Source of the DNA: Candidatus Binatia bacterium
GTDB taxonomy: Bacteria > Desulfobacterota_B > Binatia > UBA9968 > JAJDTQ01
Reading direction: 5' to 3'
Assembly: GCA_022827045.1 (NCBI GenBank)
Contig: JAJDTQ010000122.1
Location: 1-45,892 of the forward strand
DNA: 45,892 nucleotides
Shown: in pieces, positions 1-45,892 of the stretch
Layout: the number at the start of each line of letters is the position of its first letter
Position numbering within the stretch: position 1 is the stretch's first letter
The notes under the pieces: generated by a model
Database searches by the model: none
What the model saw: only the letters and a program-made list of their open reading frames with translations
What the model was told of the DNA's origin: nothing
Made by a program: the position numbers and the translations under genes

Positions 1-1
1 G

Positions 2-628
2 TCCACCGGCGCGGCGGTCGTGCACAACCCGAGCTCCAACCTGCGGCTGCGCAGCGGCATCGCCCCGCTGATGCACTACCATGAGGCGGGCGTGCGTCTG
101 GGGATGGGCCTCGACAGCAGCCCGTTGAACGACCGGCCGGACATGCTGCAGGAGATGCGGCTGGCCGCCAACCTCCAGCGTGTCCCGGGCGCCGGCCCCG
201 GCCTCATGCCGCTGGCCGATATCTTCCGTGCGGCCACCGCGGGTGGCGCGGATATCCTCGGTTGGGGCGCGACCTGCGGAACCCTGGAGCCGGGGAAACG
301 CGCCGACCTGGTGTTGGTGGACTCGCGGCCCATCGCGGAGCCCTATCTCGCAAGGCACCAAACGCCGGTGGACGCGCTGGTCTACCGCGGCGGCGCCGGG
401 GCCGTGGACACCGTGATGGTGGACGGCGAGATCCTCTATCGTGGCGGCAAGCACGTGCGGCTCGACGAGAAAGCCGTCCTCAGGGAGGTCCGGCGGAAGA
501 TCACCCCGGCTCCCCGAAAAAGGGCGGGAGGACTGGAAGCGCGCCTCCTCCCTCGCGTGCGGGACTTTCTCGAATCGCACGAAGAGCACCCGGTGGAGCC
601 CTTCTACAAGTTCAACGACGCCGGCTGA
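2..628 (+). CDS. amidohydrolase, TRZ/ATZ/cytosine deaminase-like (3' part only)
   Basis: This is the C-terminal part of a metal-dependent amidohydrolase; its start lies left of the window and the frame is open from base 2. The family deaminates or dechlorinates N-heterocycles or hydrolyses related C-N bonds. The fragment opens with the HNPSSNLRL motif, typical of the region just before the last metal-ligand strand, followed by GLDSSP, whose Asp is the expected metal ligand. The end of the barrel and the small beta-sandwich follow (LGWGATCGTLEPGKRADLVLVD, then VDTVMVDGEILYRGG). A C-terminal extension of about 50 residues ends in EPFYKFNDAG. It is co-directional with the decarboxylase, aldolase and Rieske oxygenase genes, which suggests degradation of an aromatic or heterocyclic compound. 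The substrate cannot be told from the fragment. Confidence 0.85.
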   Translation, partial: STGAAVVHNPSSNLRLRSGIAPLMHYHEAGVRLGMGLDSSPLNDRPDMLQEMRLAANLQRVPGAGPGLMPLADIFRAATAGGADILGWGATCGTLEPGKRADLVLVDSRPIAEPYLARHQTPVDALVYRGGAGAVDTVMVDGEILYRGGKHVRLDEKAVLREVRRKITPAPRKRAGGLEARLLPRVRDFLESHEEHPVEPFYKFNDAG

Positions 629-665
629 GGCCGGTTGACCCGCCTCGTCACGAAAGGAGCGGCGC

Positions 666-1395
666 ATGTTCGGCTACCGCGCCAGAATCGGCTACATCTC
701 TCTCTCCCTCCATCATCGAGTTGAACGCCTATGACTTCTACCGCATCGTGCCGGACGGGGTGGGCTTCATCGGGGTGGCGTGCATGGTGGGCGGCTGGAA
801 GGAGGAAGCCTACAAGGAAGCGCTCAAGCAGGTGGAGGCCTGCGCGCACGAGCTCAAGCGGCGCTCCTGCGACTTCATCATCCACGGCGGCTCGCCCCTG
901 GTGCTGAGTCAGGGCAAGGGGTTCGAGACGAAGCTGATCGACCAGCTCGAGACCATCACCGGGGTGCCCTGCACCACCAGCATCGTCGCCGCCCTGGATG
1001 CCTTCCGGGACCTTTCGGTGTCGCGCCTGGCCGTGGTCGACCCGTATCCTCCCGATCTCAACGAGAAGGTGGTGAGCTATCTCGAGGCCTGGGGGTTCGA
1101 GGCGCGCTCGCTGGTTTCCCTGACGACGGAATTCACCACCTCGAGCGCCGTCTCGGTGGCGGACATCTACCAAGCCGCCAAGCGCGCGGTGAGGGAAGCG
1201 GACAACCCCGACGCCATCTACATCCCCTGCGCCAACTTCCCGGTGGTGGACGTCATCGAGGACATCGAGACGGACCTCGGGCTGCCGGTCATCGCCAACA
1301 TGACCTCGCAGCTCTACGTCGCCTTCAAGGCCATCAGCATGCGCGAGAAGATCGACGGCTACGGCCGGCTCATGCGCCTGCTGGCATCCTCCTAG
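666..1395 (+). CDS. arylmalonate decarboxylase / Asp-Glu racemase family protein, apparent frameshift near the N-terminus
   Basis: An ATG at 666 gives MFGYRARIGYIS, a typical start for this family. The rest of the protein (from PSIIELNAYDFYRIVPDG to the stop at 1395) is in another frame. The shift falls in a (TC)5 run at 697-706; three TC units would give GYISPSIIE in one frame. Visible features are an HGGSPL loop and a single catalytic-type cysteine in YIPCANFP. Family members with only the second Cys resemble arylmalonate decarboxylase rather than two-Cys racemases or maleate isomerases. The usual length is about 240 residues, matching 666-1395 once the frame is repaired. The gene sits between an amidohydrolase and a DHDPS-family aldolase in a catabolic run. 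It could be an assembly error, a recent pseudogene, or a slippage-controlled gene. Confidence 0.75.
697..706 (+). repeat. (TC)5 dinucleotide run at a frameshift
   Basis: Five TC units lie 31 bases after the ATG of the decarboxylase-like gene, exactly where its reading frame changes. Three or six units would join the start to the main frame; five do not. Confidence 0.7.
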
Positions 1396-1417
1396 GCCCT
1401 CACCCGGCCTTCGGCCA

Positions 1418-1440
1418 CCCCTCTCCCAGAGGGAGAGGGG
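1418..1440 (+). terminator. perfect 10-bp hairpin, REP-like and possibly terminator
   Basis: The arms CCCCTCTCCC (1418-1427) and GGGAGAGGGG (1431-1440) pair perfectly around AGA and are followed by TTGTATTT. The hairpin lies 23 bases after the stop of the decarboxylase-like gene, so it could end its transcript. A 9-bp relative occurs at 4703-4723, so this is also a dispersed palindrome. Confidence 0.55.
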
Positions 1441-1489
1441 TTGTATTTGACTATTCGGACAGACTCCTAGGAGCCTGCCGATGTCCGAA

Positions 1490-1520
1490 CCCGTCATTCC
1501 GGCGAACGCCGGAATCCGGG
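1490..1520. repeat. dispersed palindromic repeat (ATTCCGGCG core)
   Basis: The palindrome ATTCCGGCG-AA-CGCCGGAAT is at 1496-1515 with flanks GTC and CCGGG. Related copies occur at 21540-21555 (partial) and 21607-21635. It is an intergenic REP-like element with no coding content. Confidence 0.7.
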
Positions 1521-1596
1521 GGAGGAGCGCGGGAGTGCTCGGCTTGACGCCGGCAATACCCAGGGGTTATCTGATGACCACGGAGGGTTCGAGACC

Positions 1597-2487
1597 ATGA
1601 TCAAGGGCATCGTCATTCCGGTGATCACACCGTTCGAGCACGACGGAACGGTGGATGAGCCGATGCTCCGGAAGCTGGTGGACTTCTACGTCGGCGCGGA
1701 GGTCCAGGGCCTGTTCATGCTGGGCTCCTCGGGGCAGGGTCCGGCCATGTCCATGGCCGAGCGCAAGCGCACGGCCGAGATCGCCGTCGACCAGAACGCC
1801 GGGCGCGCGCCCCTGATCGTGCACGTGGGGACCGCGGATGCCGAGAGCACGGCGGAGCTGGCGCGGCACGCCGCCGAGCAGGGCGTCGACGGCATCGGCG
1901 TGATTCCGCCGTATTACTACTCGGACCATTCCGAGTACGAGCTCATGGCCCATTTCCGCGCGGTGGCGGACGCCGTGCCGCTGCCCATCTTCATCTACGA
2001 GAACCCGAAGTACTCGGGCATCTCCATCGCGCCGCCCTTCGCCCAGCGCATGAAGGAGGAGATCCCCACCATCCGCGGAATCAAGGTGGCCTACGGCGCC
2101 GGCGCCATGCTGGACTATGTGCGGCTGTTCCCGCCGGACGTGGCGGTGTTCACCGGCAACGCGGACATCTTCGGGCTGGTGCCCTTCGGCGTGGCGGGCA
2201 TGATCAATCCGCCCACGAGTTGCATCCCCGAGCTATGCGTCGAGTTGTGGCGCGCGCTGGAGCGGGAGGACTACCACCAGGCGGTGCAGCTGCAGCGGCG
2301 GGTCAACGACGTTACCGCCGTCATCATCGGACTGATCAAGCGTCACGGCCGGGCCGTGGTGGCCGAGATGTACCGCATGCGCGGATTCGCCATCAAAAGG
2401 TTCCCGAAGTGGGAGACGAAGCCGCTGCCGCCGGAGGCGCGGGACTCGGTGCATCGCGAATTGAGCCGCGGCGGCTTCCTGGACTGA
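1597..2487 (+). CDS. dihydrodipicolinate synthase / N-acetylneuraminate lyase family aldolase
   Basis: This is a 296-residue class I aldolase of the DapA/NanA superfamily, the standard length. Such enzymes form a Schiff base between a lysine and a 2-oxo acid. Lys163 in GIKVAYG and Tyr134 in FIYENP are the expected catalytic pair, and an IPPYYY loop lies before them. The carboxylate-binding loop, usually GTTGE, reads GSSGQG, so the usual Glu is Gln. That argues against true DapA and for a catabolic aldolase or dehydratase. The flanking amidohydrolase, decarboxylase and Rieske oxygenase fit this. The gene follows the 1396-1596 spacer, which carries two palindromic repeats. The exact substrate is unknown. 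Confidence 0.88.
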   Translation: MIKGIVIPVITPFEHDGTVDEPMLRKLVDFYVGAEVQGLFMLGSSGQGPAMSMAERKRTAEIAVDQNAGRAPLIVHVGTADAESTAELARHAAEQGVDGIGVIPPYYYSDHSEYELMAHFRAVADAVPLPIFIYENPKYSGISIAPPFAQRMKEEIPTIRGIKVAYGAGAMLDYVRLFPPDVAVFTGNADIFGLVPFGVAGMINPPTSCIPELCVELWRALEREDYHQAVQLQRRVNDVTAVIIGLIKRHGRAVVAEMYRMRGFAIKRFPKWETKPLPPEARDSVHRELSRGGFLD

Positions 2488-2521
2488 GGTCAAGCGGCAC
2501 GCGCGGAACCGGGGCTATCGG

Positions 2522-3742
2522 GTGGATACGTTCAGAAGCACCAACAGGGACATCCCGCGGGTGGGACGCGGCACGCCGGGCGGCGAGTGGCTGCGGCGCT
2601 ACTGGCTCGCGGTGGGCACGGAGCAGGAGCTGCACGACGTCCCCCAGGCGGTGCGGGTGCTGGGCGAGGACCTGGTGCTGTTCCGTGATCTCCAGGGGCG
2701 CCTCGGCCTCATCGGCCGGGACTGCTCCCACCGCGGCTCGTCGCTGGAATACGGCGACATCGAGGAGCGCGGCATCCGCTGCCCCTACCACGGCTGGCTC
2801 TACGACGTAACGGGCAACTGCCTGGAGCAGCCGTCCGAGCCGCCGGAGACCAGCTTTTGCGCCAAGGTCAGGCATCCGGCCTATCCCGTTCGGACCCTCG
2901 GAGGACTGATCTTCGCCTACATGGGGCCCGACTCCGCCGGTCCGCCGCCCCTGCCCAACTATTCTCCACTGGTGGACCACGGCGGGCAGCGGCTGGTGGA
3001 GAGCACCCGGTACTTCGACTACAACTGGTTCAACTTCTACGAGAACAGCGCCGATCCCTGCCACGTGTGGATCCTTCACAGCCGTAGCGCCTACGGCGAG
3101 CAGACCTGGGGCGGCGAGTTCTTCAGCGCCAAGAGCCCGCCTGCCTACGAGCCCGTGGAGACCCCTTACGGCATGAAGATGGTCATGTCCAAGCCGGGTC
3201 CCGTGGAAGGCACCGAGTTCGTCGACGAGATGAGCCTGGGGCTACCGAGCATCCTCCAGGTGGGCGACACCGAGTTCGTGCACGCGCGGGTGGAGCCGGA
3301 GGTGCTGGAGAAGGTGGGCTCCAACTACGAGCACTTCATGTTCCTCACGCCCAACGACGACGACCACTTCATGCTGTTTACCGTGGACTACTACACCGGC
3401 CCCGACCCCGACATCTTCGAGCGGCTGGGGCGGATGCGGAAGCGCGAGGCTCCCAAGGGAGAGGTCAAGCCCTACGACACGCGGCCGCTCATGCCTTTCC
3501 GCGGCAACATCCGGCAGGAGGACATCGTCACCCAGGGCACCCAGCGGCTGCTGGGCGAGCGCGAGGAGCGCCTGGGCACCTCCGACCGCGGCGTCATCAT
3601 GCTGCGCCGGATGGTCCGGGACTGCATCGACGCCGTGGCCGAGGGCAGGGAGCCCAAGGCGTTGCGCCTGGAGGAAAACGCGGAAGGGCTGGTGAAGCTG
3701 GATTCGTTCGTCGGGGTGAGGGCCGCTGAACCGCGAGACTGA
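2522..3742 (+). CDS. Rieske [2Fe-2S] non-haem iron oxygenase, alpha subunit
   Basis: This 406-residue aromatic-ring or demethylating oxygenase starts at GTG 2522. The N-terminal Rieske domain has Cys68-x-His70 and Cys87-x2-His90 in CSHRGSS and CPYHGW. The C-terminal catalytic domain has the mononuclear iron motif N175-x2-D178-x2-H181-x4-H186 in ENSADPCHVWILH. The architecture resembles phthalate 4,5-dioxygenase and vanillate O-demethylase-type oxygenases, which receive electrons from a separate reductase. No reductase or ferredoxin gene is visible in this window. It lies 34 bases after the aldolase gene, so the two are probably co-transcribed. The substrate is unknown; aromatic acids or their N/O-methyl derivatives would fit the context. 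Confidence 0.92.
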   Translation: MDTFRSTNRDIPRVGRGTPGGEWLRRYWLAVGTEQELHDVPQAVRVLGEDLVLFRDLQGRLGLIGRDCSHRGSSLEYGDIEERGIRCPYHGWLYDVTGNCLEQPSEPPETSFCAKVRHPAYPVRTLGGLIFAYMGPDSAGPPPLPNYSPLVDHGGQRLVESTRYFDYNWFNFYENSADPCHVWILHSRSAYGEQTWGGEFFSAKSPPAYEPVETPYGMKMVMSKPGPVEGTEFVDEMSLGLPSILQVGDTEFVHARVEPEVLEKVGSNYEHFMFLTPNDDDHFMLFTVDYYTGPDPDIFERLGRMRKREAPKGEVKPYDTRPLMPFRGNIRQEDIVTQGTQRLLGEREERLGTSDRGVIMLRRMVRDCIDAVAEGREPKALRLEENAEGLVKLDSFVGVRAAEPRD

Positions 3743-3752
3743 CAAGCCGTTG

Positions 3753-3817
3753 GTCCTGAGCCCTTCGACAAGCTCAGGACAGGGGTAGCGACGCGAAGCG
3801 TCGCGAAGTCGAAGGAC
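3753..3817. repeat. double-hairpin intergenic repeat
   Basis: Two adjacent hairpins are visible: GTCCTGAGC (3753-3761) with GCTCAGGAC (3772-3780), then GCGACGC (3788-3794) with GCGTCGC (3798-3804), ending in GAAGTCGAAGGAC. The GTCCTGAGC and GTCGAAGGAC modules recur in the larger element at 34262-34360, so this is a dispersed family. Confidence 0.75.
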
Positions 3818-3841
3818 ACTTTCTCGGACAGGACGGCAAAG

Positions 3842-4732
3842 ATGCCGAAAGTCGTGGTCACCGGCGGCAGCGGCCGCCTCGGACAGCACGCCATCGGACA
3901 CCTTCTCGAGCACGGCTACGAAGCTCTGAGCCTGGACATCGTGCCGCCGCCGAAAAGGCAGTGCGACTCCTGGATCTGTGACCTGCGCCGCTCGGGCGAT
4001 CTCTACGAGGCCTTCAGGGGCGCAGGGGCCGTTATCCACCTTGGCGCGTACCAGGCTCCCAACCTGGCGCCGGACTGCGAGACCTTCGGCAACAACGTCA
4101 CCGCCACCTACAACGTGCTCAAGGCCGCCGTGGACCTGGGCGTCCCGCGCGTCGTGTGCGCTTCGAGCATCGCCGCCTACGGTTTTCTCTACGCTCCCGG
4201 CATATGGGAGCCCGACTACCTGCCCCTGGACGAGGCATACCCGTGCCGGCCCCAGGATCCGTACGCGCTTTCGAAGGTGTTCGGCGAGCAATTGGCCGAC
4301 TCGGTCACGCGGTACAGCGACGTCACGGTGGTGAGCCTGCGGTTCAGCGGCGTGAACTTTGACCCGGCCTTCGAGACCCTGCCGGCACGCTGGACCGACC
4401 CCGGACGCAGGATGGGCACGTTCTGGAGCTACGTGGACGCGCGCGACGCCGCGGTCGCCTGCCGCCTGGCCGTCGAAACGTCCCTGTCGGGGCACGAGGT
4501 CTTCAACATCGCTGCCGCCACCAGCCGCTATCTCGAACCCACCGGGGAGTTGGTGCGAAGATACATCCCCGGCACCAGGATCAAGGGAGGTTATTCAGGA
4601 CACTGGGGCGGTCTCGACGTCACCAAGGCGGCGGAGGTGTTGGGTTTCGAGGCCGCCCACGTCTGGCGCGACTACCTGAACTCGGACGGCACCCCCAAAA
4701 CCCCCTCTCCCACCGGGAGAGGGTCGGGGTGA
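3842..4732 (+). CDS. NAD-dependent epimerase/dehydratase (extended SDR)
   Basis: This is a 296-residue extended short-chain dehydrogenase. The Rossmann motif TGGSGRLG is at residues 7-14, the catalytic Ser is at about 109 (ASSIAAYG), and Tyr141-x3-Lys145 lies in PYALSK. Such enzymes oxidise, epimerise or dehydrate sugar nucleotides or small alcohols using NAD(P). It sits next to catabolic genes, so a small-molecule dehydrogenase is more likely than a cell-wall sugar enzyme. The last residues (PSPTGRGSG) are encoded by a dispersed palindrome at 4703-4723, so the tail was probably acquired by repeat insertion over the original stop. Confidence 0.88.
   Translation: MPKVVVTGGSGRLGQHAIGHLLEHGYEALSLDIVPPPKRQCDSWICDLRRSGDLYEAFRGAGAVIHLGAYQAPNLAPDCETFGNNVTATYNVLKAAVDLGVPRVVCASSIAAYGFLYAPGIWEPDYLPLDEAYPCRPQDPYALSKVFGEQLADSVTRYSDVTVVSLRFSGVNFDPAFETLPARWTDPGRRMGTFWSYVDARDAAVACRLAVETSLSGHEVFNIAAATSRYLEPTGELVRRYIPGTRIKGGYSGHWGGLDVTKAAEVLGFEAAHVWRDYLNSDGTPKTPSPTGRGSG
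4703..4723. repeat. REP-like palindrome inside the SDR C-terminus
   Basis: The arms CCCTCTCCC (4703-4711) and GGGAGAGGG (4715-4723) flank ACC. The element is closely related to the hairpin at 1418-1440. Here it lies within the coding frame and supplies the C-terminal tail of the SDR. Confidence 0.75.
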
Positions 4733-4742
4733 GGGAGCTACG

Positions 4743-5117
4743 TCAGGCCAGCGCCACCACGTCCACTTCCACCAGCGCCCCTTTTGGCAGGCCCGCAACC
4801 GCCACCGTGGTGCGGGCGGGCCTGGCGGAGCCCAGATAACCCTCGTAGATGGTGTTGACGGCGGCGAAATCGGCCATGTCGTTCAGGTAGATGGTCGTCT
4901 TGACGACCCGGCCCCACGAGCTGCCCGCCGCTTCCAGAACGGCGGTGACGTTGTCGAGCACCCGGCGCGCCTGCTCCTCGATGCCGCCGGCGACGAGCTC
5001 GCCGGTTGCCGGCTCCAGCCCGATCTGCCCCGCGGTGTACACGAAGCCGTTGGCCTTGATGGCCTGCTCATAGGGGCCGATGGCGTTCGGCGCCTTGTCG
5101 GTATGAATCACTTCCAT
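4743..5117 (-). CDS. RidA family protein (2-iminobutanoate/2-iminopropanoate deaminase-like)
   Basis: This 124-residue Rid protein matches the usual family length. Rid enzymes hydrolyse reactive enamines and imines produced by PLP enzymes and flavin amine oxidases. Key residues are present: Tyr17 in IGPYEQA, Arg102 in ARTTVAV, which holds the substrate carboxylate, and Glu117 in LVEVDVVAL. A Shine-Dalgarno sequence (AAGGAG) precedes the ATG. It converges on the SDR gene and may act on imines produced in the catabolic cluster; that link is inference. Confidence 0.92.
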   Translation of the reverse strand: MEVIHTDKAPNAIGPYEQAIKANGFVYTAGQIGLEPATGELVAGGIEEQARRVLDNVTAVLEAAGSSWGRVVKTTIYLNDMADFAAVNTIYEGYLGSARPARTTVAVAGLPKGALVEVDVVALA

Positions 5118-5208
5118 GGACAGGGTCTCTCCTTGGCGTTTGTTGGAACTACCGGAAATCTACTAGAAATAGTTGAATGACGTTAGCCTTCCGGCGGGAG
5201 TTCGAACC

Positions 5209-5400
5209 ATGAGATTGATGACCGCCCACAAGATCCTCATCGGCACGTCCATCGCCTTCTTCATCTTCTTCAGCGGGTGGGAGCTGACGAACTACCTCGG
5301 CGCCAACGAGGGCTGGGCCCTGCTGCGAAGCGTTCTGTACCTCTGCGTCGCCGTGGGTTTCGCGGTTTACTTCCGAACCCTCAAGAACAAGGTGCTCTGA
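5209..5400 (+). CDS. small two-helix membrane protein, unknown function
   Basis: This protein has about 63 residues from ATG 5209; a GGGAG sequence lies upstream. A longer frame opens at TTG 5173 but lacks a ribosome site. Two hydrophobic segments are visible, around ILIGTSIAFFIFFSGW and LLRSVLYLCVAVGFAVYF, with a short polar linker and a basic tail (RTLKNKVL). The stop is one base before the HNH gene, so the two are likely translated from one mRNA. I do not recognise a family. Confidence 0.6.
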   Translation: MRLMTAHKILIGTSIAFFIFFSGWELTNYLGANEGWALLRSVLYLCVAVGFAVYFRTLKNKVL

Positions 5401-5401
5401 G

Positions 5402-5674
5402 ATGGTCGCGGACCCCGACGCCTTCATCGTTTCGGTAACCGATGAAGAGATACGCCGCGAGCGCCGCAGGGCGCGGGAACTGCGCAACAGCCAGTGGTGG
5501 AAGAACCGGACCAGCAAAGGGGTCTGCGCCCACTGCGGCGGGCGGTTTCCGCCCCGTGAGCTGACCATGGACCATCTTGTTCCGGTCATCCGCGGCGGCA
5601 AGAGCACCCGGGGCAACGTCGTCCCCAGCTGCAAGCCCTGCAACAGCGCCAGGAAGCACAGCCTGCCGTTCTGA
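5402..5674 (+). CDS. HNH endonuclease
   Basis: This 90-residue stand-alone HNH nuclease has a Zn ribbon formed by Cys42-x2-Cys45 and Cys77-x2-Cys80 around the HNH core (MDHLVPVIRGG, with Asp57-His58 and Asn72; NSARK follows). The N-terminal 35 residues are Arg/Glu-rich and probably helical and DNA-binding. It resembles the small McrA-like HNH proteins widespread in bacteria. It starts one base after the small membrane protein stop, so the two are probably co-expressed. No phage or intron genes surround it. Its role is unknown. Confidence 0.9.
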   Translation: MVADPDAFIVSVTDEEIRRERRRARELRNSQWWKNRTSKGVCAHCGGRFPPRELTMDHLVPVIRGGKSTRGNVVPSCKPCNSARKHSLPF

Positions 5675-5695
5675 CCCCACGGCCGTTACGGTCCA

Positions 5696-6124
5696 CTACT
5701 TGGGCGTATAGTCGCTGCGCAGCAGCAGCATCTGCACTTTCGCGTTGAGGCCGTAGTCCGGCACTTTCTCGAAGACGGCGCGGACCTTCTCGTTCGCGAA
5801 ATACTTTCCGGCGTCCTCGATGCTGTCGAACTCGAACTCGACGACCCGTTGTGGAGATTCGCCGAAGTAGTCGTCGTAGGAGGTGATACGCCTGACTTCG
5901 GCGGGGGCCTTGAGGTCTTCGGCGACGCTTCCCACCCAGGCGATATACCTGTCCTTGCCGTCCACGGGATAGTCCACCGCGACAACGTATTTCACCGAGG
6001 GACGGCCCTTCATTGCGTCCTGGCCGTGGACTTGCGGCGTATCCGGGAACAGCGCGGGTCCGAGCAGGCTGAACGCGAACAATCCAGCCAGTGCGACCGC
6101 AACCTTCAGGGTCCCTTTGGACAT
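5696..6124 (-). CDS. secreted small protein with alpha/beta-barrel (Dabb/NIPSNAP-like) features
   Basis: This protein has 142 residues from ATG 6124, chosen because GGAAGGAG lies just upstream; an in-frame ATG at 6160 lacks such a site. The N-terminus (MSKGTLKVAVALAGLFAFSLLG) is a clear signal peptide. The mature part (KYVVAVDYPVDGKDRYIAWVGSV, then RVVEFEFDSIEDAGKYF) has the alternating strand-helix pattern of dimeric alpha/beta-barrel proteins. I cannot name a reaction. It converges on the HNH gene and shares a spacer with the molybdopterin oxidoreductase gene, with no further evidence for a link. Confidence 0.7.
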   Translation of the reverse strand: MSKGTLKVAVALAGLFAFSLLGPALFPDTPQVHGQDAMKGRPSVKYVVAVDYPVDGKDRYIAWVGSVAEDLKAPAEVRRITSYDDYFGESPQRVVEFEFDSIEDAGKYFANEKVRAVFEKVPDYGLNAKVQMLLLRSDYTPK

Positions 6125-6215
6125 AGTGACACACTCCTTCCGTTCAAGTGTTCTCATCAATATTGTAGCAGTTGCGGATTCCGGACCTGAGCGTTCATTT
6201 ACGCCCGGGTGGATT

Positions 6216-8567
6216 TCAGTCGGCTGGCGCGGCTGCCGCCGCAGCGATGCGGCACGGGTAGGAACGGTGGGGCACCGAGCCCGTGATGGGATCGATGACG
6301 TCGTTGTCGATGACCAGGTTGATGTTGGCGCCGTCGCGGCCGAAAGGATCGTAGCCCGGCAGCCCCAGGTCGGGGCAGCCCTGCCACCAGCCGTGCATGA
6401 CCCGGACCACCTTGCGGGGAAGCTCCGGGTTTAGATGCGCCTTCATGGTGACCGCGTTGACCCTGGTCTCCAGGTGCACCGGCGCCCGCGGCAGGATGCC
6501 GAGATCGTCCGCGTCCTCGGGATTGAGCTCGACGAGGGGCTCCGGGGTCTTGGCGCGGAGCGAAGGCAAGGATCGGTGCTGCCCGTGGCAGAAGTTGATG
6601 GCCTTGGCCGTGGTAAGGGTGAAGGGATAGTCCCGAACGACGTCGGCGCCGAAACCGGCTTCGCCCGGGCTGAACTCCGGCAGCGGCGCGTACCCGTGCT
6701 CGCCGAACGGCACGGAGTAGATCTCCACCAGCCCGGTGCGTGTATCGAAGCCCTTTTCCCGGTACTTGCGGTAGCGTGTCTCCCGCGGCAGGGATATTCC
6801 GCCCGGATGGTTCTTCAACTGCGCCACGGTGGTCCCGGCGGGCTCCAGCATGTAGTCCAGCGCGGCCTCCCGGTCGCCGTGCCAGAACTGCTCGTCGAAG
6901 CCCATCCTCCCCGCCAGGTCGAAGAGGATGTCGGCGTCAGAGCGGGACTCGTACTGCGGCTCCACGACCGGCGCCCGGTACTGCAGCCACGTGCTGGTGG
7001 CCGCCCCCTGGTCGAAGGAGCCTTTCACGTGCCAGTCCTCCCATGAGGTGGCCGCGGGCAGAAGGAAGTCGGCGTAGCGCCCGGCCGGGGTCTCGTAGAA
7101 GTCGGTCTGCACGTAGAGGTCCAGTTGCTGGAGGGCACGGCGTCCGCGGAGCGTATCGCCGTTGGCCATGACGATGTCGCCGCCGAAGCTGAGGAAGCCC
7201 TTGACAGGGTAGGGCTCGCCTTCGAGCACCGCGCGGTAGACCTCGTACGCCTGCACCCGTCCGGTGGCCACGGGCCCCAGGGGCCGGGCGTCCAGCCCCA
7301 GCCGCTTCGCCTGCTGCTCCGGCGCGAGGAGCCCGCGCCCATCCATTCCGTTCACCGGAGTCTTGGCGAACCGGACGTTGCCGCCGGGCCGGTCGAGGTT
7401 TCCGGTGAGGCTGTAGAACAGGCACACCGCGCGGTTGGTCTGCATGGCGTTGGCGTGCTGCTCCAGCCCGTTGTAGCTGTAGTAGCAGGCCGGCGGCGTG
7501 GTGCAGAACATGCGGACCGCACGCCGTGCCAGGTCCGGGTCGATTCCAGTGGCGGCGGCCGTGGCCTCGGGGGCGAATCGGCCCAAGTGCTGCCTCAAAA
7601 GCTCCAAGACCGGTGTGACACGCTCGGTCGCGCCGTCCGCAAGCCGTACCTCGAACGAGCCTTCCAGGGCCGGATCCGAAACAGGGGCTGGAATCGCCGG
7701 GTCGTGGAATGCCAGCTCGTTTGCCAACCCGTTCCAGACCCCGTAACGATCCGGCGACCCGCCGGGTAGCACGGCGTCCTGGGTCAGCATCTTTCCCGAG
7801 CGTTCCCGCACCAGCAGTCCGGCGTTGGTCCAGTCGCGCAGGAACTCCCTGTCGTACAGCTTCTCGGCGAGCATGACGTTGAGGAAGCTCAGGGCCAGCA
7901 ACCCGTCGGTGCCCGGCCGGACCTTGAGCCAGAGGTCGGCCTTGCGGGCCAGGGGGATGTCTCTTGGGTCGATGACGATGAGCCGCGCGCCGCGCTTGCG
8001 GGCAGCCGATATCCGGATGGCCTGGGTCGGCCAGGAGGCGTTGGGGTTGTGTCCCCACAAGAGGATGCAGGCGGTTTGCTCGAAGTCCGGATTGGGGATT
8101 CCCGTTCCATACGTGTAACGTGAGCCGTTGTCCTTGTGCCAGCTGCAGATATGCCCGGTGGAAACGGTGTTGGGACTGCCGAACAGGCTGGCGAAGCGTA
8201 TCAGCCAGGGCTCGTATTCCGCCGACGCGCTGCCTCCGGACGCCCCGCGGTAGAAGAACACCGACTCCGCGCCGTGGCGGTCCCGCAACGCCCCCAAGCG
8301 TTCCGCGATCTCCTCCATGGCAGCGTCCCAACTCACGCGCTCCCAGCGCGGATCGGGATCGCTCTTGGGAGTCGTGCGGCGTAGCGGCCAGCGCAGCCGC
8401 TGCGGGTCGTAAACCAGCTCGGGCGCCGCCTGCCCCTTGATGCAGATGCCCCGATTGGGATGGTCCGCGTCCGGCTCCAGGCGGACGAAGCGCCCGTCCT
8501 CCACCGTGGCCACCACCCCGCAGCGGGACTTGCTCATGGCGCAGTAGGTGCGGATCTTCTCGGTCAT
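6216..8567 (-). CDS. molybdopterin-dependent oxidoreductase (bis-MGD family), atypical N-terminal Fe-S site
   Basis: This 783-residue member of the DMSO reductase/formate dehydrogenase superfamily has a complete layout. An N-terminal Fe-S segment is followed by the catalytic Mo-bisMGD domains (NTVSTGHICSWHK, LLWGHNPNASWP, IVIDPRD, KVRPGTDG). The C-terminal dinucleotide-binding barrel comes last (PFTLTTAKAINFCHGQH, LNPEDADDLGI). The usual C-x2-C-x3-C-xn-C cluster motif is Cys9, Ser12, Cys16, Cys42: the second Cys is Ser (codon AGC). No signal or Tat peptide is visible, so it is probably cytoplasmic. It starts 17 bases after the stop of the large NTPase-nuclease and may be read from the same transcript, though the functions look unrelated. 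The substrate is unknown. Confidence 0.9.
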   Translation of the reverse strand: MTEKIRTYCAMSKSRCGVVATVEDGRFVRLEPDADHPNRGICIKGQAAPELVYDPQRLRWPLRRTTPKSDPDPRWERVSWDAAMEEIAERLGALRDRHGAESVFFYRGASGGSASAEYEPWLIRFASLFGSPNTVSTGHICSWHKDNGSRYTYGTGIPNPDFEQTACILLWGHNPNASWPTQAIRISAARKRGARLIVIDPRDIPLARKADLWLKVRPGTDGLLALSFLNVMLAEKLYDREFLRDWTNAGLLVRERSGKMLTQDAVLPGGSPDRYGVWNGLANELAFHDPAIPAPVSDPALEGSFEVRLADGATERVTPVLELLRQHLGRFAPEATAAATGIDPDLARRAVRMFCTTPPACYYSYNGLEQHANAMQTNRAVCLFYSLTGNLDRPGGNVRFAKTPVNGMDGRGLLAPEQQAKRLGLDARPLGPVATGRVQAYEVYRAVLEGEPYPVKGFLSFGGDIVMANGDTLRGRRALQQLDLYVQTDFYETPAGRYADFLLPAATSWEDWHVKGSFDQGAATSTWLQYRAPVVEPQYESRSDADILFDLAGRMGFDEQFWHGDREAALDYMLEPAGTTVAQLKNHPGGISLPRETRYRKYREKGFDTRTGLVEIYSVPFGEHGYAPLPEFSPGEAGFGADVVRDYPFTLTTAKAINFCHGQHRSLPSLRAKTPEPLVELNPEDADDLGILPRAPVHLETRVNAVTMKAHLNPELPRKVVRVMHGWWQGCPDLGLPGYDPFGRDGANINLVIDNDVIDPITGSVPHRSYPCRIAAAAAAPAD

Positions 8568-8584
8568 GGCGGCATGCTACCAGA

Positions 8585-11500
8585 TCACGCCTTTGGCTTC
8601 GATACGTCGATGACGATGACGGAGATCTTGTGGCGCTCCTCGGCGGAGAAGTTGGCGGCAGCGATGAGTTGTTCGCGGAGGGTCTCAGGGGTTTCCGGCG
8701 CAGGTCCGGTCGGCGGCTTCTTGCAGTAGTCGCGTCCGAACCAGAAGACGAGGTAGATGCCGTAGCCGTCGGTTCCGGGATCGCGCGTATACTTGGCGAT
8801 CAATTGGTTACGGATGGCCTTCCACAGATCGTCGTGCGCGTTCCTCTTGATCTCGATCGGTACGTTGAAACCGTCGCACGAGACGCGGATGTCCGCTCTC
8901 TTGTCGTCCGCGTATGTTCCCTCTTGCTGGGCGTCGACCCGTAGCGGGGACAACATTCTTTTCAGGTCTGACAGCAAGTGGTTGCGACATTCGTCCTCCG
9001 GTCGCGGTTCATCAGCATGTTTGCTTGGGTATACGTTCCAATATTGTCGCCAGTCCGAGGTGTTCCCGTGGCGGATGGTCTTCGCCAAATCGGCTAAGAC
9101 ATCCATGGTGAGCGCTGCCAAGTCGGCTGCATTGGCCGGGCGGCTGTTACCGAGGGTTTCCAACACCTGTTCGACCGTAGGGTGCTGGAAGTTGGCTTCG
9201 CGGCGGACCTCGCGTTGTCCGCTGGCCGCGTCCTGCAATCTAGGATGCCAAGGTTTCAACTTGGTGTTTTCGCATAGGCCTTCGAGCGCGTTCCTTGCAG
9301 CGTTTGATGGGTCCGCAGCCAAGTCAGCGATGAGGGCATCGATAAAGAAGGGTGTATACGTCCCGGCTCGCGGATGTGCATTTGTCGCTGACTCGGAATC
9401 GTCACCTGTCCAGTGCGGCCTGTACGAACTGCCGAGGGATGCGATGAGAAGCTCCGACGCGGACCTGTCGAGCCTCGTTACGAAAGAACGGTCGATGTCG
9501 ACAAAGAACTGAGCCATGTGCCGGATTCGCTGTTCGGCTCCCGCTCCGGCCAACATTCTTCTGAGCCTGTCCGTAAAGGACACGGGGTGTGCCAACAGCC
9601 CTCCGCACAGCCAGTACAAGCGTTGTGCCACGTCCATGCTGCGGAATGCGAGCTTTCTCTCGATGATTTGAAGAAGCAAGTCTTCATCGAGGTGCCGTAG
9701 CGCGGCAAAGATCAGCCGCTGCAATACGCTCAGCTGCTCAACCTTCCCGCGAACCGGGAACGACTTGAGCAGCGGGCCCAGTGCGAAGCGGGCCACCGGT
9801 CGATGGCCATCATCGTGACCCAACTCGTAGAGCCCTAGACCGTCGTTCGCGCCTCTCCGCAGCGTGGAGCGAATCGACCGAACGAAGGTTTCGGCAACCA
9901 TGTCGGGGCGGTCGACCACTACCGCATGATACCAGCACGGTTCCTCGTTCCAGAGGTCCGGAGTCTGGAAACGAAACGCCAATGCCCGTCGCATGCCGAG
10001 CTCGTCCAAGGGCGGTTCGCCAACACGTCGGTCAACGGCTTGGGACTCGTCGAGGCCCACCAGAAACGGAAGCATCAGAAGGTGATGCTGTCGCTCGTCG
10101 GCAAGCCGGAAGATCTCGATGACGTCCGGAAGGTCTGTTCTCGTTGGCGTGTTGCGAAACGCCTGGACCACCGTATCGACCAAGTCGTCGCTACCCAACC
10201 AATCCCGAAGCCGATCTCGCCCTGTTGCGCCCCTAAGGTCGCTGTACCTGCCTAGGTAGGCGGAAGCCAACAGGTGCAAGAGTCTGGGGGCGGCCCGGTT
10301 CTCTCGTAATTCTTGCTCCTGGGTTTCTACGTGTTTGCGCCAGTCGTTCCTGCGCTCCCTTCGCTCGGCTTCGCGTTCTCGGCGACGCTGTTCCATCGCG
10401 CCGATTTTTGACGTGAGTCTGCGGGCATTGTTGGTGCGGCGTTCTCTCAGTCGCTTGTACGTGGCCAACACAGAGGGTTGATGCACCAAGCACCTCTCGA
10501 CTGTTAAGTCGGGTAGGGATTCTTGTTCTTGGTGCGCCACGACTCGGTGCAAGAAGAACTCAGAGGCCGCGGCGGTGTTGTTCTTTGCCTGGGCCGCCTG
10601 GCCGAGACACCATGCACCGAAGTCCGCCGGTTCGAAGGCAAGGAACAAACGGGACTCTGTCTCGCGCGCGAGTTCAGAGGGATCGGGAAAACGGTCCGCG
10701 GCTAAGCGTACGACGGCCTTGTACGAATCCGGATTGTCAGTCAGCCACGCACTGATATCTGCCTCAGCGTCTTGGCTGGGGTCAGTAGCCGCAAGGCCCA
10801 GCCAGTGGAACAATTGTTCCGGCCTGACGGTTGGAGCGCGCTTCAGGTAAGCGGCGAGAAGGTTGCCTGGAAGCTCGCGCAACCAGGAGGAAGACGATTC
10901 GTCGTCCGCTACGGCCAATGCGCCGTGGCCCCTGTTCTCGACTATGGAGTCCAGAGCGTCGGCGAACTGGTCATCCGTCGATTGCTCTGCCAAAGCATCC
11001 TCCCAGAAATAGACATACGAACCTATGAGGCTTCGCTTCTTGCGTTCTCGGAGAAATCGCCCGACTTGAGCCGGTGGCAACGTGTCGGGGTAGAGTCTCA
11101 TGAGCAGGAGGCCGAGGAGTTGGTCACCAGGATCGGTTACGGTTCCCGCATACACATCGTCCAGCAGTGTTGTCAGTTCGTGATTCACGGCGGCCTCGCC
11201 GTCGTCGCCTTGCTGCATGTACGCTTCAAGCGCGGCTTCTCTTACGGAGGGCCGACATGTGCCATCTCTGACGAGGTTGGGGAGCATCCGGACGAGACCG
11301 GGAATCATGGCCCCACGTTCAAGTGAGCGTAGTACGGCGAACGCCACCGTCTGCCTCCATCGGGTTTCCTCTGTGGTTGCCAGGATCTCTTTGAACGTGT
11401 TTTCCATGTCAGGCGTCGCAAGGCCGTCCCATCGCGAGTCCAGGTCATGCATGGCGCCGAAGACTCGGGGGTCACGCTCCGCGTCTTGTTCCAGGAGGTC

Positions 11501-12646
11501 GAGCACTCGGCGTTTCTCGTCAACGGAGAACCTCTTGACGTCCCCGTATAGGACCGTTCCCAGCGGGTCGCGCTCGATGATGTCTCGACGGGCCGTACCG
11601 CTGTGGACAGCCGACCAAGCTGCCAAGCCGCGGAGCCCTGACACGGTCCGCCCGTCGTCGCCCACCAACAGGGCAAGAATCCGCCGTACTGGAAGGCGGT
11701 CTTCAATCAGAGCCGAAAGATATCGCCCGGCAAGGAACTCGGCGATGTGCCGGTGAATCGGCGTGGCCAACCCGTCGGTGACATGGAACACTTTCGTACG
11801 TAGCGCTGCCAGCAAAGTCCCCTGACGCTGCTCTGGAATGACGCGTAGGTCGGTGTAGCCGCCGATGTCGTCCGTCCTAGTGGGCAGCCTATACCCTGCT
11901 TGGCCTGACAACAGTTGCACGGCGCACAGATGTCCTGCCGTGCGCAGCATCTCTGAGTCCGGGCGTTGCGGGACAGCTCGGAGATGTTCTTCATTGTGCT
12001 CGCGGATCAGCCTGCTGCACGCGGCCTCGAACGTATCTGTTCGCGTTGCCGGCCAGTGGCCTCCGCCGACTGCAGCGGCTAACAACTCCAGAGTTTGAGG
12101 GTTCGACAGCAGCGCGGCAAGCCCGCGGTCCCCCGCCTCGTCAACGAAGCGATCGATCTCTTCCACCCCTTCGCGGCTCAAGATGTCGCGGATGTTGTCC
12201 TCTGAAAGGGGGTCAAGGCGCAGGACTCTAACCACCCCGTCGGGGGATACTGATTCAAGACGACTCCGGTCCGGTGACCCGAACCAGTCCGCTTCACGAC
12301 ACGATAGCCGGAACGTCGGTCGTCCCAGTTCGTCCAGTTTTCTTCGGATCGCGTCGAGTGGAGTGTGCCCGTCGGTTGCTGCAGCCCGCATCTCGTCGAG
12401 GCCGTCGACAAACAGTGTCTTACCTTGGTCCGAGCACTTTGCGCTGAAGGTGGTGAAGTCGCGAACATCGCAATAGATTCCCTCTACAGCCTCCTGTTTG
12501 AACGATACTGTTTTACCCGCACCGGGTGCACCCAGGAGGACATAGGCGCTGCAATATCTAAAGGCAGCCAACGGCCGCGATTCGGCGGCACGGCCTTCTC
12601 CCTTGTCGATGACTTCCGTGCAGGTGCGTTCGACGTACTTGTCCAT
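8585..12646 (-). CDS. NACHT-type STAND NTPase with C-terminal PD-(D/E)xK nuclease, candidate defence effector
   Basis: This protein has 1353 residues. The Walker A motif GAPGAGKT is at about 39-46, Walker B DGLDE at about 81-85, and a sensor-like SCREADW follows, typical of NACHT NTPases. A long helical region, probably HEAT-like repeats with an Arg/Glu-rich coiled coil (RRREREAERRERRNDW), fills most of the protein. The last 120 residues carry a restriction-enzyme-like nuclease core: ADIRV (Asp about 1252), IEIKR (Glu1265, Lys1267) and a downstream Gln helix. The ATG at 12646 overlaps the upstream stop (TGATG), so translation is coupled; a TTG 15 bases earlier is possible. Bacterial NACHT proteins are known anti-phage sensors, and fusion to a nuclease fits abortive defence. 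Antiviral function here is inference. Confidence 0.85.
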   Translation of the reverse strand: MDKYVERTCTEVIDKGEGRAAESRPLAAFRYCSAYVLLGAPGAGKTVSFKQEAVEGIYCDVRDFTTFSAKCSDQGKTLFVDGLDEMRAAATDGHTPLDAIRRKLDELGRPTFRLSCREADWFGSPDRSRLESVSPDGVVRVLRLDPLSEDNIRDILSREGVEEIDRFVDEAGDRGLAALLSNPQTLELLAAAVGGGHWPATRTDTFEAACSRLIREHNEEHLRAVPQRPDSEMLRTAGHLCAVQLLSGQAGYRLPTRTDDIGGYTDLRVIPEQRQGTLLAALRTKVFHVTDGLATPIHRHIAEFLAGRYLSALIEDRLPVRRILALLVGDDGRTVSGLRGLAAWSAVHSGTARRDIIERDPLGTVLYGDVKRFSVDEKRRVLDLLEQDAERDPRVFGAMHDLDSRWDGLATPDMENTFKEILATTEETRWRQTVAFAVLRSLERGAMIPGLVRMLPNLVRDGTCRPSVREAALEAYMQQGDDGEAAVNHELTTLLDDVYAGTVTDPGDQLLGLLLMRLYPDTLPPAQVGRFLRERKKRSLIGSYVYFWEDALAEQSTDDQFADALDSIVENRGHGALAVADDESSSSWLRELPGNLLAAYLKRAPTVRPEQLFHWLGLAATDPSQDAEADISAWLTDNPDSYKAVVRLAADRFPDPSELARETESRLFLAFEPADFGAWCLGQAAQAKNNTAAASEFFLHRVVAHQEQESLPDLTVERCLVHQPSVLATYKRLRERRTNNARRLTSKIGAMEQRRREREAERRERRNDWRKHVETQEQELRENRAAPRLLHLLASAYLGRYSDLRGATGRDRLRDWLGSDDLVDTVVQAFRNTPTRTDLPDVIEIFRLADERQHHLLMLPFLVGLDESQAVDRRVGEPPLDELGMRRALAFRFQTPDLWNEEPCWYHAVVVDRPDMVAETFVRSIRSTLRRGANDGLGLYELGHDDGHRPVARFALGPLLKSFPVRGKVEQLSVLQRLIFAALRHLDEDLLLQIIERKLAFRSMDVAQRLYWLCGGLLAHPVSFTDRLRRMLAGAGAEQRIRHMAQFFVDIDRSFVTRLDRSASELLIASLGSSYRPHWTGDDSESATNAHPRAGTYTPFFIDALIADLAADPSNAARNALEGLCENTKLKPWHPRLQDAASGQREVRREANFQHPTVEQVLETLGNSRPANAADLAALTMDVLADLAKTIRHGNTSDWRQYWNVYPSKHADEPRPEDECRNHLLSDLKRMLSPLRVDAQQEGTYADDKRADIRVSCDGFNVPIEIKRNAHDDLWKAIRNQLIAKYTRDPGTDGYGIYLVFWFGRDYCKKPPTGPAPETPETLREQLIAAANFSAEERHKISVIVIDVSKPKA

Positions 12647-13911
12647 CACGTCTTGAACCAATCGTCTGCCGGAACCGACAGAAACTCTTCGAGCGCCACC
12701 CCGTCACCGCCTACCACGACGGTTCGCACCGGGCGGAACCGCTTCCGAAACTCGGCTAGCCCTCGGCGGTCCGCCTGTCCTTGGTGGCTCTTGACCTCGA
12801 AGGCTACCAAGCGAGGTCCTCGTTGAAGCACAAAGTCAACTTCAGATCCGTTTTGTCGCCAGTACCAGAGGCGAGTCGGTCCCGTAGCAGAGTTCCACAA
12901 GTGTGCGCCGACAGTGCTTTCAACCAAACGCCCCCAGAACGTCCGGTCCGCTTGTGCCTCTCGGAAGGTGTAGCCGGACAAAGCGGACATCAATCCGGTG
13001 TTAAGGACGTTGAGCTTCGGGCTGGATGCCCTTTGGCGATAAATTCCGCCGCTGTAGTTCCGGAGCCCCGCCAACAGACCGACCCTTTCCATGAGATTCA
13101 GATAGCGCGCCAAAGTCGTTGTATTACCAGCGTCCTGGAGTTGGCCGAGCATTTTGGTGTAGGAGAGGATCTGTCCGGACGCTGTGACGCCGACCTCGAA
13201 CAACTGCTTCAGTAACGCGGGTTTGTCCACGCGTTGCATGGCGAGGATGTCCCGCTCGATGTTGGGCTCCACCAACGCAGTAGTTACGTAATCGTGCCAA
13301 CGGTCGTGATCACCGATGTATTCCAACGCGCCAGGATACCCGCCGAAGTAAACATACTCTGAGACGGTCAGCCCGAACGCCTTGGACATTTCGGGGAATG
13401 ACCAGTGCTTGAGGCTTATTGTCTCGAAGCGCCCGGCCAAGCTCTCCGTCAGACCGCGCTGCATCAAGAGCGGCGCCGAGCCCGATAGTATGACGTGCAG
13501 AGGCCGTTGTTCGCGTCGGTCCGCATCCCAGAGCCCCTTCACCGCTTCCGACCATCTGGGCACCTTCTGGATCTCGTCGAGGGCGAGTACATATCCGCGT
13601 TCGGACAAGTCGGCGTTCGCGCGGGCACGTTGCCACACCTCGACCAGCCACATGGCGTCAGGTTCCCGTGGTACCGAAACCAGCGTGCTGGCGGATGCCG
13701 TGTCGGCTGTTCCGCCGGGAGCCGGAAATAATCCTGCGTCGGGTTCATCGACGCTCACGAGGAGAAGGTCACGGTCGAGTGCCTTCTTCGCCTGCTCGAT
13801 CAGCGTGGTCTTGCCGACCTGCCGCGGTCCGGCGACAAGAATCAGCCGCCGGGCAGGTTCATCAAGGCGTTCTAGGAGGGTGGCGAGTTGCTTGCGCTCG
13901 AAAACGGCCAT
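12646..13911 (-). CDS. AAA_14 ATPase with DUF4143 domain
   Basis: This 421-residue protein belongs to the widespread AAA_14-DUF4143 family. Walker A is GPRQVGKTT (28-36), Walker B is VLALDEIQK, and an ILSGSAPLL sensor segment follows. The C-terminal DUF4143 part has a winged-helix-like region and a nuclease-fold core with SEVDFVLQ (Asp359) and FEVKS (Glu372, Lys374), close to a PD-(D/E)xK site. The family is common in genomic islands, and its biochemical role is poorly defined. Its TGA overlaps the ATG of the giant NACHT-nuclease, so the two should be produced together. A strong -10 box lies four bases before the ATG, which suggests a leaderless mRNA. Confidence 0.88.
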   Translation of the reverse strand: MAVFERKQLATLLERLDEPARRLILVAGPRQVGKTTLIEQAKKALDRDLLLVSVDEPDAGLFPAPGGTADTASASTLVSVPREPDAMWLVEVWQRARANADLSERGYVLALDEIQKVPRWSEAVKGLWDADRREQRPLHVILSGSAPLLMQRGLTESLAGRFETISLKHWSFPEMSKAFGLTVSEYVYFGGYPGALEYIGDHDRWHDYVTTALVEPNIERDILAMQRVDKPALLKQLFEVGVTASGQILSYTKMLGQLQDAGNTTTLARYLNLMERVGLLAGLRNYSGGIYRQRASSPKLNVLNTGLMSALSGYTFREAQADRTFWGRLVESTVGAHLWNSATGPTRLWYWRQNGSEVDFVLQRGPRLVAFEVKSHQGQADRRGLAEFRKRFRPVRTVVVGGDGVALEEFLSVPADDWFKT

Positions 13912-13914
13912 GAG

Positions 13915-13954
13915 ATTATATTACGCTCTTGAGTATCTTTACTCAAGTACGTAA
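13915..13954 (-). promoter_or_regulatory. palindromic operator overlapping a leaderless promoter of the ATPase/NACHT-nuclease operon
   Basis: On the minus strand a perfect -10 (TATAAT, 13915-13920) ends just before the ATG at 13911, leaving almost no leader. Directly upstream is an interrupted palindrome. The inner arms are CTTGAGTA (13928-13935) and TACTCAAG (13940-13947); the outer arms are TTACG (13921-13925) and CGTAA (13950-13954). A TTGAGT that could serve as -35 lies inside it, with a long 20-base spacing. The site is well placed for a repressor dimer controlling the operon. Confidence 0.65.
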
Positions 13955-13978
13955 TCTAGCCAGTGTCAGGAATCCGGC

Positions 13979-14731
13979 CTACGCCAGCGCGCGCGCCGAA
14001 CGGATGACGATGTAGGCGCCCAACAGCACCAGCGAGACGAAGAGGATCTTCCGGAACCTTTCTTCCGAGAGGCGTTTGCGGATCCGCTGCCCGAGGCCCA
14101 TGCCGATGGCCGCCGGAACCAGGGCGGCGGCGGAAAGGGAGCCGAGGGAGACGTGCAGCAGGTCGTTGCCGTACAGCGCCATGGCGAGTGCCACGGTGGA
14201 CAGGGTGAAGAGCATTCCCAGGGCCTGGACCAGCATGTCGCGTGACAGGCCGATGGCCTGAAGGAACAGGATGCCGGGCACCAGGAAGGTGCCGGTCATG
14301 CCCGTGAGCACGCCGTTGACGGCGCCGAGCGCGGGTCCGGCCCAGATCTCCTGCCGTGCCGAAAGCGCGAAGCGGACGCCGCCGAGGTTCAACGCCGAGT
14401 AGGTGACGAGCACGAGGCCCAGGAGCCCGGAGAGCCATGCCACGTCCACCCGTACGAGCACCAGCGCGCCCAGCCACACGGTGGCGGTCGCCATGGCGAG
14501 GAACGGCCAGATCCTTCCCGCGATGGCGCGGCCGTTGCCACCCGCCGCCGCCTGCCAGACGTTGGTGACGAAGGAAGGAACCAGCACCAGGACCATGGCC
14601 GTAGTCAGGTCGAGGGCCAAGGTCAGCAAGGCCAGGCTTACGGCGGGCAGTCCGAAGCCCACCAGGCCCTTGACGCCGCCCGCCACCAGGAAGACCGCGA
14701 ACACGGCGGCCAGCGTCAGCGGATCGGACAC
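13979..14731 (-). CDS. TauE/SafE family sulfite/organosulfur exporter
   Basis: This 250-residue integral membrane protein starts at GTG. It has the two-repeat TauE/SafE layout of about eight hydrophobic helices, such as LAAVFAVFLVAGGVKGLVGFG and LFVSLVLLGAYIVI. The conserved Gly-rich segments GVKGLVGFGLP and GVLTGMTGTFLVPGILFL fall at the start of each half. Family members move sulfite, sulfoacetate or related anions across the inner membrane. It starts 13 bases after the deiodinase-like selenoprotein stop, so the two are likely one transcript, perhaps linking the transporter to redox or sulfur chemistry. The substrate is not determined. Confidence 0.88.
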   Translation of the reverse strand: MSDPLTLAAVFAVFLVAGGVKGLVGFGLPAVSLALLTLALDLTTAMVLVLVPSFVTNVWQAAAGGNGRAIAGRIWPFLAMATATVWLGALVLVRVDVAWLSGLLGLVLVTYSALNLGGVRFALSARQEIWAGPALGAVNGVLTGMTGTFLVPGILFLQAIGLSRDMLVQALGMLFTLSTVALAMALYGNDLLHVSLGSLSAAALVPAAIGMGLGQRIRKRLSEERFRKILFVSLVLLGAYIVIRSARALA

Positions 14732-14744
14732 GACACGGAGTTCC

Positions 14745-15449
14745 CTACCCTCCGAAGGTGCCGCGGTAGTCCTCCCAGGCCTTCGGGCCGGCCCGGTCGA
14801 AGACCTTCTCGCGGACGCCGCCGGCGTACTGCGCGGGGATGAAGTTGATCTTCTCGGTGAGGGAGGGTTTCAGGCGCACCCCCTCGGCGCGCAGCTCGTC
14901 CGCCATGACGAGGTTGTCCAGGACCACCCGGATCTCGTCGTGGTCGGTCCACATGGCCTTGTAGACGATGCGGCCCTCCTTGCTGACGATGTAGACCATG
15001 TTGGGGAGGACGCCGTACAGCCGGTGCACGGTGCCTTCCAGGTCGTCCACCAGCAGGGGGTTCTCGATGCCGTCCTGGTCCCGGCACTGGCGCGCGAATT
15101 CCAGTTTCTGCGCGAAGTCCTTGTGCGGACCGTAGTTCTCTCCCGGATGGGGCTCGCGCACGTAGATGGTGAAGAACTCGAAGCCCTTGTCCCGGTAGTT
15201 CCGGTACATTTCGTTGAGGGGCGAGACCTCGCCCACGAACGGCGGTCAGGTGATGCTGCCGAACTCCAGCAGCACGTGCCGGCTGTCCTTGAACGACGAA
15301 AGGCTGACCTGCTCTCCCTCGATGGTCTGAAGGGTGAAGTCCGGAGCCTCCTCGCCCGCCCTCAGGCGCACGGCGAAGTCGCCGGCCTTGGCCGAGCTTT
15401 CCGAGCGGTTGAAGGTCTCGTAGTTGTAGGTGCCGACCGATTCTTCCAT
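14745..15449 (-). CDS. deiodinase-like thioredoxin-fold selenoprotein (Sec at in-frame TGA 15246-15248)
   Basis: The gene reads as one frame of 234 residues if the TGA at codon 68 is selenocysteine. The local sequence is LLEFGSIT-Sec-PPFVGEV, matching the NFGSCT-Sec-PPF active site of iodothyronine deiodinases and bacterial deiodinase-like redoxins. The N-terminal part has the redoxin signature APDFTLQTIEGEQVSLSSF. Downstream are FFTIYVREPHPGENY, resembling the deiodinase YIxEAH segment, and a long thioredoxin-fold tail. A SECIS-like hairpin with a GGUC apical loop follows the TGA at normal distance. AAGGAGAT precedes the ATG at 15449. Naive gene calling would report two truncated pieces. Peroxidase or reductase activity is more likely in a bacterium than iodothyronine turnover. 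Confidence 0.9.
15219..15248 (-). promoter_or_regulatory. bacterial SECIS element for the deiodinase-like selenoprotein
   Basis: In the mRNA the TGA (15248-15246) is followed after 11 bases by the hairpin GGGCGA-GGUC-UCGCCC (15234-15219), a 6-bp perfect stem. The apical AGGUCU matches the loop of the E. coli fdhF SECIS bound by SelB. The loop starts 17 bases after the TGA, close to the 18 bases in fdhF. Confidence 0.85.
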
Positions 15450-15561
15450 CGTTGATCTCCTTTTCTGCGGTACTCGCTGACCGCCCCTTGAACCGCAACG
15501 AATCTACTACGAACGAGGCAAACCGGTCCATACGGGAACACCCGGAGAACGCCGGGGACCG

Positions 15562-16533
15562 TCAGGAGCGGGAGTCTGCCTCCAGAGCGTTCAGCAGTAC
15601 CCGCATGTCCTCCGGCACGGGCGCGGTCCATTCCAGGGTTTCGCCGGTTTCCGGGTGTTGCAGCCCGAGGCGCTCCGCGTGCAGCGCCTGCCGCCGGAAA
15701 TCCCGCAGCGACTCGGTGAGCGCTGTCCCTTGCCCCTTGCGGGCGGCGGCGCCCCGTCCACCGTACACCGGATCGCCGACCACCGGGTGTCCGATGTGGG
15801 CCATGTGCACCCGGATCTGGTGGGTACGTCCGGATTCCAGCCGGACCGTCAACAGCGTGTGGTTCCGGTACGCCGCCCTCACGCCGTAGTGGCTGGTGGC
15901 CTCCTTGCCCCGCCGTTGCACCGACATGCGTGTGCGGTGCACGGGATGCCGTCCGATGGACGCCGTGACCGACCCGCCGGCGCGGACGGCGCCCCGCACC
16001 AGCGCCACGTACTCCCGCTTGATGCGCTGCGCCTGCAGCTCCCGGACCAGTCGCAGCCGCACCGCGTCGGTCTTGGCCACCACCAGGAGGCCCGACGTGT
16101 CCTTGTCCAGCCGGTGGACGATGCCGGCCCTGGGGACGGCCTCGAGGGCGGGGGCGTGGTGCATCACCGCGTTCAGCAGCGTGCCCTCGGGATTGCCCGC
16201 GCCGGGATGGACCACCATCCCGGGAGGCTTGTTGACCACCAGCAGCGCGGCGTCCTCGTGGACGATGTCCAGGGGTATCGCCTGCGCCTTCCAGGAAACC
16301 TCGGCGGGCTCCGGCACCTCGATCTCGATGGAGGCGCCGGCGGCGACCTTGTCCGAGCATTCCGGGATGCTGCCGTCGATCCGGACATGCCCGTCCCGCA
16401 CCCATCGCTGGAGCCTGGATCGCGAGTAGTCGGGCAGGAGCGCCGCCAGGGTCGCATCCAGCCGCTTCCCGTGGAGCGTTTGCGGCACGGTTACGCGGAT
16501 CTCCGACTCCCGGGTTGTTGTGGTCGTGGTCAT
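15562..16533 (-). CDS. RluD/RluA family pseudouridine synthase
   Basis: This protein has 323 residues from ATG 16533 (MTTTTTTRESE); a longer frame exists upstream but is less likely. It has an N-terminal S4 RNA-binding domain (KRLDATLAALLPDYSRSRLQRWVRDGHVRIDG). The catalytic domain follows, with the HRLDKDTSG motif whose Asp attacks uridine, and the conserved RTHQIRVHMAHIGHPVVGDPVYGG segment. The layout and length match RluD, which modifies helix 69 of 23S rRNA, but RluC or RluB-like specificity cannot be excluded. It is divergent from the UbiD gene and upstream of the selenoprotein. It is an ordinary housekeeping gene. Confidence 0.93.
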   Translation of the reverse strand: MTTTTTTRESEIRVTVPQTLHGKRLDATLAALLPDYSRSRLQRWVRDGHVRIDGSIPECSDKVAAGASIEIEVPEPAEVSWKAQAIPLDIVHEDAALLVVNKPPGMVVHPGAGNPEGTLLNAVMHHAPALEAVPRAGIVHRLDKDTSGLLVVAKTDAVRLRLVRELQAQRIKREYVALVRGAVRAGGSVTASIGRHPVHRTRMSVQRRGKEATSHYGVRAAYRNHTLLTVRLESGRTHQIRVHMAHIGHPVVGDPVYGGRGAAARKGQGTALTESLRDFRRQALHAERLGLQHPETGETLEWTAPVPEDMRVLLNALEADSRS

Positions 16534-16700
16534 GGGCAGAGGCCGCGGGGACGATGCTGAAACGTGTCGAACCAAGCCCAAGCTTGTTCCGTTCGAATGA
16601 CTATTGCAACGCAAGTGACGCCCCTCGGGGCCCGGCCGGCGGACCGTTTTGCGGAAACAGGCGCATTGACGGGCACGTTGGCGGGCCGTACACTCGGGCG

Positions 16701-18065
16701 ATGGACCTGAGAACCTACATCGATTCGGTCAAGCGCCTTGCGCCCGAGCGCCTGCTGGAGGTCACCGACAAGCACAACATCGATCTGGAAGTGTGCGCCA
16801 TGATCGCCGACCTGGAGAAGCAAAAGCGGGAGCCGCTCGTGCTCTTCTCCAACATCGACAACCTGAGCGGCGAGCCCTCCGAGTTCCCTCTCCTGATGAA
16901 CGTGTTCGCATCCCGTGCGGCCTGCGCGGTGGCTCTGGACCTGCCGCCCGAGCAGTCCGGACGGGAGCTGATGCTGGAGTTCCAGGCCCGTGAGGCGCGG
17001 CGCGAAAAGCCCGTGGTGGTGGACGCCGCCGACGCCCCGGTAAAGCAGGTCACGATGGACCCCAACCTCCACTTCCTGCCCGTGCTGACGCACCACGTCG
17101 CGGACCTCGGTCCCTACCTGACCATGACCTGGTGCGCCAGGGACCCGGACACCGGCGTCTACAACTCCTCGTTTCACCGTTGCTACGTGCGTGACCCCAA
17201 CCACCTCGTCATGTTCTTCGAGAGGCGGCATCTCTGGGACTACTTCGTCCGGGCGGAAGAGCGCGGCGAGGCGCTGCCGGTGGCCTGCGTCGTCGGCCAC
17301 CACCCGGCCTACTACCTGGGCAACTGCATCCTCAACGGCATCGCCGACGACGAGTACGAGAGCATCGGCGGGCTCATGGGCGAGCCGTTGCGGCTGGTGC
17401 CGTCCGAGACCTTCGGCGACGAGCTGCTGGTGCCCGCGGACGCCGAGATGGTCATCGAGGGCCGGGTGCTGCCGCACCGGCGGGAGGTGGAAGGCCCTTT
17501 CGGGGACTTCACCGGCCTGTACGGGGATCCCGGAAAATCGCCGGTGGTGGAGATCACCGCCATCACCCACCGGCGCGGCGCCTGGTGCATGGACATCCTG
17601 GCAGGCCACCGGGACCACCGCCTGCTGGGGGCCGTGCCCAAGGAAGGCAGCATCTACCGCAAGGTGCAGGCGGTGGTGCCGACGGTCCAATCGGTGTGCC
17701 TGCCCCTGAGCGGCGCCGGCCGGTTCCACTGCTACATCAGCATCGACAAGCGCTGCGAGGGCGAGGCCAAGCTGGCGGCCATGGCCGCGTTCACCGGCTC
17801 GGAGCTGCTCAAGCACGTTGTCGTCGTGGACGCCGACATCGATGTGTACGACGAGGAGGAGGTGCTGTGGGCCGTGGCCACGCGGGTGGACGCGGCCACC
17901 GACATCTCCATCATCGACCGCGTCAAGGGCAGCCGCCTGGACCCCGTGCATCCGGGCAAGGACTGGGGATCGAAGCTCATCGTCGACGCCTGCCGCAACG
18001 AGGACATCGAGTTCCCCGACCGCATCGCGGCCGCGGAGTACCGGCCGAAGCGTGCGAAGGATTGA
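16701..18065 (+). CDS. UbiD family (prenylated-FMN) decarboxylase
   Basis: This 454-residue UbiD-type enzyme has the normal length. The family reversibly decarboxylates aromatic or alpha,beta-unsaturated acids using prenyl-FMN made by a UbiX partner, which is not in this window. Recognisable segments are NSSFHRCYVRD (cofactor-binding Asn and basic residues), PAYYLGNCILNGIADDEYESIGGLMG, EGPFGDFTGLYGDPGKSPV with the conserved acidic residue, and HVVVVDADIDVYDEEEVLWAVATR. The C-terminal end is short compared with ubiquinone-pathway UbiD. With oxygenase and decarboxylase-like genes nearby, a catabolic role is more likely than ubiquinone synthesis. Confidence 0.93.
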   Translation: MDLRTYIDSVKRLAPERLLEVTDKHNIDLEVCAMIADLEKQKREPLVLFSNIDNLSGEPSEFPLLMNVFASRAACAVALDLPPEQSGRELMLEFQAREARREKPVVVDAADAPVKQVTMDPNLHFLPVLTHHVADLGPYLTMTWCARDPDTGVYNSSFHRCYVRDPNHLVMFFERRHLWDYFVRAEERGEALPVACVVGHHPAYYLGNCILNGIADDEYESIGGLMGEPLRLVPSETFGDELLVPADAEMVIEGRVLPHRREVEGPFGDFTGLYGDPGKSPVVEITAITHRRGAWCMDILAGHRDHRLLGAVPKEGSIYRKVQAVVPTVQSVCLPLSGAGRFHCYISIDKRCEGEAKLAAMAAFTGSELLKHVVVVDADIDVYDEEEVLWAVATRVDAATDISIIDRVKGSRLDPVHPGKDWGSKLIVDACRNEDIEFPDRIAAAEYRPKRAKD

Positions 18066-18113
18066 GCAGGTCTTGGCCATGACAGGCACCCACGGCGGCC
18101 GCGGCGAGCGTTC

Positions 18114-18563
18114 ATGAGCGGCGAGGAACATCCGGTAGACCCGGAAGCGGAAGAGCCGCGGGTCCGGGTGACGCAGATAGCCTGCGCCCGGTGCGGCGAG
18201 GATTGGCGCATGGCCTGGCGCATCAGCAACCTCACCACTTCCGAGATGCGGTTGCTGGATGTGCGGTTCCCGCACGGGCGGTTCCGCAGCGGCCTCCGGG
18301 AGCTCGCGGACGTCCGGGTCGTGCCGTCGGCAAGCACGGACCTGGAGGCCGTGGTCGCCTGCCAAGGCAGGGACGGCGAGGTGGTGGAGAATACGTTCTT
18401 GATCACTACCGTCGAATGGCGGAAAGTCCTCTGGCGGGTCCTGGCGCGCATGACGGTGCGCTTCGCGCCGGACGGGTCGCCGGATGCGGCCACCGAGCTT
18501 GTGACGGTTCAGCGGGTGGGGTTCTCCGACCCCGGAGGTCCGGAGAAGGCATCGAGGGCCTGA
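18114..18563 (+). CDS. hypothetical protein, 149 residues
   Basis: This is a soluble protein with no signal or membrane segment. It has an N-terminal acidic stretch, a Cys pair in IACARCGEDWRMAWRISN, and a strand-rich middle (MRLLDVRFPHGRFRS, FLITTVEWRKVLWRVLARMTVRF). It follows the UbiD gene by 48 bases in the same direction and may be co-transcribed. Codon use is normal for the window. I do not recognise a family. The pattern resembles a beta-sandwich protein that binds a partner, but this is a guess. Confidence 0.55.
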   Translation: MSGEEHPVDPEAEEPRVRVTQIACARCGEDWRMAWRISNLTTSEMRLLDVRFPHGRFRSGLRELADVRVVPSASTDLEAVVACQGRDGEVVENTFLITTVEWRKVLWRVLARMTVRFAPDGSPDAATELVTVQRVGFSDPGGPEKASRA

Positions 18564-18619
18564 CGGTTGGCACCAAATGATGACGCTAGAATGTGCTTTG
18601 TAGTTGACTGGAGGAAAGC

Positions 18620-18835
18620 ATGACCGAACGGGAACAGTACATCTTCAAGCGCATGGGTGGCTGATACGGCAATTGAGGCCTCGGCTTCGAAGAGACCGCG
18701 GGTATGGTCTCCAACACCCTGAAGATGGAACTCGACGACCTCGTCGCGACGCTGAAACGCGTCGGCGAGACCTGTGGCGAGGACCCCGAGTACCAGAAGC
18801 TGCGCGCGCCGCTGCCGGACGACTGGCCGATGTAG
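18620..18835 (+). CDS. novel 71-residue protein with two selenocysteine codons (U-x3-U)
   Basis: An excellent ribosome site (GGAGGA, 18610-18615) precedes ATG 18620. The frame continues to TAG 18833-18835 through two TGA codons at 18662 and 18674, giving MGG-Sec-YGN-Sec-GLGFEE with Sec at residues 15 and 19. Codons on both sides have the same strong G/C third-position bias as the neighbours, as expected of coding DNA. A 6-bp hairpin (18692-18711) with a G-starting loop lies 15 bases after the second TGA, a SECIS-like position. The rest is helical and acidic (MVSNTLKMELDDLVATLKRVGE), with Cys58 and a Trp/Pro end. A Cys-x3-Cys version would be a small redox or metal-binding protein. I do not recognise the family. 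Confidence 0.75.
18692..18711 (+). promoter_or_regulatory. SECIS-like hairpin of the double-Sec gene
   Basis: The stem GAGACC (18692-18697) and GGTCTC (18706-18711) encloses the loop GCGGGTAT. The loop begins 22 bases after the second TGA and 34 after the first, both within the range described for bacterial SECIS. The first loop base is G, as required. One element may serve both Sec codons. Confidence 0.6.
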
Positions 18836-18842
18836 CCGGCCC

Positions 18843-19613
18843 TCAGGCCTGCCGCACCTTCGGCAGGCCCGCCTCGGCCTGACGCGGGTCGAAGGGCCGG
18901 ACTCCGGGCCAGAAGTCCCGCCGGCCGGTCATGGCCTGGACGTGGCCGTCCCATTCCAGCGTGAAGGCGGTGATGCCGAGCTTGACGGCGCGGCGGATCT
19001 TCTCCCGGATTTCGTCATCGACGGCGGCCCGGCGGAGGGTATCTATTTGCCGGGAGCCGTGCCCCACGTCTTGTTCCGCGTGAACGCGATACGTTTCCAC
19101 CTGCCGCTCCGAAAAACCGTAGTGCCCCACCAGCTCCTTGTAGGCCCGGGCGGCCGCGCCGTCCGGGCCGCCGTGCTGGCTCTCGACGAAGGCGAGCATG
19201 GCCACGCCCTCCAGCGCGGACCTGCGCTGGCAGCAGCCGATGATCATCTCGATGGCCGCCAGGGTGCCCGGCGTGGGCTCCGCGTTGTCCGCCTCCTCGC
19301 GGGATATCCCGGCTTCCTCCAGGAACTGGTACATGATGTCCACGTGGCTGCGGTCGCCGGACAGCTCCTCCAGGAAGTTCTCCAGCACCACGTCCGCCAG
19401 GCCCTGCTCCCGGTTCGCCACCGCGTTGACCGCCATGTACCCGAAGTAGATGGGGTTGGTGCGCACGCGCAGGTAGTGCTGCACCTCTCCCAGGACGATC
19501 TGCTCGCGGGTCCACCGGTGGTCGACGATGCCCTTGAACCAGGGATGCTCCACCATTGGCACCTGGTTTGCATAGTCCCACAACTCGTCGATGAACTGAT
19601 CCGGTGACGTCAC
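18843..19613 (-). CDS. haem-oxygenase-fold enzyme (PqqC/TenA/CADD-like)
   Basis: This 256-residue, mostly helical protein has the PqqC/TenA-type fold: ELWDYANQVPMVEHPWFKGIVDHRWTREQI, then Tyr/Glu/His-rich helices. Candidate metal ligands are Glu in VLGEVQHYL, and the Glu/His residues in FVESQHGG and HAEQDVGH. These resemble haem-oxygenase-like diiron oxidases, which activate O2 on small molecules, and the metal-free PqqC. It converges on the double-Sec gene with only a 7-base gap. No PQQ or thiamine biosynthesis genes accompany it, so the substrate is open. Confidence 0.8.
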   Translation of the reverse strand: MTSPDQFIDELWDYANQVPMVEHPWFKGIVDHRWTREQIVLGEVQHYLRVRTNPIYFGYMAVNAVANREQGLADVVLENFLEELSGDRSHVDIMYQFLEEAGISREEADNAEPTPGTLAAIEMIIGCCQRRSALEGVAMLAFVESQHGGPDGAAARAYKELVGHYGFSERQVETYRVHAEQDVGHGSRQIDTLRRAAVDDEIREKIRRAVKLGITAFTLEWDGHVQAMTGRRDFWPGVRPFDPRQAEAGLPKVRQA

Positions 19614-19765
19614 GGCGGCACCTCCTCGGCGGGATTGAACCGGCCCATGTAAACGAGCATACTCGTATCAAAGGGGTAATCCAATAGCGGCGGAGGCCGT
19701 CGGCAGGGGTCGATGGGGGACCGGCGTGGAGGCCGGGTATCGACCCGACATTCAGGAGCGGGAAT

Positions 19766-20233
19766 ATGCCTTGGTGGGGCTGGGTCAGCATCGGAATCAT
19801 CTTGATGGGCGTGGAGTTGACGGCCGTCGACGCGGCTTTCTACCTTATTTTCGTGGGCGCCGCCGCGGTCTGCATCGGGATCATCGGGCTGGCGGGAGTG
19901 GACCTGCCGGTGTGGGGTCAATTGCTGGGCTTCGCGATTCTCGCGGTGGTGTCCATGGTGATGTTTCGGGGGAGGCTCTACGACCGGATTCGGGGAGGCT
20001 TGCCGGGTTTCGAGTACCAGGTGGCCGGCCGGATCGTATCGGTGGATGAAGATGTTCCGCTGGGCGGACAGACCCGGGTCGACTTGCAGGGGACACAATG
20101 GACCGCGGTGAACGTCGGTCCCGGGCCCATTGCCGCGGGCGATCGCGCACGGGTGGTCGGGAGAGACAGCCTGAATCTGTCCATCGAAGGGTTGACGGAC
20201 AATGCAGCGAATGAGTCGAGGGAGGAGAAATAG
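19766..20233 (+). CDS. NfeD-family membrane protein
   Basis: This 155-residue protein has an N-terminal membrane part of about three to four helices (WGWVSIGIILMGVELTAVDAAFYLIFVGAAAV, LLGFAILAVVSMVMF). A C-terminal OB-fold domain follows (EYQVAGRIVSVDEDVPLGGQTRVDLQGTQW, ending in GDRARVVGRDSLNLSIEG). This is the short NfeD form without the ClpP-like protease. It abuts the stomatin-like gene directly: TAG 20231-20233 is followed at once by ATG 20234. Such pairs are conserved and are thought to organise membrane microdomains and protein quality control. Confidence 0.92.
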   Translation: MPWWGWVSIGIILMGVELTAVDAAFYLIFVGAAAVCIGIIGLAGVDLPVWGQLLGFAILAVVSMVMFRGRLYDRIRGGLPGFEYQVAGRIVSVDEDVPLGGQTRVDLQGTQWTAVNVGPGPIAAGDRARVVGRDSLNLSIEGLTDNAANESREEK

Positions 20234-21193
20234 ATGGATGCCAATCTCGGGTTCCTGATCACGGCGGGCGTCATCGCTCTCGTGGTGCTGGTGGTGCTGA
20301 TCAAGACCGCGGTGGTGGTGCCCCAGCAGAATGCCTACGTCATCGAGAACCTCGGCAAGTTCTCACGCACGCTCAAGCCCGGATTCAACATCCTGGTGCC
20401 GTTCCTGGAGCGGGTGGCCTACCGGCACAGCCTGAAGGAGCACGCCCTGGATATCGAGGAGCAGATCTGCATCACCTCCGACAACGTCCAGGTGGGAGTG
20501 GACGGGGTGCTCTACATGCAGGTGGTGGACCCGGAGAGAGCCTCCTACGGTATCGGCAACTATGTCTTCGCCATCTCCCAGCTCGCGCAGACCACGCTCC
20601 GCAGCGAGATCGGCAAGATCGAGCTGGACAAGACTTTCGAGGAGAGGGGGCACATAAACCAGAGCGTGGTCGAAGAGCTCGACAAGGCCTCCGATCCCTG
20701 GGGGGTCAAGGTGCTCCGGTACGAGATCAAGAACATCAACCCGCCGTCGGACGTGCTCTCCGCCATGGAGAAGCAGATGCGGGCGGAGCGGGAAAAGCGC
20801 GCCACCGTGCTGTCGTCCGAGGGTGAACGGGACGCCAAGATCAACGAGGCCGAAGGCGAGAAGCAGCAGGTCATCAAGGCGTCGGAAGCCGCGAAGCAGC
20901 GGCAGATCAACGAGGCGGAAGGGGAGGCGGCCGCTATTCTCGCCGTGGCCGGCGCCACCGCCGAAGGTCTGAAGAAGGTGGCGGAGGCCCTCGACTCCGA
21001 AGGCGGGGACAAGGCCATGCAGCTCCGGGTCGCCGAGAACTACCTGGAGCGGTTCGGCAGCCTCGCCAAGGAAGGCAACACCCTCATCGTGCCGGCGAAC
21101 CTGAGCGACCTCACCTCCATGATCGGCGCCGCCACCACGGTGCTGGGCCACACCCAGAGGCGGGGCAACCAGGACCCGGGACAGAGCGCGTAG
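20234..21193 (+). CDS. stomatin/SPFH (band 7) family protein, QmcA-like
   Basis: This 319-residue protein has an N-terminal membrane anchor (ITAGVIALVVLVVLIKTAVVVP) and an SPFH domain (VPQQNAYVIENLGKFSRTL, then DPERASYGIGNYVFAISQLAQTTLRSEIGKIELDKTF). The typical coiled coil follows (EKQMRAEREKRATVLSSEGERDAKINEAEGE). The length and motifs match the QmcA/paraslipin group. It directly follows and partners the NfeD gene. It acts at the inner membrane as an oligomeric scaffold, with likely roles in membrane stress and proteolysis control. Confidence 0.94.
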   Translation: MDANLGFLITAGVIALVVLVVLIKTAVVVPQQNAYVIENLGKFSRTLKPGFNILVPFLERVAYRHSLKEHALDIEEQICITSDNVQVGVDGVLYMQVVDPERASYGIGNYVFAISQLAQTTLRSEIGKIELDKTFEERGHINQSVVEELDKASDPWGVKVLRYEIKNINPPSDVLSAMEKQMRAEREKRATVLSSEGERDAKINEAEGEKQQVIKASEAAKQRQINEAEGEAAAILAVAGATAEGLKKVAEALDSEGGDKAMQLRVAENYLERFGSLAKEGNTLIVPANLSDLTSMIGAATTVLGHTQRRGNQDPGQSA

Positions 21194-21217
21194 CAGGGAG
21201 ACCGGAGTCGGAGTGCC

Positions 21218-21526
21218 GTGCCGAGCCACCCCTCGGAAGACCCCAAGGTCGTTGCGCTGCTGGCGGGCCTGGTGCGGGCCTTCAGGGCGGGGGACATCGA
21301 GATGCGCTTCGACGAAGCGGACGGCGCGATTCTGCGGAGGTTGGGCGACGAGGGTTTGGTGGATCTCGCGAACGACGGTTTCCGACTAGACGAGGCCGGA
21401 GGGTCCTATGCGGTGCGGTCGCATGTGCCGCCGGTGACACCCAAGGGGATTCTTTTCCTGGAGCGCCTTCCCATCGACCAGTACGCTGACCGCCCGGGCC
21501 TGTTTCGGTTCCTCGGCTGGCTGTGA
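21218..21526 (+). CDS. hypothetical protein, 102 residues
   Basis: This protein starts at GTG 21218, 24 bases after the stomatin-like gene in the same direction, and is probably the third gene of that unit. It looks soluble, with an N-terminal helix (VVALLAGLVRAFRAGDIEM), an acidic middle and the ending FRFLGWL. The pattern LRRLGDEGLVDLANDGFRLDEAGGSY resembles a winged-helix fragment, but I do not assign a family. Confidence 0.6.
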   Translation: MPSHPSEDPKVVALLAGLVRAFRAGDIEMRFDEADGAILRRLGDEGLVDLANDGFRLDEAGGSYAVRSHVPPVTPKGILFLERLPIDQYADRPGLFRFLGWL

Positions 21527-21536
21527 CACGCTCCGT

Positions 21537-21635
21537 ACCGTCATTCCGGCGAACGGGCCGTGTCAAGACTCTCCGTGGTTGGCGATATGACACCGACGCC
21601 CGGTATCGTCATTCCGGCGAGAGCCGGAATCCAGG
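21537..21635. repeat. two copies of the ATTCCGGC palindromic repeat
   Basis: A partial copy (GTCATTCCGGCGAACG, 21540-21555) and a full one are present. The full copy has ATTCCGGC (21611-21618), GAGA and GCCGGAAT (21623-21630), continuing CCAGGGG. They belong to the same family as 1490-1520. They fill the spacer before the MmgE/PrpD gene. Confidence 0.75.
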
Positions 21636-21672
21636 GGCGGTCGGGCGGCGCTCCTGTGTAAAGGAAGCACAT

Positions 21673-23031
21673 ATGAACGAGCTCGCAGGCAAGGTTTCGG
21701 CATTCGTCGTCGATAATGATTTCGACAAGCTGCCGCCGGACGTTGTCGTTGCGGCGAAGGCCGCGTTCCTGGACTGCGTCGGCGTCGCGCTGGCGGGCTC
21801 GGACGAGGAGAGCGCGCGCATTTGTGGCGCGCTGGCCCAACAGGAATCCCGGGCCGCCGAGGCCACGGTCATCGGCCAGGGTTTCCGGACGTCCGCCACG
21901 CTGGCGGCGCTGTGCAACGGCACCTCGGCCCACGCCCTGGACTTCGACCACAGCTATCTCATGGGGCAACCCACCGCCGGCCTGATCCCGGCCGTGCTGA
22001 CCATGGGGGAAGCGACGGAGGTGAGCGGCAGGGACGTCCTTGCCGCTTATGTCGCGGGTTTCGAGGTGGTGTCGCGCTTGGCTCGGTCCATTCCGCAGCT
22101 CTCCACCCACGGCCACTGGCACGCCACCTCCAGTATCGGCGCGGTGGGGGCGGCGGCCTGTTGCGCCCGCCTCGCGGGGTTGGACGCCGCGGGCGCGCGC
22201 AACGCCCTCGGCATCGCCGCTTCCATGGCGTCGGGGATGGTGTGGAACTTCGCGACCATGACCAAGCCGCTGCACTCGGGTCTGGCGGCGCAGAACGGCG
22301 TGCTGGCGGCGCGCCTGGCCGGGCAGGGTTTCACCTCCAGCCCGGCGGCGCTGGAGGAGGGCAAGGGGCTGCTCGACTGCTTCGGCCGCGGACTCGACTG
22401 CGACGCCGCCCCGTTCGAGACCCTCGGCAGCGGCTTCGACCTCACCGGCATCGGCGTCAGCGTCAAGCCGTATCCCTGCGGCGGCCTGACCCACTCGGCC
22501 GTGGATGCGGTGCTGGAACTGTGTCAGGAGGGCCTTCGACCGGATCAGCTGGATTCCATGCGGGTGGGTGTGACGTCCCAGGTCTTCGATCGGATCATGA
22601 ACGCGCTGCCGGCCAACGGCATCGAGTCCAAGTTCAGCATGCCCTACATCCTGGCGAGGGCGCTCGTGGACGGGGCCCTGGTGCTGGATACGTTCACGGA
22701 CGAGGCCGCGGCGGACCCGGCGGTCCGGCGCATCGCGGAAACCATCGTCATGGAGCTGGATACCGGCCTCGTCGAAACCGCGGACGGGGCCCGTCCCGCC
22801 GACGTAACGGTCCGGCTCAAGGATGGCGGTGAGATGCGCTGCCGAGTGGACCACTCACGGGGCCGGCCTGAAAAGCCTTTGACCCCGGCGGAACTGCGGG
22901 AGAAGTTCGACACCTGCGCGGCCAGGGCGCTGGACCCCGAGCGAGTCGGGCAGGTCGCCGAGCTCATCGACGGCCTGGAGGGCCTGGAGAGTATCGGCGG
23001 GCTTTGCGAGCTATTGAGCGGGTCGAAGTGA
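21673..23031 (+). CDS. MmgE/PrpD family protein
   Basis: This protein has 452 residues from ATG 21673; the frame is open further upstream, but that part is repeat sequence. The family includes 2-methylcitrate dehydratase, cis-aconitate decarboxylase and iminodisuccinate epimerase. Characteristic segments are FLDCVGVALAG, NGTSAHALDFDHSYLMGQPTAGLIPAVL, THGHWHATSSIGAVGAAA, KPLHSGLAAQNGVLAA and VSVKPYPCGGLTHSAVDAVLEL. No prpB or prpC gene is near, so a dehydratase or epimerase for another dicarboxylate in catabolism is more likely than the methylcitrate cycle. Confidence 0.92.
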   Translation: MNELAGKVSAFVVDNDFDKLPPDVVVAAKAAFLDCVGVALAGSDEESARICGALAQQESRAAEATVIGQGFRTSATLAALCNGTSAHALDFDHSYLMGQPTAGLIPAVLTMGEATEVSGRDVLAAYVAGFEVVSRLARSIPQLSTHGHWHATSSIGAVGAAACCARLAGLDAAGARNALGIAASMASGMVWNFATMTKPLHSGLAAQNGVLAARLAGQGFTSSPAALEEGKGLLDCFGRGLDCDAAPFETLGSGFDLTGIGVSVKPYPCGGLTHSAVDAVLELCQEGLRPDQLDSMRVGVTSQVFDRIMNALPANGIESKFSMPYILARALVDGALVLDTFTDEAAADPAVRRIAETIVMELDTGLVETADGARPADVTVRLKDGGEMRCRVDHSRGRPEKPLTPAELREKFDTCAARALDPERVGQVAELIDGLEGLESIGGLCELLSGSK

Positions 23032-23046
23032 CCGGATGGGAACCGC

Positions 23047-23367
23047 TCAGTTGATGACCGACAACGCGGTCGCTTCGAGCGCCGTGACCACCATGGCCTC
23101 CCGGTCCAGCATGGCCTGGATGTCCGGGACCACTTCGTTCTTCCAGTAGTCGCTCTCCGCGATGGTCTTGGCGAAGGCTTCCTTCTGCTCCTGGCTGTCG
23201 AAGCGGCGCAGCCACACGTAGGTGTCGTCATCGTCCCGGCCGGTAAAGCTGCCGGAAATCACGACGCCGTTGGAAGCGTGGAACGGAAGGATTTTCTCTT
23301 CCATTGTCTTGACCCAGGCGTCGCGCTGGCCCGGTTTGGTCTTGTACTGGCGCAACTCGAAAAACAT
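23047..23367 (-). CDS. NIPSNAP family protein
   Basis: This 106-residue single-domain NIPSNAP (dimeric alpha/beta barrel) protein starts MFFELRQYKTKPGQRDAWVKTMEEKILPFH. The usual DDDTYVWLRRFDSQEQKEAFAKTI segment follows. Bacterial members often sit beside catabolic genes and may bind or transform small aromatic molecules; the exact role is unknown. It converges on the MmgE/PrpD gene with a 15-base gap and is 46 bases downstream of the Fe-S protein gene in the same direction. Confidence 0.88.
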   Translation of the reverse strand: MFFELRQYKTKPGQRDAWVKTMEEKILPFHASNGVVISGSFTGRDDDDTYVWLRRFDSQEQKEAFAKTIAESDYWKNEVVPDIQAMLDREAMVVTALEATALSVIN

Positions 23368-23413
23368 GTGATTCTCCCTTGATGGTGTTTTCCGTTTGGG
23401 TTGGTGAACGGCC

Positions 23414-24424
23414 TTACCGGCCGTCGCCGGACCCGTTCTCTTCCTCGGATTCCGAAACCCAGCCTTCGCCGAATTCCTCGGCCTCCTGGATGCCTTCCGC
23501 CCGCCATTCGTCTATGAGCTGCTGGACGGGTATCTTGCGCCGCATCAGTCCCTTCATCAGGTCCTTGTACATGGGCGCGACGGGAGTCTGGGCGTTGATG
23601 GGGCAGACCGTGAGGCAGACCTTGCAGCCCTCGTACTGCTCGAAGAAAGGCCGGCAGGTGGGGGTGTCCACATGCCAGCGGACAGTGCCGAAGACCTCCT
23701 GTTTCTGGGGGACGATGGAATCCCCGGGACAGAAGTTCGTGCACGCGTTGCAGCGCAGGCAGAAGTCGTCGAAACCGAAGTTCGCGGGTTCCGCTTCCGG
23801 AATCAGCGGCATCTCGGTGGTGACCGCGCCCAGCCGCACGCTCGGGCCGAACTTCTTGGTGATGAGAGAGCCGTGGCGCCCCAGTTCGCCCAAGCCGGCC
23901 TTCCAGGCCACCGGAATGAACAGCAGGTCACCTTCGTTGGGATAGCCCACCGCGTGGTACCCGTAGGCGCGGATATACTGCGCAAGACGGACGGTGACGT
24001 CGGACAGCAGGTAGTAGACCTTGTGCACCTCCGTCTGGGCGAGAGGGCCAAGCCGCTTCATTTCCTCGAAGCTCATGTGAATGGCGAAGGTGATGGCCAC
24101 CTTGTGCCCCTCTGGCGGCTTGGTGCCGCGCACGTAGTCGAACTCGTCGATGGGCGCAACGCCAACGATATCCGCGCCCATATCCAGCGCCGCCTTCTTC
24201 ATGGTGCGGGTGACCCCGGCCCAGTCTTCCGTCTCCAGCCGATCAGGGTTCACCGGACCGTCATGCAGGTTGCGTCGGTCGTGGTCTTCCCGCATGAACA
24301 TGTACCGGCGCGTGAGCGGATGCCGCTGGGCCTTTCTTGTCTGCCCCACCTTCTTGTCCGGGAAGGGCCACTGCTTGACCGGTTGCTCCCGGCGCTCCGT
24401 GAATATGATGCCGTTGGGCTCCAT
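23414..24424 (-). CDS. 2x[4Fe-4S] protein, QueG/reductive-dehalogenase-like
   Basis: This 336-residue protein is preceded by a GAGAGGAG ribosome site. Two ferredoxin-type motifs lie near the C-terminus: CLRCNACTNFCPGDSI and CKVCLTVCPINAQ. The central domain (DMGADIVGVAPIDEFDYVRG, AYGYHAVGYPNEGDLLFIPVAWKAGLGELGRHGSLIT) resembles the cobalamin-binding fold of epoxyqueuosine reductase and reductive dehalogenases. No Tat signal is visible, unlike respiratory dehalogenases, so it is probably a cytoplasmic catabolic or orphan relative. The acidic C-terminal tail (SESEEENGSGDG) is unusual. Confidence 0.87.
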   Translation of the reverse strand: MEPNGIIFTERREQPVKQWPFPDKKVGQTRKAQRHPLTRRYMFMREDHDRRNLHDGPVNPDRLETEDWAGVTRTMKKAALDMGADIVGVAPIDEFDYVRGTKPPEGHKVAITFAIHMSFEEMKRLGPLAQTEVHKVYYLLSDVTVRLAQYIRAYGYHAVGYPNEGDLLFIPVAWKAGLGELGRHGSLITKKFGPSVRLGAVTTEMPLIPEAEPANFGFDDFCLRCNACTNFCPGDSIVPQKQEVFGTVRWHVDTPTCRPFFEQYEGCKVCLTVCPINAQTPVAPMYKDLMKGLMRRKIPVQQLIDEWRAEGIQEAEEFGEGWVSESEEENGSGDGR

Positions 24425-24603
24425 GGCTGCTCCTCTCTTGAGGGAGGCTTCGCGAATCCGGGATAACCCAGGTTCACGACAGCACGGATCTTACCAGACG
24501 TGCCATGCGGTTTCCACGCCAATCTGGAGCGCGGTGGTGCGGACGCTTGTGTTGCCCGGCCGGCTCCTTTACGGTTCGGAATGACATCTCGGAGGGAACC
24601 AAC

Positions 24604-26295
24604 ATGCAAATGACAGCGGGACACGCCGTCGCCGAAGTCTTGGCGCAACTCGGCGTGCGCAAGGTGATCGGGGTGGTGGGCTCGTGCATGCTCGAGATCC
24701 TCGACGGCATGTACGGCCGCGACGAAATCCAGTTCCTGTCGACGCGTCACGAACAGGCGGCCGCGCTCATGGCCGACGGGTTCGCCCGTATCGCCGGCAG
24801 ACCCGGCGTGTGTATCGCCACCAACGGCCCCGGTGCCACCAACCTCCTGACCGGGGTGGCCAACGCCTTCCACGCACAAAGCCCGGTGCTGGTGATCACC
24901 GGCGCGCCCATGATGAAGGACATGTTCCGGGATGCCAGCCAGGAGATCGACCAGCAGGCCATGTTCCGGCCGGTGGTCAAGTGGTCGGTCCAGGTGCGCA
25001 AGCCCGAGCTGGCGGCGGCGCTGACCTGGGAGGCCTACCAGCGCACCATGACCGGCGTCCCCGGGCCCGTGCATCTGGACCTGCCCCGGGACGTGTTGAA
25101 CGAGAGCGTGGAGCTGCCGGACCTTTCCCGGCTGATCCGCGGCGAGGTGGCCGCGCCGGCACCCGAGCCCGGGTCCGTAACGGCGGCCGTGCGTCTGCTG
25201 GAGAAGGCTCGCCGCCCGGTGCTGCTGGCCGGCGGTGGGGTGCTCTGGTCCGAGGCCGGCAGCGAGGTCATTGAGTTGTCGAAACGCCTCAGCGCCCCGG
25301 TCATGTCCTCGACCGGCAGAGACGACGTGGCGCCGCAGTCCTACCCGCTGTACCTCGGGACCATCGGCCGCGGGGCCTTGCCCGAGGCCCAGGCATTCTT
25401 CAAGCAGGCCGACCTGGTGCTGGCGGTGGGCACCGGCTTGGGCCACACGACCACGTTCTGGCGCCCGGACTTCTTCGCCCCCGGGACGAAGCTGATCCAC
25501 GTCGCCCAGGACCGGAACAACATCGGCCGGGTGTACCCTGCGGAGGTGGGCATTCAGGCCGAGGCGCAGGCCGCGCTCAGGGCGTTGCTACGGTCAGTGA
25601 AGCAGAAGGAAGTGGGCCGACCGGGTTGGCTGCGAAAGGCGGCCAGAGTGCGGGCAGCGCAAGCGGCGCACCGGGAAAAGGCCGCCGGCTACAACGGCCG
25701 GCCCATCGATCCTCGCCGTGCCCACGCCGCACTGCGCAAGGTGCTGCCCAGGGACGCCATCATCACCCTCGACGCCGGCGTGGGCCCCGGCTACGTCTAC
25801 GAGTACCAGACCTTCGAGCGCCCCCGGAGCCTGCTGGCGCCTCAGGGATTCGCCGCCATCGGCATCGGCTATCCCGTGGGCCTCGGCGCCAAGCTCGCCG
25901 CGCCGAAGCGCCCGGTGGTCACCATCAGCGGCGACGGCTCCTTCCTCTACAACGGCGCCGAGCTGGAGACCGCGGTGCGCGAAGGCATCCCCACCACCTG
26001 CATCATCCTCAACAACTTCAACTACGGCTCCGAGCGTGCCTACCAGAAGTTCTACTACGACGAACGCTACATCGGCGACGCCATCGGCAACCCGCCGTTC
26101 GACGAGTATGCTCGGCTCTTCGGTGCAACGGGGCTGCGGGTCACCGACCCTGCGGAGCTCGAGGACGCCTTCGCCGAGGCTTTGCGGCTCGGCAAGAGCC
26201 AGCCTGTTCTGGTCGACGTGCTATGCACACCTGATGTGTTTCCTGAGCCGAGGCGTAAGGAGACGGTAAAGGCCGAGAGGTTGCGGCACGCGTAA
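24604..26295 (+). CDS. thiamine diphosphate-dependent enzyme (acetolactate synthase / sulfoacetaldehyde acetyltransferase-like)
   Basis: This 563-residue three-domain ThDP enzyme follows a strong ribosome site (GGAGG). The N-terminal Pyr domain has the catalytic Glu in TRHEQAA and ATNGPGATNLLTGVANAF. The central domain binds FAD or is degenerate, and the C-terminal PP domain has GDGSFLYNGAELETA through NNFNYG, the GDG-x(n)-N cofactor motif. The family covers acetolactate synthase, oxalyl-CoA decarboxylase, glyoxylate carboligase and Xsc. No small regulatory subunit gene follows, so ILV biosynthesis is unlikely and a catabolic carboligase or decarboxylase is more plausible. Confidence 0.9.
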   Translation: MQMTAGHAVAEVLAQLGVRKVIGVVGSCMLEILDGMYGRDEIQFLSTRHEQAAALMADGFARIAGRPGVCIATNGPGATNLLTGVANAFHAQSPVLVITGAPMMKDMFRDASQEIDQQAMFRPVVKWSVQVRKPELAAALTWEAYQRTMTGVPGPVHLDLPRDVLNESVELPDLSRLIRGEVAAPAPEPGSVTAAVRLLEKARRPVLLAGGGVLWSEAGSEVIELSKRLSAPVMSSTGRDDVAPQSYPLYLGTIGRGALPEAQAFFKQADLVLAVGTGLGHTTTFWRPDFFAPGTKLIHVAQDRNNIGRVYPAEVGIQAEAQAALRALLRSVKQKEVGRPGWLRKAARVRAAQAAHREKAAGYNGRPIDPRRAHAALRKVLPRDAIITLDAGVGPGYVYEYQTFERPRSLLAPQGFAAIGIGYPVGLGAKLAAPKRPVVTISGDGSFLYNGAELETAVREGIPTTCIILNNFNYGSERAYQKFYYDERYIGDAIGNPPFDEYARLFGATGLRVTDPAELEDAFAEALRLGKSQPVLVDVLCTPDVFPEPRRKETVKAERLRHA

Positions 26296-26389
26296 ACATT
26301 CCTTGGTGGTCCACGACACGGGCGGGTAGGGAGCAGCCGGTCGTGGCGGGTCGAATCGATGAATAGCGCCAGTCTCCCGATGGTATCGG

Positions 26390-27535
26390 TTACGGATATG
26401 GGTACTCAGCCGACGGAGGTTCAGCACTTCCTGTCGGAATGCGGTTGCGAGCACAGCCGATAAAATCCTCGAGCGACGACTCGAAAACCAAATGCTTACA
26501 AATTTCCTTTTCCTTGCTCCATTTCAAGAAAGCTGTTTTCGTCAAGTCTCCAAGCTCTCCGTCGATTGGACCGGGTTGGTAGTCCAAAAGCTCTAAGTGC
26601 CGCTGTATCTCCTCTAGGCGAGCTTTGTCCTTTTCTGCCTGCGTCAGCTTGCTGTTGCGCTCATCTGCCTCCGTCAACGTGCCACTAGCAACGTCATTCG
26701 GCTCGGACACGGTAGACGGAGGGGGCGCGGGCGGAGTCTCCGCCAGTTTCATCAGTTTATTTGCCAAAGCACGAAGTTCATCCTTGGCCTTCGCTGCCTG
26801 TTGCGCGGCCCTTTCCACATGCTGGTCAGCGACCTTCCCGAGGTCCTTCTTCAGATCGTTCAACGTTGCCGCCAAAGGACCCGTCGGCGCCGTCGCTGCA
26901 TTCACGACACCACGCACCTCCTTCTTTGCCGTGTCGACCGCTGCCGTTAGTTCTTCTCGAAACGCGTTGCGAGTCTCCAGAAGCTCCTCGTAAGCGGACG
27001 TTGCCTCCGTCGCCGCATCTTTGGACTCTTGCACGCCTCGTCCCACTTGCGCGAGAAGTTTCTCCGCCAAATCGGAATCATACGCTCCGGACCCCCCGAA
27101 AAAGGCTACCATGCCGGCGCCGATCATAAGTCCGGCAAAAACCAGTCCGGCGACGCGCGCGATTCCCCACTTCGAGCTGCCGCGCGGTTCCTCTCGGTGG
27201 GCCTGGAACTTCTTGTCCACCGACTCCGCGACCTCCTTGAGTGTCGCCACTGCGTTCCGGCGCGTCGCAACGTCCGGAGAGAAGGTGTTGTAAAGTTCGT
27301 CACCGACTCGTAGTCGGAAAACTGCCTCGAGCGGCCACAGATCGGCGAGCTTGTCAACGACCAAGATCACGACGAACTGACGTTGCCCGAGGCCTTGTGG
27401 AGAAGTCGCGAGTGTCACCGAAGGAAACGAACCCGGGCCACCCGCACTGGAAGCCGCGGCCTTGAACGTCTGACTGCAGTCGGTTGATTCGTAAATCGAA
27501 TGCCAGTGGTCAAAATTCGTGGCCAGTCTAAACAT
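26390..27535 (-). CDS. membrane-anchored coiled-coil protein with C-terminal peptidoglycan-binding-like domain
   Basis: This protein has about 381 residues from ATG 27535; a TTG at 27589 would add 18. An N-terminal strand-rich domain of unknown type (to about residue 110) is followed by one membrane helix (VAGLVFAGLMIGAGMVAFFGG). A long coiled coil comes next (KDAATEATSAYEELLETRN, AAQQAAKAKDELRALANKLMKLAE), then a Pro-rich hinge and a PG_binding_1-like module (IQRHLELLDYQPGPIDGELG, TKTAFLKWSKE). The topology predicts an N-terminal cytoplasmic domain and a periplasmic tail that could touch the cell wall. It lies 51 bases downstream of the membrane P-loop protein in the same direction, so the two should form one transcript under the 29255-29270 operator. 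I know no named family for the whole protein. Confidence 0.72.
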   Translation of the reverse strand: MFRLATNFDHWHSIYESTDCSQTFKAAASSAGGPGSFPSVTLATSPQGLGQRQFVVILVVDKLADLWPLEAVFRLRVGDELYNTFSPDVATRRNAVATLKEVAESVDKKFQAHREEPRGSSKWGIARVAGLVFAGLMIGAGMVAFFGGSGAYDSDLAEKLLAQVGRGVQESKDAATEATSAYEELLETRNAFREELTAAVDTAKKEVRGVVNAATAPTGPLAATLNDLKKDLGKVADQHVERAAQQAAKAKDELRALANKLMKLAETPPAPPPSTVSEPNDVASGTLTEADERNSKLTQAEKDKARLEEIQRHLELLDYQPGPIDGELGDLTKTAFLKWSKEKEICKHLVFESSLEDFIGCARNRIPTGSAEPPSAEYPYP

Positions 27536-27639
27536 ATCGCAAAACCCGACTACATGGGTGTTCAGCCCGCCGTCCGGGTTTGCGCGCAAACTGCCGGTCC
27601 GGTGCGATCGGCCTTACGAACAGAATCGGCAGACTACGA

Positions 27640-29082
27640 TCATCCATGACTCAAATCCGTGTCGACGCGGTTGACGACTGTGGGGTTATGCAGCCTCTGG
27701 ATGGCGTCCGAGAGAATGCGGTTGGTATTGTGTGAAATATCGCCATGGTAGGCAAAACAGCGCCTCTCGTCGGCCAAACCGAACTTCTTTGCCAGTTGGA
27801 GGGCCAAGGAGTTCATGTGTCGTTCGAACTGTGTCCCGAGTTCCGGCACGTCGGTACCCCAACGATTCACAAAAAGGACAAATGACCCGACACCGAAACG
27901 TTGCCGGCCAGCTACGTTGATATCGCCGGAGTCCACGTTCAGGCCGAAGAACAACGCGTAGATGTAGTCGCGTGTCTTGTTGACCTTCTCGTCGAGATTG
28001 AAATACTCGTTAAGGTCGTCGGCCGTCTCGATGTCAAAGGTTTCGCTCTTGGTGTCGAGAGCGGTGTTAAACGCGGCTTCCGGCAAGATCAGTATAAGGA
28101 CGTCGCACCGGAGGTCGAACGGGACCGTGCAGTGATCCCCTATGTTTTCGCCCGGGAAATCGAGTAGTTGCAATGAAAAACCTGTTGGGATTGCGCCGAG
28201 CGTGACGTTCTGTATTTTGTTGGCGACCTCGACGACATGCGTGGTCACTAGTCCGGCCGTGTCCGCGCTTGCCTGGCGAACCTTCTCAGCGTAGTTATTG
28301 TCATGTGACATCACCCAGTGGGTCTTCCCGGCACCGGTAGGCCCGATGGTCATCACCTGAGCCGGAGGCTGATACTGTATGGAGCGAAACATAAAACCGA
28401 CAAAACCTCGCCAAGGACTTCCGATTTTTGCGTGGTCCGTTGGCGGCGACTGATATAACTGCGATACCGCGGACGCCATGAAACCGTCACCGTCGGTGAG
28501 TTGTCGATGGAGTACATTGTAGATCCAAAAATCGTAAGTGAAGGTGACGACTGCAATCATTCCGGCCGCCCAAAGGTGTATCGTGTGTGGAGCAAATTCC
28601 ATGTCGAGAATTTGAAAACTCGTCAAGACCACGGAGAGGACCACCGAGGCTGAGAACCACACTAACCAGATGTCCTGGAGCCATACGTTCCGCACACCGC
28701 CGGTAGCGCCCAGGAGTCGGCGTTCGACGTGGTCTTCGAGTAACAGTTTCAAAATGGAAAGAAAGAAGGTCAACATGATGACGGTCGTGTATTCCTTCGT
28801 CTTCAAAAGCGCGACAGTAGCGCAGGTGACGCGGTTGGTGTTGTATGGCGGCTCGGTGGGGCAGGGGACGTCCGTCCCGAAGCTATAATAGGCTTCAACG
28901 ATGATCACGATGATCAACATTAGACCGCCCAAAGAGAGACAACGGCAGAGGAGGATTTGGCGGCGGTAGTTCTTCCAGGCGGTGTAGAAGTCCTCCCTTA
29001 TACGGGACGGTTTGGTGATAGTAATGTGTTGAACCAACATGCATGCGATTACGAGAAGACTCAAAATGGTCATAATGTTCAT
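27640..29082 (-). CDS. polytopic membrane protein with cytoplasmic P-loop GTPase-like domain
   Basis: This protein has 480 residues from ATG 29082 (a CGGAG precedes it); GTG 29142 is an alternative start. About five hydrophobic helices occupy residues 1-190. A P-loop domain follows: GPTGAGKT at 247-254, a G3-like LLDFPGEN (Asp308, Gly311), the strand CDVLILILPE and a G4-like LFVNRWGTD. This order fits a TRAFAC GTPase with a changed specificity loop. It is the first gene of a two-gene unit behind the 29255-29301 promoter/operator. The base composition is visibly more AT-rich than the surroundings, suggesting transfer. It could be the sensor or energy-using core of the operator-defined system; that role is inference. 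Confidence 0.75.
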   Translation of the reverse strand: MNIMTILSLLVIACMLVQHITITKPSRIREDFYTAWKNYRRQILLCRCLSLGGLMLIIVIIVEAYYSFGTDVPCPTEPPYNTNRVTCATVALLKTKEYTTVIMLTFFLSILKLLLEDHVERRLLGATGGVRNVWLQDIWLVWFSASVVLSVVLTSFQILDMEFAPHTIHLWAAGMIAVVTFTYDFWIYNVLHRQLTDGDGFMASAVSQLYQSPPTDHAKIGSPWRGFVGFMFRSIQYQPPAQVMTIGPTGAGKTHWVMSHDNNYAEKVRQASADTAGLVTTHVVEVANKIQNVTLGAIPTGFSLQLLDFPGENIGDHCTVPFDLRCDVLILILPEAAFNTALDTKSETFDIETADDLNEYFNLDEKVNKTRDYIYALFFGLNVDSGDINVAGRQRFGVGSFVLFVNRWGTDVPELGTQFERHMNSLALQLAKKFGLADERRCFAYHGDISHNTNRILSDAIQRLHNPTVVNRVDTDLSHG

Positions 29083-29254
29083 TGGGTACAACTCCGGGCG
29101 CTGAGGCGCAGTGGGCGGTGTGAGGCCCAGTCCGCACCACACTACCTATTTGCAAGGACCGTACGTCTGCCATGCTGTGCCGGGCGGCGTATTGGCTGCA
29201 GCCTGCGAAGTCGGCGTACTCTGCGCGCAGTAGAAGACATTGCTCCCCGTTAAC

Positions 29255-29301
29255 CGTACCGTAAGGTACGCCTTATACCGCGCGAGGTCGTCGCTTGTCA
29301 A
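29255..29301 (-). promoter_or_regulatory. promoter with CGTACC-N4-GGTACG operator, unit 1 (membrane P-loop protein)
   Basis: On the minus strand, TTGACA (29301-29296), 18 bases, TATAAG (29277-29272), one base, then the palindrome CGTACC-TTAC-GGTACG (29270-29255). The operator covers the expected transcription start. The same layout recurs at 31435-31484 and 39581-39626. The rest of the 29083-29544 spacer holds the divergent tetR promoter region and nothing else I can support. Confidence 0.85.
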
Positions 29302-29544
29302 CGGTAATCTGTCGCCGAGGGGCCGGTAGTCTGGACGACGTCGCGTGGCGAGAAGTGGCTGTATCTAGGATGAATCTGGCGGGCCATGGTTACCTTCGCG
29401 CTTCGTGGAGGGGTCATGCGACACGGCGGCGCTCTGCGCGGGGCAAACACGGGCGATATTAGATCGGTCAGTCTACTTGACAACGCCGTCCACAAACGCA
29501 ACATAGTTTTGCTTGGAATTCCCGTGCCCCGCTTTTTTTCAGTT

Positions 29545-30150
29545 ATGAAAAAATCACGTCGCGCACCGCGCCGGGCTCACATCCTTGACGTTGCCGCCGA
29601 AGTTCTGATCGAGCGGGGATACCGCGACACCACCATGCTCGAAGTGGCCCGGCGATCATCCGCGTCCAAAGAGACACTTTACGCTTGGTTCGGCGACAAG
29701 TTGGGGCTGTTCGAAGCGGTCATGCGACGAAACGCGGGGCGCGTTCGTGTAGCGCTCAACGGGCATCTCGACGGCCACACATCCGTCGAGGCGGCGCTGA
29801 CTGATTTCGGCCGGGCGTTGGTCGCGCACGTTCTCTGCGACAACGCGGTCGCCGTCACCCGGGCGGCCATTTCGGAAGCGCGCTCCGGCCCGTCGCTGGC
29901 CAGTAGCCTGTCCAAATCGGCCCACGATCCGATACGCCGCACGTTTGCCCGGTACCTGGACCAATGCCAGGCTCGTGGCGTCCTCAACGTCCGAGACTCG
30001 AACGAGGCCGTCGAAGATTTCGTCGGGCTACTCTTGGGGGATGCCCAGACCCGCCGATTGCTCGGCGTCATGGACGCACCCCATGAAGCTGACATTGACG
30101 GCAGGGCGAAGCGAGCCGTTCAGAAATTTCTACGCCTTTATCGCGTCTGA
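29545..30150 (+). CDS. TetR/AcrR family transcriptional regulator
   Basis: This protein has 201 residues from ATG 29545 (MKKSRRAPRRAHILDVAAEVL). The N-terminal helix-turn-helix is clear: LIERGYRDTTMLEVARRSSASKETLYAWFGDKLGLFEAVM. The C-terminal ligand domain (from about residue 60) matches the AefR/TetR_C group. The frame is open upstream to 29386, but that part does not look like TetR. A TTGACA at 29477-29482 may be its -35. It is divergent from the membrane P-loop gene and converges on the esterase gene. Its position beside one of three identical operators makes it the likely repressor of the set. No copy of the palindrome lies in its own promoter, so autoregulation is not obvious. Confidence 0.9.
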   Translation: MKKSRRAPRRAHILDVAAEVLIERGYRDTTMLEVARRSSASKETLYAWFGDKLGLFEAVMRRNAGRVRVALNGHLDGHTSVEAALTDFGRALVAHVLCDNAVAVTRAAISEARSGPSLASSLSKSAHDPIRRTFARYLDQCQARGVLNVRDSNEAVEDFVGLLLGDAQTRRLLGVMDAPHEADIDGRAKRAVQKFLRLYRV

Positions 30151-30160
30151 AGGGACTCCG

Positions 30161-30175
30161 GCCACTGCAGGTGGC
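30161..30175. terminator. small hairpin between convergent tetR and esterase genes
   Basis: GCCAC-TGCAG-GTGGC lies in the 31-base gap between two convergent genes. It lacks a T-tract, so it may be a weak bidirectional terminator. Confidence 0.3.
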
Positions 30176-30181
30176 GGCGCA

Positions 30182-31345
30182 TCATTCGCCCACCAGGCGC
30201 CATACGTGCGGCCAACCGTGACGGGCGGGTTCCCGGTACCGATCCCGGGAATCGGTCGGGATTCCGTCGATGCTGTGGCGTATGTCGTCGTTGACACTGC
30301 CGCAATGATAGTAATTGTGCTCGATCAGGCCGGTGACGAGTCGACTGCAATCCACTTGGTGGACCCGGTCGGGCAAATCGGCGGGCCGTTCGGCGCCGTC
30401 CCAGCCGAGCCTGTCTGTGTTGCCCCTCGTGTAAGCCGAGAGGGGCGTGGTGTCGTCGCTCCTGTTGTGGTAGATGGTCACGGCCCGAGCTATTTGGGGA
30501 AGGCGGTGGAAGGCTTCGCCGGGCTGGAATACGTCGGCGGCTACGTCGGGGGCGCAAAGGAAGACTTGGTCGAAGATCCGGGGCAGCCTGCCTCCGACGG
30601 AGTACTTCTCAGTCCGTATCAGAGCATTCTGTAGGACGAAGTTCCCCATTGAATGACAGAGCAGGTGTATGGACGGTTCACAGGGGGGTTCGTTCCTTTG
30701 TCGTGAAACTTGGCGCGCGTCGATGAGATAGTCGCGGAGCTTGAGGAGTCCGCGTCCGAACGCATAGCCGGAAACCGTGGCGTCGCTACGGTCGGAAAAA
30801 TATGACCAGGAGGGAATGACCCGGCCGTCGGACGGCCACGTGAACAGGACGACATGAACAGGCCTTGAATCATCGCCGGTTTGGTCTCCGCCGCTATGAC
30901 GGTTGAGCATGCATTGCAGGCTTGCGGCAGAAGCAACTGCTTCCCACCAACTTACGTTGAAACCGTGAACGAAAACGAGGACATGGGCTCCGTTCGTCAT
31001 TTTTTGACGTAGGTCAGCGAACATTTGCGCGGAGCCCAGTTTCGCTTGCGGCTGGGAGGACTCGTTTTCGTCCTTCAGAAGATCTTCGGGAAATGCGTTA
31101 ATGCTCGCCTCGGCCCGCTGACCGAAGAAGTAACTGGCGAGTTTCTCTCCGTTGCCGCTGCCGAATCCGCAATCGTCTTGAAGGAACTCGGCCGCCTTAC
31201 TGTGATCAAAGCGGATTGTGACTCGGCCGAATCGTAGGTTTTCGGTACCGTCTTTGCTCGGTTCCGGGCCGTATCCGGTAGGTTGCCAGCGATTTCGGCC
31301 TTGGTGGCGCCGGTTGGTCGCGTAGTACAGTTGGATGCTTGCCAT
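30182..31345 (-). CDS. alpha/beta-hydrolase, DUF900-type esterase
   Basis: This 387-residue protein has GGAGGG upstream of its ATG. It starts IQLYYATNRR, a hallmark of DUF900 hydrolases. The oxyanion-loop segment VLVFVHGFNVSWWEA and the nucleophile elbow LLCHSMGNFVLQ (Ser in HSMG) follow; a later Asp in FLCAPDVAAD or IYHNRSDDTT and a His near the C-terminus could complete the triad. No signal peptide is visible, so it is probably cytoplasmic. It is the sole gene behind the second CGTACC-N4-GGTACG promoter. A lipid- or ester-cleaving effector or processing enzyme is a reasonable guess; the substrate is unknown. Confidence 0.85.
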   Translation of the reverse strand: MASIQLYYATNRRHQGRNRWQPTGYGPEPSKDGTENLRFGRVTIRFDHSKAAEFLQDDCGFGSGNGEKLASYFFGQRAEASINAFPEDLLKDENESSQPQAKLGSAQMFADLRQKMTNGAHVLVFVHGFNVSWWEAVASAASLQCMLNRHSGGDQTGDDSRPVHVVLFTWPSDGRVIPSWSYFSDRSDATVSGYAFGRGLLKLRDYLIDARQVSRQRNEPPCEPSIHLLCHSMGNFVLQNALIRTEKYSVGGRLPRIFDQVFLCAPDVAADVFQPGEAFHRLPQIARAVTIYHNRSDDTTPLSAYTRGNTDRLGWDGAERPADLPDRVHQVDCSRLVTGLIEHNYYHCGSVNDDIRHSIDGIPTDSRDRYREPARHGWPHVWRLVGE

Positions 31346-31434
31346 GTGTCGCCCTCCTGTGTCTGAAGAGCCTAGAAACCTGGCAATCTGCTCCTTTCTT
31401 CATGAGACCCCTCGAGGTTTCTGTCTCCTTAGCC

Positions 31435-31484
31435 CGTACCTGATGGTACGTAAATGTTTACACGCAACAGGCTGACCGTGTCAA
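31435..31484 (-). promoter_or_regulatory. promoter with CGTACC-N4-GGTACG operator, unit 2 (esterase)
   Basis: On the minus strand, TTGACA (31484-31479), 18 bases, TAAACA (31460-31455), four bases, then CGTACC-ATCA-GGTACG (31450-31435). A leader of about 90 bases runs to the esterase ATG at 31345. The spacer 31346-31684 otherwise holds only the upstream region of the divergent BMP gene. Confidence 0.85.
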
Positions 31485-31684
31485 CGGCCATATACGATTG
31501 GGAGCGATGTTGGTTTGCTGTCACGATTCGTCCGACAGCTTCGAAACCGCCGTAAGCCTGTCTTTGACGATTCGCGAACGGTGGTGGTTGCCCGGAGAGG
31601 AGGAGCAGGGGAACGGCCTTTTCTTCGCGGACCGGAAATGGTTGCATAGGTCCACACGAAGGAAGATCGACAAGGAGAAGCGAT

Positions 31685-32680
31685 ATGACCAGATTTCTAC
31701 TCGCCGCCGCGGCGGCATTCCTGATTTCCTCTGCGTCCTGGGCCGCGGATTTCAAGCCGGCGGTGGTTTTCGACAAGGGCGGGAAGTTCGACAAGAGCTT
31801 CAATGAGGGGGTCTGGAACGGGGTCCGGAAGTTCGTGGACGAGACCGGCGTGGAGGTGCTGGAGTTCCAAGTCACCAACGAAGCCCAGCGCGAGCAGGCC
31901 ATGCGCCGGATGGTCCGGCGCGGCGCCACCGTGGTGCTCGCGGTGGGCTTCTCCCAGGCCGACGCCATCAACGCGGTGGCGGCGGATCACCCCGACCGGA
32001 AGTTCGCGATCATCGACGTCTTCTGGCTCGACCGGCCGAATCTCAGGCAATACGCCTTCAAGGAGCACGAGGGCTCCTACCTCGTCGGCGTCGCGGCGGC
32101 GCTCACCTCGAAGACCGGCAAGATCGGCTTCGTGGGCGGGATGGACGTACCGTTGATCCGGAAGTTCGCGTGCGGCTACGTGCAGGGGGCGAAGGAAGCG
32201 AAACGGGGCATAGACGTGCTCCGGAACATGACGGGCACGACGCCCGCGGCGTGGAACGATCCCGCGAAGGGAGCCGAGCTGGCGCGCGGCCAGATCGACC
32301 GTGGCGCCGACATCGTCTACCACGCGGCCGGCGCCACGGGGCTCGGCGTCATTCGGGCGGTAGCGGATGCCGGCAAGCTCGCCATCGGGGTCGACTCGAA
32401 CCAGAACGGGCTGGCGCCGGGGCACGTGCTCACCTCGATGCTGAAGCGGGTGGACGTGGCCGCCTACCAGACGCTGAAGGACGCCATGGACGGGAAGTTC
32501 ACCGCCGGAGTGGTGACCCTCGGCCTTGCGGAGGGAGGCGTCGACTGGGCGCAGGACGAGCACAACGCCGATCTGGTGTCCAGGGGGGTGCGCGCCGCGA
32601 TCGAACGGGCCAAGGCGGACATCATCGCCGGCAGGATCACCGTGCACAACTACGTGCGCGACTCGAAGTGTCCGTTCTGA
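31685..32680 (+). CDS. BMP family ABC transporter substrate-binding protein (Med/PnrA-like)
   Basis: This 331-residue protein has a signal peptide (MTRFLLAAAAAFLISSASWA, cleaved before ADF). It has the BMP-family layout: FDKGGKFDKSFNEGVWNG near the start, GFVGGMDVPLIRKFACGYVQGAK in the middle and GVDSNQNG near the hinge. BMP proteins bind nucleosides or nucleobases in the periplasm. It begins a four-gene ABC operon with an ATPase and two permeases. It is divergent from the esterase gene; its own promoter region shows no CGTACC palindrome, so it is probably outside that regulon. Confidence 0.94.
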   Translation: MTRFLLAAAAAFLISSASWAADFKPAVVFDKGGKFDKSFNEGVWNGVRKFVDETGVEVLEFQVTNEAQREQAMRRMVRRGATVVLAVGFSQADAINAVAADHPDRKFAIIDVFWLDRPNLRQYAFKEHEGSYLVGVAAALTSKTGKIGFVGGMDVPLIRKFACGYVQGAKEAKRGIDVLRNMTGTTPAAWNDPAKGAELARGQIDRGADIVYHAAGATGLGVIRAVADAGKLAIGVDSNQNGLAPGHVLTSMLKRVDVAAYQTLKDAMDGKFTAGVVTLGLAEGGVDWAQDEHNADLVSRGVRAAIERAKADIIAGRITVHNYVRDSKCPF

Positions 32681-32731
32681 CGGAGAGCGGATTCGCGTGG
32701 TCCCTTCCCGGCCTGCTGGAGGGCGTCTCGG

Positions 32732-34258
<1,527 letters not shown>

Positions 34259-34261
34259 TGC

Positions 34262-34360
34262 GTCCTTCGACTTCGCTCGGTAGACCTCGCTACGCTCAGG
34301 ACGAACGGAAGGTAGCTTCAAGCCGTTCGTCCTGAGCGTAGCGAAGCGAAGTCGAAGGAC
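34262..34360. repeat. large inverted-repeat element inside the ABC operon
   Basis: The outer arms are GTCCTTCGACTTCGCT (34262-34277) and its complement (34345-34360). The inner 22-bp arms are at 34287-34308 and 34323-34344 and share the GTCCTGAGC motif with 3753-3780. The element can fold into one long hairpin on RNA. It lies between the ATPase and first permease genes. Confidence 0.85.
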
Positions 34361-34365
34361 GCCAT

Positions 34366-35478
34366 TTGACGCAGGACCCCGGGATACCGTTACCCCGCTG
34401 GCTGGAAATCTTCGTCGTCCCGCTGGTCAACCTGGCCCTGGCGCTGTTGGTGGTGGCGCTGGTGTTCGTCGCCATCGGCGAGGATCCGTTCCGGGCTCTG
34501 GCTGTGATGGCGCAGGGCGCCTTCGTCTATCCCGGTTCCCTCGGCTACACCCTTTACTACACCACCAACTTCATCTTCACCGGCCTCGCGGTGGCGGTGG
34601 CCTTCCACGCCATGCTGTTCAACATCGGCGGAGAGGGGCAGGCCACGTTCGGCGGGCTCGGCGTCGCCCTGATCTGCCTCGCGCTCGACCCGTTCCTGCC
34701 CGGTGTCTTGGTGATCCTGCTGGCCATCGGCGGCGCAGCGGCGTTCGGGGCCGCCTGGGCGTTCATCCCGGGCTGGCTCCAGGCCCACCGCGGCAGCCAT
34801 ATCGTGATCACCACCATCATGTTCAACTTCATCGCCGCTGGACTCCTGGTCTGGCTGCTCTCGGGCATGCTGATGATGTCTGGGCAGGGTTCGCCTCAGA
34901 CCAGGAGCTTCGACGAGGCTACGTGGCTTCCGTTCGTCCATGACATCCTGCGCGTGGCCGGGCTGGAGGCCGAGCGCTCGCCGTTGAACATTTCCTTCTT
35001 CATCGCCCTCGCGGCCTGCGTCGGCGTCTGGCTGCTGATCTGGCGCACCAAGTTCGGCTATGCCCTGCGCACCATGGGTCACTCGGAGCCGGCGGCGGTC
35101 TACGCGGGGATCCCGGTGCAGCGAATCACCGTGCTGGCCATGGCGATTTCGGGCGCGCTGGCCGGCTGCATGGCATTGAACGAGGTCCTGGGAGCCCAGC
35201 ACAGGCTCGTCCTCAACTTCTCGGCCGGCTACGGCTTCACCGGGATCGCGGTGGCGTTGATGGGACGCAACCATCCCGTGGGGATCGTCATGGCGGCACT
35301 CCTGTTCGGAGCGCTCTACCAGGGAGGCGCGGAGCTCGACTTCGAGTTCAGGTCCGTCACCAGCGAAATGGTGCTGGTGATCCAGGGATTGATCATCCTG
35401 TTCTCGGGTGCGCTCGCGCACATGCCGGTGCCCTGGCTTGCCTGCCTGACCGACCGGTGGAGGCCGACCGATGCTTGA
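34366..35478 (+). CDS. ABC transporter permease (nucleoside type, YufP-like)
   Basis: This protein has 370 residues, starting at TTG 34366 right after the repeat element, with no ATG near. It has about nine to ten hydrophobic helices typical of the BPD_transp_2 family. Conserved segments are AMLFNIGGEGQATFGGLG near the start and FTGIAVALMGRNHPVGIVMAALLFGALYQGG in the loop that contacts the ATPase. It overlaps the second permease by 8 bases, a sign of coupled translation. Together the four genes form a nucleoside or nucleobase importer. Confidence 0.92.
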   Translation: MTQDPGIPLPRWLEIFVVPLVNLALALLVVALVFVAIGEDPFRALAVMAQGAFVYPGSLGYTLYYTTNFIFTGLAVAVAFHAMLFNIGGEGQATFGGLGVALICLALDPFLPGVLVILLAIGGAAAFGAAWAFIPGWLQAHRGSHIVITTIMFNFIAAGLLVWLLSGMLMMSGQGSPQTRSFDEATWLPFVHDILRVAGLEAERSPLNISFFIALAACVGVWLLIWRTKFGYALRTMGHSEPAAVYAGIPVQRITVLAMAISGALAGCMALNEVLGAQHRLVLNFSAGYGFTGIAVALMGRNHPVGIVMAALLFGALYQGGAELDFEFRSVTSEMVLVIQGLIILFSGALAHMPVPWLACLTDRWRPTDA

Positions 35479-36505
35479 GGCTTGGGTCGACACCCTCCGC
35501 ATCCTCGACGGGACGCTCCGGCTGGCGACGCCGCTGATCCTTTGCGCCGCCGCCGGGCTGGTCTCCGAGCGGTCGGGGATCATCGACATCGGCCTGGAGG
35601 GCAAGCTCCTGGCGGGGGCTTTCGCTGCTGCGGCGGCCGCGAGCCTGACCGGCTCCCCCTGGATCGGACTCGCCGCAGCGGTGGGAGTCGCGGTCTTCTT
35701 CGCCCTTGTGCACGGGTTCGCCTGCATCTCCCATCACGGCGAACAGATCATTTCCGGGGTAGCCGTCAACATCCTCGCGGCCGGGCTGACGGTGGTGGTC
35801 GGCATCGCGATCTTCCGGCAGGGCGGCCAGACGCCGCTGCTCGGGCCGGCGGAGCGGTTCGGCCCCATCCAGCTTCCCGGGGTGGACGCGGTGGCGGAGG
35901 TGCCGGGGGCGGGACCGCTCTATGCCGAGCTGATCTCAGGCCACAACGTATTGGTGTATCTCGCCCTGGTGGCGGTCCTTGGGGTCTGGTGGCTGCTCTA
36001 TCGCACGACCTTCGGGTTGAGGCTTCGGGCGGTGGGCGAAGCGCCGGAGGCCGTGGATACGGCCGGGGTTTCGGTCCCCTGGCAGCGCTACCGGGCCGTG
36101 GTCATCGCCGGCGTTCTGTGCGGCATCGCCGGGGCCTATCTCTCGACCGCCCACGGCGCCGGCTTCGTGCGCGAGATGTCGGCGGGAAAGGGCTTCATCG
36201 CCCTCGCCGCGATGATCTTCGGCAAGTGGCGTCCGGGCCTTGCGCTCCTGGCCTGTCTCCTCTTCGGCTTCCTCGACACGATCACGCCGAGGCTCGAAGG
36301 CGTGCGCCTGACGTGTTCCGACGGGAAGGCCGTCGAACTCCTCTTCACGCTGCTCGGCAGCGCCTGCGACGGCGCACCGCTCAGGCTACCCACCGCGCTG
36401 ATCCCGACTCTGCCGTACGTCTTCACGGTGATTCTGCTCGCCGGCTTCTTCGGGCGCGCCGTTCCGCCGGCCGCCCTGGGGACGCCGTACGTCAAGAAGC
36501 ACTGA
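35471..36505 (+). CDS. ABC transporter permease (nucleoside type, YufQ-like)
   Basis: This 344-residue second permease begins at ATG 35471, inside the previous stop. The family hallmark TPLILCAAAGLVSERSGIIDIGLEGKLLAGAF appears at the start, then MSAGKGFIALAAMIFGKWRPGLALLACLLFGFLD. The C-terminus ends at a helix and RAVPPAALGTPYVKKH. It is the last gene of the BMP operon. The next gene, DUF3891, is convergent after 26 bases. Confidence 0.93.
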   Translation: MLEAWVDTLRILDGTLRLATPLILCAAAGLVSERSGIIDIGLEGKLLAGAFAAAAAASLTGSPWIGLAAAVGVAVFFALVHGFACISHHGEQIISGVAVNILAAGLTVVVGIAIFRQGGQTPLLGPAERFGPIQLPGVDAVAEVPGAGPLYAELISGHNVLVYLALVAVLGVWWLLYRTTFGLRLRAVGEAPEAVDTAGVSVPWQRYRAVVIAGVLCGIAGAYLSTAHGAGFVREMSAGKGFIALAAMIFGKWRPGLALLACLLFGFLDTITPRLEGVRLTCSDGKAVELLFTLLGSACDGAPLRLPTALIPTLPYVFTVILLAGFFGRAVPPAALGTPYVKKH

Positions 36506-36531
36506 CACTGGTCAAGACGCGGTGCTCGTCG

Positions 36532-37350
36532 TCAATCGGTGATGTCGAAGTGCAACAGCGTCGCCGGAGTCTTGTAGTACGCCGCCCGGCAATCCGGTTC
36601 CGACTGGTACCGTCCGGGTTTCATCCGGCGCGTGCGGACGGAAACCCGAAGCGGCGCGACGTCAAAGGGGTAGGGGTCCATCTTGACCGAACCGTCGGCG
36701 TTGGGCGTGATACACAGCTCGACGGCGTCGTCGGGCGCGTAGGCGGCAGGGATGGGAGCCAAGCGCTCTTCCTTGAAGCCGGCGTCGCCGTACCCGTCGC
36801 AACAGAAGTAGAGCGACAGCAGGTCGAAGAGCTGCAGCATGCGGTAGTTGATCCACAGCTCGTCCTCGAAACCGGAATTTTCGGCGGCAAGGACCGCTTT
36901 GTCCTGTTGCTGCTGATCCTCCAGCTCGCGAAGCACGGTCCTGACCCCGTCGCTCAGGTCGCGGATCCGCGGCTTGGGACGGGTCAGGACGTCGTAGCGG
37001 CCGCGCCACAGGCCGGTGCGGTGCATGGAGACGAGCAGCCCGGCGTAGAGGTCATGGCCGCGCACCCAGTCCGCGTTTCGCCGGTAGGCCTTGAGCTCGG
37101 TGTCCTCGAATCCGGGGATCCGCTCACGGTGCCCGTAGGGACGACCCTTCTCCAGGTCCATCCGTGGCACGCCTTCCCACTCGCGGTATCCACTGTCGTG
37201 AAACGTGGTGGCGAAGACCATCGTGTCGTAGGGCCGGAGTCGTGCGAACCGGTCGTTGCCCCAGTGGGCGGCGAACTGCGCCGACAGCTCGGCGTGCTCT
37301 TCCTGCGTACTCACGTAGGTTGAACCGTCACCTGCTTCACGAATGACCAT
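36532..37350 (-). CDS. DUF3891 family protein
   Basis: This 272-residue soluble protein has a near-perfect ribosome site (AAAGGAGGTG) before the ATG. Recognisable DUF3891 features are the N-terminal STQEEHAELSAQFAAHWGN with a conserved His and FATTFHDSGYREWEG with the His-Asp pair. FDLLSLYFCCDGYG follows in the middle. The His/Asp pattern suggests a metal-binding HD-like helical core, but no activity is established. It lies between the BMP operon and the protease gene. Confidence 0.88.
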   Translation of the reverse strand: MVIREAGDGSTYVSTQEEHAELSAQFAAHWGNDRFARLRPYDTMVFATTFHDSGYREWEGVPRMDLEKGRPYGHRERIPGFEDTELKAYRRNADWVRGHDLYAGLLVSMHRTGLWRGRYDVLTRPKPRIRDLSDGVRTVLRELEDQQQQDKAVLAAENSGFEDELWINYRMLQLFDLLSLYFCCDGYGDAGFKEERLAPIPAAYAPDDAVELCITPNADGSVKMDPYPFDVAPLRVSVRTRRMKPGRYQSEPDCRAAYYKTPATLLHFDITD

Positions 37351-37732
37351 TCACGCACCTCCTTTACCCGCGGACTGTCCTTCTCATCTCAAATTCCTTC
37401 TCTCCGCGTCAAGGGCGGGTTGTGCCTGAGGCCCCCCGTTCTCTCTCCATCCGCCGATTGTCTCCAACCGTCCGTGGCCTACCTTTGCGGTGAGTTGCCC
37501 CAGGAAAAGATCGGTATCGGATGGTCCATGTCGAAAAGCCCTGGCGGCTACGGCTTCCGAAGGTCCCGCCGTGGGTCGGGCATCAGAACCCGAGCGGGAT
37601 TTTCTCCAGCGCGTCATATCAGGCGAGATGCGCCATGGCGCCCTGGAGGGAGTGATGATGGAGGCGGCGGCCCGGGCGTGAGGACTACCGTCGCGCCCGG
37701 GCCTACTTCGTCAACGGCTCCCGCCTTGCACG
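37351..37732. other. spacer without a supported gene
   Basis: This stretch of 382 bases holds short open frames on both strands. None has a ribosome site combined with a convincing protein pattern. Two plus-strand frames carry protein-like fragments (EPERDFLQRVISGEMRHGALEG and EDYRRARAYFVNGSRL) that could be remains of one decayed gene. No repeats or operators are seen. Confidence 0.5.
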
Positions 37733-38869
37733 TCAAGGATTCGTTGAGCCGATGATGGACACACCCAAGTTTTGGAGAATCGCGTTGATATCTATCGCGT
37801 ACGTCCAGTTTTCCTGCATACGTCCGTGACGGAGCTTCTCGCGCCATCCTCCCCATAACAGCGCGACTGGCCGGTGGTGGTCGTCGTCGGTGACAATGAG
37901 TTTTCCGCTATCTCCCTTGTCGCTGAACTGTTCGCCGTCTTCTCCAACAATCAGGTAGTCCGTATACTCTTTCATGACAGGATTGGCCCATGTTTCGACA
38001 GTCCAGCTGTAAGCAAACGCTGCGATGTGTCCCCTCTGAAATGATCTGGTTCGACCAACCGCAACAACCGGAGTGCCGAGCGGACCCAGGGTGTCCAAGT
38101 CGAGAGCGAGGGGGTCACCGAGTGTTGCCAACACGACGTCGTCGTTGTCGTTGACCAGCGGTAAACGTGGCTCGATATCCGACAAGGGAAAACCGGTCAG
38201 CAGTTCAGCGAACGCACAGTCAATTGTGAAATAAGCTTGCGGATCGTTCACGACTCCCGGAAATCGCACGTGGTCGGCAATTCGTTCAACGCCATGCTTC
38301 ACGCGGCCAAGTTCAATCCCGCCGGGTTCCGGAAACTCCAGCACGTCACCAACCGTGCCGGCTACGTGTTTGTTCGTGATGAACCCGACGTTCCCCGAAG
38401 CGTCTTGCGCGAAACAACCCAGCGTCCCGTACCAGCCGTCGGGGTGATAGAGCTGAGCGCCGGGCATGACGGCTTCAGTCCAACCCCTCAACTGCTCCAA
38501 CAGAATCACGCGGCCGCGACTCGAAAGCGACGGCGGCCCCAACAAGTCCTGTCTGGCAACCAGATTCACTGAACCGTAGCTTGCATCGGCAACGTCCAAC
38601 AAATTCACGTCGTAGTAAGAGTCGTACTTGCCGCCTTCGACCACATCCAACGGACAACGCAGCCCCCCCGGAGCCTCGATCTCGTCCTTGATGACCTGGG
38701 CACTGGGTAACCATTTCTTGTGTACCTTGCGTGGGACGAACACGATGACACACGGTTCTCCATCACCGTTCTTCAATCCCAGTGCGCTGCCGAGGTTATG
38801 AGTAATGGAGTCAATGTAGTCACGGTTGTGGTCCCGCAGCATCAATAGCTCTCGCAGGGTCTCCGCCAT
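37733..38869 (-). CDS. trypsin-like serine protease, no signal peptide
   Basis: This 378-residue protein is preceded by GGAGG. The chymotrypsin-fold triad is visible: His168 in FITNKHVAG, Asp217 in IDCAFAEL and Ser321 in SDKGDSGKL. The first 100 residues are an extra N-terminal domain with no signal peptide or membrane helix, so the protease should stay in the cytoplasm, unlike most bacterial trypsins. It follows the lipoprotein gene by 153 bases in the same direction and is probably in the third operator-controlled unit. Cytoplasmic trypsin-like proteases occur as effectors in NTPase-dependent conflict systems; here that role is inference. Confidence 0.82.
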   Translation of the reverse strand: MAETLRELLMLRDHNRDYIDSITHNLGSALGLKNGDGEPCVIVFVPRKVHKKWLPSAQVIKDEIEAPGGLRCPLDVVEGGKYDSYYDVNLLDVADASYGSVNLVARQDLLGPPSLSSRGRVILLEQLRGWTEAVMPGAQLYHPDGWYGTLGCFAQDASGNVGFITNKHVAGTVGDVLEFPEPGGIELGRVKHGVERIADHVRFPGVVNDPQAYFTIDCAFAELLTGFPLSDIEPRLPLVNDNDDVVLATLGDPLALDLDTLGPLGTPVVAVGRTRSFQRGHIAAFAYSWTVETWANPVMKEYTDYLIVGEDGEQFSDKGDSGKLIVTDDDHHRPVALLWGGWREKLRHGRMQENWTYAIDINAILQNLGVSIIGSTNP

Positions 38870-39022
38870 CGTAAGCGTCCTCCGTTTCGGTTGGATTGGA
38901 GATCAGGAAGGTGCATCCAGCTAGCCGCTTCATTCGATGATCGGGATCCGGACGCGACCATCAACACGGTTGGACGGGCATAGCCGATATCAAGCACCAT
39001 AGAGACAGATTTGCACGACAAC

Positions 39023-39559
39023 TTATTTCCGTTTTGAGGGATCCTTCTTCCGTATTTTCTGTATGTTCTTGAAACGTTCGGCGTCATTCTCTGTCACCGC
39101 CATCCCTTCCATAGCTTTATTGAGGCTATCCGGCTTGTCGTAGCCGAGCGTATTGTTAGGGAGACATGCCGGATTGTACATCAGGATCTCCACGGTGTTT
39201 CCGCGTTCGGCAGCAGCTTCACCGCTGCGCTCGATATTCGCCTTGGCAGCCGGATCGAGGGGTGTCGTCTCGACGACTCTTGGTTTGGTGGACAAGTCGA
39301 CCACCACCTTGCCGGCATCCTTTGCGCTAGCTTTCACGTCGAGGCTCACCGTGATTTTACAAGGATATACTCCGAGGACCTTGTCTCTCAGCTCCGCATC
39401 CAGGTCCGCGAACCCCTTGCCGATATCTTTCAGCGCTTCCGACACGGTGACATCTTGGGGTTCGACCACGTCACTCGGAAACCAGCTTGCGCACGCTGAC
39501 AGGAAGGGTACAGCAAGCACACTCACCATCGTGTGCATTATGGTTCGTCGCCTGATCAT
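39023..39559 (-). CDS. predicted lipoprotein, unknown function
   Basis: This protein has 178 residues from ATG 39559, chosen because GGAGGG lies just upstream. The N-terminus MIRRRTIMHTMVSVLAVPFLSAC ends in a lipobox (LSAC, Cys23), so it is lipid-anchored. The mature part starts with helix-like EALKDIGKGFADLDAELRDK, then a strand region (CKITVSLDVKASAKDAGKVVVDLS). It has another Cys (NPACLPNN) and a very basic tail (KNIQKIRKKDPSKRK). It is the first gene behind the third CGTACC-N4-GGTACG promoter. No family is recognised. Confidence 0.78.
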   Translation of the reverse strand: MIRRRTIMHTMVSVLAVPFLSACASWFPSDVVEPQDVTVSEALKDIGKGFADLDAELRDKVLGVYPCKITVSLDVKASAKDAGKVVVDLSTKPRVVETTPLDPAAKANIERSGEAAAERGNTVEILMYNPACLPNNTLGYDKPDSLNKAMEGMAVTENDAERFKNIQKIRKKDPSKRK

Positions 39560-39580
39560 GGGGCCCTCCAACGTAAATGC

Positions 39581-39626
39581 CGTACCTAATGGTACGACTT
39601 CTACACCCAACGGCCCCTTGTGTCAA
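39581..39626 (-). promoter_or_regulatory. promoter with CGTACC-N4-GGTACG operator, unit 3 (lipoprotein/protease)
   Basis: On the minus strand, TTGACA (39626-39621), 17 bases, TAGAAG (39603-39598), one base, then CGTACC-ATTA-GGTACG (39596-39581), 21 bases before the lipoprotein ATG. It shares the spacing and elements of the sites at 29255 and 31435. Between it and 39809 nothing else is supported. Confidence 0.85.
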
Positions 39627-39808
39627 GCTTGGTTTTCCGGCCATCACGTATCGCCCGCGGCCTTGATGTGCCGGGCACGGTTGCGACACGCGCAAGGCTC
39701 CTGCGCTCGGACGAGTTCTGCCACTCGTGCAGCGCGTGTGCGGCTGAACAGGCTGTCGAACGCTGGGGCTTCCCGGAACGTCACCGGGCCTGCCCGTCCA
39801 CCCGTTGC

Positions 39809-42016
39809 TCAGTCGCTCCGGAACCGCCGCAGCACGTTGTCGATCATGCGTGAGATGTTGTTGTCGAAGTCGTTGTGGGGGAGGCTCCCGCAGAACGTAA
39901 TCGAACCCACCGAGAACACCGCGCCGCCGTTGGGCGTTTCGAAGAACACGATCTCTGAGCGGAGGAGCTCCCGCGCTATGTCCGGACGCTTGCGGTGAAG
40001 GCTCACGATCTCCTCCGGGACCAGAATATGGGTGTCGTCGGGTTCTTCGGAGCGGGCGAGCACGAGGGCGTGGGAAGGCGATCCCAGGCGCGGGTCCAGC
40101 CGGTCGAGCTCGAAGCCCGCCGCGCCGCCCCCGCTCAGGCCGAAGTCGCCAAGGACCTCGTCGTCGATGCCCTCGAAGATCCAGGCGGCGCGTGGGTCGC
40201 GGGAACCGGGCAGGCGGCGGTAGCAGGTGCCGTGGAAGTCGCCTTGCGAGATGAATCCCACTCCCGCCAGGCGCTGGGGGGCGCGACCGTTGTTTCGCCA
40301 CAGCCCGCCGTAGGCGCCGTCGAAGGCGTTGTAGTACTCCCCGGGATCCGCCGACCAAGCGCGGATTCCGGTTTCGCCGCGGCGGATCTCGACGGCGCCG
40401 GGGAACTCCGGATTCAGCGCGACGCGCCAGTAGAAGCCGTTGCCGCCGAGGTACATCAGGCGCCCGCCCTGTTGGGTGTAGTCGGTGAGGGCGTCGAGCG
40501 AACGCGGAGTGTGGTACTCCGGGTGCGTGGTCGTCATCACCACCTTGTACGGCGCGATGGCGTCGACGCCGTCGGCGTCGACGTCCTCGTCGGTGATGAC
40601 GTCGAAGTCGTGGCCCAGCGCTTCCAGCCATGCCAGCAGGTGGGTGTCGGCGGGGAAATGGCGCAGGCAGGAACCGGCCTTGGGATCCGAGTAGGCCAGG
40701 AAGCCGGAGCGCTGGTTGATGATGGGGCGAAGCCGCGACGAATAGCTCACCCCGCTGCCGTCGCTGTGGTAGTTGTAGGTCGAGATCCCGTACTCGGTAT
40801 GCTCGTCCGGCGTCCAGGGTCGAGCCCCCCAGCGCGTGACGTGCTCGCGGTAGGCGTCGTTGAGTCTGCCCCGGGCGAAGTTGGCATAGACGATGTAGGT
40901 GAAGACGGGGAGGAGCACGCAGGCGCTTGACTGGGCCCGCCCCCGCGCGGCGCGCACGAAAAAGGGCACCATGTCCTCGTCCTCGCTGGCGCGCAGGCGT
41001 ACCGCGTAGACGCCGCTCCTGAAGTCCTCCGGCACCTCGAAGCTGAAGTCGGTTTCCCAGCCGCAGTCGTAGAGGTCGTCGTCGTGGAAATGGATGGCGC
41101 CGTAGTGCTCCGGGGCGTGGCGCCAGCACATCTCCTCGCCGGTCCAGCGCGAGCCTGTCATGGCGCGCGTCGGCAGGTTGACGGTCTCGCCGTGCATCGC
41201 GTGGGGGCCGGTGTCGACGATGCGCTTCGACGAAATCTCGTGGGAGAAGTCCCATGCCGCGACGACATCCCTGCCGGAGCCGGGAGCCTCGCCGGCGGCG
41301 CGGAACGCGGCGTCCGGGTCGAGCGCCGACTCCATCACCCGCGGCGCTTCGAGCTTGCCGTTGTAGTGATCGCAAGGCGTCGACCCCGCGCGCGCCGCGA
41401 ACAGGAGATCGCCGCTCCCCGCGCAGCTCTCGCCGAACGCGGCGGCAGCGGTGACGGTGCCGGAGTCGTCGACCATCATCGCCGGCGCGAACGGCTGCTG
41501 GCCAAGCGCAAGCTCGCCCTTGTCCGCGTCGTAGCTGAGGAAGACCCGGTACCAGGCGCGGGCGCGCAATTCCTTGCCGACGCTTGCGCTGTTCGTCCCG
41601 GTGCCGTCGCTCAAGGTGGCGGCGAGCGAACCTTTCTCGTCGATCTCGAGGGTGAAGCCCGCACCGGTAGCGGCGTCGACCCGTGACACCAGGCCCTGCC
41701 GGCGGGGGAGGACCGGCAGGGTAGGCCAGATGATCGCCGTCACCGTGAAGCTCCCAAGGGCGTCCAGGGGCGCGGCGCAGGCAATTCGCACGTAGGAGCC
41801 GCTGTGGATCGGCTGCACCCGCGACGGGTAGCGCCCGGCAAAGGCGGCGTCGACGGGTTCCTCGCGGATGCCGGGGCCGTCCGGGTTGGGGTCCCCGCTG
41901 ATGACGCGCACCAGGCGCGCCTCGTAGTCCTCGGACGCGGCGGAGCTCACCTTGAACGCGATGGTTTCGCCGGGGGCTACCGAATAGCGGTCGGCATAAG
42001 CGGTGATGGGAAGCAT
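39809..42016 (-). CDS. N,N-dimethylformamidase large-subunit-like protein
   Basis: This 735-residue protein has AGGAGA before its ATG. The first 280 residues are beta-sandwich/LamG-like (ITAYADRYSVAPGETIAFKVSS; SRWTGEEMCWRHAPEHYGAIHFHDDDLYDCGW follows). The C-terminal half matches the DMFase catalytic subunit. In it, EYGISTYNYHSDGSGVSYSSR and VVMTTTHPEYHTPRSLDALTDYTQQGGRLMYLGGNGFYWRV hold the Tyr residues and Glu expected for the unusual two-Tyr/one-carboxylate iron site. No separate small-subunit gene is seen. The substrate is likely an N-substituted amide rather than strictly dimethylformamide. The gene lies 10 bases after the MDR oxidoreductase gene on the same strand. Confidence 0.88.
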   Translation of the reverse strand: MLPITAYADRYSVAPGETIAFKVSSAASEDYEARLVRVISGDPNPDGPGIREEPVDAAFAGRYPSRVQPIHSGSYVRIACAAPLDALGSFTVTAIIWPTLPVLPRRQGLVSRVDAATGAGFTLEIDEKGSLAATLSDGTGTNSASVGKELRARAWYRVFLSYDADKGELALGQQPFAPAMMVDDSGTVTAAAAFGESCAGSGDLLFAARAGSTPCDHYNGKLEAPRVMESALDPDAAFRAAGEAPGSGRDVVAAWDFSHEISSKRIVDTGPHAMHGETVNLPTRAMTGSRWTGEEMCWRHAPEHYGAIHFHDDDLYDCGWETDFSFEVPEDFRSGVYAVRLRASEDEDMVPFFVRAARGRAQSSACVLLPVFTYIVYANFARGRLNDAYREHVTRWGARPWTPDEHTEYGISTYNYHSDGSGVSYSSRLRPIINQRSGFLAYSDPKAGSCLRHFPADTHLLAWLEALGHDFDVITDEDVDADGVDAIAPYKVVMTTTHPEYHTPRSLDALTDYTQQGGRLMYLGGNGFYWRVALNPEFPGAVEIRRGETGIRAWSADPGEYYNAFDGAYGGLWRNNGRAPQRLAGVGFISQGDFHGTCYRRLPGSRDPRAAWIFEGIDDEVLGDFGLSGGGAAGFELDRLDPRLGSPSHALVLARSEEPDDTHILVPEEIVSLHRKRPDIARELLRSEIVFFETPNGGAVFSVGSITFCGSLPHNDFDNNISRMIDNVLRRFRSD

Positions 42017-42026
42017 TTCGGGTCTC

Positions 42027-43007
42027 CTAGGAGTTGGTCAGAACGACCCTCCCTGTGCTCTTGCGGCTTGCCACCAGGTCCAAGGCCGCGTTGGCCTCGC
42101 CGAGGGGAAACTGGGCGCTCACCACCATCTCGAGCTGCTTCGAGCGCAGGTAGCCAAGCACCGCATCGCCGGCCGGCCGCAACACTTCCGGCCTTTCGTA
42201 ACGATGCCCGCCGGTACTGTAGCCGATGGCGGACTTGTTTCCGGCGTGCAGCAGATCGGTCGGAATCTGCCCGGCGACGCCGCTCGACCTGCCAAAGGCG
42301 ACGATGCGCCCCCACGGGGCCAGGCAAGCAAGGCTTTGTTCCGTAGCCCAGCCCCCTATCGAATCGAGTATCACATCGGCGCCCTTACCTCCCGTGATGG
42401 ACATGACACGGGATGCAACGTCTTCCGTCTGATACAGGATGACGTGATCGCAGCCGAGGCTACGGGCCAAGTCAGCCTTGGATTCGTCACCGACGGTGCC
42501 GATAACCGTGCCGGCGCCGAGCAGCCTGGCCAACTGGCAGGTGGTGGTCCCCACGCCGCCGGCCGCCGCGTGAATCAGCACCGATTCGCCCGCCGCCAAA
42601 CGTCCGGCCATGGTCAGCAGGTTGTATGACGTTACGCCATTGGTCGGGAAGGCCGCGGCCGAGACGAGGTCGATCTCGTCCGGCAGCGACCAGGTGATGG
42701 CGGCAGGCGCCACGACGATGTCGGCGTAGGTCCCGGTGAGCGAGATCGCCGTCACGCGCTCGCCGATGCGGAACCCGGTGGTTCCGGGGCCCAGGGCGAC
42801 CAGAGTGCCGGCGACGTCGTGTCCCGGAATGACGGGCGGTTTGCGAGGGGTATGGTAGTTGCCCCGGCGCATCTCGATGTCGCCGAAACTGACGGCGGTT
42901 CCCTCCATGCGGATCGCCACTTGCCCCTCGCCCGCAACGGGATCGGGAACATCTTCCGGCACCAGCTCTCCGCTTCCGCCTCTCTGGACAACCACCATCG
43001 CTTTCAT
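42027..43007 (-). CDS. MDR-family zinc-independent alcohol dehydrogenase / quinone oxidoreductase
   Basis: This protein has 326 residues from ATG 43007 (MKAMVVVQRGGSG). The MDR fold is clear: GroES-like N-terminal domain, PGHDVAGTLVALGPGTTGFRIGERV, the NADPH motif HAAAGGVGTTTCQLARLLGA, and LDSIGGWATEQSLACL. The zinc-binding Cys cluster is absent, which puts it with the quinone oxidoreductase/zeta-crystallin group. It follows the E1 beta gene by 76 bases on the same strand and overlaps no neighbour. It may reduce a carbonyl or enone made in the same pathway. Confidence 0.9.
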   Translation of the reverse strand: MKAMVVVQRGGSGELVPEDVPDPVAGEGQVAIRMEGTAVSFGDIEMRRGNYHTPRKPPVIPGHDVAGTLVALGPGTTGFRIGERVTAISLTGTYADIVVAPAAITWSLPDEIDLVSAAAFPTNGVTSYNLLTMAGRLAAGESVLIHAAAGGVGTTTCQLARLLGAGTVIGTVGDESKADLARSLGCDHVILYQTEDVASRVMSITGGKGADVILDSIGGWATEQSLACLAPWGRIVAFGRSSGVAGQIPTDLLHAGNKSAIGYSTGGHRYERPEVLRPAGDAVLGYLRSKQLEMVVSAQFPLGEANAALDLVASRKSTGRVVLTNS

Positions 43008-43083
43008 TTCCGGCACCTGTTCTTCGACAGACCGGATCCGCCACTCTTGGCGGAACCGTTTCCGGGAGTGTCTCGGCTGTGCG

Positions 43084-44082
43084 TCAACACGACGCTCCAC
43101 CCTTCAGCGTGGACATTGTCCCCTGGACGATCCTGTCCGGGGTCACGCTGATCTCTCGCTCCAGGTTCAAGTTGTAGGGGACCGGCACATCGGCCGTGGC
43201 CACACGGCCAATGGGCCCCTTCAGATGCGACAAGGCCGCTTCCGCCAGCGTGGCCGCGATTTCGGCGTTGACGCCGAAGCTCTTGTGGCACTCGTCGATG
43301 ACCACGGCGTGCCCGGTCTTCCTCACGGAGTCAACCACGGTCGCCGCGTCGAGAGGCGCCAGCGTCCGCAGATCGACCACTTCGGCGGAAACGCCGTGAT
43401 CCTTCGCCAGGGCGTCCGCTGCCTCAAGGGCCCTCGGTACGGCCACGGAATGGGCGATCAGGGTTACGTCTTGTCCGGCCCTGCTGACGCGGGCGGAGCC
43501 GACGGGCAGCAACGGCGCCGCCGGATCGGCCTCGTCCTCGGACAGGAGCAAATCGGTGTGGGCGAAGAAGACCGTCGGGTTCAGGCTCTCGAGCAGGCAC
43601 CATTTGAGCAGTCCGTAGGCATCGCCGGCGGTCGCCGGCGCAAGGATCTGCAGCCCCGGAACATTGCCCAGCATCGCCTGCAACCGGTGCGAATGCTGGG
43701 ACGAACCGCCCCCCCGGATGCCGCCCAGCGCGTAATACGTGACCGGTGCGATGCACCGTCCTCCTGTGGTGTAGTGTACGTTGGGGGCCTCGTTCACGAT
43801 CGGCGGGAAGCCATGCAGCATGAAACTGCCGATGTTGAAGCTCAGGAGCGGCCGGCCGCCTGCCAGGGCGGCGCCCACCGCGGCGCCGGCGAGCCCGAAT
43901 TCCGCGATCGGCACGTTCATGAAAATCCGCTCCGCATGGCGCTCCAGCAGGTCGGCGAATGCCTCGTTTTCCTGCGCGGTGAAGTGGCCTCCCATGCGAG
44001 AGCCCATGAGGATGACCCGGGGCTCGGCCGCCATGGCTTCGTCGATGGCCAGCGCCAGGCCCTTCAAGTAGGACAGCTTCAT
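43084..44082 (-). CDS. 2-oxoacid/acetoin dehydrogenase E1 component, beta subunit
   Basis: This protein has 332 residues from ATG 44082 with AAGGAG upstream. It is a transketolase-like E1 beta: FMNVPIAEFGLAGAAVGAALAGGRPLL, then GGGSSQHSHRLQAMLGNVPGLQILAPATAGDAYGLLKW and LIAHSVAVPRALEAADALA. The conserved Glu in PIAEFG activates ThDP. The ATG overlaps the alpha-subunit stop by four bases. No E2 or lipoamide dehydrogenase gene follows in this window, unlike complete acetoin or pyruvate dehydrogenase operons. The pair may share an E2 encoded elsewhere or act alone. Confidence 0.9.
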   Translation of the reverse strand: MKLSYLKGLALAIDEAMAAEPRVILMGSRMGGHFTAQENEAFADLLERHAERIFMNVPIAEFGLAGAAVGAALAGGRPLLSFNIGSFMLHGFPPIVNEAPNVHYTTGGRCIAPVTYYALGGIRGGGSSQHSHRLQAMLGNVPGLQILAPATAGDAYGLLKWCLLESLNPTVFFAHTDLLLSEDEADPAAPLLPVGSARVSRAGQDVTLIAHSVAVPRALEAADALAKDHGVSAEVVDLRTLAPLDAATVVDSVRKTGHAVVIDECHKSFGVNAEIAATLAEAALSHLKGPIGRVATADVPVPYNLNLEREISVTPDRIVQGTMSTLKGGASC

Positions 44083-45125
44083 GATGGGGTCTCCTTGGCG
44101 GCCCACACATCCCGGTAGGCGCTATCGGGCGGCGGCTGCGGGCTGCCGATGGCGGACTCCATCGCCTCATCGATCTGCGCGGCGATGGCGGCATCGATCC
44201 GGGTCACCTCGTCACGGGAGATCTCACCACGGGCCAGGAGCCGGCGAACAAAGCCCATGAGCGGATCGCTGTGCCGGCTCCAGGCGGCCAGCTCCTCGGG
44301 CGGTTCACCTTCGTCCCACGCCCAGGCGAGGTCGGTTTCCGCCCCCGCCAGCTCCGGCCACAGGGCCCGGTTCCCCGGATAGCGTGTCGTGCGGACCTCG
44401 ACGAAATACGGGGCGAGGTCGCGCCGCACCGTGCCCACCACCTCGGTCATCAGGTCGAACAGCCCCTCCACATCCGCACCGTCGATGGTGGCGCAGGGGA
44501 TGCCGAAAGCGGACGGAATGTCGGCGAGGCGTCTGGCCAGAAACGTGGAGGGCTGTGTGGTGTCGAGCCCTCGCAGCTCGGCCGGCACGCCGTTATTCTC
44601 GCAAACGCAGACAAGCGGCACCTGCCACAGAGCGGCGAGGTTGATCCCCTCGTAAAAGGCGCCCTCCTCCATGACGCCGTCGCCGAAGAAGGCGATGACG
44701 ACGCCGGCCCGCCGGTGCTGCTTGTGGATCAGGGCCGCGCCCACCGCCATCGGAACGCTGCACCCGACCAGCGAGGTCGTCCAGGGCATCCCCAGCTCGG
44801 GCGCGATCATATGCAGCGTCCCGCCCTTGCCGTTGGTGTTGCCGCCGACGCGGCCCAACTGCTCCGCGAACATCCATCCCGGATCCGCGCCGCGGGCGAT
44901 CAGGTGACCGTTGCTCCGGTGATTGGTAAAGAGCACATCATGCTCCTCGGCGGCGCGGCAGGTCGCGACCGCCGTGGCTTCCTGCCCGATGGAAACGTGA
45001 AAGTGGCACGGCAGGATGCCCCGCCGGTGCAGGCGCAACATGCCTTCCTCGAAGCGCCGGATCAGGAGCATTCGTTCGAATCTGTCCTTCATGGACTCAA
45101 GTGCCGACAATGTCTCCCCTTCCAT
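44079..45125 (-). CDS. 2-oxoacid/acetoin dehydrogenase E1 component, alpha subunit
   Basis: This 348-residue protein has a start that is not certain: ATG 45125, a TTG shortly after, and ATG 45092 are all possible. Family segments are MLLIRRFEEGMLRLHRRG, HVSIGQEATAV, NTNGKGGTLHM and the ThDP motif GDGVMEEGAFYEGINLAALW ending in ENNGV. The C-terminal region carries VEVRTTRYPGN. Acetoin or pyruvate-type E1 alpha fits the length. It is the first gene of the E1 alpha-E1 beta-MDR-dimethylformamidase run on the minus strand, suggesting one pathway. It follows the interrupted TAXI receptor gene, which could have supplied substrate uptake. Confidence 0.9.
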   Translation of the reverse strand: MEGETLSALESMKDRFERMLLIRRFEEGMLRLHRRGILPCHFHVSIGQEATAVATCRAAEEHDVLFTNHRSNGHLIARGADPGWMFAEQLGRVGGNTNGKGGTLHMIAPELGMPWTTSLVGCSVPMAVGAALIHKQHRRAGVVIAFFGDGVMEEGAFYEGINLAALWQVPLVCVCENNGVPAELRGLDTTQPSTFLARRLADIPSAFGIPCATIDGADVEGLFDLMTEVVGTVRRDLAPYFVEVRTTRYPGNRALWPELAGAETDLAWAWDEGEPPEELAAWSRHSDPLMGFVRRLLARGEISRDEVTRIDAAIAAQIDEAMESAIGSPQPPPDSAYRDVWAAKETPS

Positions 45126-45213
45126 TCGAGTTGACGGCGGCGACGAAGCGGGACCGACCCCGCCGAACGGGATCGATCCCTTCGTCCACCACCACTACAC
45201 CCAACAAATAATC

Positions 45214-45755
45214 CTATTTCATCCAACCCCGTTCCTTGTAGTACTTGGCGGCGCCCGGATGATAAGTGACGCCGAAGTCGGTGGCGGTGCTCTCGACCTT
45301 CACCAGCTTGAGCCCCGGATCCGCCAGTTTCAGGTCTTCCCATTTCTCGACCAGGGTCTTCGCCAGGCTGTAGGCCTTGTCATCCGAGACGTTCTTGCTC
45401 ATCACCAGCACGCGCGGCACGGACAGGGTTTGGAAATCCGCATCCACGCCGGGGTAGAGCCCCTTGGGCAGCACGAGCGGAACGATGCCCGGGTTGATCT
45501 TCCGAAGCTCCTGTTTCTTCTCATCGGATATCCGCAGCAGGTTGATGGGACGGTTGAGCGAGGCGTTCATGATCAGCGAGTCCGGAACCGGCCCCATCCA
45601 CAGCATCGCATCGACGTGACCGTCCTTGAACAGGTTGACCGCGTCGGGTTTGGACACCGTCTCGGCCTTCGAGAGGCTCTTGAGCGTCATTCCGTGAACC
45701 TTCAGCACCAGCAGATTGATGGCATGGGCGGCAAATCTCTTCGGCTTGACATAGC
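45214..45755 (-). pseudogene. TAXI family TRAP transporter solute receptor, N-terminus lost to an insertion sequence
   Basis: Only about 180 C-terminal residues remain of a receptor normally near 320 residues. Typical TAXI segments are present: SLSKAETVSKPDAVNLFKDGHVDAMLWMG, then VPRVLVMSKNVSDDKAYSLAKTLVEKWEDL and TYHPGAAKYYKERGW at the end. Upstream, where signal peptide and ligand-binding lobe should be, the sequence passes into the inverted repeat of an insertion sequence at about 45757. The gene is therefore broken, and the product should be inactive unless another copy exists. TAXI receptors capture organic acids for TRAP importers. Confidence 0.82.
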
Positions 45756-45756
45756 A

Positions 45757-45892
45757 GGCTGTTGAAAAAGTCCGTCTGACGCGGATACATAATTTGTATG
45801 TTCGTATTGAGACGGAGGAGTCGATGAGAGGCACTGATCCGCGTCAAGAAGGCATGTTCAGCTATGTGTCGCCGGAAGCCCGTGTTCCCAAG
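45757..45892. mobile_element. left end of an insertion sequence (IS5/IS1182-type)
   Basis: An inverted-repeat-like end GGCTGTTGAAAAAGTCCG starts at about 45757, a sequence type common at IS ends. A transposase start codon lies at 45824 behind a GGAGGAG site. The element runs past the right edge. Its insertion truncates the TAXI gene. Confidence 0.75.
45824..45892 (+). CDS. transposase, N-terminal fragment (IS5/IS1182-like)
   Basis: The first 23 codons are in the window: MRGTDPRQEGMFSYVSPEAR followed by VPK. This start is characteristic of IS5/IS1182-type transposases. GGAGGAG lies directly upstream of the ATG at 45824. The remaining gene is outside the window, so intactness cannot be judged. 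Confidence 0.8.
   Translation, partial: MRGTDPRQEGMFSYVSPEARVPK

What the first reader, a model, noticed from the sequence alone, without database searches (positions are those of the whole stretch)
29255..39626. Three promoters share one architecture and one palindromic operator, defining a local regulon
Sites at 29255-29270, 31435-31450 and 39581-39596 are CGTACC-N4-GGTACG, each directly downstream of a -10 box paired with TTGACA at 17-18 bp, and each in front of a gene with a good ribosome site. Three such matches, all correctly oriented, are unlikely by chance. The TetR gene at 29545 is the obvious candidate repressor.
Basis: partly seen in the sequence, partly recalled or inferred. Interest (0 to 1): 0.9.

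Follow-up and report, generated by a model that had tools for sequence, protein, structure and literature searches.

The report
TetR repressor and its scattered regulon
A gene switch (a TetR-type repressor) and matching 16-letter DNA sites in front of three separate, unrelated gene sets were found; related bacteria keep the switch and the sites together while the genes behind them change, so this looks like a real but conventional regulon with an unusually variable set of target genes.

Summary
CGTACC-N4-GGTACG occurs three times in the window, each 24-28 bp downstream of TTGACA. All three promoters point left, into a membrane GTPase-like gene, a DUF900 hydrolase and a putative lipoprotein. 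The host genome is not held, so tests were comparative. In nine genomes of a related family all 7 perfect motif copies lie 22-38 bp downstream of TTGAC; promoter-plus-motif gives 13 hits against 1 control there, 2 against 6 in the other 139 genomes of the class. Window-type TetRs (71-76% identical in four genomes, a 36-aa partial copy in a fifth) coincide with sites in 5 of 5; of four genomes without one, one has a site. Distant TetRs with the same recognition helix (SKE[ST]LY) carry this palindrome near their own start (22 of 25 within one mismatch, 0 of 52 with other helices); those with Asn for Lys mostly carry CGTACA-N4-TGTACG. So the TetR at 29545 is very probably the repressor. Against: paralogues with the same helix lack the site (4 of 4), the window TetR's own promoter lacks it, the Lys/Asn switch is one event, and binding is untested. 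A new member of a known kind.

The parts
29255..29270 (-). operator 1, CGTACCTTACGGTACG read on the minus strand
29272..29301 (-). promoter 1: TTGACA (29296-29301), 18 bp, TATAAG (29272-29277)
   Evidence: sequence
27640..29082 (-). target 1: apparent membrane protein (N-terminal hydrophobic helices) with a C-terminal Ras-like P-loop GTPase domain (GPTGAGKT, DFPGENIGDHC)
   Evidence: mean pLDDT 70.6; best PDB matches are Sec4 and Rab GTPases; TM helices judged by eye
26390..27589 (-). probable second gene of operon 1: protein with a weak HxsA match (residues 291-363)
   Evidence: operon by spacing only (inference)
29545..30150 (+). TetR_C_7 (AefR-like) regulator, recognition helix region SSASKETLYAWF
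31435..31450 (-). operator 2, CGTACCATCAGGTACG on the minus strand
31457..31484 (-). promoter 2: TTGACA (31479-31484) with weak -10
   Evidence: sequence
30182..31345 (-). target 2: DUF900 alpha/beta hydrolase
   Evidence: orthologues
39581..39596 (-). operator 3, CGTACCATTAGGTACG on the minus strand
39598..39626 (-). promoter 3: TTGACA (39621-39626), 17 bp, TAGAAG (39598-39603)
   Evidence: sequence
39023..39559 (-). target 3: putative lipoprotein (lipobox by eye), no Pfam family, no match in 35 genomes of the order
37733..38869 (-). probable second gene of operon 3: NAL1-like protein
   Evidence: PF25608, PF25819; operon by spacing only (inference)

Best explanation
The TetR protein encoded at 29545-30150 is a dimeric repressor that binds CGTACC-N4-GGTACG. 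Each operator covers the predicted transcription start just downstream of a TTGACA promoter, so bound TetR blocks RNA polymerase at three separate minus-strand promoters; an unknown small ligand releases it, and the GTPase gene set, the DUF900 hydrolase and the lipoprotein/NAL1-like gene set are switched on together. In the family to which the host appears to belong, regulator and operator stay together while the controlled genes differ from genome to genome (DUF900, trypsin-like, tyrosinase, DUF4189, apparent membrane and secreted proteins) at a few slots between conserved metabolic genes. Shown: motif, promoter context, co-occurrence, helix-operator correspondence. Inferred: binding, repression, ligand release, operon extents.
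For: Motif and promoters. All 7 perfect motif copies in 9 family genomes have TTGAC 22-38 bp upstream (one of the seven, the L015 site, led me to the family and is not independent). Promoter-plus-motif: 13 vs 1 control in the family, 2 vs 6 in the other 139 genomes of the class. Window-type TetR: complete in G003 (two), G010, G012, G013, partial (36 aa at a contig end) in G014; all five genomes have sites. Of the other four, G011, G016 and G017 have none and G015 (2.2 Mb) has one (Fisher p = 0.048). Helix-operator link, palindrome within one mismatch in the 200-250 bp upstream of the start: SKE[ST]LY TetRs 17 of 20 Rhizobiaceae, 2 of 2 Streptomyces, 3 of 3 further class loci; other helices 0 of 52. 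Without the one Streptomyces locus that was first found by the motif (L083) it is 21 of 24.
Against: No binding or expression data. Within the window's own family the helix does not predict a good site near the TetR itself: TetR-A paralogues (ASKETLY[AT]WF) 0 of 4 within three mismatches, window-type orthologues 1 of 6 within one mismatch (L066) and the other 5 only degenerate sites at -82 to -85; the window TetR has none on its own promoter. L020, a TetR with an SKESIYRYF helix found through the motif, has the site some 3 kb away, not at its own gene. TetR-A could bind the same sites in genomes that hold both. The Lys/Asn switch is a single event on the tree. The raw motif count in the family (7) is not far above its control (3). 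The sites were found with patterns that demand the core, so the invariance of GTAC in the 17 sites is largely by construction.
Confidence: 0.87

Rival explanations
1. A different regulator, most plausibly a TetR-A type paralogue encoded elsewhere in the host genome, binds the three operators; the TetR at 29545 is only a neighbour.
For: TetR-A paralogues carry nearly the same recognition helix, and the host genome is not held.
Against: G011 has TetR-A alone and no site; G003 and G012 have sites and no TetR-A was found there (completeness not told); TetR-A genes lack the motif upstream.
Confidence: 0.08
2. The palindrome works in RNA, as a 5' hairpin or attenuator at the start of each transcript.
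For: It would form a 6-bp stem with a 4-nt loop, and the copy at 39581 scored as terminator-like (9 such sites found in the region, 12.4 expected).
Against: Two related sites (G014 and one of G003) lose the innermost pair of the stem, though only that one; the same palindrome accompanies SKE-helix TetR genes elsewhere; no Rfam family at gathering threshold in 26000-42000.
Confidence: 0.03
3. Chance: three copies of a palindrome near TTGACA by coincidence.
For: Three identical 6-bp-arm repeats of some kind arise in 7 of 60 simulated windows.
Against: Promoter context in 7 of 7 family copies and the family/class contrast.
Confidence: 0.01

Closest known systems
TetR_C_7 / AefR-like TetR regulators (Pfam PF14246; PDB 3c2b; NalC 8ke8)
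   Same: Same N-terminal HTH and C-terminal domain; 3c2b matches over residues 7-199 and has an SKESLYKWF helix.
   Different: No operator or ligand for 3c2b was found in my one search (no paper); the window TetR appears to control several scattered gene sets.
Rhizobiaceae SKE-helix TetRs, beside ilvC (ketol-acid reductoisomerase) in 5 of 5 loci looked at (L120, L122, L128, L141 by Pfam, L136 by reading)
   Same: Same type of helix and same palindrome near the start.
   Different: Sites sit near their own start, often as overlapping copies; the neighbour is a metabolic gene.
Streptomyces (L083) and alphaproteobacterial (L143, L144, L147) SKE-helix TetRs
   Same: ASKETLY helix and at least one perfect CGTACC-N4-GGTACG copy each.
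   Different: Two copies 26-28 bp apart (three in L147, with a wider step too), one or more of them imperfect; the window has single sites spread over 10 kb.

Membership tests
TetR family transcriptional regulator | TetR_N DNA-binding domain | tested here: met
   PF00440 50.3 bits, cut-off 24
TetR family transcriptional regulator | TetR-type C-terminal domain | tested here: met
   PF14246 79.9 bits, cut-off 22
TetR family transcriptional regulator | binds a short palindromic operator | tested here: inconclusive
   Comparative support; no binding assay
TetR family transcriptional regulator | released by a small ligand | not testable with these tools
   No ligand information
Local TetR regulon | regulator and operator co-occur across genomes | tested here: met
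   Sites in 5 of 5 genomes with a window-type TetR (one partial), 1 of 4 without
Local TetR regulon | operator on the regulator's own promoter (autoregulation) | tested here: not met
   Window: nearest operator about 277 bp upstream on the divergent promoter; 5 of 6 orthologues have degenerate sites at -82 to -85, one a site at -151
Known anti-phage defence system | match to PADLOC models | tested here: not met
   0 families for six proteins of the region

The most novel reading that the evidence does not exclude
A regulator-centred cargo exchange system: unrelated envelope, secreted and hydrolase genes are swapped in and out of fixed slots between conserved metabolic genes, each arriving with or acquiring the same TTGACA-plus-operator cassette, so that one resident TetR silences whatever is captured; where the TetR has decayed (G016) the cargo gene is decayed too and no operator remains.
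Probability: 0.3. Interest if true: 0.68.

Novelty: new member of a known kind. Interest (0 to 1): 0.5.

Why it matters
It gives an uncultured lineage a testable regulon, links a TetR recognition helix to its operator in the window's lineage, alphaproteobacteria and Streptomyces (with a Lys/Asn to C/A correspondence that can be tested in a laboratory reporter system), and offers a case in which targets turn over while regulator and operator persist.

Tried and rejected
Genome-wide scan of the host: not possible, no whole genome held. Pattern scan of viral contigs: 6 loci, 5 of them one phage lineage with the pattern before a gene that reads like a helicase; unproven. Pattern scan of genome contigs: 20 loci; by my own estimate not more than chance (no control was run), and 3 of the 20 hold a TetR homologous to the window's (L009, L014, L020). 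Plasmid searches: lipoprotein and GTPase no match; DUF900 119 records, all under 60% identity. Known defence systems for the six proteins: none. RNA families: none. Literature: searches were seen as search listings only; no paper was opened. The string GTACCGTACGGTAC is in no paper of that library; of 301 papers holding the three letter strings I saw 15 titles and abstract starts, none on this operator. That the operator is undescribed is therefore not established.

Rows left out of counts: L034 (same genome as L014, found through the motif; 0 mismatches) is not among the 20 Rhizobiaceae; L020 (found through the motif, site not at its own gene) is in no count; the TetRs of the window's own family are counted apart; L101 of the 30 Streptomyces loci gave no tblastn row. 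Scored were only the loci that the tools returned: 29 of 30 Streptomyces, 30 of 30 Rhizobiaceae (both best-first parts of longer match lists) and 18 of 18 of the class search at E 1e-22 or better. In one search my group labels were off by one position and all rows fell in one group; I used the tree, not the group statistics. Organism names of the G genomes are inferred from the titles of the loci through which they were reached.

Full report
Observation. The window holds three perfect copies of CGTACC-N4-GGTACG, at 29255, 31435 and 39581; the only further copy with up to two mismatches has two. Read on the minus strand each lies 24-28 bp downstream of a perfect TTGACA and upstream of a minus-strand gene: a membrane GTPase-like protein (27640-29082), a DUF900 alpha/beta hydrolase (30182-31345) and a putative lipoprotein (39023-39559). 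The finding did not say that all three promoters are on the minus strand. The -10 elements are good, weak and fair respectively, and the strict promoter scan reported none of them. Chance alone is a weak argument either way: 7 of 60 simulated windows hold some 6-bp-arm repeat three times, but this one appeared once in all 60 together.

Related genomes. The host genome is not held. A scan of one genome for each of 84,980 species for TTGACA-N24-28-motif gave 20 loci. One, L015, titled Deltaproteobacteria bacterium isolate RHO3_bin_65, lies in a genome (G003) with four perfect motif copies against none for the reversed control pattern. G003 shares Bmp (95% identical), DMF-like, QOR, DUF3891, DUF900 and TetR genes with the window, so I infer that the window comes from the same family. 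In the nine genomes of that family there are 7 perfect motif copies (control 3), and all 7 have TTGAC 22-38 bp upstream; one of these, the L015 site, was selected for that. The pattern TTGACN(22-38)CGTACN6GTACG has 13 matches and 1 control match in the nine genomes, but 2 and 6 in the remaining 139 genomes of the class.

Co-occurrence with the TetR. Orthologues of the window TetR fall into two clades: the window's own (71-76% identity) in G003 (two), G010, G012 and G013; and a second, TetR-A (60-65%), in G010, G011, G013 and G014, next to the TPP-enzyme gene. G014 also has a 36-aa piece at a contig end, 83% identical and with a site at -83 like the window type, which was too short for the tree. 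These five genomes have 5, 3, 2, 1 and 1 promoter-operator sites. G011 (TetR-A only), G017 (no TetR match) and G016 (a remnant of about 75 aa, clade undetermined, near an 89-aa DUF900 remnant) have none; G016 was reached on a contig of 4.2 Mb, so its lack of sites is unlikely to be a gap. G015, 2.2 Mb, has one site near a contig end and no TetR match. Fisher's exact p is 0.048, on small numbers.

Targets. Of seven full-length DUF900 orthologues in the fetched loci, four (G003, G010, G012, G013) start 42-43 bp downstream of an operator with at most one mismatch, one (second copy of G010) has a two-mismatch site about 355 bp upstream, one (G015) lies behind a DUF4189 gene with a one-mismatch site, and one (other copy of G003) has none. 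In the four, 11 of 12 arm columns and 1 of 4 centre columns are identical, against 59% of flanking columns; in three trypsin-like genes 11 of 12, 0 of 4 and 33%. The sites had been picked for likeness to the motif, so arm conservation is partly by construction; the free centre is not. Other sites precede trypsin-like genes (G003 twice, G015), a tyrosinase (G014), an apparently secreted protein (G010), two apparently membrane-bound proteins (G003) and a two-gene set (G012); secretion and membrane calls are by eye. The intervals between conserved genes hold different cargo in different genomes. The window's lipoprotein has no match in the 35 genomes of the order searched, a search without a positive control. 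The GTPase model (mean pLDDT 70.6) has a Ras-like domain whose best PDB matches are Sec4 and Rab GTPases.

Helix and operator. The window TetR has the helix region SSASKETLYAWF. Among TetR homologues from Streptomyces (29 of 30 loci scored), Rhizobiaceae (30 of 30) and a class-wide search around Pararhizobium (18 of 18), those with SKE[ST]LY have CGTACC-N4-GGTACG within one mismatch upstream of their start in 2 of 2, 17 of 20 and 3 of 3 cases; the remaining three have two mismatches. Of 52 with other helices none does. L083, one of the two Streptomyces cases, was first met through the motif. Those with SN[EQ]T[LM]Y have CGTACA-N4-TGTACG within two mismatches in 9 of 10 and 3 of 4 cases; the exceptions, L113 and L159, have CGTAAC or CGTAAT forms. 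On the tree the Asn group is one clade, so this is one change. Against a simple rule: the four TetR-A paralogues share the helix but have no such palindrome upstream, 5 of 6 window-type orthologues have only a degenerate site at -82 to -85, and the window TetR has none on its own promoter. L020, with an SKESIYRYF helix, has the motif about 3 kb from its gene.

Mechanism. The operators overlap the expected start of transcription, a position typical of repressors (established knowledge). I infer a TetR dimer that represses three gene sets and is released by an unknown ligand. Neighbours of distant relatives are mixed: ilvC in five of five Rhizobiaceae SKE loci looked at (four by Pfam, L136 by reading), a divergent anthrone-oxygenase family gene (PF08592) in one Streptomyces and two SNE loci, and in L143 a gene that reads like a LysE exporter. 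None of this fixes the ligand.

Rivals. A paralogous TetR elsewhere in the host is the main one; it is weakened by G011 (TetR-A, no sites) and by G003 and G012 (sites, no TetR-A found). An RNA hairpin is disfavoured mainly because the palindrome goes with SKE-helix TetR genes elsewhere; two variants lose only the innermost pair of the stem.

Verdict. A real TetR regulon of a known kind, well supported by comparison and untested at the bench. What is less ordinary is the turnover of its targets around a constant regulator and operator.

Noticed in passing
window 8585-13911 (-): Low-GC stretch with a 1358-aa ORF with a P-loop near its N-terminus (by eye; no PADLOC match) and a 421-aa protein matching the PADLOC candidate defence family PDC-S01 (3.8e-158).
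   Followed up: partly
window 37733-38869 (-): Bacterial relative of the plant NARROW LEAF 1 protein (both NAL1 domains), in the gene set behind operator 3.
   Followed up: no
L001, L002, L003, L005, L006: One phage lineage carries TTGACA-N24-CGTACCGTGTGGTACG before a gene that reads like a helicase.
   Followed up: no
L008 2817-2898 and L021 1968-2049: Two Krumholzibacteriia genomes keep a symmetrical arrangement, TTGACA on both sides of a single CGTACC-N4-GGTACG.
   Followed up: no
L067 (G016): Remnants of a TetR (about 75 aa) and DUF900 (89 aa) among the conserved neighbours, with no promoter-operator match in the genome: looks like joint decay of the regulon.
   Followed up: partly
L061, L063, L064, L065: TetR-A paralogues directly upstream of the TPP-enzyme gene; three of four have an ACCGTAC core upstream instead of the operator.
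   Followed up: partly
L143 2137-2180: Alphaproteobacterial TetR 54% identical to the window's, with two operator copies 28 bp apart before a divergent gene and a LysE-like gene.
   Followed up: partly
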